From positions 3,945,723 through 4,009,722 of the forward strand of contig OY725496.1 in NCBI GenBank assembly GCA_963281255.1: DNA of 64,000 bases. Reading direction: 5' to 3'. This document shows, piece after piece, positions 1 through 64,000 of this stretch. The DNA comes from Aphrocallistes beatrix. Its lineage: Eukaryota > Porifera > Hexactinellida > Sceptrulophora > Aphrocallistidae. Position 1 is the stretch's first letter. The number at the start of each line of letters is the position of its first letter. The notes beneath the pieces are model-generated. The model searched no databases. It was not told the origin of the DNA and saw only the letters and a program-made list of their open reading frames with translations. Made by a program: the position numbers and the translations under genes.

Positions 1-22
1 TCCTGGCGCCACTTATCAAATA

Positions 23-206
23 CAGTCAACTCCACTAAATCGGGACACCGGTTAATCGGGATACCCGCTTAATTGGGACAAGTCTCCAGGAACGAAATGG
101 TTCTCATACATAGAAGCTAATAATAAATTTCATCGGTTAATTGGGAACTCTGCTTAATCGGGACAAAATATCCGAGACCAAAGTGTCCCGATTAAGCGGA
201 GTCACC
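23..206. repeat. TA-flanked MITE, family A (degenerate copy)
   Basis: Begins with CAGTCAACTCC after a TA and ends in the inverse AAGCGGAGTCAC. The inside repeats a TTAAT(C/T)GGGAC motif several times in both orientations. It is homologous to the better preserved copy at 31434-31620, sharing the internal string CATAGAAGCTAATA. The right terminus is worn. The CAGT ends and TA flanks resemble pogo/Tigger-type Tc1-mariner elements; no transposase is encoded. Confidence 0.75.
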
Positions 207-481
207 TTTATTAAAATGCACGAGATATATATTTCCTAGGAAAACTCTAAATTCAATGTTGGTGTCATGTATCAGATTGCTCCATCATACGCCTACTATA
301 TCACGTTGTGTATTAGCATCCACAACATGTTTAATGCTGGCAGTTTTCGAAAACCGTGCAGCACCATTTTGAAATCGATATTGTATTGAAAATAATTTGA
401 TAGTTTATTTTTCTCACACACTTAGCCTCTCTTAGGACGCCACTCTAGTTATTCTTATTCCTTACTTCTTACGAGCACGCA

Positions 482-874
482 ATGGTTCGAATCAACGTTC
501 TGAATGACGCTCTCGTCTCGCTAAGTAACGCTGAGCGCAGAGGAAAGCGACAGGTCATGATCCGTCCCTGCAGTAAGGTGATAGAGAAGTTCCTCACGGT
601 GATGATGAGGAAGGGGTACATCGGAGAATTCGAGATAATTGATGACCACAGGGGCGGTAAGATTGTAGTCGAACTGATCGGACGTCTGAATAAATGCGGA
701 GTCATCAGTCCAAGGTTTGATGTCGCGTTGAAGGATGTAGAGAAATGGACCACCAACCTGCTACCATCCCGACAGTTCGGCTACCTGGTGCTGACCACCT
801 CGTGTGGCATTATGGACCATGAAGAAGCTAGGAGGAAGAAGACTGGTGGGAAGATCCTAGGCTTCTTCTATTAA
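482..874 (+). CDS. RPS15A: 40S ribosomal protein S15A (uS8)
   Basis: This encodes the small-subunit ribosomal protein uS8, which binds 18S rRNA in the cytosolic 40S subunit. The 130-residue product has exactly the usual animal length and reads as the family from end to end: [11 protein letters not shown] at the start, [46 protein letters not shown], and the hallmark C-terminus [21 protein letters not shown] (split here only by length). The first ATG fits the family start. It is intronless, unlike the next gene downstream. A pyrimidine-rich CCTCTCTT about 55 bases upstream could serve as a 5' TOP-type transcription start, which is inference. The identification itself is close to certain. Confidence 0.97.
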
Positions 875-1378
875 ACTTGACAATGTAGAGTTAGGAAATA
901 TTTTAGATCTTGTGTTAGTAGTTCAGTTCGTATGTCCGATATAATACTGTCTTCAAGTTGTATCTAGCTTGTAAGAGAGAGCTTTAATGCTAATTAATGA
1001 GAATATTGAACGGAATTAAAATCGGGATGAGTTAGGAAGAAGACAGGAGAAACTCTCCTTCAGCAAGTATTCTATCACGTTTTACTTGGCATACTATCAT
1101 TTGATCTAATTCGATTATTTAATCTTTAAAGTGGATAAAATGCGCACTTAAGATACATTTTGCTTCCTGATTCATGAGCATTTGGATTTTCCATTTGAAA
1201 AGTTATGATGATGTCACAGTATTTTGTATCATTTTGTCTAATCCTTCTTACTGAACGTCATCAAAAGTTAATTTTTATTCCTTCTCCCCAAAAAACAATG
1301 TTTAACTTGAAAGTTCAAGTTGGAAGTTGAATTCATTTCTGTGCTATCGCTAGGAGATTGCCTTAGATCTCCACGTAG
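875..1378. other. Intergenic, RPS15A to TOGARAM1
   Basis: No gene is visible. An ATTAAA near 1015 could be the RPS15A polyadenylation signal, and the downstream half probably contains the TOGARAM1 promoter and 5' UTR. No repeat was recognised. Confidence 0.4.
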
Positions 1379-4300
1379 ATGTCAGACCCCGCTAGCCTGA
1401 AGAGAGCAGACCCTCACTCCTCTACCGCTGAGCCGAACAGCTTACACTTCCTTCCTCATGACGTCATCCAAGCAATCAGGGACCCAGGGGACTGGCAGAG
1501 GAGGACCAATGCATTGGGCACACTCAAAGGGATTCTGGAAGAGGTTTCGGACATCTCAGCTCTGCTCTCCAACTTCAGCTACCTCGTTTCCTTCCTCGTA
1601 TCTCTGCTCGATGATTCCCACTTCCGAGTTATCCACACTACTCTACAGATCATCGAAATGGTAATACAATAACTTACCTCTAAGCAATGTTAACAGTTAT
1701 CATCTATTTCTATTTTTCTAGCTTGCAGAGAGATTCAGTGACAAGATCGAGAATGCTGTCATAGAGAGCACAGACGCAATTCTACAGAAAATAACTGAGA
1801 ACAAGAACTCTCTCTACGCGCGAGAGAAGATGCCCAAGTTCTTCCTAAGGCTGATGAGTCTGGTCAGCCCGCGTCTGCTCATGCGGAGACTGGTGACCTC
1901 CTCCCTGCACTCCAGGAACCACAGGGTGCGAGAGGACACTCTCCTGATCGTCATCGCCTGCCTTCTCACCTTCCCGAGGTTAGGAATTAATCCGAGCACT
2001 GCACTTCACAGCTATCCCTTCTAACGCCCTTCTCCCTGCAGGACTGAGTTCGAACTCGCCGAGGTGGCGGAGCACGTGGTACCGCTGGTGGCAGACTCCA
2101 GACAGAGAGTCCGCCATGTGGCCTTGGAAGCAGTGGCAGTGGTGGCACACGCGCTGGAGCCAGGTCTGCTGCAGGAGACGCGGAACAACTACATGCAGGC
2201 GCTCCTCTCTCCCGTGCAGAGGTGGGAGGACGAGAACCTGAGCCCCGGGGTGCTGCTCAAGGTCATTCAGGCTAGACTGGCCAGGAAGAAACTGCCTCAC
2301 ATCAACCCGAACGGGACTGTAGAGCCTGCGGTCTCGCTTCCTACCAACGCGACCAGGTAGCTATGACGTAGACTTCCTGGTCCATTTAAATACTGTGCTA
2401 GAGACTCATTATTATCGTGATGAGGTGTCTGCGTTAGTTAGAATTTTGAAGTTGGCAAAGTTAAAATCCTTTATTGAGACTACTGTCACAAGTTGAATCG
2501 ATTTTGAGACTACATAATATTCTATTCTAACTTGTGACAGTCAATAACGATTCTAACTTGTGACAATGTCCCAATAAATGATTCTAACTAGTGACAGTTG
2601 ATAGAATTCTAACTTGTGACAAATTCAAAATTCTAACTAATGCAGCGTCTTCAGTGATATTACCTTGCAGGCCATGCTACAAGTATTTAGCGATGATTTA
2701 TTTTTGAATGCGTTCTTAATTCGTGCTTGTGTATTATTGAAGCAATTTCTAGACTAAATGATAATTTTAAGGAAATTGTGATAATTTTTTTAAAATTGAC
2801 TAATTCAAATTGTGATAATTTTTTTAAAATTGACTAACTCAAAATTATATTTTTTCAATTGAGTATTCTTGTTTCCTAGACAAGACACTGGTATGGATAT
2901 CGAGTGGGTGTGGAGCAACACGATAGACAGGATGCAGGGGGAGGAAAATGTCCCTACGAACGGGTCTAAACTGCTTCCTGTCCCGCCCCCTCGCAGGTAT
3001 TCTGCGGGTAAGCCTAAGCTCCCGTGGGAGCGAGAGCGGAAGGAGCAGTCCCTAAGCGCTCCAACTAAGAAGGATGTCAGTTCTGATTTCACACAATCGC
3101 TTCTATTTATAGAGTTTATCTGTTACACTTCTGTTCAGGGCTCTTACCAGCTCAACTTCGTTCAGCGACAGAACGACAGACACTCCAAGGCGCCACCTCC
3201 CACCTATGCAAACTGGCTAGCAGAGCCTAACGCGGGTAAGAACCTGAGCATATCGGACAGGTTCTACCCCAGGACCATGGACAGCTCCGATTCTCCCACC
3301 AGCCGGCCTCGGTTCGGATACGCGGACCAGTTCCTCACTGCCAAGAAGAAGCTGTCGGACCCTATCCCTAGGAACTACCCGAGGGAGAGAGAGGCAGACT
3401 TCAACAACGAAGACTCGTACTCCAGTGAGCTCGACCTCTCACAGTCCTGGCCCGCCCAGCTCTTCGAACGCTCAGTCCCAATCACGAATGCAGAATCGGG
3501 ACCTCTCTGTGGTTAGTTAGCTTCTTAGTGTTGCTGTCACAGCTGTTATCTTCCCTCCACACCCCAGCTAGCAACAACCCATCCGCCCAGTTCCCTTTCA
3601 AGCTAGCCAAAGCGCGCCCTTGCTCCAAGTCACAGCACACCAGCAGCTCTCCGCACCGCTCCGGCGACCCTGCCCCCCCTCCCGCCAAGACCTCCCTGCA
3701 CCTCCCCGCGATAGAGGCGGACCCGATGGAGAAAATCGGCGAGGCTTCTCAGCCGAACTCAGAATCTGATAGACCCCCCAAGCAGAAGGGCAGGCGTTCC
3801 TTCTCTTCCAAACCCAAGAGAGTGGCTCATGACCCCGCCCTATCCGACGGACTCTCTAAGGTAGCTTCTTCCTGTGACATCGGTCCTAGCACCAAGGACA
3901 AGGTATGCTTACTCTATAATGATCCGATAAAACTATCAAACGAATTCACGTCATCTCGCTAATGTTTAGAAGACGATCCAGAGTTTGGATGCTGCTAGTG
4001 CGGAGGCACAGAACCCACCTCCCATCCCTTCGCGTCTCAAGCGGACTCTGGGAGCCGACAAGCCTCAGATCAGGAGCAAAGCTCGCAGCAACACCCTCCC
4101 CGACCCCACTCCTGTCTCTACTAAGACGGGTTCTAAGGCTGGAAGTGTGGGGAATCTGGCAGAGGCAGAGTTTGGAGAGAGAGCTAAGAAAGGGAAAGTT
4201 GTCCCTGAATCGGAATCAGATCCTAAACCGGAAGTTCCTGTTTCAGTTCCAGCCACGCGGACTTGCACTCCTGATCTCACCCCCACGGTACCCCCACCTC

Positions 4301-7300
4301 AACCCATCAGAGGGGATCTAGTAGCCCACCCCTCAGAGTAAGCTACTTTCTCTCTCTCAAATGATGCGCTCTGCCTTGTTACGACTACTTTATTGTAATA
4401 ACATACGTCGTAGATAACATAATAGGAATAATAATGAAAAAAACTGTTTTAGGGGAGAACCAAAGTTGGTAGTTAAACCGCCAAAAGTCAAGCCCGTCCG
4501 GGTAAGCTCCAAGACTCGCCTGCGCCGCACCTTCATCGGTCCCATGTCCAGCCTCCTGACGGAGACAGGAGAGAGCGAGGGGCTGCTGTCCTCTGTCCTC
4601 AAGGTGGACACGTCTAGCTCCAGTCTGCAGGATCTCTCTCCCGGGTCTTCTCACCAACAGGAGAGGAGCAACTCCCTCCCCCGACTCACGCATGCCAGCT
4701 CCCCTGCCCACGAGGAGGTAGTGGACAGCAGTTACGAGGAGATCACTCCCACTCCAGGCGACCCTATCACTCCCGTCAGCCCCGTCAATCCTGTCAAGCC
4801 GAGTCCCGAGCTAGAAGAGACCATCCGAGAGGAGATAGACTGCTCTGTGCCCTCTGACGCTAACCACAGGGATGAGTTTCTAGCTGATGAGGACAGTGAC
4901 TCAGTTAGGACAGAGTTCAGAGTGAAACCGTCCAACGACTTCTCTCCCGCGCAGAAACAACAGAATCCCTCCCTAAAACCGCCGATCCCTGCCCGTCCCC
5001 AGCAGCAACAGAGCTCCTACTTCAGTCTCTACCACAAGAAAAGGACGTTCCAAGCGGACGCGACCCAGTCCCCTGTGCACTCGGACCCCAGCAGCCGTAG
5101 CAGCCTCTCCAAGAAGATGGAGATAGACAGCATCCTCCCCAACAAGATGGAGGGGAAGAAGAGACCGGCCTACGAGAATGTTCCCCTCTCCAACACCTCC
5201 AGTAGTAGCGGCCGTCCCGTCAGACGGAGAGTGGACCTCACACGCAGTCTTAACCACACACAAGACGAAGAGCTGGAGGATGTATCCGTATTCAACGACA
5301 CCTCTGAGAGTGTGTTCTCCTTGTCCCCCTCCCTCGGAGTGTTCCGCTGCTCGGCGGGGTCAGGGGTCATGGACACCAGTGCCCTCTCCCAGCTCTCCCT
5401 GTCCCCTCAGGAGAGCAAGAAGCACTCTCCTCTTATCCCCAGCAAGGGAGAGCTAGAGCACAGAACTCCCAACCACAAGATCAACAGTTCTTTCCCCTAT
5501 GAAGCCAGTGGAGTGACGCCGATGGATTGCTCCCCGCGAGAGAAGATATCCAGGTCTCCTTCCTACTCGCCCTCTGGTGCCGCTAGCGAGGCCACGCGCG
5601 TTTACACCAAGGGCTTCAGTCCTTCTAAAGCTGTCAAGTTAGCCGCGAAGAAGTCCCCTGTCCAGAGCAAACCAGCCCCTCCCCCAGCTGACCCAGGAAC
5701 CGGACAGAAAGGTGTATTCGGTGTGATCGGATTCTCTCCGACCGCCTTCCATTCCCCGCCCAAGCAGAGCAGCCTCCCCGCTAGTCCCTCGCGCGCCAAA
5801 CACCCTCCTCTCCTCAAGGACGTAAAACCCTCTCTCGAGACTTTAGGACTGGAGGAGGAGACAGCAGAGCCCCTGCTGCACCCCGAGGACTCTTTCAAGG
5901 ACGCCATGCACTATCTGGACGATGAGGATTGGTGAGTTGAAGAATGTGCTACGCCACTGTGCACGGGAATAGAACTGATTCAGTTCCCTGTTGGTAGGCA
6001 ATGCCAGATAGAAGGACTGGTCCTGATAAAGAGGCTAGCGAGACATCACAGAGAGACACTGTTCCCTCAAATCCAGCAGATTTCAACTGCTCTAATCGCT
6101 GCGGTCAGTTCCATACTCCTTCATTGTTTGGTAGAGACGGGAGGAAATATGCTGTTTTTACAAAAACTATCCCCCTACAGAACTACTTTTTAAATCTTAC
6201 TTATTAAATGGGTGAGGTTATTGCCACCGACCGTGTTGTACCAAATCTACTATACACCTCAGCCACTCAGATGAGGTGTATAGTATTACATAGATAACTA
6301 ATATGTCCCTGTGCTCCGATCCGTTGGTGCCAATAAGGTTCATAGTTTAGGTATTAATACCGACTGATTTCTCAAAAAAATTCCCATGTCATGTCTTTCA
6401 CTTCTCCAAGCCATAGCCTTTCCTAAATCTAGATTATTTCCATTCACAGGTTAAGAATTTGAGGTCTTCAGTCCCGAAAGCAGCGATTTCCGCATTTTCT
6501 GACCTGTTCATCAACCTGAACAAGATGCTAGAGCCGGTGTGTTCCTATTTATACTCCTGCCCCGTCACTACATTGAATTACCATGCATGTCTGTGTCAGT
6601 TTCTAGAGTTGATAGTGAAGGCACTGCTACACAAGGCTGGAGAGTCGAACATGTTCATACGGGAAGATGTGGAAAAATCCCTCTACATCATGCTACAGAA
6701 CATGACTACCTCCAAAGCGTTTTCTGCGCTTATTAGCGGAGGAATGAGGTGTGAAAAATATTCGATAATTACTAAATAATATTCAGGTATTTATTATGAT
6801 ATTTCATAGTCATAAAAACGGGGTTGTTCGCAAGCTAACCATACAGCTGATCTACTCGGGGGTAGAGAGGTGTGGAGGGGTGCAAATGCTGAACCTACCA
6901 CGAGATGTGCTGGAGAAGTTGATGGTAGGAATCACCACTGCTTCTCAGGACAATGTTCCTGACTCCAGGTTATACCTATCCTCCGTAGTTACTACTCCGT
7001 ACGAATGGAATGCCGATTAATAGGTTTGTTTAGGTATTATGCGAGAAAGACAATCACAATAATGCTAGAAAATCCTGATTTTGACCGGAAGTTAAGCAAG
7101 AGTTTGAATCCTGATCTTGTTGGTAAGATTCAAGATCTGGTCAAGCTTGTGCGGACAAAGGTACTTCCAGACTTTCACGCTAGCATTTAGCTTGATTCAA
7201 TTGGTTATTTTAACTTTGTGTAGGGAGTTGGTGATCTATCCAGTGCGGGAGTCCCGTCTGCTAGGCAGTCCCGAGTGAGTCAGCCCCCCACCAGACAGAG

Positions 7301-8435
7301 TCAACACTCTGCAGAGACTCGAGCTGACACCACCGGTTCCATCAAGACCTCATACGCAGTTAGACAAGGAGCTAAGGGGGTGAGCGGGAATGCTCAGAAG
7401 CCGAGAAAGAATTCCTTTGCACATCAAGAGGCAAGTAATAGACATCGATTAACTATGTAAACACCTGCGTGTGCTGACAACATCTGTATTTTCACTTAAT
7501 ATTATTATGTCGTTTTAGACACTGACTGTATCCATAATTCAAGATGATCTCCTAGCTAACATTGAGTCCAAGAAATGGAATGAGAGACTTGAGGCAATCA
7601 AGCATTTCCACGAACTCATTACTATGCACTCCAACAGCATAGCTAACGACCAGCGGATAGTGAAGGTATCTCCTTTCCAGACGCAGAGATACTATCAGTT
7701 TATACATATATTAATGCGTATCTCTTCAGGTGATAGAGAGCTACATTTTGAGACTGACAGACTCCAACTCTAAAGTGAATATGATGGCTATTGAGTGCTT
7801 TCTTGACGTCATCACAGTGCTGGGCAACAAGCTAGCGCAGCACCTACATCCCGTGTTCAAGGCTCTGACATCGAACTTAGCTTCTAAGAACTGTAACATC
7901 AAGGAAAAGGCTAAGGAATCTCTGGAGACTATCATCGACTCAATAGGTCAGCATTGCACCTCTGGATTTCATTTGAGAAGATATTAGTTGTATGATATTC
8001 CGCAATAGACTGAATATTATTCTGAATTCAATCTAGACAACAGCTATCTCGTCCAGCCACTAGCTAGTGTTGCACAATACGCAAACAACTTCGTAAGACC
8101 TGTCTTACTGGACAGCTTAGCAGGTATACTTGAGTTGCTAGTCGATCTAATTATCCTGTACTATACGTAGACCATATTGGTTATTTACTAACACTATTGA
8201 TTGTCTGTGTGTAGTGGTAAGCGATGGACTGTTTATTAAGAAACCGGGGGTGGTACAGAAGTACGTCCTCCCTCTCATCTTCAGTCTGCTAGAGCATCAT
8301 CTCAACGCGGAGTGTTCCGCATCGCTACAGAACCTGTGCAGGATTGTACACCAGCACATGGACAAAGCTCTGTTTGAAAAGGCTTCTCGGCTCTCAAATT
8401 CCCAGCAGGAGAAATTGAGGAGGCTGGCTAGCTAG
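1379..8435 (+). CDS. TOGARAM1: TOG-array protein TOGARAM1 (crescerin/FAM179B family), 18 exons
   Basis: Crescerins are ciliary microtubule regulators with TOG (HEAT-like) domains that bind tubulin. Exons: 1379-1660, 1722-1978, 2042-2356, 2880-3075, 3139-3511, 3568-3902, 3970-4337, 4453-5931, 5998-6103, 6450-6536, 6600-6748, 6810-6968, 7034-7160, 7224-7430, 7519-7665, 7730-7946, 8037-8123, 8215-8435. They total 5112 nt (1703 residues; human about 1720). Residues 1 to about 290 form N-terminal TOG helices. A long Ser/Pro-rich disordered middle follows, including SAGKPKLPWE and most of the 1479-nt exon 8. Two more TOG blocks close the protein. The family string LLHKAGESN (exon 11) and GGMSHKNGVVRKLT across the exon 11/12 junction support the assignment. 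Intron 14 has a GC donor; introns 4 and 10 are 63 nt and stop-free. Start: first ATG in the open frame. Confidence 0.88.
2424..2653. repeat. Inverted-repeat element with iterated internal motif, in TOGARAM1 intron 3
   Basis: The ends are inverted copies of GTTAGTTAGAATTTTGAA (2433-2450, and 2623-2640 in reverse). The inside carries four direct copies of ATTCTAACTTGTGACA (about 2527, 2553, 2581 and 2606; the third has one change) and one inverted copy near 2484. The internal motif contains part of the terminal sequence. No coding capacity. A clear target duplication was not found, so the edges are approximate. Confidence 0.6.
6249..6284. repeat. 13-bp perfect hairpin in TOGARAM1 intron 9
   Basis: ACTATACACCTCA at 6249-6261 is the exact reverse complement of 6272-6284, with a 10-base loop. 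It lies in a 346-bp intron, longer than most in this gene. It may be a remnant of a small inverted-repeat element. Confidence 0.5.
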
Positions 8436-9117
8436 TGGAGAACATCAAAAGCGAATAGCTCAATTTTGAATGGAACTGTCAGAAGTAAACGCGGATGGCA
8501 CGAAGTTTCCCTTTTTATCTGTAAATGTCAGGACCTGTATGTTATAATTAGGTAGCGCTAATTCTACTCTCCCTCCCTCAATCTGTCTGCTATATTGCTA
8601 CTTCCATATGCACTTATTATTTGGTTTTTAATCATGCACATTATTGCAGTCTTAATTACATTCTCTGATTATGCTCCACGGGATACTCAATGTTAGCCAG
8701 AATTCACCGAATTAGTGTGTGATTTTCGAATAAGTTTAAAATGTGCTTTGGTTCTGAGTAGTTTGATCGTCTAGTATGAACATGCTTTGTGAAATTTGAT
8801 GTGTGTCTCTAAAGGAAAAATTATAAAAATTAATATCCGAAGCAGTGTATTCATTGGAGTAACTAGAGGAAGTTTGGATAGAGTATATAAGTTTGTTAGG
8901 TTTTCAAGCTAAGGGTTGTATAGGGCTGTAAATTAACCGGAACTTAGTAATAAACATATTTTCATATTGAAAGTTAATTATTCGAATTACACTCGGGATT
9001 TAGTTCAGTTATCCAATCAATAATACTCCATCTGCATTCATTGCTCACAAATTTGTATTTGATCTCTTCATCTCGTCTGACAGTTCAAATTATTAGTTTT
9101 AAGAGTCATTTGAATTG
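8436..9117. other. Intergenic, TOGARAM1 to WDR20
   Basis: AT-rich, with no gene seen. An AATAAA near 8949 may end the upstream transcript. Nothing else was recognised. Confidence 0.4.
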
Positions 9118-11308
9118 ATGGCAGGAAACGATCAGCCCCCTATCCTCCTCCAAGAGCTCCAGTTTCTCCTCAGAGACGGAACCTATACTGCATCCTCCAA
9201 TTTTGACGCTACAAATGGAAAGATTTCTTCTCGGAATTTCACTGGATTTCGCTTCTCCTTAGCTCCAATTGTCCAATCTCCCCACAAACTCGCCGCAACA
9301 GCTCCTTCAAACAAATCAGTTACAAAGCCCAAACCTCAAGAGATGGTCTACCTCTGCTACAATTTAGAAACAGCTGCTTATATATACAAGTTTAGTGGAA
9401 AGGTTGGCGGCAGAATTTTGTATAATCAAAATGTTGACGCAGGTTTTACTGACTGTTTTCTTCTTTAGCCTCTTTACTATATGAACTTCATAGATAGGAA
9501 GCTATTCACATCGGACCCCCCTGTCTGTATGGCCGCGACCACAGAGGAACTGGAGTACAATCAGCTGCAGCTACTGATTGCAAATAAGAGCGGCAGCATT
9601 ACCAACTTTAATCCTTTCTCCAGGACTTCTGTACTCTTTAATGAAGATGTGAGCTCTTATTTCCCCTTTTTGAGATGTGTATTACGATTCATATATCACT
9701 ATCACTGTTTTATATCAATTGTTCATTCCATGCAGTAATACATTTGAATCTAGACAGCCTCTCACTAACTCCTGACTTCTTCTAGCATTCCATCGAAGGA
9801 TGTAAGGACACGCGTCCCACACACATCGCATGGATACCTCGGACGCCTCAGAGTCCGGACAGATTCGCGATTTCTTACTCCTCTAAAACTCTCCTCTTCT
9901 TCACAACAAAATACAAAGCGCCAGGAATACCCCAATCAGCTCCCACCATTGACACTCCGCACTTTGCTTTCTACCCAGCCAAGACGAAGAAGACCGTGCT
10001 GAAGATGAAGTTGAGGATCGGCACAGACACACTCAACCACTTCGCTTTCAACGCTGACGGCACTCAGATCGCTACAGCCAGCTCGGACGGGTTCATGCGT
10101 GTGTTCGTTATCAAACCCTTTCAGATGAGAGGCAAGGCGAGGAGTTACTTCGGAGGAGTTCTCTCTGTCTGCTGGAGTCCGGACGAGAAGCTCCTCGCTA
10201 CTGGCACCGAGGACGACCTCGTTACTGTTTGGAGCAATGAGACACTCCTCCCAGTGGCTAGGTAAGGAGAACATGGGTTTACATACATATTTCACACCTC
10301 TGACTTCGCATATCTAGCTCGATATTAGTATTTATAAGAATGAGTTTTGTCACTGTCCTTTGGAGACGTAATGCTATATCATTTGTTTACAAAATATTGA
10401 CTTCTTTCAGATGCTTCGGTCACAGATCCTGGGTGAACAATGTCTCATTCGATCCCTACTACGTCCCTAACACCCCTGAAGTTGTCCCCTGTCAGAAGAG
10501 TCTGTTCCCCCCTCGAGCAGACCCCGCCTCTCCAGAGCGCCGTGCCTCTCACAAGTCTGGCATCTCCCGACTCCAGAGCTTGGCGCGTGTGGAGTCCATC
10601 TACGTGGAGAACATCATCCCCACCTACAGGCTGGGGTCCATAGGGCAGGATGGGAGGTTCTTCATCTGGGAGTTCTCGGACACAGATCTCCAGACTCCTG
10701 CTCCGAATCCTCCCCACCTCCCTACCCCAGTCACACCCCCTCCCAACGGGGCGCAAGCCATGAACGGAGATGCTGCTTCTCTGTCTGAAGCAGGCAAGGC
10801 CTTCATCAACTCCACTTCAGATGGAGAAGTCGAAGATACCAACTCAGAGCAGTCAGAGAAGCGCACTAAGAAGCAAAGAGATGGGCGGAAGGGTTCCAAG
10901 AAGAAACAGAAAAGTTCTACTTCCCCGCTCCCTACTCCCCCTAGCAGCTTTGAGGACTTGGAAGGTCCTCTCTCTCACACCCTGGTCAACAGGCTGGAGC
11001 CTGTGCTGGAGAAGTTTGTTTATGAAGATAGACTCACTTCGATTGGGTTCGAGAAGAGATTCATTATTGTGAGTTCACACTGTGGACGCATCGTGTGCTG
11101 GGAGCGACCAGTGAAAGAAATTCCCGCTGACACCAAGGAACCGAATGAGGTAGGATAATAATGTTAGAATTTTCCGATTGAGTCAATCAATCGAGTTCTT
11201 TTTCGGTTTATTGCTCGCTTTGGTTATTTGTATCAATATTATTTATTGTAGTCCCTGGAGAACCATGTGGGGTCTAAGGTCAGTCAGAAGGGAACCGTGG
11301 AGAGCTGA
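9118..11308 (+). CDS. WDR20: WD-repeat protein WDR20/DMWD family, 5 exons
   Basis: WDR20 is a beta-propeller cofactor that activates the deubiquitinases USP12 and USP46. Exons: 9118-9402, 9469-9648, 9786-10261, 10411-11149, 11252-11308; total 1737 nt, 578 residues (human 569). Family landmarks are SGSITNFNPF, LNHFAFNADGTQIATASSDG, GGVLSVCWSPDEKLLATG, EDDLVTVW, GHRSWVNNVSFDPY and LGSIGQDGRFFIWEFSD. A basic low-complexity insert (about residues 370-450, with many K, S and E) splits the last blades, as in the vertebrate proteins. The final block near FIIVSSHCGRIVCWERP closes the propeller. The start is the ATG at 9118 after an in-frame TTG. The first intron donor (AAG/GTTGGC) is weak but gives the conserved join GKPLYYMNF. 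AATAAA near 11475 is a likely polyadenylation signal. Confidence 0.92.
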
Positions 11309-11649
11309 TTTAAGTAGAGTGATCGCATACAGTTCAATTCCGCTCCTGGAAATATCCTGCGAATATATCCGTACGTATCAAGTTTTTATTATCTAAGAGA
11401 TGTATAGTCCGTTTGGTACTGTATGTTATATGCATTTCTAATATTGGATTGTTTTATGTTATTGAATAGTGCTGCAATAAATCAAGGAAACATTGCCGTA
11501 TTATATAGTAGAATGTAAATATGTACTAATTCGCTATTAAACACATTCCATTTAATTGAGCATTGAGTTGCAATCCAATTAGACTTGATATAGTGACTAG
11601 CTATTGACGTGTATGCTTGTATATTTATAGTGTTTTGTAGCTATACTTC
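11309..11649. other. Intergenic, WDR20 to inositol monophosphatase
   Basis: Holds the WDR20 3' UTR with AATAAA near 11475 and presumably the next promoter. Nothing else was seen. Confidence 0.4.
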
Positions 11650-12615
11650 ATGTTAAAATCATTATCTGCCATCTTACGCACCAGGTTAATCCGTCCTTCC
11701 ATCCGAGAATCTAGCTATCCATCGCACCAGACCAGGTATCAGATAGTCAGACACATGGCTTCAGAGGTGTCTCAAGATAATGAATTTGAGGAGTATTACA
11801 ATTTCGCTCTCACCCTGGCTGCGGAGGGAGGGAAGGTCGCGAGGACCGCACTGAAGCAGAAAGAGAACCTAGCATTTGAGGAGAAGTCCTGTTCTTCTGA
11901 CGTTGTCACTAAGACCGATTTGGAAGTAGAGAAGCTACTCTTTGACCAAATTCGGAAGGTGTATCCCTCCCACTGTCTCATCGGTGAGGAGTCCGCTAGC
12001 TCCTCAGAGTCTGCTTGCAAACTGACAGCCTCTCCCACCTGGATTATCGACCCGATAGACGGTACTTCAAATTTCGTACACGGGTTTCCTTTCGTTGCAA
12101 TTTCCATCGGACTCTGGGTGGACAGAAAGCCTGCTGTGGGAGTCATATACAATATCATGTTGGATCAGCTGTACGCAGCTTGTCGAGGTCAGGGGGCTAC
12201 GATGAATGGAGAGAAGATTCACTCTAGCGGGCAGACTGAGCTGAACAAGGCTTTTATACTTTGTGAGTGGGGGAGTGAGCGTATTATAGAGTGGGTTTCC
12301 ACTATCCGAGACAACCTGTTCGCTCTGGCCACTCCTCCCAACCAGTGCCACGGACTCAGATCGCTAGGATCTTCCGCGCTTAACATTTGCATGGTGGCGA
12401 GTGGCTGTGCGGACACGTACGTCGAGACAGGACTCCACTGCTGGGACATGGCTGCAGGGGTGCTGATCGCCGAGGAGGCGGGAGCTGTCTGCATGGATAT
12501 CGAGGGGGGAGAGCTGGACCTAATGAGCAGGAGGCTGTTGTGCTCTTCCACGCCTCTACTGGCTAAGGAAATTATTAAAAAAATTAAACCTCTCTCACTT
12601 AAGCGAGATGACTAA
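11650..12615 (+). CDS. IMPA1: Inositol-1-monophosphatase, possibly with an N-terminal presequence
   Basis: The enzyme hydrolyses inositol monophosphates to free myo-inositol and feeds the phosphoinositide cycle. Mg2+-binding motifs are intact: GEES (the metal-binding Glu of motif 1), DPIDGTSNFVHGFP (motif A) and WDMAAG (motif B); LRSLGSSALN is also typical. The 321-residue frame is about 40 residues longer than human IMPA1 (277). The extra N-terminus, up to a second ATG in the string RHMASEV, has many Arg and Ser and Leu and no acidic residue in its first 18 positions. That looks like a mitochondrial targeting sequence, but the upstream ATG may instead be unused, with translation starting at 11755. 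The gene is intronless. IMPA1 and IMPA2 cannot be separated by eye. Confidence 0.9.
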   Translation: MLKSLSAILRTRLIRPSIRESSYPSHQTRYQIVRHMASEVSQDNEFEEYYNFALTLAAEGGKVARTALKQKENLAFEEKSCSSDVVTKTDLEVEKLLFDQIRKVYPSHCLIGEESASSSESACKLTASPTWIIDPIDGTSNFVHGFPFVAISIGLWVDRKPAVGVIYNIMLDQLYAACRGQGATMNGEKIHSSGQTELNKAFILCEWGSERIIEWVSTIRDNLFALATPPNQCHGLRSLGSSALNICMVASGCADTYVETGLHCWDMAAGVLIAEEAGAVCMDIEGGELDLMSRRLLCSSTPLLAKEIIKKIKPLSLKRDD

Positions 12616-14091
12616 GATTTTAGAGAAGATCAGTACAATTATTGCAGAATGATTGGGAGATCAATTTGATTGTATGAATTGTAATTAATTACTAAGTACT
12701 TAGCCAAAAAATTGCAGCTCTTACTTTTATTCAATGCTAGAACTTTTGAAGTATATGCCTTGCAATCTATTTTTCTCTATCGACTATCTTTCTAGTTCCA
12801 ATCGTTTGCAGTTGCTGTTTTCATTTTGTTTTTATTTGAGTGAAAGTGATGATTTATTATACGAGGGATGCTCGCGACAGTTAAGTTTTTAACCTTCCAC
12901 CATCTCTTGTATTTTCTCTCCACCTTTAAACCTCAGTCACATTAATCACTGACAAGAACACGTAGTACTTGACTATTTCACTTTATAATGGAGTGCTAGT
13001 TCGGAGGAGTTGCCTAGAATGTCAGTTTTAGCTTCCTCTACAGACTCACGGTAGAGTCGAAAAAAGACTCTTACAGATAATAAGGTGACTGTAAATCTGT
13101 AGACAATAAAAAGTAATAGAAATAATCAGTGATGTTATACGTATATTGTAAATTGATAGCTAAGCATATTTATCGAAAATGTAGTTAAATTGTTTTTATG
13201 ATTAGATGCTTGAATCACAAATGTACGCGTATTATTTGTATATATTCACTTTTTCTATTGATAATGCACTCGTGATGTTATTGAATACATTTGATTTGAT
13301 ATGATTTTTTTCTCGGACTCCCCCATTATGTAATCCTTGTTAAAAGTACTTATACCGTATAATCTGACGTCATACACTTGTGGGAATTATTTGGAGCAGT
13401 GGCTGATTTGATTATTTAGGCCAAATACTGTAAGCATATTATTGCTACAATTTCAAATGTTAATAATTTGGAATGGCGGAAGTTTCGTCGCTAGAACATT
13501 CGTCGCGGAATTTCCGTCGCCCCGGAATTTTCTTTGCCGGAACATTCGTCGCCGGAAGTTTCGTCGCTAATATTTCTTTGAATGAAATTATTAAATCCTC
13601 ACTCATTCTCCCATTCATTCTAACAAATAATAAATGACAATAGCCCACCCCTTCACGAAATACTACTCTCGCGTGCCATTTGATATTATTTCAAACTCAA
13701 AATGCCCTCTTTGCTCTTATACAAAATACTCTCCAAAATGCCCACTTTCACTCTCCTATCAATTCTATTCAGCTTTAGAACAAATTCATGTTTCTCAACA
13801 GTTTGTAATTCCATTCTAAAATATCAGCGACGAAACAAATCGGACCAAGGCATATGTGTGATATGATATATGTATATGATCACGAGGCTAATTTATATAG
13901 GGTACGCAAGGAGTTCAAAATACTCCAAGAGGTATATATGCTATAAAAAAGTATGAATTACTAGAATTAATAGTTGGCAGAGTACAAGTTTCATAAATGC
14001 TACTAACTGATATAAACAAGAGATTTGTTAAAACTATCATGCAGAAATATTGATCCGAGGTGTTTCCATTCACGTTCATGCATAGCTATCG
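12616..14091. other. Intergenic with a GTCGC-repeat element
   Basis: No gene is recognised in these 1.5 kb. Apart from the repeat cluster at about 13475-13840, described separately, it is plain AT-rich sequence. The short open frames near 13460-13819 overlap the repeat and have no family features. Confidence 0.45.
13475..13840. repeat. TTCGTCGC-repeat element
   Basis: The left part reiterates GGAA-N-TTTCGTCGC-like units about six times between 13475 and 13570. The right end near 13827 has the inverse, AGCGACGAAAC. The shared inverted GTTTCGTCGCT suggests a non-autonomous element with iterated subterminal motifs. The edges are approximate and no target duplication was seen. Confidence 0.5.
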
Positions 14092-15204
14092 TTATTCATC
14101 ACTTAGGAGTGATTCATAAAATTCCTCTGTGTGGTAGCGGTAGGTATATTTTTGTTTTCTACGAATTATATCGCATACTTCTTTGATCCAGATAGAGAAT
14201 GTAATGCACACGAAGGGAGAAAATGCCACAACAGCTCCTAGATTACCTAAATGGTATCCCAATGATATCGATTGAGATAAAATTGTGATTAATATTTCGA
14301 TTGATTCCACAGTCATTATTGAATTGTAGTGAGGAAGGAGGTTAAGTGGGAAGTAGCATTTCTGGTAGAATAGAATGCTAGTTAGGAATTCTGGAAATCT
14401 AAATAAATAAATTGACACCACGATCAACATGAAACCGAAACAGATGATCCTCATGGTGTATTTGAAATACTTGTACTGCTGATATTCTTCTTTGTTGGAT
14501 CCGAATTGTGCCAATCTTTCTCCTGCTCTCTGGAGTAGAGTGCGTCCAAATTGATTTGCACTTCTCAAAAAGATACAAAAATATACCAGCAGCGTAATAG
14601 GGAATATTATAGTGTAAAGGAGAGAAGGATGTATAAACGAAATTGCAATTATTACCAAACTTATTAAACATGTGAATATCGCGAAAGCCCATCTTTTTGC
14701 TTTGCAGGGTGGACACTGGATTTGTTTTATTCTCTCTGTCAGATAACTCATCAGACTCACTCCCAGCATAACAACAAACAAGTCTGCTACCTGGAACACG
14801 GATCCTAGCTCGTTTGCAACCATGTTTGTTTGTTCGAATTGAAAATCGTTTAACGCTGAACTATTGACATTGCTGCATTTTGACATTAATTGTCTGCCCT
14901 CCATCCCGGATAATGTAGAATATTTTTTGCCTACAGAATAACTTACTATGCTCATAATGACTCCATATACTTCAGTCAGGTTTATCAGAAGTAAGTATGC
15001 AAGTTTTTGGATCTCTGTTTCATAATGGTAGCAATATTGTTTGAATATATTATCGGAATCTTCTGATGTCGATGAGTGTCTAGCAGCTACTTTCTTGTAT
15101 TTTCTAAATCGGTATAATCGATTTAGGAATACAAAGGTCCAATATGAACCCATCGTGAGGAAGATGGCAAAAAAGACAGATACCAGGACGGTTCCAAACT
15201 GCAT
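14092..15204 (-). CDS. Orphan seven-transmembrane protein, copy 1
   Basis: I do not recognise the family. The 370-residue product has seven hydrophobic segments at about 8-29, 67-91, 139-159, 174-194, 197-218, 252-273 and 325-346. The positive-inside rule gives an outside N-terminus and an inside C-terminus, as in GPCRs. Loop 1 is basic (RLYRFRKYKK). The loop after TM2 is long and has an NSS glycosylation site. The loop after TM5 is a polar amphipathic stretch, RSANQFGRTLLQRAGERLAQ. The tail is basic (IIRRKQKYTYRYH). No DRY or NPxxY motif is evident. It is intronless. A related but truncated copy lies upstream at 15790-16764 on the same strand. A chemoreceptor-like role is a guess only; it may equally be a non-GPCR membrane protein. 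Confidence 0.8.
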   Translation of the reverse strand: MQFGTVLVSVFFAIFLTMGSYWTFVFLNRLYRFRKYKKVAARHSSTSEDSDNIFKQYCYHYETEIQKLAYLLLINLTEVYGVIMSIVSYSVGKKYSTLSGMEGRQLMSKCSNVNSSALNDFQFEQTNMVANELGSVFQVADLFVVMLGVSLMSYLTERIKQIQCPPCKAKRWAFAIFTCLISLVIIAISFIHPSLLYTIIFPITLLVYFCIFLRSANQFGRTLLQRAGERLAQFGSNKEEYQQYKYFKYTMRIICFGFMLIVVSIYLFRFPEFLTSILFYQKCYFPLNLLPHYNSIMTVESIEILITILSQSISLGYHLGNLGAVVAFSPFVCITFSIWIKEVCDIIRRKQKYTYRYHTEEFYESLLSDE

Positions 15205-15789
15205 TGTACAACTTAGCTATTGTTGAATCACCAGTGATTCTCCATTTATATATTAAAACACTAATTCATGTTTTAAGTAAATCAGCATATTTGCCACGTG
15301 TCGTTACTTTTATTTGCAAGCTCATCTATATTGGGCCATTTCCAATCTCTGATGAATACAACCAATTGTGATAAAAATAGATAGATACGAGAATTATACA
15401 AAGCAATTTGTAGAAATGTTTACCATCTGATTGGCCACAATATCCTCATTGATTTTCTACTTGAGTGATTCAGATATATATATATATAGATGCATAAATA
15501 AGCAAGATATTTATGCTTAGGAACGATAATGCTAATTAGAATGTATGGCGATTAGGGAAATAGATAATCGAATCATGGTCACCTGCACGTAGCTTTCACC
15601 CAGGGATCTTTTCTAAATCTTGGAAGTGCTCATGAAAATTAAATGGGGACATCCATTGATCATGAAATTAATGGCCAGTCTTCTTGGCTGGAAAAATGAT
15701 ATACCGTCTATACTCGAATAGCACCGGGCTATTATTAATTTTAGCCCCATTTACCCCCTGAAAAAAATATTTCAGATATAAGCGAGTTT
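15205..15789. other. Spacer between the two 7TM genes
   Basis: Contains a TA microsatellite near 15475 and, at about 15703-15770, sequence starting TACCGTCTATACTCGAATAG that resembles an end of a MITE. The missing C-terminal coding part of the upstream 7TM copy is not found here. Confidence 0.5.
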
Positions 15790-15830
15790 TCAATTAATAT
15801 TACCGCAAGCTCCCCCCCTCCACCCAGGCG
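15703..15830. mobile_element. MITE-like fragment at the truncated 7TM gene
   Basis: TACCGTCTATACTCGAATAG followed by a CACCGGGCTATTATT stretch resembles the TACCGTATT...CGAATAAGCGCC end of the element at 58878-59260. The opposite terminus is not identified. The sequence replaces the 3' end of the adjacent 7TM coding region. Confidence 0.4.
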
Positions 15831-16764
15831 ATCGAATTTGCAATAATGTTCCAATCGAGTCTGCTGTCAGAACAATTGGATTGTTGTGAGGAAGAAAGTT
15901 AAATGGGAAGTAGCATTTTGGATGAAATAGAATGCTAGTTAAGAATTCTTGAAATCTAAATAAATAAGTTGACACCACGATCAACAGGTAACCGAAACAT
16001 ATGATCCTCATGGTGTATTTGAAATACTTGTACTGCTGATATTCTTCTTTGTTGGATCCGAATTGTGCCAATCTTTCTCCTGCTCTCTGGAGTAGAGTGC
16101 GTCCAAATTGATTTGCACTTCTCAAAAAGATGCAAAAGTATATCAGCAGCGAAATAGGGAATATGATTCTGGTTATCAGAAAAAGATTAGGTATGGCCGA
16201 GGTTCCAATAATGATCAAACTTATGAACAAAGCGAGTATAAAAGGAGCCCAAATTTTCAATTTGTTTTGTGGATAGTTTGTTTTCTTAATTCTTCTAGTC
16301 AGATAACTCATCAAACTCACTCCCAGCATAACAACGAACAAATCTGCTACATTCTGAAAAGCTCCTAATACACTAGTAATAGTTGATTGTTTGAGACATA
16401 ATTCATTTGAAGTTAAATTATCGACACTACTAAAATTTGACGGCATTAACTCCAGGCTGTTATCTATTTTTGAAAAGTTTATATACGTAAGGTTATATAT
16501 TATGTCCATCACAACCCCATATACCTCTGTCAAGTTTATCAAGAGAAAATACACATACTTGTGTATCTCTGTTTCATAATGGTAGCACCATTGTTCATCG
16601 AGCACATTACCTGACTCCTCTTGTGTGGATAGGTTTTTCGCTGCCCCTCTTCGATACTTCTTAAACCGATAAATTCGACTGACACTAACTATAATCCAGT
16701 ATGAACTGGTTGCCAGGAATATGCTTAGCCAGACAATTTTTAACGCCTCAATGACATCAATCAT
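15790..16764 (-). pseudogene. Orphan seven-transmembrane protein, copy 2, 3'-truncated
   Basis: Clearly a paralogue of the 14092-15204 gene: it shares YHYETEIHK, LLINLTEVYGV, VADLFVVMLGVSLMSYLT and the whole TM5-loop-TM6 block. The match stops after residue ~305 (near PIVLTADSIGTLL). The last ~20 residues are Gly/Arg-rich and unrelated. TM7 and the cytoplasmic tail, about 65 residues, are missing. The break coincides with repeat-like DNA carrying a G-run at 15805-15830 and a MITE-like end near 15703. The rest of the frame is intact with no internal stop, so it could still make a six-TM protein. It may be a recent pseudogene or a gene with a new end. Confidence 0.65.
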
Positions 16765-17362
16765 CTCAATCCGTCTATCCTATTTTATCCGCTGATGATA
16801 TTAAGTACTTATATATATATGAGACAGGAGAAGGAAATAGGATATTTTTGTTAGCAGAACATTTTAATTATCATGATACAGTTTATTCGCATTTCCATTT
16901 AGTCAATATATATGAATCTCTAATCCGGACAACATTCCAATGATAATTCCCTTCATGGAGTATTACTGAAATTGTGTAAGTTATTTCACCTTACTCCACA
17001 CATGTAATGCCACATGAATATTGATTGTAAGTACATCTGGGAATAAATTAAGCAAATTCTTGGAGGGATTACTGATAAAGAAGAATTATACTTATCCCCA
17101 TCCTCCAAAACTTTATTGTAAGACATCATTGTAAGTAATTTAATATCAGTCATAGAGGATTCCACTCTATGAATGCACAAAATATTTTTACATTTACACG
17201 TTCTCTATAGTTTTTATAATGAATCTGACACACTTTTATTCGATTTCCGTCACAACTCATTTCAATGAGGATTTATGTAGTCCCACTTTCACATGACATT
17301 AGTTTTCAAATCAAATGCTATCACTGTCTTATTAGCCCCACCACTTTATTTGCATACTTCTA
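16765..17362. other. Intergenic, 7TM copy 2 to CEBPZ
   Basis: Divergent spacer that should hold the promoters of the minus-strand 7TM gene and the plus-strand CEBPZ gene. No motif or repeat is recognised. Confidence 0.35.
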
Positions 17363-20300
17363 ATGCCAGCCAAGGTGAAACCTAGCTCCAAAGATCCGCC
17401 ATCAACGAAAGATAAGAAAAGATCTATTTCTCAAAATGAGGTAAACTTAGCAACACTGAATGAAGCTATTAATAATTGACCTACCAAGAGTATTAATAAT
17501 AAATATCTTTAATAATTCTAGCTTCTGGATTATATGAGTAACATCGGTCTGAAGTCACACACACAGGACTCTCTCCCTCAAAAGGTAAAAATTAATCTTC
17601 CCCATAAGAAGTTAAAAAAAGAAACTCAAAAGATGAAGAATAGAAAAATCCCTCACAAGAGAAGAAACAGGAAGAGTATAGTAGAGAATACCACTAAACC
17701 AGACATTAAATTATCTCATTCGCGCACACTCCCTGCTCCTGTATCTTTGAGAGAGATCAAAACACCCCTGATACTAAACGATTCTCTTTGGTATGAAATG
17801 GTGAGAGCAGCTTTTTAAAAGGTTAAACCACAGTGCAGAGGTCAAAATTGAAATTTTGAAAAAAACTCTACTTTAAGAAGGAATGAGGTTGAATTTGTCC
17901 AAGCACCCTTTGAAAGCCTTTTTGACCTAAAATGCCCATTTGGCTTCATAACTGAATTCAAATTTTGTTAAAATTTGAACTCAAAGCAAAATTCAACCTC
18001 ATTCCCGTCCTAAAGTAGGATTTTCTTTTTCAATGTTTCCCTCTGCGCCGTAATTTACCTTTGAATACATATTACCTCTATAAGTGAGATCGGGCCTGGT
18101 AACATCTTGATACTCCCTCCCTATTCCCTAATTCTAATTATAATAGTAATCATCCTTTAAATGGTAGGTTAATCGTAAATAACCACTCTCAAACGCTTAT
18201 TTTTTCATGACATTTGGGGTTTCCAATTCATCCCTGAATCCTGGAGCATTCAATTTCGAATATTAGAATTCTCCACTTATAAATGTAGAATTCTATGTAA
18301 AATGATGAATGTCTCTACCACTTATATAGATCCCGCATATAGGTTGCACTGTACCTGGACTTGTACTTTATCTGCTCATTTATTGTTGGTATTGTTTTAG
18401 CAAAATATTTTGTACGATTCTCTCAGCTTAAAGAGTGGGAATAAAACGAAGGCGGGAGATGGAATATTCCAAGAAGCAGAACTACTGTTGTCTAGAGACA
18501 CGGCGGCTTATAAGTCAGGTAGCTACACATGTGTTTCAATTGTTCCTATTCTTGATATCAATTCTAACAACACTTCTTGTTTCTTTACAATTATTTTTAA
18601 TTTTTGTTGTAGTTCAAGAGAAGATGAACAAAAGTGATCATGAGTGGATTCAAAACATTCTCGTAACTGGGACACTTAGCGACAAATTTTCTGCTCACGT
18701 CTTACTAATCCAGGTAATACGAAGTTCCTTCTGTATTTTCGTCTGTCTCTGTCTTCAAAATAACATTTCAGATAATTATATTAATGAATGATGATTGAGC
18801 ACTCTCACCACGACTCTTCTCAGGGAGTATCTGCGACGCCTAGATAACAATACATAGATACTCGAGGGGATCGAACCCAGTAAAGTTGATCATATCATGC
18901 TGTTTGTTATTTTTAAATAATAATAATATGATTTCCTGCACACTAACGACGAAAACCATATCCGGTAAAAACTACGCTGAAACCTATTAGGTTGGTTAGA
19001 AGGAGTGGATATAACCCTTCCATAAAGGCAGAATTTTAGAAACCAAAATAAATTCATTACTCGATATCCCAACGTTTGCTTCCCTTCCTTTCTATACACT
19101 CTTGTTAACTCGAATGTTCAATTTTAAATGACAGATTTATCGTTGATACAGAGTGCTTCATCATAACTGCAAACAATTGTCGTAGAGAGGAAAGGGATTG
19201 AATTCAAGAGTTGTTTACTCTTCTCTTATTCACTAGGAATCTCCTATTCACAATCTGATCTCTCTTTCTGCTCTGCTCCACCTCGCAGGGAAGAATGAGA
19301 AGCGAGTAGCACTTGGAGCCTGTGGTATGTTCTACCCCCATTCTTCTGCTCGTTAATGTAGAACAATTGTATTAGTAAGATTGTCTTTCTAACGCGTATA
19401 CGTCAGTCAGGGTCGCTTATTGTGAACCACCAGGGGACCAAAACATATGTTCTTAATAAAGATACTTCATATTAAGCGAACTTGATTCAATACAAATCCT
19501 ATCTAAAAATGAAATTGGGACCAGGAGGTTAAGTTCATAATAAACGAATGTTCATATTAAGCGACCCTGACTGTATATACTGCCTCTCATACGGAAATAG
19601 GATAAAATTTCCTCCAAGATTTGGCATGACAAGTCTTCAGACTAGTTAACAGCTCTTCTGACTAGATCATGCCTACATTATTAGCATTTGTATCCTGAGT
19701 TCATATTGCTACAAGCAATATGACCTCGTGTATACTGTGCGATATTGCTTTGGCTATGTACGTAATATTATTCTACTGGTTAGTGGTTCCCGAACGTCGA
19801 AGAGTTTTAAAATTAATTTTAGATTGGTGCCATGTATGAATGTATACCTACATAGATACAAGGATTTATCTAAGATATAGTATGAAGGAGAGAGAAACGG
19901 TCTTTACCGTAGAATGCCCACTGGGGACACAGTGTCCCCGATATCGCGGATGTCTCCCAGCCATTTTCTATGCAAGTGAAGCCATATAAATACTGGGCAT
20001 TCTACAGTTAATCCATCAATATTTTTTTATTTTATTGACCATAACATATAACACACTTTAATTGTTGTTAACTTTCTGGACCGAAGTTGGTTGAATCATT
20101 CAAATATAATAATCTTTGGTAATGTTAACTTTTTATAGTAAAATTGGCCTTACATTCAGGATTAGTTGACTTAATATGAAATAAATATATTTATCATGAA
20201 CTGATTTCATTCATGTTACCTTAGACAAATGACAATTCAGTGCAGTAATCCTTAGTAGAGAACCAGAAAGCGACGTACAGTGGAATTCGCTTATTAGCAA

Positions 20301-23300
20301 CTCCCTTATTAGCAACTTCGCGTATTAGCAACCATTTTATGAGCAAACTCGAGTTGCTAATAAGCGAATTCCACTGTATTGCTTCTTTGATATCCCCAAG
20401 CACCCACAGGGCGACTCTGGACACGCAATGTCCGCAAGCCGCGCAGCGCAGCAAGCGAAGCGCGCTTGTGACACTGAACAGGTCTCCTTTCACCTTCCAG
20501 AAGGGCAGAGGCGAATAAATACTCACTTCCGTATTCAATAAGATGAGTAATCAAATGTGTAGGAAACGAATTTGAAGGCAAACAATCAACTTTGTAATTA
20601 TTTGTATGAAATATCAGGGTTCGCGTATGCGAAAATATATTATTTAGTATTGGAGACATTTCATTTTGCGGTTCTTTTCAGATTCGTTGCGACAACTCTG
20701 GCGTAGCACTCTGCTCCCTGATAGAAAGTTGAAAACATTTGGTGAGGTAAGCATATGTTATAACTAACTAAGATTCAACCAGGTCTAGATTAGAGTTCTA
20801 TCAGCACAGAATATTTTATAATTAATTAAAAATTCTGTAGTATATAGCTGGACTCCAATCTCTCAAATCTAATCAAGATAAAGAACGTGCCATGATATTC
20901 GTAGTATTTGAGCATAAACTTAAAGAGTATTATCTCGACTTTATCAAGCTGATCAAGGTGTGATTTAATTTATGAATTTCTAATACATACGAGTATTAAA
21001 CATCTCAAACAAAGCAGTATTACTAACACATCGATGATGACGCCATTTTAATCTTAACATTTTACACATGTACATGAATCTTATATCTATGGTTGGGGCA
21101 ATATTAGTAATGATATGCGGACAAATTTATACTTGGATCTACTTTTTGAAGAATTCCTTTATTTTCTCCGTCAACTTTAATAATCTATTTATACATATTA
21201 GAGACATGCTCATGATAGTGTTACAGAGGTGAAAACGAAATCTATCGGTAAGTCCCGCTATCTTCTTGACTATATATGTACGTGATAATGTCGAATGAAT
21301 TTCAGACATTGACATGTTCTGTAATATCCTGATAGTGACGTAGAACTCCTTACTTGAAGTGAAGTGCTCCAGAGTTGAAATCCTCAACTGCTCCGATTTA
21401 TTGCTTTTTCATATTACTTGATCCTAGTTTATATAAATATAATCCAATAATATCCTGTATATAATTAGTATACGTATAATATTTTGACATTTCTAATTTA
21501 GTTGAAAGACAATTTTTCCGTGAAAAATATAAATTAACTTAATTATCTAGTAATTTATCGGATTTCTTTTAGATTATATCTTTGAGATGTTGTCAATGAA
21601 AGCTGAGCAAGAGCAGGTAGTTCAAAGTTATGCTTAGCATTTGCGTACAGAATGGACGCACTATTATCATGATGCATCTTTCAGATATTGTTAACGGCGT
21701 TGGTTGATAAACTTTCTGATCCAGCAAAGAAGGTCGCATCTAAAGCACAGTACCTTCTGTTCAAACTCAGTTAGTTAGTGTAGGTTTATTCTTTCAGGGT
21801 TTAGTTATACATTGGTACTACTCGTAATAGTACATAAGTTATCTCCTAGAGCAGGGGTTCTTAAACTTTTAGACCCCATGCCCCCCCCCCCCCCCCCTTG
21901 GCCAATCTGTGAATTATCACGCCCCCTACGCGGCTACACCTACACTTTTTCAGACTACCAAACTCGGAGAACACACATATTTTCTAATATAATTAAGAAT
22001 ATCTATTTAAATCAAATAACTCTATCAATGTGAAGGATGTAACTGTTTTTTAATTCTTGGGGGGGTGTCAGAGATAGCATTACTGATTACTGTAAACCCA
22101 TATTTGATGTAGTCATCTAAATATTTCCTCTATTCAGCACAACTAGCCATTAGGTATAGGAAGGTATAGTATCGATACTGGAATCTAAAACTATTTCTAT
22201 AATACTTGATCTAAAGTTGTTATAATTTAACATGATGTCGTATGACATCATAAATTCACTTTTGGCTTCGTCATTAGTAATCTAAAACGCACTTTGAGGA
22301 AGTCTTAATTTAGCTAAAGCTGATACAATTCTATTATTGATCACTTCACATTTTCATCCGGTATTACGCCCTCCTTACAATATCCTTACGCCTCCCTAGG
22401 GGGGCGCGCCCCCTAGTTTAAGAACCCCTGTCCTAGAGGTTCAGTGATATGCATGCATATTCTTGTAAATCAATTTTTTTTTGCTTCATAATCCATGTAT
22501 TTTAACAGTCGTTTCTTTCTAGTACAGCTCCATCCTAACATGAAGTATGTTGTGTGTGAAGAGGTGGAGAGGCTGTTGAACAGATCTAGTGCTAGTGAGA
22601 AAGCTCAGTAAGTATTTGTTGAAAATACACTATATTCAATCGCATACATACTAACTCCTTTCTAAAATTCGGTGGGAGCCTAAAGTGGATTTCGACCCTT
22701 AGATTTGTATTTTTATAAATTCATTCGAAAATATTAAAAGAAGGTGGAATAGTTTTTGAATTTAAACAAGGTAATCCGAGCACGGTAGGCTATGCGTCGA
22801 ACTAAATGAGAGATGTATAAGCATATAACTTGTCACAATAAATCCCTCTCCACTCAATCACCCATCTAATGTCATATATTATATCATCTCTAGCATATAC
22901 ATAATATTTTTATTTGTTTGTTTTTCCTTTATTACCCAAGACGTTATGGATTTACTTTCCTCAATCAAATTATCCTCGCACAAGGGGATGTTGAGCTGTC
23001 AAACAAACTTCTTAATATATATTTTGCATTTTTTCAGGTGAGTTGCAATTAATTTATCATTAAATGAAAAATGAACTACGTATATGACATAATTATTTTA
23101 GGTTTACAGTACGAAAGAGGAAGCCAAATGGAAGATATTAAGTTCTCTCCTTTCGGGGGTTCAGCGAGCCTACCCCTTCTCCAACTGTAAGTTGCTTGCT
23201 GGTGAGACAGGAATAGGAAAGTCGATTATTTCTGTTCTATTCTCAGTGAAAGATGATAAGCTGTTTTCAGCGCAGATCGGTACCTTGTTCAAGGTTGTGC

Positions 23301-26300
23301 ATGTCGGAACCTTCAGTACCAGCCTTCAATCTCTGATATTTCTCTTCCAAATCTTGGATACAAAGTATAGTTTTCCTTAAAATATAATATGCGCTGTATT
23401 ACAATTATATTATTCATCTAATTCTCTATTTTGCCATTCTAAATGCACAATGCTTAAGCAGTTTGTGTGTCTATCCAGGCCTCAGATTGCAGACCGATAT
23501 TACCAAGCACTCTATAGCAAAATATTTGATAGAGAGATGGTATCAAGCAACAAACATGTAAGTGTTTGGAAGTATAATTTTAAATTTTATTAATTTTTTA
23601 TTGAAATATCTAACTCCTCAGACTATTTTTCTCAATTTGATATTCCGGACATGCAAAGCAGATCCAATGCTGGATAGGAACAAGGTATGTCTCCGTTAAA
23701 CAACCTCATTGCTCTGTTTCTACAATAAATCTATTCTACAGGGTTTTGTTAAGAGACTTTTGCAATCTACTGTATTCCACCGATCCAACTATTCCTGTGG
23801 AATTCTCTATCTTCTTGAAAAAGTAATTTACAATTACTTTCTTCAATTTCACCGATGGCTTTTACTACATGGGCTATCTCCTTAGTTATTTCAGAGTAAC
23901 ATTTCTCTCTCTTCACTCATCACTGAGTCTATAGCTGGAGACTCAGAAGAGGAGACATTTAGAGATCTGGACTCGTCTGGAGAAGAAAATCAGGAATGTG
24001 AACCTCCAAAAGTTCCTCGTTATGAGTTACGTACTCGGAACCCTCTCTACTGTAGAGCAGGCTACTCCTGTCTTTGGGAAATCTCCCTAGTATGTTCCCT
24101 GTAGTATCAACTCACGTTGTGATGCTAGTTGCATTTATATGTACCTTTCAGAATTTATCTTCTTTTAGCTTGAAAAACATTTTCATCCATCTGTAAGATC
24201 TTTCGCTACACAGCTTCGTTTGGTAAGCTTAGAATTATCCAATAGCGAATAGTTTGTTGGTATAACGCGTATTTTCAATTTTTCTAGTGCATCAAATCAG
24301 ATTATGAAGGTGATCCTCTCGAGAGTTTCAGTGTTATCAGGTGACAAATCAGATGGATGCATTATTTCCGCCGTGTTTCAACTCATTTGAATAATTTCTT
24401 TAGATTCCTTGATAAATTTGTTTACAAAACCCCGAAGAAAAGACCACAAGGTAAAGCCTATTATTTACGAAAAAAATGTTTGAACATAAAACATGAATAA
24501 AAAACAGGCACGAAAAAATATGAAAACCACGCACAAAATGTATTATCATCTATAATTCCCTTTTAGGTCAAGGTATCTCTCTAATGCAGGCAAGTTTCAA
24601 ATGTTCTATGATAATTCCCATAATTCCCATTAAAATCGTAGTGAAATTTTAAGCTTTTTATATATACACGTGGATCAGGATTAGCTCTCCAAATCATTCG
24701 AACTTGATCACACTTAATTACCATATTACATTGATGAGGATATTTGATTAGTGACGTAGTATATATCCCTCTTATTGCGTCTATCCATGGAGACACATCG
24801 AACTCCTCAGCAGAATAACTTAATGATGTAACTTTATGAGTTCTTTTTTTAGAAATCAAAATCCAAGGAAAGAGCCAACAAAATGCCAGGTATCTTTTGT
24901 TCTTAAAATTTAATCCTTAAATTAGTTAGATCTAATTTAGAAATTCCTAAAAATATAACTGATGATCTCATACATCACATTTTCATCTTGCTATCCTACA
25001 CCATATCAATAGATCCCTTCTCCTCTCTCTCTTTCTCTCTAGTCAACTCCGCTGCTTTCTTGAGTCTGAAGCCTGACAGCGTCCCTGAAGACGAGCTATT
25101 CTACTACCAGTATGTACAGCCGTGTTATTAATAGCGATGCATTGAGTTTACTTGGCTCCGCACATGAGCGCATGTATTTAATGAAGCTGTTTCTTCGCTG
25201 TGTACTCACTTCATTTGAACTTTCCAGTTGACTACATTAATGGGGCCTTTAATTATTTTCAACCAAATTGCCAGGTATTTCAAGCTGCAAGAGCACAAGC
25301 TTAACAAGAAGAAGAAGCAGGACAGCACTGGTTAGTGACTTTGTTTAGAAGATTATTAGCAGAATCAACTTACGTACATGTGCATATTTAGACAAGTTGC
25401 TGCCTTCAGATGGCGAGGATGTTGAAGAGTCTAAAGAATCGGCTCTGAATTTTATGAGGTACTTATTTTATCAGTATTTATTCTTAGCTATTAGTGGCGT
25501 GTAATGTCTTGGATTAATTGATTTCTCTTCTTAGTTTGGTTCATTTTGAGGGCTACCCCAATCAATTTTTCTTTTCCTTTTTAAATTTTGAACTAGTAAA
25601 TTGTTTGCAAGCAAGAGAAACGTATTTGCGTATCTACCCCTTGATCACCTACCACCACCGAATCTAATAGCAGCATAGTAATTATATAATAATGCTACTT
25701 GTAGTTTGTGCCCAGGAATCCCTTTGACTGAGAATATTTGCCAATTATTTAGATTAATTACTTAATTTAGCGATATCAAACAGAAGATTAAGAAGAATAA
25801 GCGGAATAAAAGAGAGTATGAAGGGAGCTCTTCCAGCGATTCAGATCTAGAATTCAGTAAGTTTTAGTAATTTATTAGAGTTCAGTGTATACATACTATT
25901 GACTCAATACAGTGGTGTTCGCTTAATAGCAAGTCGATTTTAGCTCGAAATTTGCTTGCTAATAAGCGAACTTGCTATAATAGAGAAACGAAATTAACAT
26001 AATAAGCACGCTTGGGACCTGAAAATAACTTGCTAATAGACGAATATTGCTATTAGAGCAATTGCTAATAAGCAAACACCACTGTATATTTGTTTTGGAC
26101 GATGTCGTAAAAGTAGACGTAGTATTCCTTCTGCTATTTCCGAAAATACTATCAGCAATCAACTGAAATCATTTGAAATCATAGTATGTTACGAATTCTA
26201 AGCTGAGAAGCGAAATTGTGCAAATATGTATAACATCCATACCTGCATATCAACCCTTGATAGAAGATATTAATTTCCATTATAATTCCATTTAAGATTT

Positions 26301-27061
26301 CTCTGTTGACATATTTTACTGATTCCCTCGGCTCTCCATATGTTAATCTCCTACGAGTATTGTAGGGTTTATGTATATTTTGTTATCAACTATTCTCCAT
26401 CAACATCTATCTATGCAGCCTGCAGTTCAATAGTTACACTGTAAAGTTGGCGTATAATACACTAAAATCTTGCTCTCCCCTTTGTTTATCTAGCAAAGAT
26501 CAACAGCCTCTAAGCTCCCAATCCTTTATTTCGTTTTCTTTCCTTGATAGATGATTCAGACATTGTTAGCTCCGGAGACGAGTTCCTAGAGGGAGGTTTC
26601 AATAAAGAGAAATATGAGAAGATGCTTATACAGGAAGCGAACAGTGATGAAGAGAAGTAGGGAACTTATTTTATTTACTGAGAACTTTAGCATATCAAAA
26701 ATGTTTAATTACACTACAACCGTATTTTCAAATAGGTCAACAGAAAATCCTGAATTCGATTCAAGTCTTTTTGCAGCTGCAGATGAGGTTATTGTTATTT
26801 GCAGTTTTAGGTGTCCTTCTGTTTACGACTATTCTATAACCGGCATCTATTATCTAGTTTTCACACTTGATTGAAGAAGGAATCAGTGAAGATACTGAAT
26901 ACAAAAAGAAGAACAAGAAGCGACTAAAAATATCGTTTAAACCTAGGGAAAACAAAAGTAGGAAACCTTTATCCAAACTCGAACATTCACCAAAGAAAAA
27001 GCCAAACAAATTCCTCAGAAAACATAAATTTGGAAAACCTCTCAAATCTCGAAAGAATTGA
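17363..27061 (+). CDS. CEBPZ: CCAAT/enhancer-binding protein zeta (NOC1/Mak21 homologue), 30 exons
   Basis: Noc1/Mak21 proteins act in the nucleolus in early 60S assembly. Exons: 17363-17440, 17522-17800, 18401-18518, 18613-18713, 19237-19324, 20682-20746, 20841-20957, 21202-21247, 21573-21616, 21685-21769, 22523-22607, 22941-23037, 23102-23186, 23247-23364, 23479-23557, 23622-23684, 23742-23822, 23895-24089, 24169-24222, 24288-24340, 24404-24450, 24567-24589, 24853-24889, 25043-25109, 25275-25330, 25392-25458, 25771-25856, 26551-26656, 26736-26787, 26858-27061. Total 2676 nt, 891 residues (human 1054). Family strings include SDHEWIQNILVTGTLSDK, TLLPDRKLKTFGE, SGVQRAYPFSN, IGTLFKVVHV, IADRYYQALY and LEKHFHPSV. 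The end is acidic then Lys-rich (nucleolar-type). Intron 22 has a GC donor. Several introns carry MITEs. Confidence 0.92.
17831..18050. repeat. Long-inverted-repeat element in CEBPZ intron 2
   Basis: The left arm (17831 to about 17900) and right arm (about 17980 to 18050) are inverted copies over some 65 bp, with blocks AATGAGGTTGAATTT and AAATTCAACCTCATT and the outer pair TGCAGAGG and CCTCTGCG. No coding frame. Target duplication unclear. Confidence 0.55.
19404..19573. repeat. CAGT-ended MITE, family D, in CEBPZ intron 5
   Basis: Starts CAGTCAGGGTCGCTTATTG and ends with the inverse, AGCGACCCTGACTG, followed by TA. Inside, TTAATAAAG, ATTAAGCGAAC and similar pieces repeat the terminal theme. 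The left TA is altered. It has the same layout as families A, B and C here. Confidence 0.65.
19906..20008. repeat. Short inverted-repeat element in CEBPZ intron 5
   Basis: TAGAATGCCCA at 19910-19920 matches the inverse TGGGCATTCTA at about 19993-20003, enclosing about 100 bp with an inner GGGGACACAGTGTCCCC palindrome. The flanks read TTTA and GTTA, so a TTA-type duplication is possible. Confidence 0.5.
20278..20376. repeat. CAGT-ended MITE, family B, in CEBPZ intron 5
   Basis: CAGTGGAATTCGCTTATTAG at the left is matched exactly in inverse at the right, with TA on both sides. The 99-bp inside repeats TTATTAGCAAC. It is a shorter relative of the 165-bp copy at 38188-38352. Confidence 0.85.
21852..22430. 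mobile_element. Non-autonomous hAT-type element in CEBPZ intron 10
   Basis: CAGGGGTTCTTAAAC at the left and its inverse, GTTTAAGAACCCCTG, at the right bound 579 bp. They are flanked by an exact 8-bp direct duplication TCCTAGAG (21844-21851 and 22431-22438). The 8-bp duplication and CAGGGGTTCT ends are typical of hAT transposons. Contains a C homopolymer near 21885. No transposase frame. Confidence 0.9.
25910..26084. repeat. CAGT-ended MITE, family C, in CEBPZ intron 27
   Basis: CAGTGGTGTTCGCTTAATAG at the left matches the inverse of TTAGCAAA-type sequence ending ACACCACTG at the right. TA lies on both sides; 175 bp. TAATA(G/A)GCAA motifs recur inside. Confidence 0.8.
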
Positions 27062-28058
27062 TGCTTTTAAGAATACTTCTGATGATGGAACTAGTTCAAA
27101 GTGGTCTTTTGTGGTAGCATTTCTCACCTCACTCACTAACCGCGAATCAAACCCATTCCTTTCTTAGCAGCACTCTCTCCTAAATGTTTTGACATTTCTT
27201 ATTTCTAGTCCATTTAGTGTCGAGTTCAATTACAGCTAGTTTAATACTTATATATCATTTTATTTTGTTATAATAGATTGGGATTACTCGCCTTTTTTCG
27301 CTCTTTACCATTTCTATTATGCGCTTTAGTGCATTTAGCATTTACGTAGTTCGTTGTTTTGTTGTTTTTTGGATTTTTGTGCACTATGTTAGTATCGGTA
27401 GTAGGGCCCATCATTAACAAGGCTAAACCTGGTGCAGAGTCTGAAGTCTAAAGAGTAAATTCATTCTCGCTTGCGACTATCCCTTGTTCTCGTTTGTCGT
27501 TCATAATCAAATACCTCGACTCGTATTCATGATTGCCCATATTACACTACCGTCATAATTTTGATTCAAATTGAAAGTTTTCATTCAAAATTCACAAGTA
27601 TAGGTTTGTACATATTTCATATTGTTTTAATTTTTTCCAGTTCAGCCAAATTGTGTTGAGAATTAATTGACTTTTAGCACTGTTCAGACCATTTTCTAAA
27701 ATATTATTTGTTTAAATCCTTCAAGGATGAAGGAGTGCAGCTTCACTGATATTCTCTCAATCTACAATCCTATGTAATTTTTCTAGAATCGAATTAGATC
27801 GTTGCTAAGTTTGCTTACAGTGAATATCATTACATAGATCTAGACAGACGTTTCCAAAATCGAACTTTTTTAGCGAAATTTATTACTTTTGGGTTTTAGA
27901 AGTACAAGAGCGCTTTGCTCGATTGCGTTCTGTCTTCGGCTTCTTCCAGTTACCTGAGTTTGAAAATTAATTAATAATTATGATATCCCGTGACCTACGT
28001 TATAATAATATTATAACGTAGGTCACGGATATCCTTATTATTCTTAGTATCAAATTAA
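27062..28058. other. Intergenic, CEBPZ to golgin
   Basis: No gene is seen in about 1 kb. The last 80 bases contain the palindrome annotated at 27982-28033 and should contain the golgin promoter or 5' UTR. Confidence 0.4.
27982..28033. repeat. Near-perfect 52-bp palindrome upstream of golgin
   Basis: GTGACCTACGTTATAAT on the left is mirrored by ATTATAACGTAGGTCAC on the right; outer GATATC on both sides. There is a single one-base insertion (an extra C on the left). It lies 25 bp before the golgin ATG, so it would be in the promoter or in the 5' UTR, where it would fold into a strong hairpin. Confidence 0.85.
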
Positions 28059-31013
28059 ATGCTTCAAAAAGTGAAGGACCAATTCAACAGTGTGGATGCA
28101 AGCTCTCTGAAGAAATCTATTTCTGGCTACCTAGGTGATTCTCCCTCCAATCAACTGCAAGGAGACATGTCAGATGTAGACTCGGTCTCCAGCGAGAAAA
28201 CTCCATCCATCACGGAGCTAAGCGAGACGTCGGACCCAGATCTCTCCAGAGGGAAGCCTCGCTCTCGTCGATCAGGAGCAGAGAAGGAATATGAATCTCG
28301 CCTGCTGGAACAAGTAAAGCTGAAGAACAGGTTGGCCGATATGCTGGAGCAACAGCAAGACAAATCTAAAGCGGAGAATAGAGAGATTCGACGGAGTTTC
28401 GAATTGAAACTTCAAGAGCAACACGCTAACCTGAGTGAAGATATTAACAAGAAGGGGAAACTCCTAGAGAAATCTAAGGTAGTGATACAGGAGTTGGACA
28501 AGAATGTACAGAAGCTCCAGCGAGGTAATGAAATGGAGTCAGTACAGCATGCATTGGAATTGGAGAAAAAGGATAGAGAAGCTAATGAGCTAAGAGCAAA
28601 GATAAAAGAAATTGAAAACGAGCGCCAACAGATCAGAACGCAGCTGGAGACAACTGTCACACAACACGAGTCTATGAGTAACCAAATGAAAGCTATGAAA
28701 GAGGCTAATGCTAACCAATCGAGCGAGCTAACGAGACTGCATGACGTCATGCAGAACTCTACAGATAAAGGTGGTGAGTCAGAGAACAGGTGGCAACAGC
28801 TGCTGGAGCAAATAACACGAGAGAGAGATGAGAGTAAACAGGAGTGCGTTTCTCTGCAAAAGCGAGAGGAAGAGGCTAGGAAAGAATTGTCTGAGAGAAG
28901 CAGGAGCTTGGAGAGTACCGTCCAGTCCCTGGAGACAGAACTGAGTAAGTGTGGGACAACAATAGGAAAGTTAGAAGCAGAGCGGGATAGAATCAGTCAT
29001 GAATTGAATAGTCAAGTATCTGCATTGAATCGGGAGGTAAGTGAGGGGAAGGAAAGGCTAAAGAAGAGAGAGGAAGAGAGCAGAGAAGAAATATCTGTCG
29101 TGGAGAAGACTGTGGTAGAGATAAAGCAGTTGCTGCAAGTTAAGGAGCAGGAAATCGTCCGAATGAGTGGTGAGGGAGAGAGACAGAAGTTACAAATATC
29201 TAAGTTACAAAAGGACAATGAGAGAAACCTGCAGGAATTTAAATCCAGTCTACAGGAAGAGAAAGTAGATGGAGATGAGTTGCGAACACTCATCGAGCAA
29301 GTCAAGCTAGAAAAGGCACAGGAGTTGGAGTCTCTCTACTCTACTCACGATGAAGAAAAGCAGGTTTTGATCGACCAGAACTCCGATCTTAAGAAACAGC
29401 TGACTGATACTACGGATCAGCTGGCGGGTGTCACATCGAGTAGCATGTCCACGCAGCAGAAACACAGGACTGAGATGGTGAAGCTGGGGAAGGAAAAGGC
29501 GGGCTTAGAGGAACAGGTGCTGAAAGCTAAGTCTGAGAGGGCCGAACTACAACAGAAGTGTCTGGAGATGGAAAAGGCACTAAAGCAGCACAAGACAGGG
29601 GAAGAGGGGTACAAGACTCAGTTTGAGGAGGTGAGAGTCCGCTACGATAACCTCCAGGGGCAGTACAGCCGGGACGTAGAGCGTCTAGAGATGAGAGTCG
29701 AGCTGCTGAACGAACAGCTGACTGTGTGTAAGAGGGACGGTCAGGATAGAGAAGTTGACCTCCAGACTCAGCTGACTCTATCCAGGCAGCAGAAGGAGCA
29801 GGAGCGGTTGGAGATGAGCCAGTCTGCAGAAGGGCTGAACAACCAGATCACGATTCTAGACCAGACGGTAGTCAGCATTTCTGACAGGTGCGAACAGCTG
29901 ACTACTCAGCTGGAGGAGGAGAAGGGGATGAGGAAGCAGGTAGAGGACAGTCTGCAGGATGAGATCGAACGGCTGGGATTTCAGCTCCGTGAAAGAGAAG
30001 AGAAAGTAAGCCAGGCCTCCTCAGCTAAAGATGATGTCCAGAGGCAGCTAGACACTGCGAAACAGATGATAGCGGATAAGAACGACAATCTCAAAATAGC
30101 TCTGCAAGAGAAGAGCACACTATACGCAGGGCGAGAAGAGCTGGAACGAAAACTGAAAGAAAGTGTTGCTCAGTGCGAAGATCTCTCTCGACTTAGAGAC
30201 CAGATGAACAGGGAAATGGGCACATTCCAATCTCAACTTCAATCTTTACTGTCTAGTCTACTCGAGGGGACTGAGGGGTTGAGGGGACAGATGTCTGACA
30301 GGATTAGCGGAGTTAGCTTGAAGTTGAGTGGATTAGAAGGTGTGGTGGAGAAACTAGGACATGTAAGGGAGGATAATGGGTCTCTTACAAATGAGTTAAT
30401 GCGACTACAAGCTGAGAACAGCGACCACCTCGAAAAATTGCAGAAGAAATCTCTTGAAATCAAACAACTCCAGCAGCGACAGACCGACTTGAAGAAAGTT
30501 ATCTCTCGAGAACTGAAAATGCAGTCAAGTCAGTCTGAGCTGAGTTTTCAAGAAGAGCAGTTGGTTGCTTCTACAGAAGACAACAGCGCTACTGACAGCA
30601 CCCCTCTCCTACCGACTGACTATGTACCACATAACAGTGGTATTATGCAACTCAATGATAACGAGCAGCTGAATAGTGCAATTCTTCCCTTCCAACCAGG
30701 TCTCAGGTCAAACTCAATGCTAACCCTCCCCTCCCTATCTCTATCCCGTAATCCAGAGGACCTGATTGACCTCACTCTCTCTTCACCCATTGGGGAGATC
30801 AACTTCCAGTACCTCCGTAACATCATGCTACAGTACATGTGTTCCAATCCTTCAGAGGCTAAGCAGCTGCACAAGGCGCTATTCACTTTGTTGAACGCCA
30901 GCTCAAGGGAGCAGGCAGCAGTCAATCAGTTCTGGAACTATCGGGAATCCTGGTTCGGGTTCAAAGTACCTCCTAAATTCAGAAGCATAGTCGCCCAGTC
31001 CAATGAGTTATGA
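28059..31013 (+). CDS. GRIP-domain golgin (coiled-coil trans-Golgi tether)
   Basis: The product has 984 residues. A short polar N-terminus includes SLKKSISGYLGD and a Ser/Asp-rich stretch. About 800 residues of Glu/Lys/Gln/Leu coiled coil follow (roughly 85-860), then a linker and a C-terminal GRIP domain at about 912-950. The domain carries INFQYLRNIMLQYMCS, which has the aromatic residue that in GRIP domains contacts the small GTPase ARL1. ARL1-GRIP binding places such proteins at the trans-Golgi, where they capture vesicles. Human GRIP golgins are golgin-97, golgin-245, GCC88 and GCC185. The N-terminus and length match none of them clearly, so no symbol is given. The gene is intronless, despite its length. 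The ATG at 28059 follows a strong palindrome. Confidence 0.88.
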   Translation: MLQKVKDQFNSVDASSLKKSISGYLGDSPSNQLQGDMSDVDSVSSEKTPSITELSETSDPDLSRGKPRSRRSGAEKEYESRLLEQVKLKNRLADMLEQQQDKSKAENREIRRSFELKLQEQHANLSEDINKKGKLLEKSKVVIQELDKNVQKLQRGNEMESVQHALELEKKDREANELRAKIKEIENERQQIRTQLETTVTQHESMSNQMKAMKEANANQSSELTRLHDVMQNSTDKGGESENRWQQLLEQITRERDESKQECVSLQKREEEARKELSERSRSLESTVQSLETELSKCGTTIGKLEAERDRISHELNSQVSALNREVSEGKERLKKREEESREEISVVEKTVVEIKQLLQVKEQEIVRMSGEGERQKLQISKLQKDNERNLQEFKSSLQEEKVDGDELRTLIEQVKLEKAQELESLYSTHDEEKQVLIDQNSDLKKQLTDTTDQLAGVTSSSMSTQQKHRTEMVKLGKEKAGLEEQVLKAKSERAELQQKCLEMEKALKQHKTGEEGYKTQFEEVRVRYDNLQGQYSRDVERLEMRVELLNEQLTVCKRDGQDREVDLQTQLTLSRQQKEQERLEMSQSAEGLNNQITILDQTVVSISDRCEQLTTQLEEEKGMRKQVEDSLQDEIERLGFQLREREEKVSQASSAKDDVQRQLDTAKQMIADKNDNLKIALQEKSTLYAGREELERKLKESVAQCEDLSRLRDQMNREMGTFQSQLQSLLSSLLEGTEGLRGQMSDRISGVSLKLSGLEGVVEKLGHVREDNGSLTNELMRLQAENSDHLEKLQKKSLEIKQLQQRQTDLKKVISRELKMQSSQSELSFQEEQLVASTEDNSATDSTPLLPTDYVPHNSGIMQLNDNEQLNSAILPFQPGLRSNSMLTLPSLSLSRNPEDLIDLTLSSPIGEINFQYLRNIMLQYMCSNPSEAKQLHKALFTLLNASSREQAAVNQFWNYRESWFGFKVPPKFRSIVAQSNEL

Positions 31014-31790
31014 TATTTATATTGGTTTATATGAATTCTTATTACCACTAACTGTTGCATTTCTTTTCATTGATTATGTTTGAAAATAATACAAGTGATA
31101 GATGCTACTGGGTATCTGATACTGCTCACTCTCATTTAGGATTTTTTCTTCATTTTACAAATTTTTATTTGTTGAATGATTTAATACAAGTATATTCTAG
31201 AATGTCTGACAGTATACTCTAATGTCTGGCAAATCCATACTACAGAATTTCTGACATATGCATGCGTCTCTTTAAATTTTTTTTCTAACCAATGCAACTT
31301 AGCAAGCCAATTAGAAAATGTTTAAAATTTCATGCTAGTCTAATAAGGGAAAATGACTAACTAATGCAATCCAATAGAAAATGCATGCATCCGACAGGCA
31401 CAGAGTTAGTATTAATATGACCAATTGATTATACAGTCGACTCCGCTTAATAGGGTCACTGTTTAATCGGGTCAACCGCTTAATCGGGCCACTTTTGGTA
31501 GGACCGGAATAGCTCTCACACATAGAAGCTAATACAAATATTTTCGGTTAATAGGGTTCTCCGCTTAATCGGGGCAAAATGTCCTCTAACCGATGTGACC
31601 CTATTAAGCGGAGTCGACTGTATATGATATTATCTGATACGCGTAGAGCAGAGATATCATATGAATTCAGATTATGGCTATATTAAGTACACATCTATTT
31701 TTAGAACTGACTTCACCATACTTGTATATATTCTCTGGTGACTTATAAGAAGTATTTGAAATATTATTACGCTCTATCTCTTTATCACAA
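31014..31790. other. Intergenic, golgin to RNF14
   Basis: Contains the family A MITE at 31434-31620. Nothing else was recognised. Confidence 0.45.
31434..31620. repeat. TA-flanked MITE, family A (intact ends)
   Basis: CAGTCGACTCCGCTTAATAG at the left is matched exactly by its inverse at the right end, with TA on both sides; 187 bp. TTAATCGGG recurs inside. It is homologous to 23-206. Confidence 0.9.
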
Positions 31791-34283
31791 ATGGACATTG
31801 AAGTTATCCAAGAACAAGACGAAGAGGTAAATATATTATGAATTCACCTTTGAATTGTTAATATTGGATACAATGAATCCTGTATATAACGTTATCACCC
31901 GAGGGACTAGCCAAAAAGGACCGTGATAGCAGATTCTACTGTATTTCATATCGAATCAGCGATTTTATTAATATTTTTTATTAAATTCTACTATTTAAAG
32001 GCTGTGTATTGAATTTTCTAGATTGCCACTCTCAAGTCAATCTTCGAGAATGAAATAACGGAGACGCTGTCTACAGATTCAGATAATTCGAGTGAAAAGA
32101 AGTCTTTGCAGGTACATAATGACATGGATAATATACATGTAGGATGTACAATGCACCCATACATTTATAATCGTCCATTGAACTAGCTGATTGAAATAAT
32201 TCTACTTCTTCCTAGATTAAAATCCCGGTTAATCTGGACTCGCCTATCAAGATGAAACTATTTTTCCACTTCAAACCGGATATTGGTACCGATGGGAGTG
32301 CTACCTCTCCCGTCGACGGGGCATCTCCTACAAATTTTATCACTTCCGAGCACCAGTTCAGTTCCCTCCCTGCCATTCTACTAAATCTCACACTTCCCCT
32401 CGACTACCCGTCGGTGTCTCCCCCCTTGTATACCATAGGGTGCGATTGGATGGACGACTCCCACCACAAACATATCTTCTCGGAGCTGGACACCCTATGG
32501 ACACCAGGGGTAGGTGAGTTTATTCAAACTCCGATCGAATATGATGAAACTCTCTAATGCACTAAATTTCATATACTATCGTCACAGCAATGCTACAAGT
32601 ATTATAGTATTGAATACATCATAAACGCTCTTAACTCGGTGGAATCCATGATGGAGTCCACAGTGTCAGCACAGTACAGTTATAGAAGAGGTAGTCCGTA
32701 AGTAGAGGCTGAGGGGTGATCTACTTGCTGTGTAGGAGTTCTCTTCTCCTGGGTGGACTGGCTCAGCAACAGCCTCCTAGCCAGCTTAACGAACGGCAAG
32801 AATGAGCTGGATCTAGACTCTCTCAGATACACTCACCCCGCCCCAGATCCCCGCGCTACTCGGGAACTCCGCTCCATAGACCAGCTGGTCCCCCTGCTGG
32901 TGCAGCTGGACGCAGAGATGGAAGAGACGCGGTTTCAGGAGTCCGAGCTCACTTGCGAAATCTGTTTCGACTCGAAGAGGGGGCGCGATTTCTACCGGAT
33001 GCTCGGCTGTCCTCACCTGTACTGCAAGGAATGTCTCGACGGGTATTGTCAAATGCATGTGAAGGAGGGAACTGTTCAGAATCTAAAGTAATGCATTTTC
33101 TCTTTATTTATTGGCCGATATTGCCTTTATTTGTTATTTCTTGCGTAGATGTCCTACCAAATCTTGTGACGTGTTGATTCATCCCAGCATAGTATCAGAA
33201 GGTGTGGGGAAAGAGGAGTTTGAGCGTTGGGAACGGCTCTTGTTAGAAGTGAGTCAACCATTTGTAATTCAATTAAATCCATGTAGTACATATCTGAGCA
33301 TATCTGGATGTGTGTAGAGGACGCTTGACATGATGGAAGATATCCAGTATTGTCCGAGATGTCAGTACCCAGCTGAATGTGACTACAAGCAAAAGCAAGC
33401 CCTCTGTGCGGGCTGTTACTTCGTATTCTGCTCAGATTGTCAGTATCCGTGGCATATGGTAAGTTTAAAATAAGAAATTAAGATTAAAATTTCTTTATTC
33501 GGGCGTTATTTAGGGTCCCTGTCTGGACGGAGAGCAAGTGATCCAAGTTGAATTAACTAAACTCAAGAAAGCTAAGATAACTAAAGAAGAATTCCTTATT
33601 AAAACAAAGAAATTAAATGAATTAAAAAGTTCAGAAAAATTTCTGAAAAACACATCCCAGACTTGTCCCAATTGTAAAATACCTATACACAAGTTTGATG
33701 GGTGAGAATTAGAATACATGTACTATAGGTCAGGTCATATTGAGTATATCTAAATTATCATTAAATTGACACCGACCTGATTGGTATTAAAAGTAAATTG
33801 AGAATAATTTCAAACGTTGATTAATTAAGTACAATCATTGTCTAGGTGCAATAAGGTTACTTGCAACCAATGCGGCTCCTCTTTCTGCTACATGTGTGGC
33901 AAGTTAGGTGGCTACGAGCACTTCAGCAGTGGGAAGTGTCAACTTTTCGCATATGGGCAACCTAATGGAGTCCCGATGTATCAATACGATAATATTGTAC
34001 CAGAGGTAACCATCTAAACTTTAAACATTCAAGGTTCTACTACAATAACGTTGTTAATTTCTTCTAGCGTTATAACCGAATGCAAAACGAGATTGAGAGA
34101 GTGGGTGGAAAGGTTGAGCAGATGAACTGTCTCTCTTGTCGTCAGATGAACGCCAAGATCGGTAACAACAATCACATACGTTGCTGGGCATGCAACGCTC
34201 ATAATTGTTTCTCTTGCAAATCTCGAATAATCGGTCCTGTGGGACAACATTACAGTGGATCAAAATGCCCTCAGCACTCCTGA
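31791..34283 (+). CDS. RNF14: RNF14-like RBR E3 ubiquitin ligase with an extra C-terminal Cys/His module, 10 exons
   Basis: RBR ligases pass ubiquitin through a RING2 cysteine. Exons: 31791-31826, 32022-32111, 32216-32509, 32588-32690, 32736-33087, 33149-33248, 33318-33458, 33514-33701, 33846-34005, 34068-34283; 1680 nt, 559 residues (human 474). An N-terminal RWD domain is followed by RING1 (LTCEICFDSK, CPHLYCKECL), IBR (YCPRCQYPAECD, FCSDCQYPWHMG), and RING2 (TCPNCKIPIHKFDGC, where the GC cysteine matches the catalytic position). A Lys-rich helix lies between IBR and RING2. After RING2 the last exon adds CLSCRQMNAKIGNNNHIRCW, then HNCFSCKS and HYSGSKCPQHS. This module is absent from human RNF14 but resembles the tail of plant RWD-RBR proteins. 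Confidence 0.88.
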
Positions 34284-35133
34284 TGTGCTCGAGCTTATAA
34301 CTAGCTATATTTCTCCTGCAACATGTTTAGTTTTTCTGATTTATATATTATATTGTATAGAAAAGGAATTGCGGATAATTACATACAAACCAATACTAAC
34401 TAGTTAAACATTTCCTGTTCCCCGAGACGGTATAAATATCTGCATACTGAAGATTTTTTTTCGATTTACCTTAGTACATTAGAACCCCCATAAATAGGGG
34501 GCTCGGAATCGCGAAAATGTACCCACTTCCCCATTCCCCACTTATGATCGTTGCAATAATCACAACATATTTAGTCAAAATGATTTGAATAATTCCAAAT
34601 GTAATAAATTCAAGTCATTTTTGTCATTTTAGGTCTATAATACATCTATTTCATTCAGTTTCTGACTTTTATCAAAATATTAGGATCAATATATTGTCAA
34701 CCCAGATGATCTGAAAATTACTTTCTAGTTCAAGTCAAAGATCCAAACTTATAACGAATGCAAATTGTGTCCAGAATACCCCTCTTTCACCAATTTCGTC
34801 CCGATTAAAGTTAATTTGAATGGGAAAATAATTTCTGAGATATTATTTGTATGAAAACGAATAAAGAATAAGTTCTAACTGTATGTCCATATGACGTTAT
34901 GTGTAATCAATTCCATTACGTGCCTGTGAATCACTAGCATGAACGTGTAGCAGCTAATTACTTTCTAACACTAACTCCTACTTGTGTGCACACATTTGCA
35001 AATTTATATTCAACGCAAGTTCGGTTAGCATAGTAAAATAGAATTCCTAAGTAATATCATGAATTGCGTATTCAAATATATGAGTATATATATTCACCGA
35101 ACCTGTCGATAAATATAAACTAATATTCCTATA
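34284..35133. other. Intergenic, RNF14 to SH2-like copy 1
   Basis: The stretch at about 34346-34425 is a diverged copy of about 38100-38175, so the tandem duplication included upstream sequence. A short CCCCCATAAATAGGGGG hairpin sits near 34487. No gene is seen. Confidence 0.55.
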
Positions 35134-37494
35134 ATGGACTCATTGAAGAGAATCGTAGCTCCAGTTAGACACCTCCGTAGATACAATGATCCCTTCTGGA
35201 GATGGGTTGATCGGTTAGAAAAGGCGCGCTTGTGGTACACAACGATGAACCTCTATGGTGTACAGGAGCATAAAAATCTCCATTCAATTATCTCCCTATC
35301 TAAAATGGTAACAGTGCCAGCGAGAGTGAATATCTCGGAAGAGTTTCACGCACAATTTGCAGAATGGACAGAGGAGCTAGAAAGGATCCATCTGACCCCT
35401 GACACACTCAAGCTACACAATATCGATAACATGAACTTACTTGAATCCAGGCTGTATCACCTCAAGACAATGAGTTCTCGAACTGGTAAATTTTCAAGTT
35501 TTGATATTGAAGAATCTTTTAAGCTGAACGAAGATAAATTAAAAGAAACGGACGGGTCCAACATCGATAAAGAAGGCACCGATAGCCTCATTTCGATGCG
35601 AAAAACTGTATCCAACAAAAGGAATTCTATAATAATCGAGAAAAAATACTCTGCGGACTCCGTAGCAGGAATATTAGCTGCACCTACTAGAGCTCCTCCT
35701 CCTCCAACGGCTGTAAATCTGATCGAAGTTCCTGCTTCATTTTCCCGTATGCATTCGTCTGAGTGTGAAAGTATTTATAAAATACGAGAATTGGGGAGTT
35801 TCAACTTTGAAAAGGATTTAGTTTTCTCTTCTCCACTCACGCAAACAGAAACAGATCTCCAATTTCCGTACAGAGGAGATCCGTTTGAAGTGACCATGAG
35901 TGCTAGCAAGGAGCTGGTTATGGCCAAGCTGTCCCTCTACCCCGAGGCCTGGCTACTTAAGCATTTCTATGTCAGCATTTGGGAAATGTTTAATTTCGGT
36001 GAAGAGACAATCGGTAATTTCATAATCGCACCTAATTTCTTGAAAGACGAAGACGAGTTCCCTTCTCTTGACCTTTTTGTTTGGAGCGGAGAACCTGATG
36101 CGCCCACATTCTATGCATTTCCAATTGTCAGGAATCAAAATGGTTTTTCTGTGATTGAATCTGAGAACTCCTTCTCGTCCCTAGCATCCCTCGTAGCCCA
36201 CTACTCATTCAACTTAACAGAGGATCTGCCAGTCCTTTTGAAGCACCCTTACCTAACAACCTTAGTACCAACTTTCAGTCCCCCGCCTAACCTCACTCTT
36301 CAAGAGACCTACCTCATCCATGTATTGGAATGTACCACTGAAAACTGGCTGACACAAAGTGAAGTTAATTTGGAAACATTTAAGAATGCTTCACTCGGTG
36401 CATTCAAAGTACAAGAAAACTTGAACAAGGGTTTGGCTAAACTATTCGTAAACATAAGTAAAGGAGATGAGAAAGAGTTAAGATTGTACGAGATAAACGC
36501 CTATGATGATGGTCTCGGGTTGTCCCATAGCGAGATGCGCTTCCCTACGCTAGCATCTCTTATCTCTTACTATTGCTGCTGGGATGTAGACATACCTTGC
36601 CAGCTTAAGTATACGCACTCGTCACTGACAGAGAGTGAGACCACCCATCGGATGCTAGACATCAGTAACATGGCGGAGGAGGTATATATAGCTAGAGCGC
36701 TGACACTCACTCCCCAATCTTGGTACTGCCAAGGAGCGAATCCTGATGACGTCACTCTGAGGACTAAATTACTCGACCAACCGATTGGTAACTTTATAGT
36801 GACAGAATTTGGAAGTGTCTATACTTTGCTAGTTCGCAGTAGCACAGATAAAGAATGTCCCATTATCTCTTTTCAGATTGAAAAGAATGGCTCAAATTTC
36901 ACAATCCAAGGACTAAGCGACTTGTTTCCCTCAATTCCATTGCTAATGGGTTATCTCTGTTGCAATCGCAGTGGTTTGCTTGGATTTCTATTATCGATTC
37001 CAAGAGTAGTCAGTGAATCCCCTAATACGATTCTACATTCCAAAAACATATTTTGTATTGAGAGTACTGCGGAAGAATTCAATCGTAGCAACGTTGGAAG
37101 GAGATCAAATTGGTTGAACAAAATGCACAAAGAATGCTTTGCCAGTCTTCGCCCTGACGATAAATTGCAGCATTTTGCCTCTGCCCTCACTCATAACCCG
37201 AACACGTGGCGTTTCTCTGAAATCTCAGAAGCCACGAAATGGATTAAACAACTTGAATATCGTTCCTTTGTCGTCACTCCCTCGTCTTCAGGCCGCCAGC
37301 ATATACTGTTAGTACGTAGTAGGGAATTTGACCCAGCAGTGGTTGAACTGTTTACGATATACCAGTCAGATACAGGCACTTGTGGATTTGAGAAGGAAAA
37401 CATGACTTATTCCGGACTTGAAATGCTGTTAGCTCATAGTTGCTGTATCAAGGTTGATGAGTTGCCTTTTATTCTAAACTTCTCGCCTTATTAA
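35134..37494 (+). CDS. Protein with four SH2-like repeats lacking the FLVR arginine, copy 1
   Basis: Not a recognised family; the domain reading is mine. The 786-residue product starts with a helical region (about 1-130). A Ser/Lys-rich linker with the PTRAPPPPTA proline run follows. Then come four ~100-residue repeats, at about 262-372, 392-493, 519-620 and 680-784. Each begins L-x-x-x-P/T-x-x-W (YPEAW, TTENW, TPQSW, NPNTW). Each has a G/S-x-F-x-V strand and ends with an SH2-like helix-loop such as SLASLVAHYSFN..DLP..L or SLISYYCCW..DIPCQL. At the position of the SH2 FLVR arginine the four repeats read FIIA, FKVQ, FIVT and FVVT. Classical phosphotyrosine binding is therefore unlikely. It is intronless, with no signal peptide or TM segment, so probably cytosolic. 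A tandem twin lies at 38714-41068. Confidence 0.75.
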   Translation: MDSLKRIVAPVRHLRRYNDPFWRWVDRLEKARLWYTTMNLYGVQEHKNLHSIISLSKMVTVPARVNISEEFHAQFAEWTEELERIHLTPDTLKLHNIDNMNLLESRLYHLKTMSSRTGKFSSFDIEESFKLNEDKLKETDGSNIDKEGTDSLISMRKTVSNKRNSIIIEKKYSADSVAGILAAPTRAPPPPTAVNLIEVPASFSRMHSSECESIYKIRELGSFNFEKDLVFSSPLTQTETDLQFPYRGDPFEVTMSASKELVMAKLSLYPEAWLLKHFYVSIWEMFNFGEETIGNFIIAPNFLKDEDEFPSLDLFVWSGEPDAPTFYAFPIVRNQNGFSVIESENSFSSLASLVAHYSFNLTEDLPVLLKHPYLTTLVPTFSPPPNLTLQETYLIHVLECTTENWLTQSEVNLETFKNASLGAFKVQENLNKGLAKLFVNISKGDEKELRLYEINAYDDGLGLSHSEMRFPTLASLISYYCCWDVDIPCQLKYTHSSLTESETTHRMLDISNMAEEVYIARALTLTPQSWYCQGANPDDVTLRTKLLDQPIGNFIVTEFGSVYTLLVRSSTDKECPIISFQIEKNGSNFTIQGLSDLFPSIPLLMGYLCCNRSGLLGFLLSIPRVVSESPNTILHSKNIFCIESTAEEFNRSNVGRRSNWLNKMHKECFASLRPDDKLQHFASALTHNPNTWRFSEISEATKWIKQLEYRSFVVTPSSSGRQHILLVRSREFDPAVVELFTIYQSDTGTCGFEKENMTYSGLEMLLAHSCCIKVDELPFILNFSPY

Positions 37495-38187
37495 TTGGAT
37501 TTAATTTTACTTGCTCCTGTAAAGATCAATGTTTGTTGAATTTTGCTCTCTTATTATCCTGCATGCTAAATTGTTAATTATATGCTAACTTACTTGTGAT
37601 AGTGAATTGGGGGTTTTACATCAATTTTTTCGTGCAGCTCCTCAGCACTCAAAATTAACACTTGGAAAGCTCTAAAATAGGTATTTCCCAGCATATATAA
37701 ATATGGTGTGAAAGCACGTAGGCCAAGTACCACACAATGTGTATACATGTTACAGTAAGATAGTCAAATCTGTGATTACGCAAAATCTCTGACATTTAGG
37801 AAATCCATGTAATTTTTTCGAAATATCTAGGAATTCCGCAGAATTCCTAATCTAAAGACCTAGTAATTCCTTTGATACCCCAACTTTTATTCTAATTGTA
37901 AAGTGGTCTGTGTTCAAGTATTATAATGTATTGAAAAGGTGTGAAAATATTTTCCCATTGTTTGCAAAAGTATGAAAAATTTCGCCTAATTAGATATTCT
38001 AACTTAGTCGTAGACTCATAGTTTGGCCAATTTTCATAGTCTTATGACTTACCAGTTCTTTAATATTCGCACAAATAAACAAACAAATTCTAGCTTTTTA
38101 ATATGCAAGATATTGTACAGAAATCGAATTGCAGATAATATACAAACAAATACTAGTTAAACACTTGTACTGTTCCAATACAGTATA

Positions 38188-38352
38188 CAGTGGAATTTGC
38201 TTATTAGCAACTCCCTTATTAGCAATATCGCTCTATTAGCAACCAATCTTCAGGTCCCAGGTGAAGATTTTGTGTTAGTTCTGTTCCTTTATTAGCAACT
38301 TCGCGTATTAGCAACCATTTTATGAGCAGAACTCGAGTTGCGAATTCCACTG
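38188..38352. repeat. CAGT-ended MITE, family B (165 bp)
   Basis: Starts CAGTGGAATTTGCTTATTAG after TA and ends GAGTTGCGAATTCCACTG before TA. The right end lacks eight bases (CTAATAAG) relative to the left. TTATTAGCAAC recurs inside. It is a longer relative of 20278-20376. Confidence 0.85.
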
Positions 38353-38616
38353 TACGTACATTCTCTGCGTCCTAAAAACGGATAATTTGGGTAATACGTA
38401 TGTAGTTTGTACATCTCCAAACAATTTGTCGACTTACAATAGTGTATCTGTATGATGTAATTGTAGAAGCAATTCCTTTTCGTACCAGTGAATTACCAGT
38501 TCTGCTGCTCCAAATGACTACACCACCTGTTTGCAGACATAATCAATTTTATCTACGTTTACATAGTTGTTGCCATTTAGCACATGAAATTTCATTAGTA
38601 ATAATTATGGATTGAC

Positions 38617-38668
38617 TACATATACATGCCAATATATATATATACGTATATATTGGCATATATGTATA
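38617..38668. repeat. AT-rich palindrome upstream of SH2-like copy 2
   Basis: TACATGCCAATATATA on the left is mirrored with small differences by TATATATTGGCATATATGTA on the right. It lies 46 bp before the ATG of copy 2; no equivalent palindrome precedes copy 1. Confidence 0.65.
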
Positions 38669-38713
38669 CTCACTGTCAATTGATAAATATCAACTTTTAC
38701 AACGTATACTAAT

Positions 38714-41068
38714 ATGAGCGGCTCATTGAAGAGAATCGTAGCTCCACTTAGACACCTCCGTAGATACAATGATCCCTTCTGGAGATGGGTTGATCGGTTA
38801 GAAAAGGCGCGTGTGTGGTACACAACGATGAACCTCTATGGTGTACAGGAGCATAAAAATCTCCATTCAATTATCTCCCTATCTAAAAAGGTAACAGTGC
38901 CAGCGAGAGTGAATATCTCGGAAGAGTTTCACGCACAATTTGCAGAATGGACAGAGGAGCTAGAAAGGATCCATCTGACCCCTGACACACTCAAGCTACA
39001 CAATATCGATAACATGAACTTACTTGAATCCAGGCTGTATCACCTCAAGACAATGAGTTCTCGAACTGGTAAATTTTCAAGTTTTGATATTGAAGAATCT
39101 TTTAAGCTGAACGAAGATAAATTAAAAGAAACGGACGGGTCCAACATCGATAAAGAAAGCACCGATGGCCTCATTTCGATGCGAAAAAAAGCATCCAACA
39201 AAAGGAACTCTATAATAATCGAGAAAAAATACTCTGCGGACTCCGTAGCAGGAATATTAGCTGCACCTACTAGAGCTCCTCCTCCTCCAACGGCTGTAAA
39301 TCTGATCGAAGTTCCTGCTACATTTTCCCGTATGCATTCGTCTGAGTGTGAAAGTATTTATAAAATACGAGAATTGGGGAGTTTCAACTTTGAAAATGAT
39401 TTAGTTTTCTCTTCTCCACTCACGCAAACAGAAACAGATCTCCAATTTCCGTACAGAGGAGATCCGTTTGAAGTGACCATGAGCGCTAGCAAGGAGCTGG
39501 TTATGGCCAAGCTGTCCCTCTACCCCGAGGCCTGGCTACTTAAGCATTTCTATGTCAGCATTTGGGAAATGTTTAATTTCGGTGAAGAGACAATCGGTAA
39601 TTTCATAATCGCACCTAATTTCTTGAAAGACGAAGACGAGTTCCCTTCTCTTGACCTTTTTGTTTGGAGCGGAGAACCTGATGCGCCCACATTCTATGCA
39701 TTTCCAATTGTCAGGAATCAAAATGGTTTTTCTGTGATTGAATCTGAGAACTCCTTCTCGTCCCTAGCATCCCTCGTAGCCCACTACTCATTCAACTTAA
39801 CAGAGGATCTGCCAGTCCTTTTGAAGCACCCTTACCTAACAACCTTAGTACCAACTTTCAGTCCCCCGCCTAACCTCACTCTTCAAGAGACCTACCTCAT
39901 CCATGTATTGGAATGTACCACTGAAAACTGGCTGACACAAAGTGAAGTTAATTTGGAAACATTTAAGAATGCTTCACTCGGTGCATTCAAAGTACAAGAA
40001 AACTTGAACAAGGGTTTGGCTAAACTATTCGTAAACATAAGTAAAGGAGATGAGAAAGAGTTAAGATTGTACGAGATAAACGCCTATGATGATGGTCTCG
40101 GGTTGTCCCATAGCGAGATGCGCTTCCCTACGCTAGCATCTCTTATCTCTTACTATTGCTGCTGGGATGTAGACATACCTTGCCAGCTTAAGTATACGCA
40201 CTCGTCACTGACAGAGAGTGAGACCACCCATCGGATGCTAGACATCAGTAACATGGCGGAGGAGGTATATATAGCTAGAGCGCTGACACTCACTCCCCAA
40301 TCTTGGTACTGCCAAGAAGCGAATCCTGATGACGTCACTCTGAGGACTAAATTACTCGACCAACCAATTGGTAACTTTATAGTGACAGAATTTGGAAGCG
40401 TCTATACTTTGCTAGTTCGCAGTAGCACAGATAAGGAATGTCCCATTATCTCTTTTCAGATTGAAAAGAATGGCTCAAATTTCACAATCCAAGGACTAAG
40501 CAACTTGTTTCCCTCAATTCCATTGCTAATGGGTTATCTCTGTTGCAATCCCAGTGGTTTGCTTGCGTTTTTATTGTCGATTCCAAGAGTAGCCAGTGAT
40601 TCCCATAGTAAGATTATACGTTCCAAAAGCAGTTTTTGTACGTCGGAAGAATTCCGTCGTAGCAGTGTTGGAAGGAGATCAAATTGGTTGAGCAAAAAAC
40701 ACAAAGAATGTTCTACCAGTTTTCGCCCTGATGACAAATTGCAGCATTTTGTCTCTGCCCTCACTCGTAACCCGAACACGTGGCGCTTCTCCGAAATCTC
40801 AAGAGCCATGAAACAGGTTAAACAACTTGAATATCGTTCCTTTGTCGTCACTCCATCGTCTTCATTCCGCGAGCATATGCTGTTAGTACGTACTAAGGAA
40901 TTTGACCCAGCAGTGATTGAACTGTTTACGATATACCAGTCAGAAACAGGCACTTGTGGATTTAAAGAAGAAAACTTGGCTTATTTCGGACTCGAAATGC
41001 TGTTAGCTCATAGTTGCTGTATCAAGGTTGATGAATTACCTTTCATTCTAAACTTTCCCCTTAATTGA
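38714..41068 (+). CDS. Protein with four SH2-like repeats lacking the FLVR arginine, copy 2
   Basis: Twin of the 35134-37494 gene, 784 residues, same orientation and also intronless. The first ~620 residues differ at only about fifteen positions: for example MSGSLKR for MDSLKR, ARVWY for ARLWY and SKKVT for SKMVT. Repeats 1-3 are almost unchanged. From about 40545 the two genes diverge sharply. The linker before repeat 4 differs by many substitutions and a few lost codons (RSKSSFCTSEEF against HSKNIFCIESTAEEF), and repeat 4 differs at about a fifth of its positions. The same FIIA, FKVQ, FIVT and FVVT occupy the FLVR strands. Function unknown. The open frame of both copies argues that both are used. 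Confidence 0.75.
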   Translation: MSGSLKRIVAPLRHLRRYNDPFWRWVDRLEKARVWYTTMNLYGVQEHKNLHSIISLSKKVTVPARVNISEEFHAQFAEWTEELERIHLTPDTLKLHNIDNMNLLESRLYHLKTMSSRTGKFSSFDIEESFKLNEDKLKETDGSNIDKESTDGLISMRKKASNKRNSIIIEKKYSADSVAGILAAPTRAPPPPTAVNLIEVPATFSRMHSSECESIYKIRELGSFNFENDLVFSSPLTQTETDLQFPYRGDPFEVTMSASKELVMAKLSLYPEAWLLKHFYVSIWEMFNFGEETIGNFIIAPNFLKDEDEFPSLDLFVWSGEPDAPTFYAFPIVRNQNGFSVIESENSFSSLASLVAHYSFNLTEDLPVLLKHPYLTTLVPTFSPPPNLTLQETYLIHVLECTTENWLTQSEVNLETFKNASLGAFKVQENLNKGLAKLFVNISKGDEKELRLYEINAYDDGLGLSHSEMRFPTLASLISYYCCWDVDIPCQLKYTHSSLTESETTHRMLDISNMAEEVYIARALTLTPQSWYCQEANPDDVTLRTKLLDQPIGNFIVTEFGSVYTLLVRSSTDKECPIISFQIEKNGSNFTIQGLSNLFPSIPLLMGYLCCNPSGLLAFLLSIPRVASDSHSKIIRSKSSFCTSEEFRRSSVGRRSNWLSKKHKECSTSFRPDDKLQHFVSALTRNPNTWRFSEISRAMKQVKQLEYRSFVVTPSSSFREHMLLVRTKEFDPAVIELFTIYQSETGTCGFKEENLAYFGLEMLLAHSCCIKVDELPFILNFPLN

Positions 41069-41369
41069 TAATAAGTTTTTATTTATATTGTTGTGTATGG
41101 ATTAAATGCTTGTTAAAATTTTTTGCTGTCCTTTATGCTAGAAAATATCTTAATTAAACGGTAACTTGTCAAAGTGAATTGGTCTTCTATGAAATAATAT
41201 ATCTATCAACTTTATTAATAATATACGTTACTATTTTCCCTTAATAAAGGATGACACTCGATTAACACTTCCGCATGTTCATTTAGTTCTATCCTTCCAT
41301 CTAGTAGGCTACATAGGCTACATTTGACATACATATCCATCTAACCGATCCAGGATTGAACTAAGTTAG
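41069..41369. other. Intergenic, SH2-like copy 2 to zinc-finger gene
   Basis: AT-rich, no recognisable element beyond weak similarity to the 3' flank of copy 1. Confidence 0.35.
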
Positions 41370-42533
41370 ATGGAAGAAAATAAGTACCTACAAACAGAAC
41401 AGTTGCTAGATACCAAATCAAACGATTCGGATTCGGACGAATCAGAGTACTTTAGCGTGATAGATAGTAGGGAGGAGCTGCAGTTGCAACCCTTTGACAA
41501 GGAAGATTTTGATTACTACAAAGAATGCAGTCTTATCGATCCTCTAATTCAGACTTCATCAGATCATCACTTGACTAATGGACATTCGCTTGATGATATG
41601 AACCTGAAACTATTCACAAGTGACTTATTTTCTGAAGAAATAACATCTTCAGATCTTCATGCGCAAGCGAAGACAAACGAATGTCCTATCTGTTCCAAGA
41701 AATTTCGTTTCCCTTCAATTGTCAAAGAGCATATGCGAATACATACAGGAGAGAAACTGTTTGAATGTTCTACATGTGCCAAGTCATTTTGTAATATTTC
41801 GACATTGAAAGTGCACGTTCGCATTCATACAGGAGAGCGTCCATACGTCTGCTCAGTATGTTCAAAACGATTTTCGTACTCCTCCGTCCTCAAAGTACAC
41901 ATGCACAGGCACACTGGCGAGAAGCCTTACCGGTGTTCCTATTGTCCTAAGGCCTACTTTTATCCCTCCTTTCTCAAAAAGCATACCTTAACTCATACAG
42001 GGGAGAGACCTTACAGTTGTCCTGTCTGTTCCAAATCATTCTTTCTACCTTCAAGAGTGCGAGTGCACATGCGAGTACATGCCGAGGATAAGCCTTTTAA
42101 ATGCCATATATGTCCTAGACAATTTGCAGAATCCGCGAACTTGAAAAAACACATCCGTGTCCATACAGGAGAAAAACCGTTCAGCTGTTCAACCTGTTCT
42201 AAATCATTTGCTTCCGAATATAACCACAAACTGCACATGCGTACACATACTGGAGAAAGACCGTTTCAATGTACTAAGTGTTCTAAAACATTTTCTTACC
42301 CCACAGTTCTCAAAACGCACCTCCGTACACATACCGGAGAGAAGCCCTACCAATGTCCGACTTGCTCCAAAACGTTCTCTAGTATCTCAGGTCGGATCAG
42401 TCACGTCCGTATTCATACCGGTGAAAGGCCCTACCAATGTCCCAACTGTTCCAAGTCGTTCTCGAATTCTTCAGGCCTAATGAGACACAGTCGCACACAT
42501 CAAGAAAGAATTAAGAAAAGCCCCCATTCTTAA
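41370..42533 (+). CDS. C2H2 zinc-finger protein with ten fingers
   Basis: The 387-residue product has an acidic, Ser/Asp-rich N-terminus (1-105: SNDSDSDESEYF and many E and D). Ten contiguous C2H2 fingers follow, from ECPICSKKF to HSRTH, near the end. Fingers are C-x2-C-x12-H-x3-H and most are joined by TGEKPY/TGERPF linkers, typical of DNA-binding arrays. The linker before finger 6 is HAEDKPF, a variant. No KRAB, BTB, SCAN or ZAD domain is seen. A sequence-specific transcription factor in the nucleus is the likely role; the target cannot be read from the sequence. Intronless. Human orthology is not assignable. Confidence 0.9.
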   Translation: MEENKYLQTEQLLDTKSNDSDSDESEYFSVIDSREELQLQPFDKEDFDYYKECSLIDPLIQTSSDHHLTNGHSLDDMNLKLFTSDLFSEEITSSDLHAQAKTNECPICSKKFRFPSIVKEHMRIHTGEKLFECSTCAKSFCNISTLKVHVRIHTGERPYVCSVCSKRFSYSSVLKVHMHRHTGEKPYRCSYCPKAYFYPSFLKKHTLTHTGERPYSCPVCSKSFFLPSRVRVHMRVHAEDKPFKCHICPRQFAESANLKKHIRVHTGEKPFSCSTCSKSFASEYNHKLHMRTHTGERPFQCTKCSKTFSYPTVLKTHLRTHTGEKPYQCPTCSKTFSSISGRISHVRIHTGERPYQCPNCSKSFSNSSGLMRHSRTHQERIKKSPHS

Positions 42534-42720
42534 CTTCTACACAACTACGAACCTCGAACTTCCCCCAAATATTTCACGAAATTCAGCCATCTATATGACA
42601 TATTTTAATACTATATATAATATATTTTTCGATAGCATTATAAAACTTAATATCACTTCCATCTAATCGCATCACTAGTTAATCAATTTCATTAAATTAA
42701 TTTATTCTACAGAGATTAGA

Positions 42721-45700
42721 ATGCAACTCAAGTTTACCATAAACCCACACCAGCCTCCAATCCTGTCTCTGATCACAGCAGAGCTGGTACAGAATGGAAA
42801 CTTCAGCGTGTCAGTGGAAGAAGGGAAAGCCACCATCCTGACCACTGAGTCAGGTGCTAAACTCACCTCCAGCTACTCTATTGCGCGCTATCTGGCGCGT
42901 GTTTCCCGCACGCGTAGTCTATATGGCGCCTCCCCACTCTCATCGACAGAAGTGGACCATTGGCTGGAGTACAGCCAACTCCAACTCAAACACGCTTCTG
43001 AGAGCAGCTTCTCCTACCTTGAGTCCATCCTCAACATGAGGCAACACCTGGTGGGAGAACAGCTGACTCTGGCAGACGTGGCAGTGTACATAGCCGTGAA
43101 GTCGCTGTACTCGGACCTGTCCGGGTACCCGAGGCTCAGTCAGTGGCTGCAGAAACTGGAGAGCTCTCCCCCCTTCCGATCAGTGCAGCGATATTTCAGC
43201 GGGAAACCTGAGAAAAAGGCGCGCACGGCAGACGTAGGAAAGTTCGTACAGCTCCCCGGCGCGGAAGAGGGGAAGGTGGTGGTACGGTTCCCACCGGAAG
43301 CGAGCGGGTACCTGCACGTAGGACACGCCAAAGCAGCTCTGCTTAACCAGCACTACCAGCAGACGTTCAAGGGGAGACTCGTGATGCGGTTTGACGATAC
43401 AAACCCCGCTAAAGAGGAGGAGCACTTTGAACAGGCCATCCTCTCGGACCTGCAGCTGATGGGAGTGAAAGCGGACAAGTACTCGCACACCTCGGATTAC
43501 TTTGACCATATTATCCAGCTGGGGGAACAGCTGATCAGACAGGGGGACGCGTTCGCCGATGACACATGCGCCGAGACTCAGAAAGAGGAGCGGCTACAAA
43601 TGAAGAACTCTCGGAGGCGGGACAGCAGTCTGGAGCAGAATCTGAGTTGGTGGAGAGAGATGCTGGCTGGGAGTGAGCAGGGAAAGAAGTGCTGTGTCAG
43701 AGCCAAGATGGACATGCAGTCGATGAACGGAGCCATGCGCGACCCGACAATATTCCGCTGCAAGTCCGAGTCCCACGTCCGCACCGGCACCAAGTACAAG
43801 GCCTACCCCACCTACGACTTCGCCTGTCCCATCGTGGACCACCTGGAGGGCGTAACCCACGCGCTGCGCACCACGGAGTACCACGACAGGGACGACCAGT
43901 ACTACTGGTTCACAGAGAAACTAGGCATCCGCACCGTGTCCCCCTCAGACCCCACCGTCCACTTCCCACACCTCTACGAGTACAGTCGCCTCGCGCTCCA
44001 GCACACCCTGCTCTCCAAGCGGAAGCTGGCCTGGTTCGTGGACCAGGGACGGGTGGACGGATGGGACGATCCGAGGATGCCGACGGTCCGCGGGGTGCTC
44101 CGCCGCGGTCTGACGGTGGAGGGACTGAAGCAGTTCATCATCGCTCAGGGCTCTTCCAAGTCCAACGTGCACATGGAGTGGGACAAGATATGGGCGTTCA
44201 ACAGGAAGATCCTGGACCCTATCGTCCCCAGGCTCACCGCCCTCAGCAAGGAGGGCGTCGTGAAGGTACTCGTTGAGAATGCAGAGAAGAAGGAAGTGCA
44301 AGTGCCTAGGCACCCTAAGGACAAGTCAGTGGGCATGAAGCCGGTCTGGTTGGGACAGGATATTCTGCTGGAACGAGCTGACGCCGCACTCCTGACAGAA
44401 GGGAGCCGCGTCGTCCTGATTAACTGGGGCGTAGCCGAGGTGACGGGTGTAGAGAGGTCGGGGGGAGGAGTTGCCTCTCTGAGGGTGCAGCTGCATCCAG
44501 AAGACACCAACTACAAAGGAAAGCCCGCGCTCACCTGGCTGGCTGAGGTGGAGGAGGCCCCCTGTGTGCCCGCCATCCTCGTTAGCTTCGATTACCTCAT
44601 CACCAAGCCGACCCTTGAGAACGAGGAGGATTTTAAAGATTTCCTGAACGAGAAGACGCGATTCGAAGAGGAGGCCATTGGCGATCCGAACCTATCCGAA
44701 CTGAAGCAGGGGGAAATAATCCAACTGCAGAGGAAGGGGTTCTACATCTGCGACCAGCCGCACCAGTTGGACACACACACGGGAAAGTGGAGTCCGTGTG
44801 TCCTCTTCTCCGTCCCCAGCGGACACACGGGGACAGATTCAGATGCAGCACCTGTCGAGAAAGCTAAAGAGGCGAAGAGCAAGAAGGTAAGTCCACTGCT
44901 CCCAGTGAGAAGAGAGGCTGGTACTGATTAGTCTCTTATGTAGCAAGCAGCGCAAACAGCTCCTGCTGCCGAGTCAGGCAAGAAGGCCAGCAAGCCGTCT
45001 CAAGAACCTAAGAAGACGGAATCGAAAGGTAAGTTCCCTTCCTCGCTCTCGTAGCTCTGCACTCAATTCATCTCTCCACTGAATAGTTCCCGCCAGTAAG
45101 AAAGTGACCAAGCTCGGGATCGAGGTGGGGAAGGAAGAGAGTTTCAGTGACTGGTATGTGGAAGTTATCAAGAAGGCGGAAATGATTGAGTACTATGACG
45201 TCAGCGGCTGTTACATCCTGCGTCCCTGGGCGTACACCATCTGGGAGAGGATCAAAGCATTCTTTGATGGAGAAATTAAGAAGTTGGGAGTAGAGAATGT
45301 TTACTTCCCAATGTTTGTGTCAAAAGCCGCACTAGAGACAGAGAAATCACACATAGAGGATTTCGCACCTGAAGTTGCCTGGGTGACACGGTCTGGCACC
45401 TCCGAGCTAGAAGTCCCGATCGCTATCCGTCCCACCTCCGAGACGGCGATGTACCCCGCCTACGCCCGCTGGATCCAATCGCACCGTGACCTCCCGCTCA
45501 AACTGAACCAGTGGAACAACGTGGTGCGCTGGGAGTTCAAAAAACCGCAGCCGTTCCTGAGAACGAGGGAGTTCCTCTGGCAGGAGGGACACACCGCCTT
45601 CGCCACCAAGGAGGAAGCTGCGGAAGAGGTGAGTCTAATAGCAAGTCTAAATAATTCATAATTCCTCTTTTTTGCGGATTCGTTTGGACAGAAGATGTTT

Positions 45701-46975
45701 GCAAGTCGCACAGCGCAAGTTCACTAGTGTTAATTATTGGTATGAGATCAGAACTTAGTGGAGCCATACAAAAGACTCTAACATGCCACAAAAATCAGCT
45801 TCTGTGCCTGGCAGTTTCTTCAGTCAATTCGTTACAGAGATAAATCTAGCTCATAAATATTCGGATTCGGGTGACTCGAGTCATTACTTGGGTCGTAATT
45901 GCTTATTCTATGACACAAAATTTACCTAGCTATCATTGTACGATTCTTTCTCTCCAGCTGACTTGAATATTGTAAGCATTCTACTAGATGTGTCTGTGTG
46001 TAGGTGCTAACTATATTAGAGCTGTACCGGCGCGTGTACGAGGACCTGTTGGCCATCCCAGTCATCCTAGGCACCAAGACGGAGAAAGAGAAGTTTGCAG
46101 GAGGAGACTACACCACCACTGCAGAGGCGTTCGTGTCTGCGAGTGGCAGAGGTATTCAGGGAGCCACTTCACACCACCTGGGACAGAATTTCGCACGCAT
46201 GTTTGACATCGGATTCCAGGACCCAATTGATCCCAAAATCCGTTCCTTGGTCTACCAGAACTCCTGGGGCCTCACGACTCGGACCATCGGGGTCCTGATC
46301 ATGATCCACGGGGATAGCAAGGGGCTGGTGCTGCCACCTGAGGTGGCAGATGTCCAGGTGGTCGTGATCCCGTGTGGCATGAGCAGTGATAAGAGCCAAG
46401 AGCTGAATACATACTGCGAGCAGTTTGTAGAGGTGTTGAAGGGGGCGGGAGTGAGGGGTCGGGCGGACCTGAGAGGACACTACAGTCCCGGGTGGAAGTA
46501 CAACCACTGGGAGATGAAGGGGGTGCCTATTCGAGTGGACATCGGACCCGCAGAGATGGGAAGTAAGAAGTTTGTGACGGTCTCCCGTCTGAGTGGAGAG
46601 AAGTTGGAACATAGCCTGGAGACAGCTGGCGAGACCGTACGTCTGATGCTGAGTGAGATCCAGGAGCAGATGTTCACACGTGCTCGGACCCAGCTGACTT
46701 CTCACGTGAAGGTGATACAGGACTGGGACGAGTTCCTGCCCCTCCTGGACAAGAAGAACCTCGTCATGTCGCCCTTCTGCTTGGAGACGCCCTGTGAAGA
46801 CCGGATAAAGGCGGACACCAGCAGCGGAGAGGTCGAACCGGGTGCCCCAGCAATGGGCGCCAAATCCCTCTGCATTCCATTCGACCAGCCTGGCGACGCC
46901 ACTATCCTGAACTGCATCCATCCGAAGTGCGGGAAAAAGGCGAAGTCCTACACTCTCTTTGGCAGGAGCTATTAG
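42721..46975 (+). CDS. EPRS1: Bifunctional glutamate/proline-tRNA ligase without WHEP domains, 4 exons
   Basis: This fused enzyme charges tRNA-Glu and tRNA-Pro in the cytosol. Exons: 42721-44886, 44944-45028, 45087-45628, 46004-46975; 3765 nt, 1254 residues (human 1512). Residues 1-150 form a GST-like domain. The class I GluRS core has [13 protein letters not shown] (HIGH-type) and LSKRKL (KMSKS-type), then a beta-barrel anticodon-binding part. The class II ProRS starts near [15 protein letters not shown], with motif 2 around [16 protein letters not shown] and motif 3 in [19 protein letters not shown]; it ends FGRSY. The linker between the halves is only about 70 residues of Lys/Ala/Glu/Ser and encodes no WHEP helix-turn-helix. 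The two linker introns are 57 and 58 bp, too short to hide one. Human EPRS1 has three WHEP repeats. Start: first ATG, matching the GST-like fold. Confidence 0.94.
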
Positions 46976-47153
46976 TCTTCAACGTTTAGAATTATTGGCA
47001 ATGTCAACTGTCATTTAGGTTTATTTTCTTGATTAGAGATATTAGATTGAATTGAATTGTTGTGTTATAATCTTTTTAAAATTATACAATGGCATATTTA
47101 TTAATTCTGATTATATTCAGCATCATACAGCACATAGAGATCTACACGAATCG

Positions 47154-49034
47154 ATGACTCAGTACAACTTCAAGCAACTCCCGATCGTCCCTAATGCTAA
47201 GGACTTCATAGACATTGTCCTCTCCAAGACACACCGGAAGACACCGACAGTTGTCCACAGACACTTCAAGATATCCCGCATCCGCCACTTCTACATGCGA
47301 AAGGTCAAGTACACTCAGCAGAACTACCACGACAAGTTGCAGCAGATCATAGACGAGTTTCCGAAGCTGGACGCAGTGCACCCTTTCTACGCCGACCTCA
47401 TGAACGTGCTGTACGACCGCGACCACTACAAGATCGCGCTGGGCCAACTCAACAAGGCGAAGCACCTGATAGACAATCTGGGCAGGGACTACAGCCGTCT
47501 GCTCAAGTATGCAGATTCTCTGTACAGGTGTAAGCAGCTGAAGATCGCCGGACTGGGTCGTATGTGCACTCTGATGAAGCGGCAAGGGAAGAGTCTGGAG
47601 TATTTGGAACAGGTGCGGCAACACCTGTCACGTCTGCCATCCATTGACCCCAACACCCGTACCATAATAATCTCAGGTTTCCCTAACGTGGGGAAGAGCT
47701 CCTTCATCAACAAGGTGACGCGAGCAGACGTAGATGTCCAACCGTACGCCTTCACCACCAAGTCCCTCTTCGTGGGACACATGGACTACGAGTACTTGAG
47801 GTGGCAGGTTATCGACACCCCGGGGCTCCTGGATCAGCCGCTGGAGCAGCGCTCCACCATAGAGATGCAGGCCATCACGGCGCTGGTGCACCTGCGGTCA
47901 GGGGTGCTGTACATGATGGACGTGTCGGAACAGTGCGGACGTACGCTAGAGCAACAGGTGCAGCTGTTCAGGAATATCCAGCCCGTGTTCAAAGGGAAAC
48001 CGCTCATCGTCTGTCTGAACAAGGTGGACGTGATACGGCCTGAGGCGCTGCCATCTGAGAAGTTGTCCCTGCTGGAGGGTCTGAAGCAGGAGGGAGTGCG
48101 GGTGGTGTTGATGAGCACGCTGACAGATGAGGGGGTGATGGAGGTGAGGCAGGAGATATGCGATCAGCTGTTAGCTGAGCGGGTGGACTACAAGCTCCAG
48201 GGGAAGAGAGCGGGCGACGTGATGAACAGACTATATATAGCCATGCCGCAGAAGCGGGACAACAAAGAGCGCCCGCCCTGCATCCCCCAGGCCGTACTGG
48301 AGAGGAGGGAACGTCAGAAGAACGGGGAGGTGGAGGTACGTCCCAAGAAGAAGTTGCTGAAAGAGGTGGAGCAGGAACTGCTGGAGGAATATTCGTGCGA
48401 CCTGAGGCAGCACTGGGTGCTAGAGAACGATGAGGAGAAGTACGACTACATTCCTGAGCTGTTGAATGGTCGCAACGTGTACGATTTCGTGGATCCAGAC
48501 ATCCTGGAGAAGATGCAGCTCCTGGAGAGAGAAGAGGGACTCAGGGAACAGTCCGGGTTCTACCACTCTGATTCTGACATGGAGGATGAAACCAGCAGAG
48601 AGAACCATGTCCTAGCTGAGAAGATCCGCGAGAAGAGGAGTATCTTGATACAACAGCGACATGTGAGGATGACTAGTAACAGGTCGAGACTGTCAGATTC
48701 CGTCATGCGGAGAGCGAGATCCAAGAGCGTGCGTAGGAGCAAGACGCCTGTCTCCCAGGGGGCGGAGGCCATGGACACCGGAGAGACCACGAAGAGGGCT
48801 CGGTCTCTCTCCCTCCACAATGCGAGATCCAGATCCCGCTCTGTGCCAAGAGACGAGGAAGGTGTCATGAACCCTGTCGTGAAGAAGTCGGCTAAGAAGC
48901 TGGCTAGAAGGAGCATGAGGGCGATTACAAAACGCATTCATGGGTCCGGAGAAGCGGACAGGAGGATAGTCGTGAAGAGGCCCAAGCATCTGCTAGCCGG
49001 GAAGAGTAAGGTCGGGAAATCTTGGAGACGATAG
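47154..49034 (+). CDS. GTPBP4: Nucleolar GTP-binding protein 1 (NOG1)
   Basis: NOG1 is an Obg-family GTPase that joins nucleolar pre-60S particles and is needed for their maturation. The 626-residue product begins MTQYNFKQLPIVPNAKDFID as in the family. The G-domain motifs are G1 GFPNVGKSS, G3 DTPG, G4 NKVD; the switch string ADVDVQPYAFTTKSLFVGH is diagnostic. Upstream lies the conserved RIRHFYMRKVKYTQQNYHDK region. The C-terminal third is charged, with Arg/Ser-rich and Lys-rich patches, and ends KPKHLLAGKSKVGKSWRR, matching the family ending. Human GTPBP4 is 634 residues. The frame is open for 34 more codons upstream, but the ATG at 47154 matches the family start. Intronless. Confidence 0.95.
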   Translation: MTQYNFKQLPIVPNAKDFIDIVLSKTHRKTPTVVHRHFKISRIRHFYMRKVKYTQQNYHDKLQQIIDEFPKLDAVHPFYADLMNVLYDRDHYKIALGQLNKAKHLIDNLGRDYSRLLKYADSLYRCKQLKIAGLGRMCTLMKRQGKSLEYLEQVRQHLSRLPSIDPNTRTIIISGFPNVGKSSFINKVTRADVDVQPYAFTTKSLFVGHMDYEYLRWQVIDTPGLLDQPLEQRSTIEMQAITALVHLRSGVLYMMDVSEQCGRTLEQQVQLFRNIQPVFKGKPLIVCLNKVDVIRPEALPSEKLSLLEGLKQEGVRVVLMSTLTDEGVMEVRQEICDQLLAERVDYKLQGKRAGDVMNRLYIAMPQKRDNKERPPCIPQAVLERRERQKNGEVEVRPKKKLLKEVEQELLEEYSCDLRQHWVLENDEEKYDYIPELLNGRNVYDFVDPDILEKMQLLEREEGLREQSGFYHSDSDMEDETSRENHVLAEKIREKRSILIQQRHVRMTSNRSRLSDSVMRRARSKSVRRSKTPVSQGAEAMDTGETTKRARSLSLHNARSRSRSVPRDEEGVMNPVVKKSAKKLARRSMRAITKRIHGSGEADRRIVVKRPKHLLAGKSKVGKSWRR

Positions 49035-49334
49035 GAATGTCACTGCATGCTCTTCATTAGTAATTCTATTAGAAAATTTAGTATTAATTTTGAATTAATT
49101 AATTGGTGATATACTTTTCAAGGCAATTAATATTCGAAATCTCATATTCTATGTGGGAGAATTAAAATAAATTGTCTCAGCTTGCAGTTAATCATTTACC
49201 ACGAAATTAACTCACAAAATTTTGACGCCTGTTCCTAAAATAATTTTTATTGAAATTGATTAGAAACGAATTAATTCTAAGTGTCTAGTGATGGTTAGAA
49301 TCTACAATGCTGCATTCACTAAGCTCTGCACTAC
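49035..49334. other. Convergent 3' spacer, NOG1 to THOC3
   Basis: Both flanking genes end here. On the minus strand a CAATAAAA at about 49246-49253 is a likely THOC3 polyadenylation signal. Nothing else was seen. Confidence 0.45.
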
Positions 49335-50373
49335 CTAAGTACTGGTTCCGAACAGCCAAATATTTCCCGTATCCCGGTTGTGTTTGTCTTTCTCGTCGCA
49401 GGCGTAGGCCAGTAAGTACTTGTTAGGATGCCAGGCCACGATGAATGTAGGGTCACTACACTGCACTGAAAACACTTTAGCGCCCGTCTCCACAAAGCCT
49501 ATGTCGATGAAACTGTCTTCTGACGCTGAGGCCAAAAGCTGACCGTCAAAACTGAAACTGATGCTGCGTACCGGCCAGTCCAGGCGGGAGAATGTGCGGA
49601 CACAGGCGAGCTCTGAGAGGTCCCACAGGCTGACCAGAGCGTCCGCACTTCCGGTAGCGAAGTACTTGCCCGTCGGGTCGAACTTGATGCAGATGCAGTT
49701 GGCTGGGTGTGCGTTGATGGTGTGGAGCTGCTTGAGTTCTGGGTAGCTGAGTACATTGATCCAGCCATGTCCCGTTGTCAGGAAGAACATGTCAGAAGTG
49801 TTGTTCCATGAAATCTCGTTCACTTCCACCTTCATTGATAAAGAATTAACGGTTTAAAGAATCAATTTTAGCTTTCACGTGAGAAAAAACCTTGAATTGC
49901 TCCTCAATCTTTATCTTGTATGAGTTGGTATCAATGAATGTGATCAGGTCATCTTTGTTGCCCACCCCAATGGTTGCCCCATCTGGACTCCAGCACAGGT
50001 TGAGGTTGTCTCCTTTCGTGTGTATAACGTGACTGCACTTGCTGCTACGAACGTCCCATATCCTCACCGTCTTGTCCACACTGGCCGTTACGAGTTGGTC
50101 AGGGTGTGAGGGGTGCCAGCATACTTGGTCCACACTGTCTGTGTGTCCCTTATAGTTGGACTCGTTCCTCAGTTTGTCATGCTCCAGCGACAGCACGCTC
50201 ACTGTCTTGTCCACTGAGCCAGAGGCTATCCGTCTCCCGTCGCAATTCCACGCAACAGAGTGGACTTTTCCGTTGTGTGCAGACGTCTCGCGCGTGTTTC
50301 GATTCTTCTCTATCTGCTTCTTCAGCTCATCGAATTTCTGTGTGTACACCTCGTAGATTGAGGCAGTTGCCAT
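49335..50373 (-). CDS. THOC3: THO complex subunit 3 (WD-repeat), 2 exons
   Basis: THOC3 (Tex1) belongs to THO/TREX, which couples transcription and splicing to mRNA export in the nucleus. On the minus strand the exons are 50373-49891 and 49829-49335, separated by a 61-bp intron with a weak donor (AAG/GTTTTT). Total 978 nt, 325 residues (human 351). Six or seven WD blades can be read: HSVAWNCDGRRIASGSVDKT, VCWHPSHPDQLVTASVDKTV, LNLCWSPDGATIGVG, CICIKFDPTGKYFATGSADA and SISFSFDGQLLASASEDSF. The exon join EEQFK/VEVNEISWNN is characteristic of the family. The start is the ATG of MATASIYEVYT at 50373. A 165-bp hAT-type element lies 18 bp upstream and happens to be open in the same frame, so a longer N-terminus would be an artefact. 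Confidence 0.94.
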
Positions 50374-50390
50374 CGTGCTATTCACTAGAC

Positions 50391-50555
50391 CAGCGATTTT
50401 TAACCTTTTTTGACTGTGGACCCCCAATATCAATGTTCCTATATTCTGTGGACCACCTCCTATTAACCGCAATACAAAATTTCGAATCCTGTAGACCCCC
50501 TGATATCTTCTGTGGACCACTAAGGGGTCCATGGACCCCAGGTTGGGAACCACTG
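50391..50555. mobile_element. Non-autonomous hAT-type element just upstream of the THOC3 ATG
   Basis: The ends are CAGCGATTTTTAACC and the inverse of CAGTGGTTCCCAACC; 165 bp. It is flanked by an exact 8-bp duplication CACTAGAC (50383-50390 and 50556-50563). The GTGGACC and GGTCCA internal pieces are typical of hAT MITEs. It lies in the presumed 5' UTR or core promoter of THOC3. Confidence 0.92.
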
Positions 50556-50587
50556 CACTAGACTGTTTCAGCTTAACTTGATTATTA

Positions 50588-51868
50588 CCATGGATGCACA
50601 ACTTCTATCGTAACTTGATAACGCTGATTTACTTGAATAGGAGTGTTAAGTTGAATTAGGATTCGACCGAGCACACTTGAAGTGTTAATTTGACAACCAA
50701 CTTCCGATTTGAATAAATTCGGTGTTATTGGAAAGAGGAGGAACAGACGTTTATGAAAGTGTGTTAAAATTTTAATTTTTATGCCTTTTAGGCTAGTTAA
50801 ACCGAGCACAGCCTCAACAATATTGTTAGTATTTCATCTAAAAATTACAATTCAAGATTTTGTACCCATATTTCTGAATAACAGGCGTTTATGCAGTTTA
50901 AATTTCATAAGAAAATTCCAAATTTCTTGTGAACTATAAGTTGGTAAAGTTGGCGCTCAGTTATATTAGTCGAAAAATCCATATTTCTACCAATTAATAT
51001 TGACATCAGTTAACCGGTTAACCGCCCTATTGGAAATCAAAATAACCGAGCCCGAAAATCGGTTAACCAACCCCAGCCCTGTTCCGCTTTTAGGGTTGAT
51101 ATTCCATCAATGTATTCTTTATTACCATATATTTTATTTTAAATAATAAAAACAATGGGCTGCAAATCGATATTTGGAAGTAAGTATTTCATTTTAAAAT
51201 CTATCCAAATTTGAGCATCTTTCCCAATAGGTAATGTAATCCACAAACACTACTGTGTATAGAGATAATTGATTGTGTAAAGAAAGATAAGACTACTGAC
51301 AATGACTATCTTTCCTGCTTGAAGATATAGTTCCATAATGTTACTAACACATTTTTTGGTATGAATGTTAAGTAACATTATTGGAACTATACTTTCAAGC
51401 AGGAAAGATAGTCATTGTCACTCAGTAGTCTTATCTTTACACAATCAATTCTCTCCATACAGTCTTGTGTTTGTGGATTCCATTACCTATTGGGAAAGAT
51501 GCTCAAATTTGGATAGATTAAAAATAAAATACTTCAAAAAATCGATTAGCAGCCCTATGTTTTTATTATTTAAAATAAAATATATGGTAATAAAGAATAC
51601 ATTGATGGAATATCACCCTAAAAGCGGAATAAAAATGTAAAAAAAAATAGCCAGAAGTCAGTATTCAAAATTTCGGATTTTAGTTAACTTAGATGAGGTA
51701 GTCCTACGAAACTAGTGAATTTATACGATTCAAATCACGTCTCATAAACCGTCTGTTCCTCCTCTTTCCAATAACATCGAATTTATCCAAATCGGAAGTT
51801 GGTTGTCAAAGTAACACTCGTATTCAAGTAGGGTTATCAAGTTATGATAGAAAGTTGTACATCCATGG
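50588..51868. repeat. 1.28-kb imperfect palindrome (foldback)
   Basis: The outer ends are CCATGGATGCACAACTT (50588) and AAGTTGTACATCCATGG (51868). Matching arms continue inward: 50588-50757 pairs with 51742-51868, and about 51083-51346 pairs with about 51367-51625. Examples are AGGAGGAACAGACG with CGTCTGTTCCTCCT, and GCAGGAAAGATAGTCATTG, in the right arm, with its inverse near 51300. About 300 bp on the left and 110 bp on the right are unpaired. The open frame at 51365-51640 lies in the right arm and has no family features. Confidence 0.85.
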
Positions 51869-52081
51869 TGGTTATCAAGTTACGATGAAACAGAACATTA
51901 CATCTTATTTCAAGAATACTAGAAACCCTTTAGTTTAAATTTAATTATTTGAAAAACTTCAACAAACACCTTGATATTCATGCTATTCTACAGGCTACCA
52001 TTTCACACTAAATACACACATTTTGAGGATATTACATACTGCCTATCTACAATTAGGAAAGTAAATACTGTACATTGGTGA

Positions 52082-53308
52082 TCAGTAGAATAAGGATTGA
52101 ACCATGTCAGGCTGGAAGAGCTGTATCCTCGCGTTGTTATGGTCGCACACTGCTACGCAGCCTTGTGGCGTCATGGACATCCCCATGGGAATGTTGAACA
52201 TTCCAGGCTCATTGGAACTCTTCCCGTTCTTCCCACCTATTACAATGCAGGAGGTGGCATCCTCCGTGTAGAGGTAGACCCTGTTCTTGCTCCAGCTCGT
52301 GATCAGAATATGGTTATCTTTTGTAACGCAAAGTCCACCCAGGAATTCGGCGCCCATTCCACTTAAATAGGAGCCGAACTGTCTCAGGAGGTCGCCGCTG
52401 AGGCTGTACATGTTCACACACGGATTCCCCTTATGCAGCACGAGTATCTCGTCGCGCCGATTCGTGCAGATGTCATTAGGTAGATACACACGACCTGGTT
52501 TGGAAGCCTGGCCTAGAAAGCCCGCGTGTTTCCCATTCTTGAATATCTGCACTCGCGAGTTCGTGGACTCACAGACGTACAGCTTCCCTTCAGAGTAGCA
52601 GAGTCCTTGAGGACCAGAGAGCTGGTTTTGTCCCGCCCCTTGTTCTCCGAAGGTGTGGGTGAATTTCCATGTTTTGCTGAAAACCGCGATTTTATTCTCA
52701 TTCATCAGACTCAGATAGAGAAAATCTTTGTTACAGGCTATCCCGCCGAAGTTCCTCGCTTTGATATCCGGGGGCGGCTTGGGGAGAGGTTGAACACTGA
52801 GTACCTGCATGTCTTTATCCAGGATTACGCCGTCATTATGCGCCGTAACGAGGTAGACCTGGTGATCCTTCTTGTCAGTGGTCATGTACAGTGGGTTATT
52901 GGCTAGAGGAACGATGGAATCTGGTTGTGAGTATAGAGCTTCATACGTGAGCACTCCGATGTTGCGAAGCTGATGTTCTAGCAATTCATTTTCAAGGACA
53001 AACGCTACTGACACTCCCAAATTGGCTTCATTTTCTGACAGCTCCGACAGCTTCTTCTCCACATCCATATTGAATTTATTCACGATTTCAGACACCTCGT
53101 TATGCAGAGGCTGATCATCCTTTGAAAGGTTGGATTGGAGTTGGGCACGCTTCTCATCTAGTCTTAATTTGCTCTTGTTGATTCCTTTCCTGTATTGCGA
53201 TAATTGTTTCAGAAGATTCTCCTTCCTTTCCATAATTACTTGAATCAGTTTTGAAAACTCAATTTCAATTTGCCGTTCAATAGATTCGTATACCGAGTCG
53301 AAATCCAT
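52082..53308 (-). CDS. Coiled-coil NHL-repeat protein (TRIM-like without RING or B-box)
   Basis: The 408-residue product has an N-terminal coiled coil (about 1-120; ERKENLLKQLSQYRKGINKS, many K, E, L). A C-terminal beta-propeller of NHL repeats follows (about 150-400). Repeat cores include GPQGLCYSEGKLYVCESTNS, RVQIFKNG, YLPNDICTNRRDEILVLHKG, GGLCVTKDNHILITSWSKN and GMSMTPQGCVAVCDHNNARI, which give the blades R-V-x-x-F and G-x-x-V-x-x-D. This is the back half of a TRIM2/3/32-type protein. The RING finger and B-boxes that would make it a ubiquitin ligase are absent, and no upstream exon for them is visible. NHL propellers bind RNA or protein; the target here is unknown. Intronless. Confidence 0.85.
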   Translation of the reverse strand: MDFDSVYESIERQIEIEFSKLIQVIMERKENLLKQLSQYRKGINKSKLRLDEKRAQLQSNLSKDDQPLHNEVSEIVNKFNMDVEKKLSELSENEANLGVSVAFVLENELLEHQLRNIGVLTYEALYSQPDSIVPLANNPLYMTTDKKDHQVYLVTAHNDGVILDKDMQVLSVQPLPKPPPDIKARNFGGIACNKDFLYLSLMNENKIAVFSKTWKFTHTFGEQGAGQNQLSGPQGLCYSEGKLYVCESTNSRVQIFKNGKHAGFLGQASKPGRVYLPNDICTNRRDEILVLHKGNPCVNMYSLSGDLLRQFGSYLSGMGAEFLGGLCVTKDNHILITSWSKNRVYLYTEDATSCIVIGGKNGKSSNEPGMFNIPMGMSMTPQGCVAVCDHNNARIQLFQPDMVQSLFY

Positions 53309-54146
53309 TTTATTATACCTACTTGTTGTGGATTTAGTTTACAGTTCTGAGTTTTGTTCTACAACTGATCATAGATCTCCAGACTTCACATTTATATTAT
53401 CTGCCTCTGGCGGTATCAGTTACACCAAACAATGCATTTGTTGACATCATTAGCCATTAAACCTTACTTGATGTGTATTCAGTAGCTGAGACTTGTTTGC
53501 TTCCGTAAGATGCTACCTTGAGCGAATTTAAAGAGATGAATCATTACTTTCAAGAAGATTGTGAGAGGTAAACTAGGAGGAATGCTTACACATAAAATCA
53601 TAATTTGATGAAATGGTATATTTTAGATTGTAAGCAATGTATTGTCACTTTTACACGTAGGTATATCATTGTTATTTATTTATTTGCTTAGAACAAAGCA
53701 GCTGCTTAAACCTAGGAATGCAGTAATTATAATTTGATTATACATCCAATCCTAGGGAAAAAAGTGCGAACGTTACAATTCTGACATTTATTTTATAATA
53801 TGCCCAGATTCATCCAGGTTAGTATGTATATATACTTCTCGAGAAAATGACAAAATAAATGTAAAATTTTTCTCAAAAAATTTCATACATTAAATCCTGA
53901 CGGGGGGCCATGTGCCCATCGACCCGATACGCCATAACGGGTTGGGGAGAACTCTAATTATACAACTGAGTGATCGAGGAAAGTATTATTATGAGTCTAA
54001 AATTACTGTGTAATCATTTTTACTATAATAGCCTGAACAAACTTTTACTCAATGACTTCATTCAATTGAACCAGCTTGTCAATTGTCTTGTGTTTGGCTA
54101 TTTAATAATATCTACAACCTGTTCTGTACAATATACACACCCGAAT
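53309..54146. other. Spacer, NHL gene to PITPNM 3' end
   Basis: The NHL promoter should lie on the left side. No gene, repeat or element was recognised in these 840 bases. Confidence 0.35.
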
Positions 54147-57100
54147 TTACATATGAGCAAGCAGCACAGAGGTCTTTGCTAGGGGGGGAGGGGTAGTCGT
54201 GAGTTCTTGGATATGACTGAAGTAACTTTCTCCTATCGAATGGCTGACTGAGAGTTTGTTCTTCTTTCCGAGTGAGTAAATGCACTCAGCAGGGACCCCG
54301 GCATCCCTGTAGGTTTGAAACTCCTTGGAAGACCCGTAAGCAGCGCAAACCTTGACCCCAAGGTCCTGGATAAGGTGCTTGAGGAAGAGCATCTTGTGTG
54401 ACTGTGGCTCCGTCGTCACTCCATCGTTGAAGTAAGTAAGGGCAGGTGGGAACTTCTTCTTGTCAAACCAATGCATAATGTCGTTTTTCTGCATGTCTGG
54501 TCGTGCTGTCACATAGAATATCAGATACCCGAGATTCCTCCAGAATCTAAAAAATCGAATTAAAATGGTGGCAATCAAACACACACAACAAGAGATGTAC
54601 AAACTCACTCAACTAACTCCACACTGCCAGGCCTCGCTTTAGACTTGTTCCCCTTGACAGAGAAGTCCATATAGAAGGACCCGTCTACGCTAAACACCAC
54701 GGCATCTACACTCTGACTCGTGGGCAACACAGCCAGCCTTAAAACTGTACTGGTGTCTCCACTAGCTATCATATGGATGCAATGCACTCCTACAGGAAAG
54801 CGTTTGTCTGCCGGAACCTTACATTTTAGCATTCCGTGTGTATCTGTCTTAATAGTGTCCAAGAGAGACCACCCCTTCTCTCTGTCCTGGTAGAACACCT
54901 CCACGGGTTCGCGGGACAGGGAAGCTATGTCCAACTTGCCAAACATGAATCTGCCTTGCAGAACTTGTGGTTGATTTTCACGGACTATCACGTCAACACC
55001 TCGGAAGTTCTGAGTCATTGCGAGATACTTTATGTTGTTTCTCTTCCTCTGCGCCATCTTCAAGTTGGAGCTGTCCGTACTCGCTGACCTGAATCGATTG
55101 AAATCCATTTCCTTTCTGGAATCCCCGGTACCAGGGACAGATAAACATTTTTGAGGTTGTTCCTGTGAACTTTGTTCGTTATCGAAATAAGATAGACTGG
55201 AGCGTAGAATGAAGGACAAGATCTCGTTGGCTTCCCAGTAGCGCGAGTAGATGATACGTGATGTGGTGAAGCTGTGAGATCCTTCCACTGCAGGATTGAG
55301 ATTAGGATCAACATACGCGATAACATCGAAATACGTGTATCTGGAAATGTAATAATAGCGAATCTAGACAAACTTACCGAGAACGTAAGGTGACTGAACG
55401 CTATAATCTACCCTCTCTCCACCCCACCACCTGCCCAGCAGAGCATTGTAACAGCTCACGGAGACAACTTTACTCATCTTGTTGGAGATGTGACCTCCCT
55501 CCGACTCTGAGTTGATGATATCCATGAAGGAGCAGGACCTCCCCTTTCTTCTCTCTCCCACCTCTTCCCGAATGTAGTCCTGTAACAGGTGGCTAGATCC
55601 GTCGCCTAACGGTAGCCTAAAGTCAATATTAATTCCAGTTTGCGCATACATATTTTTCCAATGAAGCCAACTCACTTATTGTATCTATGAATCCTAAATG
55701 GCGCCAGAAATCGCGTCTGTAGGTCTAATAGAGGTTCTATCCTGAAAGAGAGCGGGTCTCCCTCGTAGTAGATATTGTACAGGTGTCCACAGCTGGGGCG
55801 AGTTAGCTTATCCTCCCCTCCTGTGCTACTGATCTTCTCTTGAGTGAGGATCATCCCTATAGGGGAACCGAGCATGAAGAACTGGTGTGGTGTGAACTTG
55901 AGAGGAGGCGTGTTGCTGCTGAACTGAGTTAGGATGTCGTAGGTCACCAACGAGCCCATACAATCGGCTACTATAGATACTTGACCACTGAAGTCTTCTG
56001 TTGTCGACACGAATTCATCATAGGTGGTATTTAGCGTGTTGATTATTGTCGTCAGGTATTCGATGTATCTACAACAAAAGACCAGTTTTAAATGTAAACA
56101 TTTGATTTTGTGACTTAATACTCGTACTATACGAATACGTCACTTTTAATGTTTTTAGTAAGTACATGAAAATACCTCGTTATATATTTAGTATACATAC
56201 CAGTCTATTAAAAATGACATTATTGTATTTTATCATTTGGATGCTGTGGAATCGCATAAATTACCTTTTGTCACTCCGTACTAATAGAGGGAGAGCTCCT
56301 AGAGCGAAGTTGTCGAGTTTATCTTCAACTAGGGTTGAGTTGAGGTTGGGATTGAAACTGAGTCCCATTCCCAGTGAGTTCTGAGAGAATTCAGGGCAGG
56401 ACTTCAGCACCCCCATACATGCAAGAGCTCGGGTACATATGTAGGGACAGGGAATTAGCCGAGTTAGGATTTTGTCTTGTGTGTGATAGAAGTGTTTCTG
56501 TCGCAATTCATCCAATTTAGAAGTGAATATCTGAAAATCCCATTGCTTGACATTAGTATCTCCCCCTACGTCCAGATAGCTGCCACCATGCACCACCAGC
56601 ATTAGGGAGGTGTGGCCCTTGTGAACTGCGGAAAAAGCTTCATGTGAGTGGGATTCCATCCCAGTCAGGGAGGGGAGGGTGTCCCAGTAGACTGATTTTG
56701 TACTCCTAAGGAAGGATATGTCCAAGATGTGAACTCGTCCAGGGGTTCACTTCTTCACGGAACGGACAGAACACAGCTCCATGAAACAGAGATCTTAAGA
56801 TATCTTAAGCCAAGCCTAGAACCATGGATCAGCGTGTTGCTTTCGGAGATGATGATGTTTCTATTGATCTGTCCGTTCCGTGTATATAGAAGCTAGCATT
56901 TTTTTAGAATGGCATACATTTCCTTACCAATCATTGTCATTTTGAGGTGTATTCTCTCCATCCCTTTCATTGGACATCTCAAAAGAAGGAGACATAAACA
57001 TTGCGTGTGGCCGCATTTTCACATCATCCACCCCTCCGTCCACTGCCTCTGAGTCTTCTGGGAGATCAACCGCGTCGTGGAACTCCTCATCGGACTCATC

Positions 57101-58620
57101 TGAGCTCTCAAGGAAGTAGGTTAGAGACATGCTACGTCTGGACATACGAGACTTTTGTCTCTAAGATTGTATATAAATACGTAGATAATTGCTGTTTACC
57201 TAAGAGACTTTTAGAGCATACTGTATGGACGTACATGTTCCAAGGTTGAAGTGGACGCTGTCTGATCAGGCCCGATTACTTCACTTTCATTGGATAGACT
57301 CGGGATTTTAATAGCAGGAATTGAATCCAATTCGCCTTGCATCACCTTTTGCAGGTATTGAGCAGTCTCTGCCTCCAGTCTCCTGATGTCTGACAGTGTG
57401 AGGTCCACCCACTCATCCTGCCAGCACCAAACTTGTCTGTGTGCCATTGCGAATGTCTTCTGGACACCCATCTCATGGATGAGACGTTCCACTCGCGTTT
57501 GCAGACCCCAGTATTTGAATTCTACCTGATGGAAAGTGATCGATTTTTCAGACTGATGTGTTTAGTTGGTATACAGTATGTATATTATAATCACTACGTC
57601 GTACGCACTCAGAATAATTCCAGTATCGCAAACGATTACCAATTTTAAACTCGACAAGAACACCGCTCGTTGTAATGTATTGGCTGTGAAATATGCTGTA
57701 CCAGTTGGATAATTTCAAGATATTGGAACTGTTTATGGGTAGAGCTATTCAAACCTAATTGAATAACAAACAACTATGAACGATCTTAGCCTAATGTATA
57801 CCAGTGTTCCCTATAAGGTGTTCGAATTAATTGCCCACAGTCGATGGATTTCCTTCCAGGCAAATATACGTATACTCAATTACCAAGCTGGCAGTGGACA
57901 GATCAAACACTTGACAATTGAACGGCTGATCTGATGGGAAAGCTAGCCGGTAGGCTACTCGAGCCCGGGCTTAGAGGCAACAGTGATATGCATATATTCA
58001 TAATAACACTTTCAAACTATTTCCCATTTTATCATGTAACCTACCTTAGCCAGTTTGTAGCAACACATTACAGGGGTGTCAGGAGCTGGGGCATCCATCC
58101 AATTAGACATGAGGGGACCTCTCCCAGTTTTCTGGGATTGGAACACCTTCGGATCCTCCTCGGGGAGAACATTCTCCACTCCAGTCGTGTTGGCTATGTC
58201 TATGTAGACTATTTGCCTAGCTTTTAATTCTGCTGGTGGGAGGTTAAACACGTTTTCAGATTCCCCCTTATCTTGTATAAACTTGCTCTGGAGATCCAAG
58301 CGGTATTTATTCGTGAACGCGGTCGTCGAGATGGTGTGGACATAAGGATAGAGGTTCCATGATTCTTCTTGGAGTTTAAACGCGTCTTCTGGAGCCAGGT
58401 CTTTGAAAAACTTGGGCACATGGCTACCTACATGCAGTATCTTGTACGTGTATTGTCCGGTCCCCTCTTCTCCAGTATAAGGCTCGTTCTTCAGTATCTC
58501 TATTCCGTTGCCTTCTCCCTGCGAGTCAGTGCGACTCTTCTTCAGCAGCATGTACAGCAGTCCGATACGGAACTCCTCCACGCTGAGAGGGAGGATGATC
58601 CTGTACTCTTTTATCAACAT
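54147..58620 (-). CDS. PITPNM: Membrane-associated phosphatidylinositol transfer protein (PITPNM/RdgB/Nir), 8 exons
   Basis: These proteins move phosphatidylinositol and phosphatidic acid at ER-plasma membrane contacts. Minus-strand exons: 58620-58045, 57525-57235, 57160-56928, exon 4 ending at 56265 (5' edge uncertain, near 56630-56740), 56068-55676, 55616-55378, 55287-54609, 54546-54147. Residues 1 to about 285 are the PITP domain (MLIKEYRIILPLSVEEF). An acidic stretch with a FFAT-like DEEFHDAVDL would bind VAP; the usual second Phe is His here. The DDHD region (LVVHGGSYLD, SIVADCMGSL, YPLGDG-type KLPLGDG, YWEANEI) and C-terminal LNS2 (FSVDGSFYMDFS, YVTARPDMQK, CAAYGSSKE) follow. Exon phases fit throughout except where exon 3 (ending in phase 2) meets exon 4. 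Which of PITPNM1-3 it matches cannot be told. Confidence 0.87.
56756..56882. repeat. Small inverted-repeat element in PITPNM intron 3
   Basis: CACGGAACGGACAGA at 56756-56770 is the exact inverse of TCTGTCCGTTCCGTG at 56868-56882. The 127-bp unit sits directly beside the unresolved 5' edge of exon 4. No coding capacity. Confidence 0.7.
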
Positions 58621-59503
58621 CTAACTGAGGCTACAGGATGGCGCTGGTATTATTGCTACATAGTGCGGCACGGAAAATGTGATCTATTTTTTATTAAGAC
58701 TAATTGCGATTTTATTTTCAACTTTTAAAACACTTTTTTGTGCATACTTGCCAGTGCGGGTGACTCTACACACCTAGACATTTTGGTAGACAAAAATATA
58801 GACAAGACAGGGGATGATGAAAAGACTATAAAGAAAGTGAGAATGAAGAACTAATACATTAGCTAATATTGTACATACCGTATTGCTTCGAATAAGCGCC
58901 CGGGCGCTTATTTATTTCGTTCACCCTTTAGACCCGGCGCTTATTCAAGCCCCGGCGCTTATTTTTTTCATTCGCTATTTTGACCCGCCGCTCTTTTTTT
59001 GTTTACTACATTGACTGGCACTTTTATTTTTGCCACAACTGAGAATGTTAGTTTTATTAAAAAAGGATAATGTAATGTTTCAAAAAGCACTGTATCTATC
59101 CCACTACTGAGAATACTAGTTTGATATGATGTTCAGAAAACTAAAATGCCCCGGCGCTTATTCAAGCCCCGGCGCTTATTCGAGCCCCGGCGCTTATTTA
59201 TTTCGCTCACCCTTTAGACCCGGCGCTTATTCAAACCGGCGCTTATTCAGGGAAATACGGTATACTAATACTGATATATCTATCACTTGGTAGAATAAAA
59301 GATTTTTATTTGACGTTTTAAGAATATTTGTATTCAGCTAAGTCTGTGAAATAAAGAACGTAGGAAGAGCCTAGAGAAGAACTTATTGTCAATCTAATAA
59401 TGTATACCAATTTAACCAGATTAAACCTATTATAATGCTAATGATTGTATTAGATAACATAACCAAACTAGCCTTAGTATCCGATATCTTGATTGTTCTC
59501 AGA
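58621..59503. promoter_or_regulatory. Shared divergent spacer of PITPNM and MCFD2
   Basis: PITPNM starts leftwards at 58620 and MCFD2 rightwards at 59504, so both promoters should lie here. The middle is occupied by the 383-bp element at 58878-59260. No specific binding site can be named. Confidence 0.4.
58878..59260. repeat. TA-flanked MITE with iterated GGCGCTTATTC motif
   Basis: Left end CCGTATTGCTTCGAATAAGC and right end GCTTATTCAGGGAAATACGG are inverted, with TA on both sides. CGGCGCTTATT recurs at least seven times inside, mostly near the ends. No transposase. Confidence 0.82.
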
Positions 59504-60030
59504 ATGGATCAGAGGCTTTCGTGCTTAGCTGTACTCCTACTTATCTGCTGCCTGTCTGGGTGTACTAGAGGAGATAATTTCTTCCACAAACCGAGCCAGA
59601 TCCAGAATAAAGAGTACGTTCATTTAATAAGTTCATTTATTATACAATTCAGTTTGCATTGCAACTTACAGATACCATAATACCTAGTGTTATATCTGCG
59701 TAAAAATGCATTTGCTAGATATTGAATATTTATTGTAGGCACATCTTTGAGCATGCTCGGGAGCTAATCGACCTCAAGGAAGAAGATCTCGACGAGGATG
59801 AGAAAGTTTACTTTCACTATTTCAAGCTACACGACTTGGATCTTAACAACAAGTTGGATGGACTAGAGCTCTCCAAGGCCATGCTCCATCACGAAGACTC
59901 TACTTCTGAAGCAATGAGCGATGACTCAATAGCCAGGATAGTCGATGCCATACTGAACGATGATGATGCTGATGGAGATGGGTACATTAACTATAAGGAG
60001 TTCTTGGTGTCCCAGGGCAGAGATAACTGA
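59504..60030 (+). CDS. MCFD2: MCFD2-like EF-hand protein, 2 exons
   Basis: MCFD2 is a soluble Ca2+-binding partner of the lectin LMAN1; together they ferry glycoproteins from ER to Golgi. Exons 59504-59613 and 59739-60030 give 133 residues (human 146). The N-terminus MDQRLSCLAVLLLICCLSGC is a signal peptide. Two C-terminal EF-hands can be read: FKLHDLDLNNKLDGLELSKA (loop D-L-D-L-N-N-K-L-D-G-L-E) and LNDDDADGDGYINYKEF (loop starting D-D-D-A-D-G-D-G-Y-I). The spacing YFHYFKLHDLD and LDGLELS match the family closely. The frame is open 23 codons further upstream with an extra hydrophobic stretch; the ATG at 59504 gives the cleaner signal peptide. Confidence 0.9.
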
Positions 60031-60694
60031 TCAAGCTTGCTAATCCATATTACGTCTTATATAGACTCGGTGTGAATACCTGCTGATTCTGGTGTAATTA
60101 AATTTGGTGTAACTGCTAATACTTCTATTCCTAAATACTTACAAGGGTATAATCATTTTTTAAACTGTTTTTTAAACTGCTTCTTCACCGACACAATTCT
60201 TAAATGCCTTCAAAAGGTAGAAATTCACATTATGCCGAAAAGCAGTGGTGTATTTTCTCATTGGTTACATTCGGATTGATTATAATCGGATTTAAGCGCG
60301 CTTGCCTTTTTTATAATTAGAAATTTCACTTTTTGAATACAAGTGTTTAATATTATTCCCCACCTGATGAGACCAAACCCCGGCCATCATCAAGTCCCGG
60401 ATCATACGTATACTATACTACCATATCTACCAAACTATTATATACGTTCCGGCGTTACTAGTATTATTATATTCTGAATATTCGCCCAGAGATAATTCAG
60501 GATGTATATACACATCACATACAGTACTAGTAAAGAACACTAAAGAATCTCGAATTTCACATATCTAACTAGAACTACGGGATATTGTTACAAGTTTACA
60601 AGGATTTACTTAGTCATATCATTTACTCCCTAAAATTATAGTAATGTATCTGTATGTTCTAATTGTCGAGATTTTCTCCTCTCAGTTGAGACAA
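60031..60694. other. Convergent 3' spacer, MCFD2 to secreted orphan
   Basis: AT-rich with several TA-rich runs. No gene or clear repeat was recognised. Confidence 0.35.
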
Positions 60695-62546
60695 CTAGAA
60701 ATGTGGCGGTGCGGCTCCACACTCACGGGTCTGTTGCCCACTACACTCTATTTTGAATGCATCTAGCGGTAGAGTAGTATTGAGGCTGAATAATCTAAAT
60801 AATAGCATCAATTTGTAACGATTGCTCAGCTGGACTGGATTTATGTTGTTTATCTTAGTACAAGTATTCATTGTACAGAGAACTTACTGCATTCTAACGT
60901 GAAGGTTGTGATCTGCTGAAGAAATAGCGAAAAACGTCGGTCCACATTTGCTAGTTGTCAGCGCCATTTCGTTCCTCTCTTTGGTGTCTATGCAGATATA
61001 GAAAGGATACACGTATTTGTTTTGAAGACCAGTTTAATGAATATAATTATTTAGTATTTAAATAGTTCACCTTCCCCTCCATACAAACTCTCCTCCAACT
61101 CATCACCGTATCCTCCAATAAATAGTCCTATTTGGTAAAAATCCTCTCCTGGAACTTCAAAATCGTAAAAATAAGTCTGTTTTTCAGTGCAGTGTCCATT
61201 CAATTCCACTGTAACGCTAACAAACTATATTAAGAATTAAATTGTTAGTCTATCTAAACACGGATAAAATTGGAGTGGTAACTTACTCCGCCACCAGCTG
61301 AGTTGTCATAACAAATAAATTCCTTTTGTATTTTTCTTGGAGTAAATGAATTTGGATCCGGGATATACAAAACCCTTTTCCCCATCCCATCATAAACCAC
61401 TATTCCATCATCAAACCGTACATAATTATCTTCACCGATCTTTATTATCTAGTTGACCACATAATATAATCTCTTCGGCTATTGCCAGGAGTTCTAAACG
61501 GAGAAGAAGGCGACTGGAACCAAATTTTTTCATTCAATGCAAATGAGATAACACAGAAAACGTGATATTGTTACATAATTTTTATAGTTTTTGTTTGCTA
61601 TCTGTAAAATGGAAAATGAAATGTGAAAGTTAGAGACAAATTTGGAATCTAAGTGTTTCAAACATCGTCGAATTGATATCCTGGAACCTGTTTAGTAATG
61701 ATAAATCCAGAATACTTTCATAGAATTGAAGTGACATAAGATGTGAAATTACAATTTACGCATTAAAGTGGGCATGCCTAAATCGCGCCTGTAGGCATCC
61801 TATATGAGGGGGAGATGCCAGATACTCATATTTACCTCAGGCTAAGGACCTCTATCTTAACCCCTTAACAATGTTCTATTTTTAGTATATTAGGGACGAA
61901 TGACCTCATTAACGACTTAACTGTAAGTTCAAATTAATAGAATCAGTTATTTAGATAGTATAATTTTATTTCGTCATTAAAAATATATTCAATTCCAAAT
62001 TACTTTCTAATAATAAAATGATCAACATACCCGAGAGTAAAATGCAGAGAATCTATCCGCAACGTGACCTAACGACGAAATGATAAGATAATGATATAGC
62101 GCTCAGAATTTATCACACAACAGGTTAACATAGCAGTTTAGTGTAATGTATCTTATTTACTTGACTAGTAGAGTCGAATATTGTTCTTAAAGTGTACTAG
62201 AATGTATGTATCATGACATATCTCCCAATTGTGTCCTAGTGACCACCCTCTCTTCAGGATCCCTATGGCTAGAGGGCGAATATTCAAGAAATGGAGAAGT
62301 ATATTCAAGCGATTAATTAACCCCGCCTATACCAGGAATGTGTTGCGTCATTCCCTGTTTAAGCCATTTTGGGCGGGGAAGCCATATAAATTAGTTCCAG
62401 ACTATAAATAGAAAAGACCCCAGGTAAAAGTGGCATTTTAAGATATATCTACGAACCGTAGTTAACTCACCTTTGCATTGAGACTCAATTCCAACAAAGC
62501 AGTATGTTGCTGCAAGTAAAATGATCGCACACAACGCTGTCTTCAT
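60695..62546 (-). CDS. Orphan secreted cysteine-containing protein, 5 exons
   Basis: I do not recognise the family. Minus-strand exons: 62546-62471, 61429-61287, 61224-61071, 60987-60888, 60785-60695; 564 nt, 187 residues. All junctions keep phase (1, 0, 1, 2). Exon 1 encodes a signal peptide, MKTALCAIILLAATYCFVGI. The mature part has six cysteines (in SQCK, FICY, GHCT, SKCG, IECS, RECG) and alternating polar/hydrophobic strands such as YVRFDDGIVVYDG, VLYIPDPNSF, FVSVTVELNG and TYFYDFEVPG. These suggest a disulphide-bonded beta-rich extracellular protein. It ends AAPPHF. Donors at exons 1, 2 and 4 are strong (GTGAGT, GTAAGT). The exon 2 acceptor (GAAG/ATAATT) is weak. The alternative TAG at 61449 breaks phase, so a missed exon in the 1-kb intron 1 is possible. 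Confidence 0.6.
62265..62411 (+). CDS. Small basic open frame inside intron 1 of the secreted orphan
   Basis: A 48-residue frame from an ATG, very rich in Lys/Arg (MARGRIFKKWRSIFKRLINP at the start). It directly follows a strong acceptor-like CCACCCTCTCTTCAG. The basic/aromatic make-up is unlike the AT-rich surroundings. It may be the last exon of a small plus-strand gene, or chance. No family is recognised. Confidence 0.25.
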   Translation: MARGRIFKKWRSIFKRLINPAYTRNVLRHSLFKPFWAGKPYKLVPDYK

Positions 62547-63535
62547 TCTAGCGGCTATTATTTGATCTAAGAAATTAGTCAGTATTATTTTTTAGTCAAG
62601 CACGAATTTTGTAAGTTAGTTTTAACTATTAAGAAGTTGAATTTCTTAGTAGATGTACAACAGATATATTTTAATACACGAGTTTTTGAGAATATATCCA
62701 GGTGGGCATACTCTTACCTATTCAACTGGATCCATGCTCCATCCTACTCATATTTCCTGCACCTAATCACGCTGTAGGTGGGTCGGGTTAAACTTATCTA
62801 ACTCGGGTGTCTGGTTTCAAATATTACTTGTGTTAAAACTCATGTGATTTGAATCCAAGGGTCAAAGTTAGTGAATTCAGCCTTGTAAAATTCAAGCTCA
62901 AAAGAATCTTAACTTATCAATCTAGTATTGTCAACATGCAGGATAAATATAATTTAACTTAATTTAATGTTTTAATAACTCTCATAATTGTTTGTTTAAT
63001 ATTATTAACAAAAGTACATTCCACAAAAATTAAACCCTAGATTTCCTTAATTCCTTGAAAGTTACTAAGTAATTTTCATTATGAAATCCCTCCAACTTTC
63101 CACTGACCATAACTCCTACACTAGAATATTGGATTAGCTTCCCAATCATTCAATTAGCTTTTAATCAACCTATTTTCTATGATTTAACATTCCTTGTGAA
63201 TGAATTTCTCTTTTGGAGGAGGAGTTTGACTCAGAGGTTTCCTCTTTTCTATCACAAGCTTCTGAACTAAGTACCTTCTTTTAGCTTTTGAATCTTGTAT
63301 CGATATCTTGTTTGAAACACTATATCTATCATGTGGATGTCCTGGGATGACCTGGGCAAGTACTCGTAAGAACGCGGGTTATATTTCACTCAACTAAGGT
63401 AGGCGTAATATACTTTAGTCAATATCTTGCCTCTCTACTCAACATTGCATTTAACAAAAGTCCATTTAGAACTCTAAAACTTATTTACTGTTATTTCTGC
63501 ATTTCTTATTTCTTATTCTAGCATTCGGTCACGAA
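62547..63535. other. Divergent spacer between two secreted-protein genes
   Basis: Upstream regions of the minus-strand orphan and the plus-strand signal-peptide gene. A TTCTTATTCTAG just before 63522 could be an acceptor of a 5' UTR intron. No repeat was recognised. Confidence 0.35.
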
Positions 63536-63626
63536 ATGAAGTACGTATGCATCGCCGTCGCCTCTCTGCTGATACTCTGCACTTCAGCTATGAACATAGA
63601 CGAACCGAGAGCTCTCCATGCTTGCA
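63536..63626 (+). CDS. First exon of a secreted protein (incomplete)
   Basis: ATG at 63536 opens a 30-codon exon with a clear signal peptide (MKYVCIAVASLLILCTSAMN) and then IDEPRALHAC, ending in phase 1 at a consensus GTAAGT donor. The second exon was not found in the remaining 370 bases, so the gene probably continues beyond the window. Its start resembles that of the minus-strand secreted orphan only in being a signal peptide; the family is unknown. Confidence 0.6.
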
Positions 63627-64000
63627 GTAAGTAAATTTTAATTCTTTTTGGATTGATTGGAGTTGAAGGGAAGTTACTCCGAAAGCTTTCCCATTACCTT
63701 AATCTTAGTCCAGTTCTTTTCCTTCGTCGTGGTCGATAGCAACAGCATAATTTTGTTTTTGTCACTAATATCTCCCAAATTTCTCATTAGATTAAAAAGT
63801 TTGTTGTTTGATATTAAAACCACTGCATATAATGCAGCGTTTTTCGAGTTATTATATAATTATATAATTTATTAACAACATGAAATCAAGAGTGTCTAGA
63901 TTTACACAGCCATCGTGCAGGAAAAACGCTTTCTTGCACTACGCGACTAATGTAGTATCTATGTAATACGTATATTTTATTTATCAAATTATTATTGCAT
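63627..64000. other. Presumed intron of the last gene
   Basis: AT-rich. The open frame at 63657-63875 is hydrophobic, starts at a non-ATG codon and has no clear splice acceptor in phase, so it is not annotated as coding. Confidence 0.35.

Follow-up and report, generated by a model that had tools for sequence, protein, structure and literature searches.

The FLVR arginine (betaB5) of an SH2 domain normally clamps the phosphate of phosphotyrosine. Within a stretch of 64,000 nucleotides of contig OY725496.1 of the hexactinellid sponge Aphrocallistes beatrix (the window), two neighbouring genes encode proteins with four C-terminal repeats that look like SH2 domains without this arginine. The locus raises the question of whether these repeats are SH2 domains at all and, if so, what an array that does not read phosphotyrosine could be doing.

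A tandem gene pair with four repeats per protein

The first gene product (P0001) is encoded by an open reading frame of 786 aa at 35134-37494 (+) and the second (P0002) by one of 784 aa at 38714-41068 (+), each open from ATG to stop. A preliminary description of the locus had proposed a pair of ~785-residue proteins with four C-terminal repeats apiece, and this was borne out by the reading frames and by repeat mapping, which gave repeats of ~110 aa. The two copies are 93% identical as proteins (781 aligned columns) and 96% identical as DNA (2353 aligned bases), and are laid out as follows.

35134..37494 (+): gene copy 1 (P0001), intact predicted reading frame, no intron seen (from DNA alone)
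35134..35910 (+): copy 1, N-terminal 259 aa, without a recognised domain
35911..36261 (+): SH2-like repeat R1 of copy 1, residues 260-376, FIIA replaces FLVR
36298..36627 (+): SH2-like repeat R2 of copy 1, residues 389-498, FKVQ at the FLVR strand
36673..37008 (+): SH2-like repeat R3 of copy 1, residues 514-625, FIVT at the FLVR strand
37153..37482 (+): SH2-like repeat R4 of copy 1, residues 674-783, FVVT at the FLVR strand
38714..41068 (+): gene copy 2 (P0002), intact predicted reading frame
38714..39493 (+): N-terminal region of copy 2, aligned with copy 1
39494..39844 (+): SH2-like repeat R1 of copy 2, protein the same as R1 of copy 1
39881..40210 (+): SH2-like repeat R2 of copy 2, protein the same as R2 of copy 1
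40256..40591 (+): SH2-like repeat R3 of copy 2, placed by repeat comparison
40727..41056 (+): SH2-like repeat R4 of copy 2, the diverged repeat
35902..36733 (+): tract of 832 bases identical in both copies, spanning R1, R2 and the beginning of R3; probable gene-conversion tract

The only Pfam match to the N-terminal region of copy 1 was CLCA, below the cut-off (E = 0.13), and a genome search with this region at E ≤ 10 found the region itself and copy 2 and nothing else. Full-length P0001, used as a query against the whole genome at E ≤ 0.001, also returned only itself and copy 2.

A distant paralog and the extent of the family

A third gene was identified by genome search on another contig (C17). 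Its 702-aa product is 23-27% identical, contains four SH2-like repeats (C1-C4) and is collinear with residues 338-606 of P0001 (E = 4e-8). Each P0001 repeat matched the HMM of the other three with E values of 2e-10 to 2.3e-7 against 2001 targets, a level reached by none of 2000 shuffles; for R4, left out in turn, the value was E = 2.3e-7, and again none of 2000 shuffles did as well. When the paralog repeats were added, all eight repeats passed the leave-one-out HMM test (0 of 2000 shuffles for each). The L-x-x-x-P/T-x-x-W pattern pointed out in the preliminary description recurred in four of four repeats (LSLYPEAW, LECTTENW, LTLTPQSW and LTHNPNTW), and three residues, W17, F41 and L91 in the numbering of the first sequence, were invariant in nine aligned repeats; we read these as core positions of the repeats. 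Pairwise comparison of R4 with C1-C4 showed little similarity (Z of -0.2 to 3.0).

A tree was built from the eight repeats and 15 other SH2 domains of the genome (14 of 26 seed domains and the SH2 domain of P0006, described below), with R4 of copy 2 left out. The eight family repeats grouped apart from the other SH2 domains, with a support of only 50. An AU test on the one-by-one pairing of R1-R4 with C1-C4 rejected none of four topologies (p of 0.37 to 0.59). Genome queries with R2, R3 and C1 singly found no further member, a weak test in that all three missed the known paralog. C1 alone gave a match on contig C7 at E = 0.56; a match on contig C8 (E = 0.7) was dropped as a member, its frame looking like an exonuclease by sequence reading. 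PF21990 had two sub-threshold matches in the genome, both outside the four-repeat family, and a pattern scan of bacterial/archaeal and viral contigs found no close relative. By sequence, the tandem pair and the distant paralog are predicted to make up one family of arginine-less tandem SH2 proteins. The earlier suggestion of a lineage-specific family fits the three genes in their own genome and the absence of any from the bacterial/archaeal and viral contigs scanned, on the scale of one animal genome.

Joint profiles relate the repeats to SH2 domains

The SH2 fold is a sheet between two helices. A profile of six repeat rows (A1), compared with PDB sequences, gave TXK as its best match (E = 2.3e-6), and the best 60 of its 102 matches at E ≤ 10 were all SH2 proteins. 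Adding the third paralog gave a nine-row profile (A3), for which the best match was p85 (E = 1e-10) and the best 60 of 255 matches at E ≤ 1 were again all SH2 proteins; the best PDB alignments of the repeat profiles spanned profile positions 13-110 of 114. A profile of R3 and R4 together had the TXK SH2 domain as its first match (E = 1.9e-4). SH2 proteins made up 7 of its 15 PDB matches, and the other 8 were LOX-1, at E of 0.24 or worse.

Single sequences gave a fainter signal. Pfam searches with P0001 returned SH2_1, which we take to be a JAK-type model, at E = 5e-4 and SH2 at E = 6e-3, both below cut-off and over approximately residues 322-358 only, which is part of R1; in bits, the two window proteins scored 17.2 and 17 for SH2 (cut-off 21) and 20.8 and 20.9 for SH2_1 (cut-off 27). 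Excised R1 was matched better by a zinc-finger model (E = 0.03) than by SH2_1 (E = 0.19) or SH2 (E = 0.14), and the other three repeats, R2 to R4, each excised, had no SH2 match in Pfam. Against the PDB, R1 alone had SLA2 as its best match (E = 1.0), with nothing over cut-off, and R4 alone matched no SH2 protein (best katanin, E = 0.19); in a whole-protein phmmer search, R2 was aligned to the SH2 domains of SLA2 (E = 0.096) and BLK (E = 0.72). The third paralog, searched as a whole protein, passed the Pfam SH2 threshold at its third repeat (27.6 versus a cut-off of 21 bits), whereas the same repeat excised scored 18.6 bits, below cut-off. With an SH2 model made from 26 seed domains of the same genome, R1, R2, R3, C1 and C3 scored well above 500 shuffles each. 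The margin was slight for R4 (6.0 bits versus 5.0 for the best shuffle) and C4 (4.8 versus 3.1), and R4 of copy 2 and C2 failed, being reached by 4 and 5 of 500 shuffles.

The SH2 assignment rests on the joint profiles; PDB searches with R1 or R4 alone and Pfam searches with single repeats gave nothing over cut-off. If the repeats had some other fold, SH2-like in a few strands, this would fit the sub-threshold matches of the window proteins, confined to part of R1, and the several single repeats with no SH2 match. We nevertheless consider such a fold very improbable, given the uniform SH2 identity of the 60 best matches to each profile, the length over which the top ones align, and the third paralog, which as a whole passes the Pfam SH2 cut-off. 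Of the profile search per repeat that the preliminary description had called for, the joint part matched SH2 and the single repeats stayed below the Pfam cut-off. By sequence, the repeats share ancestry with one another and with SH2 domains, and the proposal of four degenerate SH2 domains in a row is supported by the joint profiles together with the loss of the arginine.

The phosphate pocket

The strands at the FLVR position of P0001 read FIIA, FKVQ, FIVT and FVVT, as had been claimed. At betaB5 itself the residues in R1-R4 and C1-C4 were A, Q, T, T, T, W, T and F, with arginine in none of the eight. An alphaA2 arginine was present in one of eight repeats (C1; R4 is gapped there) and a betaD4 histidine in one of eight (C3), so that no repeat combined the two, and at none of the five positions examined did the family have a basic replacement in common. 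For comparison we aligned 66 rows from the fetched loci, drawn from 72 SH2 places that a genome search listed at E ≤ 10 with exon fragments included; six of these rows were family members and 60 were others, five of the latter being gapped at betaB5. Arginine occupied betaB5 in 53 of the 55 other rows (51 of 53 once two duplicates are removed), the exceptions being a Trp in a three-SH2 protein (locus L033) and a His in locus L049. In the same rows the alphaA2 arginine (42/53) and betaD4 histidine (42/55) were usual but not universal. The L049 domain (contig C16:476069-476293), which lies outside the family, reads FLIH, with histidine in place of the FLVR arginine.

Computed net charges were -10.9, -6.0, -2.2 and -3.7 for R1-R4 and -5.1, +0.1, +3.1 and -2.8 for C1-C4. 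Six of the eight repeats therefore fall between -2.2 and -10.9, with C2 and C3 as exceptions, and C3 has a pI of 9.1. The charges of the 26 seed SH2 domains of the genome ran from -12.9 to +6.2 (median +1.7), which overlaps the family: one seed stood at -12.9, aided by an Asp run at its cut end, and another at -3.8.

From these alignments the phosphate pocket is judged to be lost, the arginine in all eight repeats and, in most, the alphaA2 arginine and betaD4 histidine as well. C1 and C3 may keep some phosphate contact because of the alphaA2 arginine of the former and the betaD4 histidine of the latter. These two residues, and the high pI of C3, are what the repeats offer to the view that the domains still bind phosphorylated ligands through other residues or another face. 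That view has precedents in the part of a review drawn on here, in which the C-SH2 domains of p120RasGAP and Spt6 bind phosphorylated ligands by other residues or another face (PMC7530234). It is unlikely for this family, in which no basic replacement is shared at the five positions and six of eight repeats are net negative by 2 or more.

Probable gene conversion and divergence between the tandem copies

Outside the genes, identity between the two copies per 100-column block was 44 upstream and 56 and 45 downstream, rising to 73 across the start codon. Within the genes, the 18 blocks from 35188 to 36987 contained 96 to 100 identities, and the blocks from 36988 to the gene end 75 to 92. One identical run (832 bases, 35902-36733) corresponds to residues 257-533. 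Silent differences followed the same course, with 2 in codons 1-250, 1 in 251-375, 0 in 376-500, 5 in 501-620 and 12 in 621-783. An assembly artefact as the source of the tandem copies was rejected given the diverged flanks, set against genes that are 96% identical, and selection at the protein level was rejected as an explanation of the identical tract because silent sites are identical too. In view of the identical tract and the matching pattern of silent differences, the tandem pair seems to stem from an old duplication, with gene conversion then making the copies more uniform.

Overall dN and dS between the copies (NG86) were 0.0325 and 0.0538, a dN/dS of ~0.6. In the last 163 codons dN was 0.121 and dS 0.183 (dN/dS 0.66), and in the first 250 codons dN exceeded dS (0.020 versus 0.015), with 10 amino-acid and 2 silent codon differences. 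Most changes between the copies fell in R4 and the linker before it. Constraint between the copies is weak, as seen in the overall dN/dS and in the excess of dN over the first 250 codons, and relaxed selection explains this as readily as new function does. The genes might accordingly be regarded as degenerating or weakly constrained leftovers of a phosphotyrosine adaptor with no specific function, a reading to which the concentration of changes in R4 and its linker and the vanished pocket residues also lend themselves. We consider it rather improbable: the frames remain open over 786, 784 and 702 codons, the third protein keeps four repeats at ~25% identity, and W17, F41 and L91 have not varied in nine aligned repeats. 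The retention of four domains in two lineages that are ~25% identical argues that the array is in use.

Genomic setting

A short dispersed repeat, perhaps the remnant of a small mobile element, occurs in both orientations at 20302-20381, 25905-26099 and 38174-38345 of the window, with one copy lying between the SH2 genes. A C2H2 array was noted as well, which, like the synthetase pieces described next and the 72 SH2 places, fits an animal. Downstream, 42721-46975 (+) holds a Glu-tRNA synthetase reading frame followed by two with Pro-tRNA synthetase domains, which presumably represent the fused animal enzyme in pieces; after these comes a reading frame with NOG1 GTPase domains (47052-49034). 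Two neighbouring similar reading frames on the minus strand, 14092-15204 and 15790-16764, are 84% identical as DNA (478 aligned bases), and neither had a Pfam match at E ≤ 0.01. A golgin-like protein with a GRIP domain (E = 2.6e-9) occupies one open frame at 28059-31013 (+). Elsewhere in the genome we observed long single open frames at L038:898-4716 on the minus strand (1273 aa) and L037:1-3306 (1102 aa of a 1327-aa frame), genes of a type that we take to be PLC-gamma-like and Spt6-like, the Spt6-like frame being on contig C14. Since large multi-domain genes and the golgin of the window lie in single long frames, the genome may be intron-poor.

Other SH2 genes of the sponge also stood out. 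Three equal-scoring SH2 places lie within 60 kb on contig C1 (L024, L025 and L026, at 10733410, 10765291 and 10790614). They have the same domain sequence where aligned and account for the two duplicate rows of the betaB5 count, the L024 copy adjoins a tyrosine-kinase-like domain, and the three perhaps reflect a recent local expansion. Two related proteins (BLASTP E = 3e-24), encoded at L033:1571-3565 on contig C11 and at L034:1819-3492 (minus strand) on contig C9, have three and two SH2 domains. By eye, the region before these domains may be caspase-like, without the usual catalytic residues. One of the two (P0008) matched Pfam Peptidase_C14 at E = 0.086 and caspase-3 in the PDB at E = 1.1, behind unrelated proteins, and the other (P0007) had no caspase match in the Pfam or PDB search.

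Such unusual multi-SH2 proteins in the same genome, and homogenised copies with a changing R4, would fit a role of the window proteins as decoys or inhibitors competing with ordinary SH2 adaptors for contacts other than phosphotyrosine, perhaps in an immune or allorecognition pathway specific to the lineage. P0001 and P0002 have no Pfam death, NACHT, TIR or receptor domains and no link to a pathway, and we hold this explanation to be highly doubtful.

Comparison with known SH2 proteins

RIN2 and SH2D5 have one SH2 domain each, accompanied in RIN by VPS9 and RA domains and in SH2D5 by a PTB domain; VPS9, RA and PTB domains had no Pfam match in P0001 or P0002. Spt6 consists of a transcription-factor core followed by tandem SH2 domains, and its core domains also had no Pfam match in either protein. 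Tandem-SH2 signalling proteins such as SHP2, ZAP-70, p85, PLC-gamma and RasGAP combine two SH2 domains with catalytic or other modules. They resemble the window proteins in carrying more than one SH2 domain per chain, and p85 was the top PDB match of the nine-repeat profile among the matches listed, but the window proteins differ in having four arginine-less SH2 domains and no other recognised domain.

Among human SH2 proteins, the part of the review used here names only RIN2, TYK2 and SH2D5 as not conserved at the key arginine, which is replaced by His in RIN2, Trp in SH2D5 and His in TYK2 (PMC7530234). RIN2 and SH2D5 are to this extent like the family repeats, with an SH2 domain that has no FLVR arginine. 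JAK SH2 domains are described in the same part of the review as holding receptor tails in the usual groove with no need for phosphotyrosine (PMC7530234). The likeness of TYK2 and the JAKs to the window proteins, on that account, lies in an SH2 domain that does not need the FLVR arginine. The JAKs differ in that a single SH2 domain sits beside FERM and kinase domains, for which P0001 and P0002 gave no Pfam match at E ≤ 10. Spt6, as covered there, is similar in that its SH2 domains are packed in a row and the second is without a canonical phosphate site (PMC7530234), but it has two such domains and is a transcription elongation factor.

Within the sponge genome, when the frames of loci L003-L052 were compared with profile A1, P0006 (locus L040, contig C11) scored best (E = 5e-8), and its place followed the C17 paralog in a genome search with the repeat region (E = 0.027). 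P0006 combines a PTB domain with a single SH2 domain and contains a long Pro-rich stretch. It differs from the family in that PTB domain and in its single SH2 domain with a normal arginine (FFIRES), which sits among ordinary SH2 domains in the tree. Descent of the four-SH2 family from a P0006-like PTB-SH2 adaptor is a lead only.

A literature search of titles and abstract openings, with SH2-evolution surveys incompletely covered, found no protein with four SH2 domains that are all without the arginine. Single arginine-less SH2 domains and tandem SH2 pairs are already known; an arginine-less array of four in a row, as predicted here, is not among the cases found.

A proposed phosphotyrosine-independent scaffold

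The explanation that best covers the observations as a whole, and which we consider probable, is a family of arginine-less four-SH2 proteins that acts as a phosphotyrosine-independent scaffold, with a gene pair that was duplicated and then subjected to gene conversion. The proteins would consist of an N-terminal region with no recognised domain and four SH2 domains in a row, would be intracellular, and would not read phosphotyrosine. The four SH2 folds may instead offer their grooves or faces as an array for peptides or proteins, and the array would act as a scaffold for constitutive partners, comparable in principle with the SH2 domains of the JAK family. Duplication of the gene would have given the tandem pair, in which conversion would keep R1, R2 and the start of R3 alike while R4 and the linker preceding it diverge. 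The most likely function of the family, on this analysis, is that of a constitutive scaffold independent of phosphotyrosine.

In evolutionary terms, we lean slightly towards a history in which the phosphotyrosine pocket was lost before or during the expansion from one SH2 domain to four, leaving a scaffold that is built purely on the SH2 fold and works independently of tyrosine phosphorylation. In this history the animal gene family is an old one, its paralogs having drifted to ~25% identity, and the tandem copies are being homogenised as the last domain diversifies. The SH2 domain is the textbook reader of phosphotyrosine. If the proposal is true, the family is a case of this fold being turned wholesale into an array that needs no phosphate, and its eight domains would form a natural set for asking what the SH2 fold binds without phosphate.
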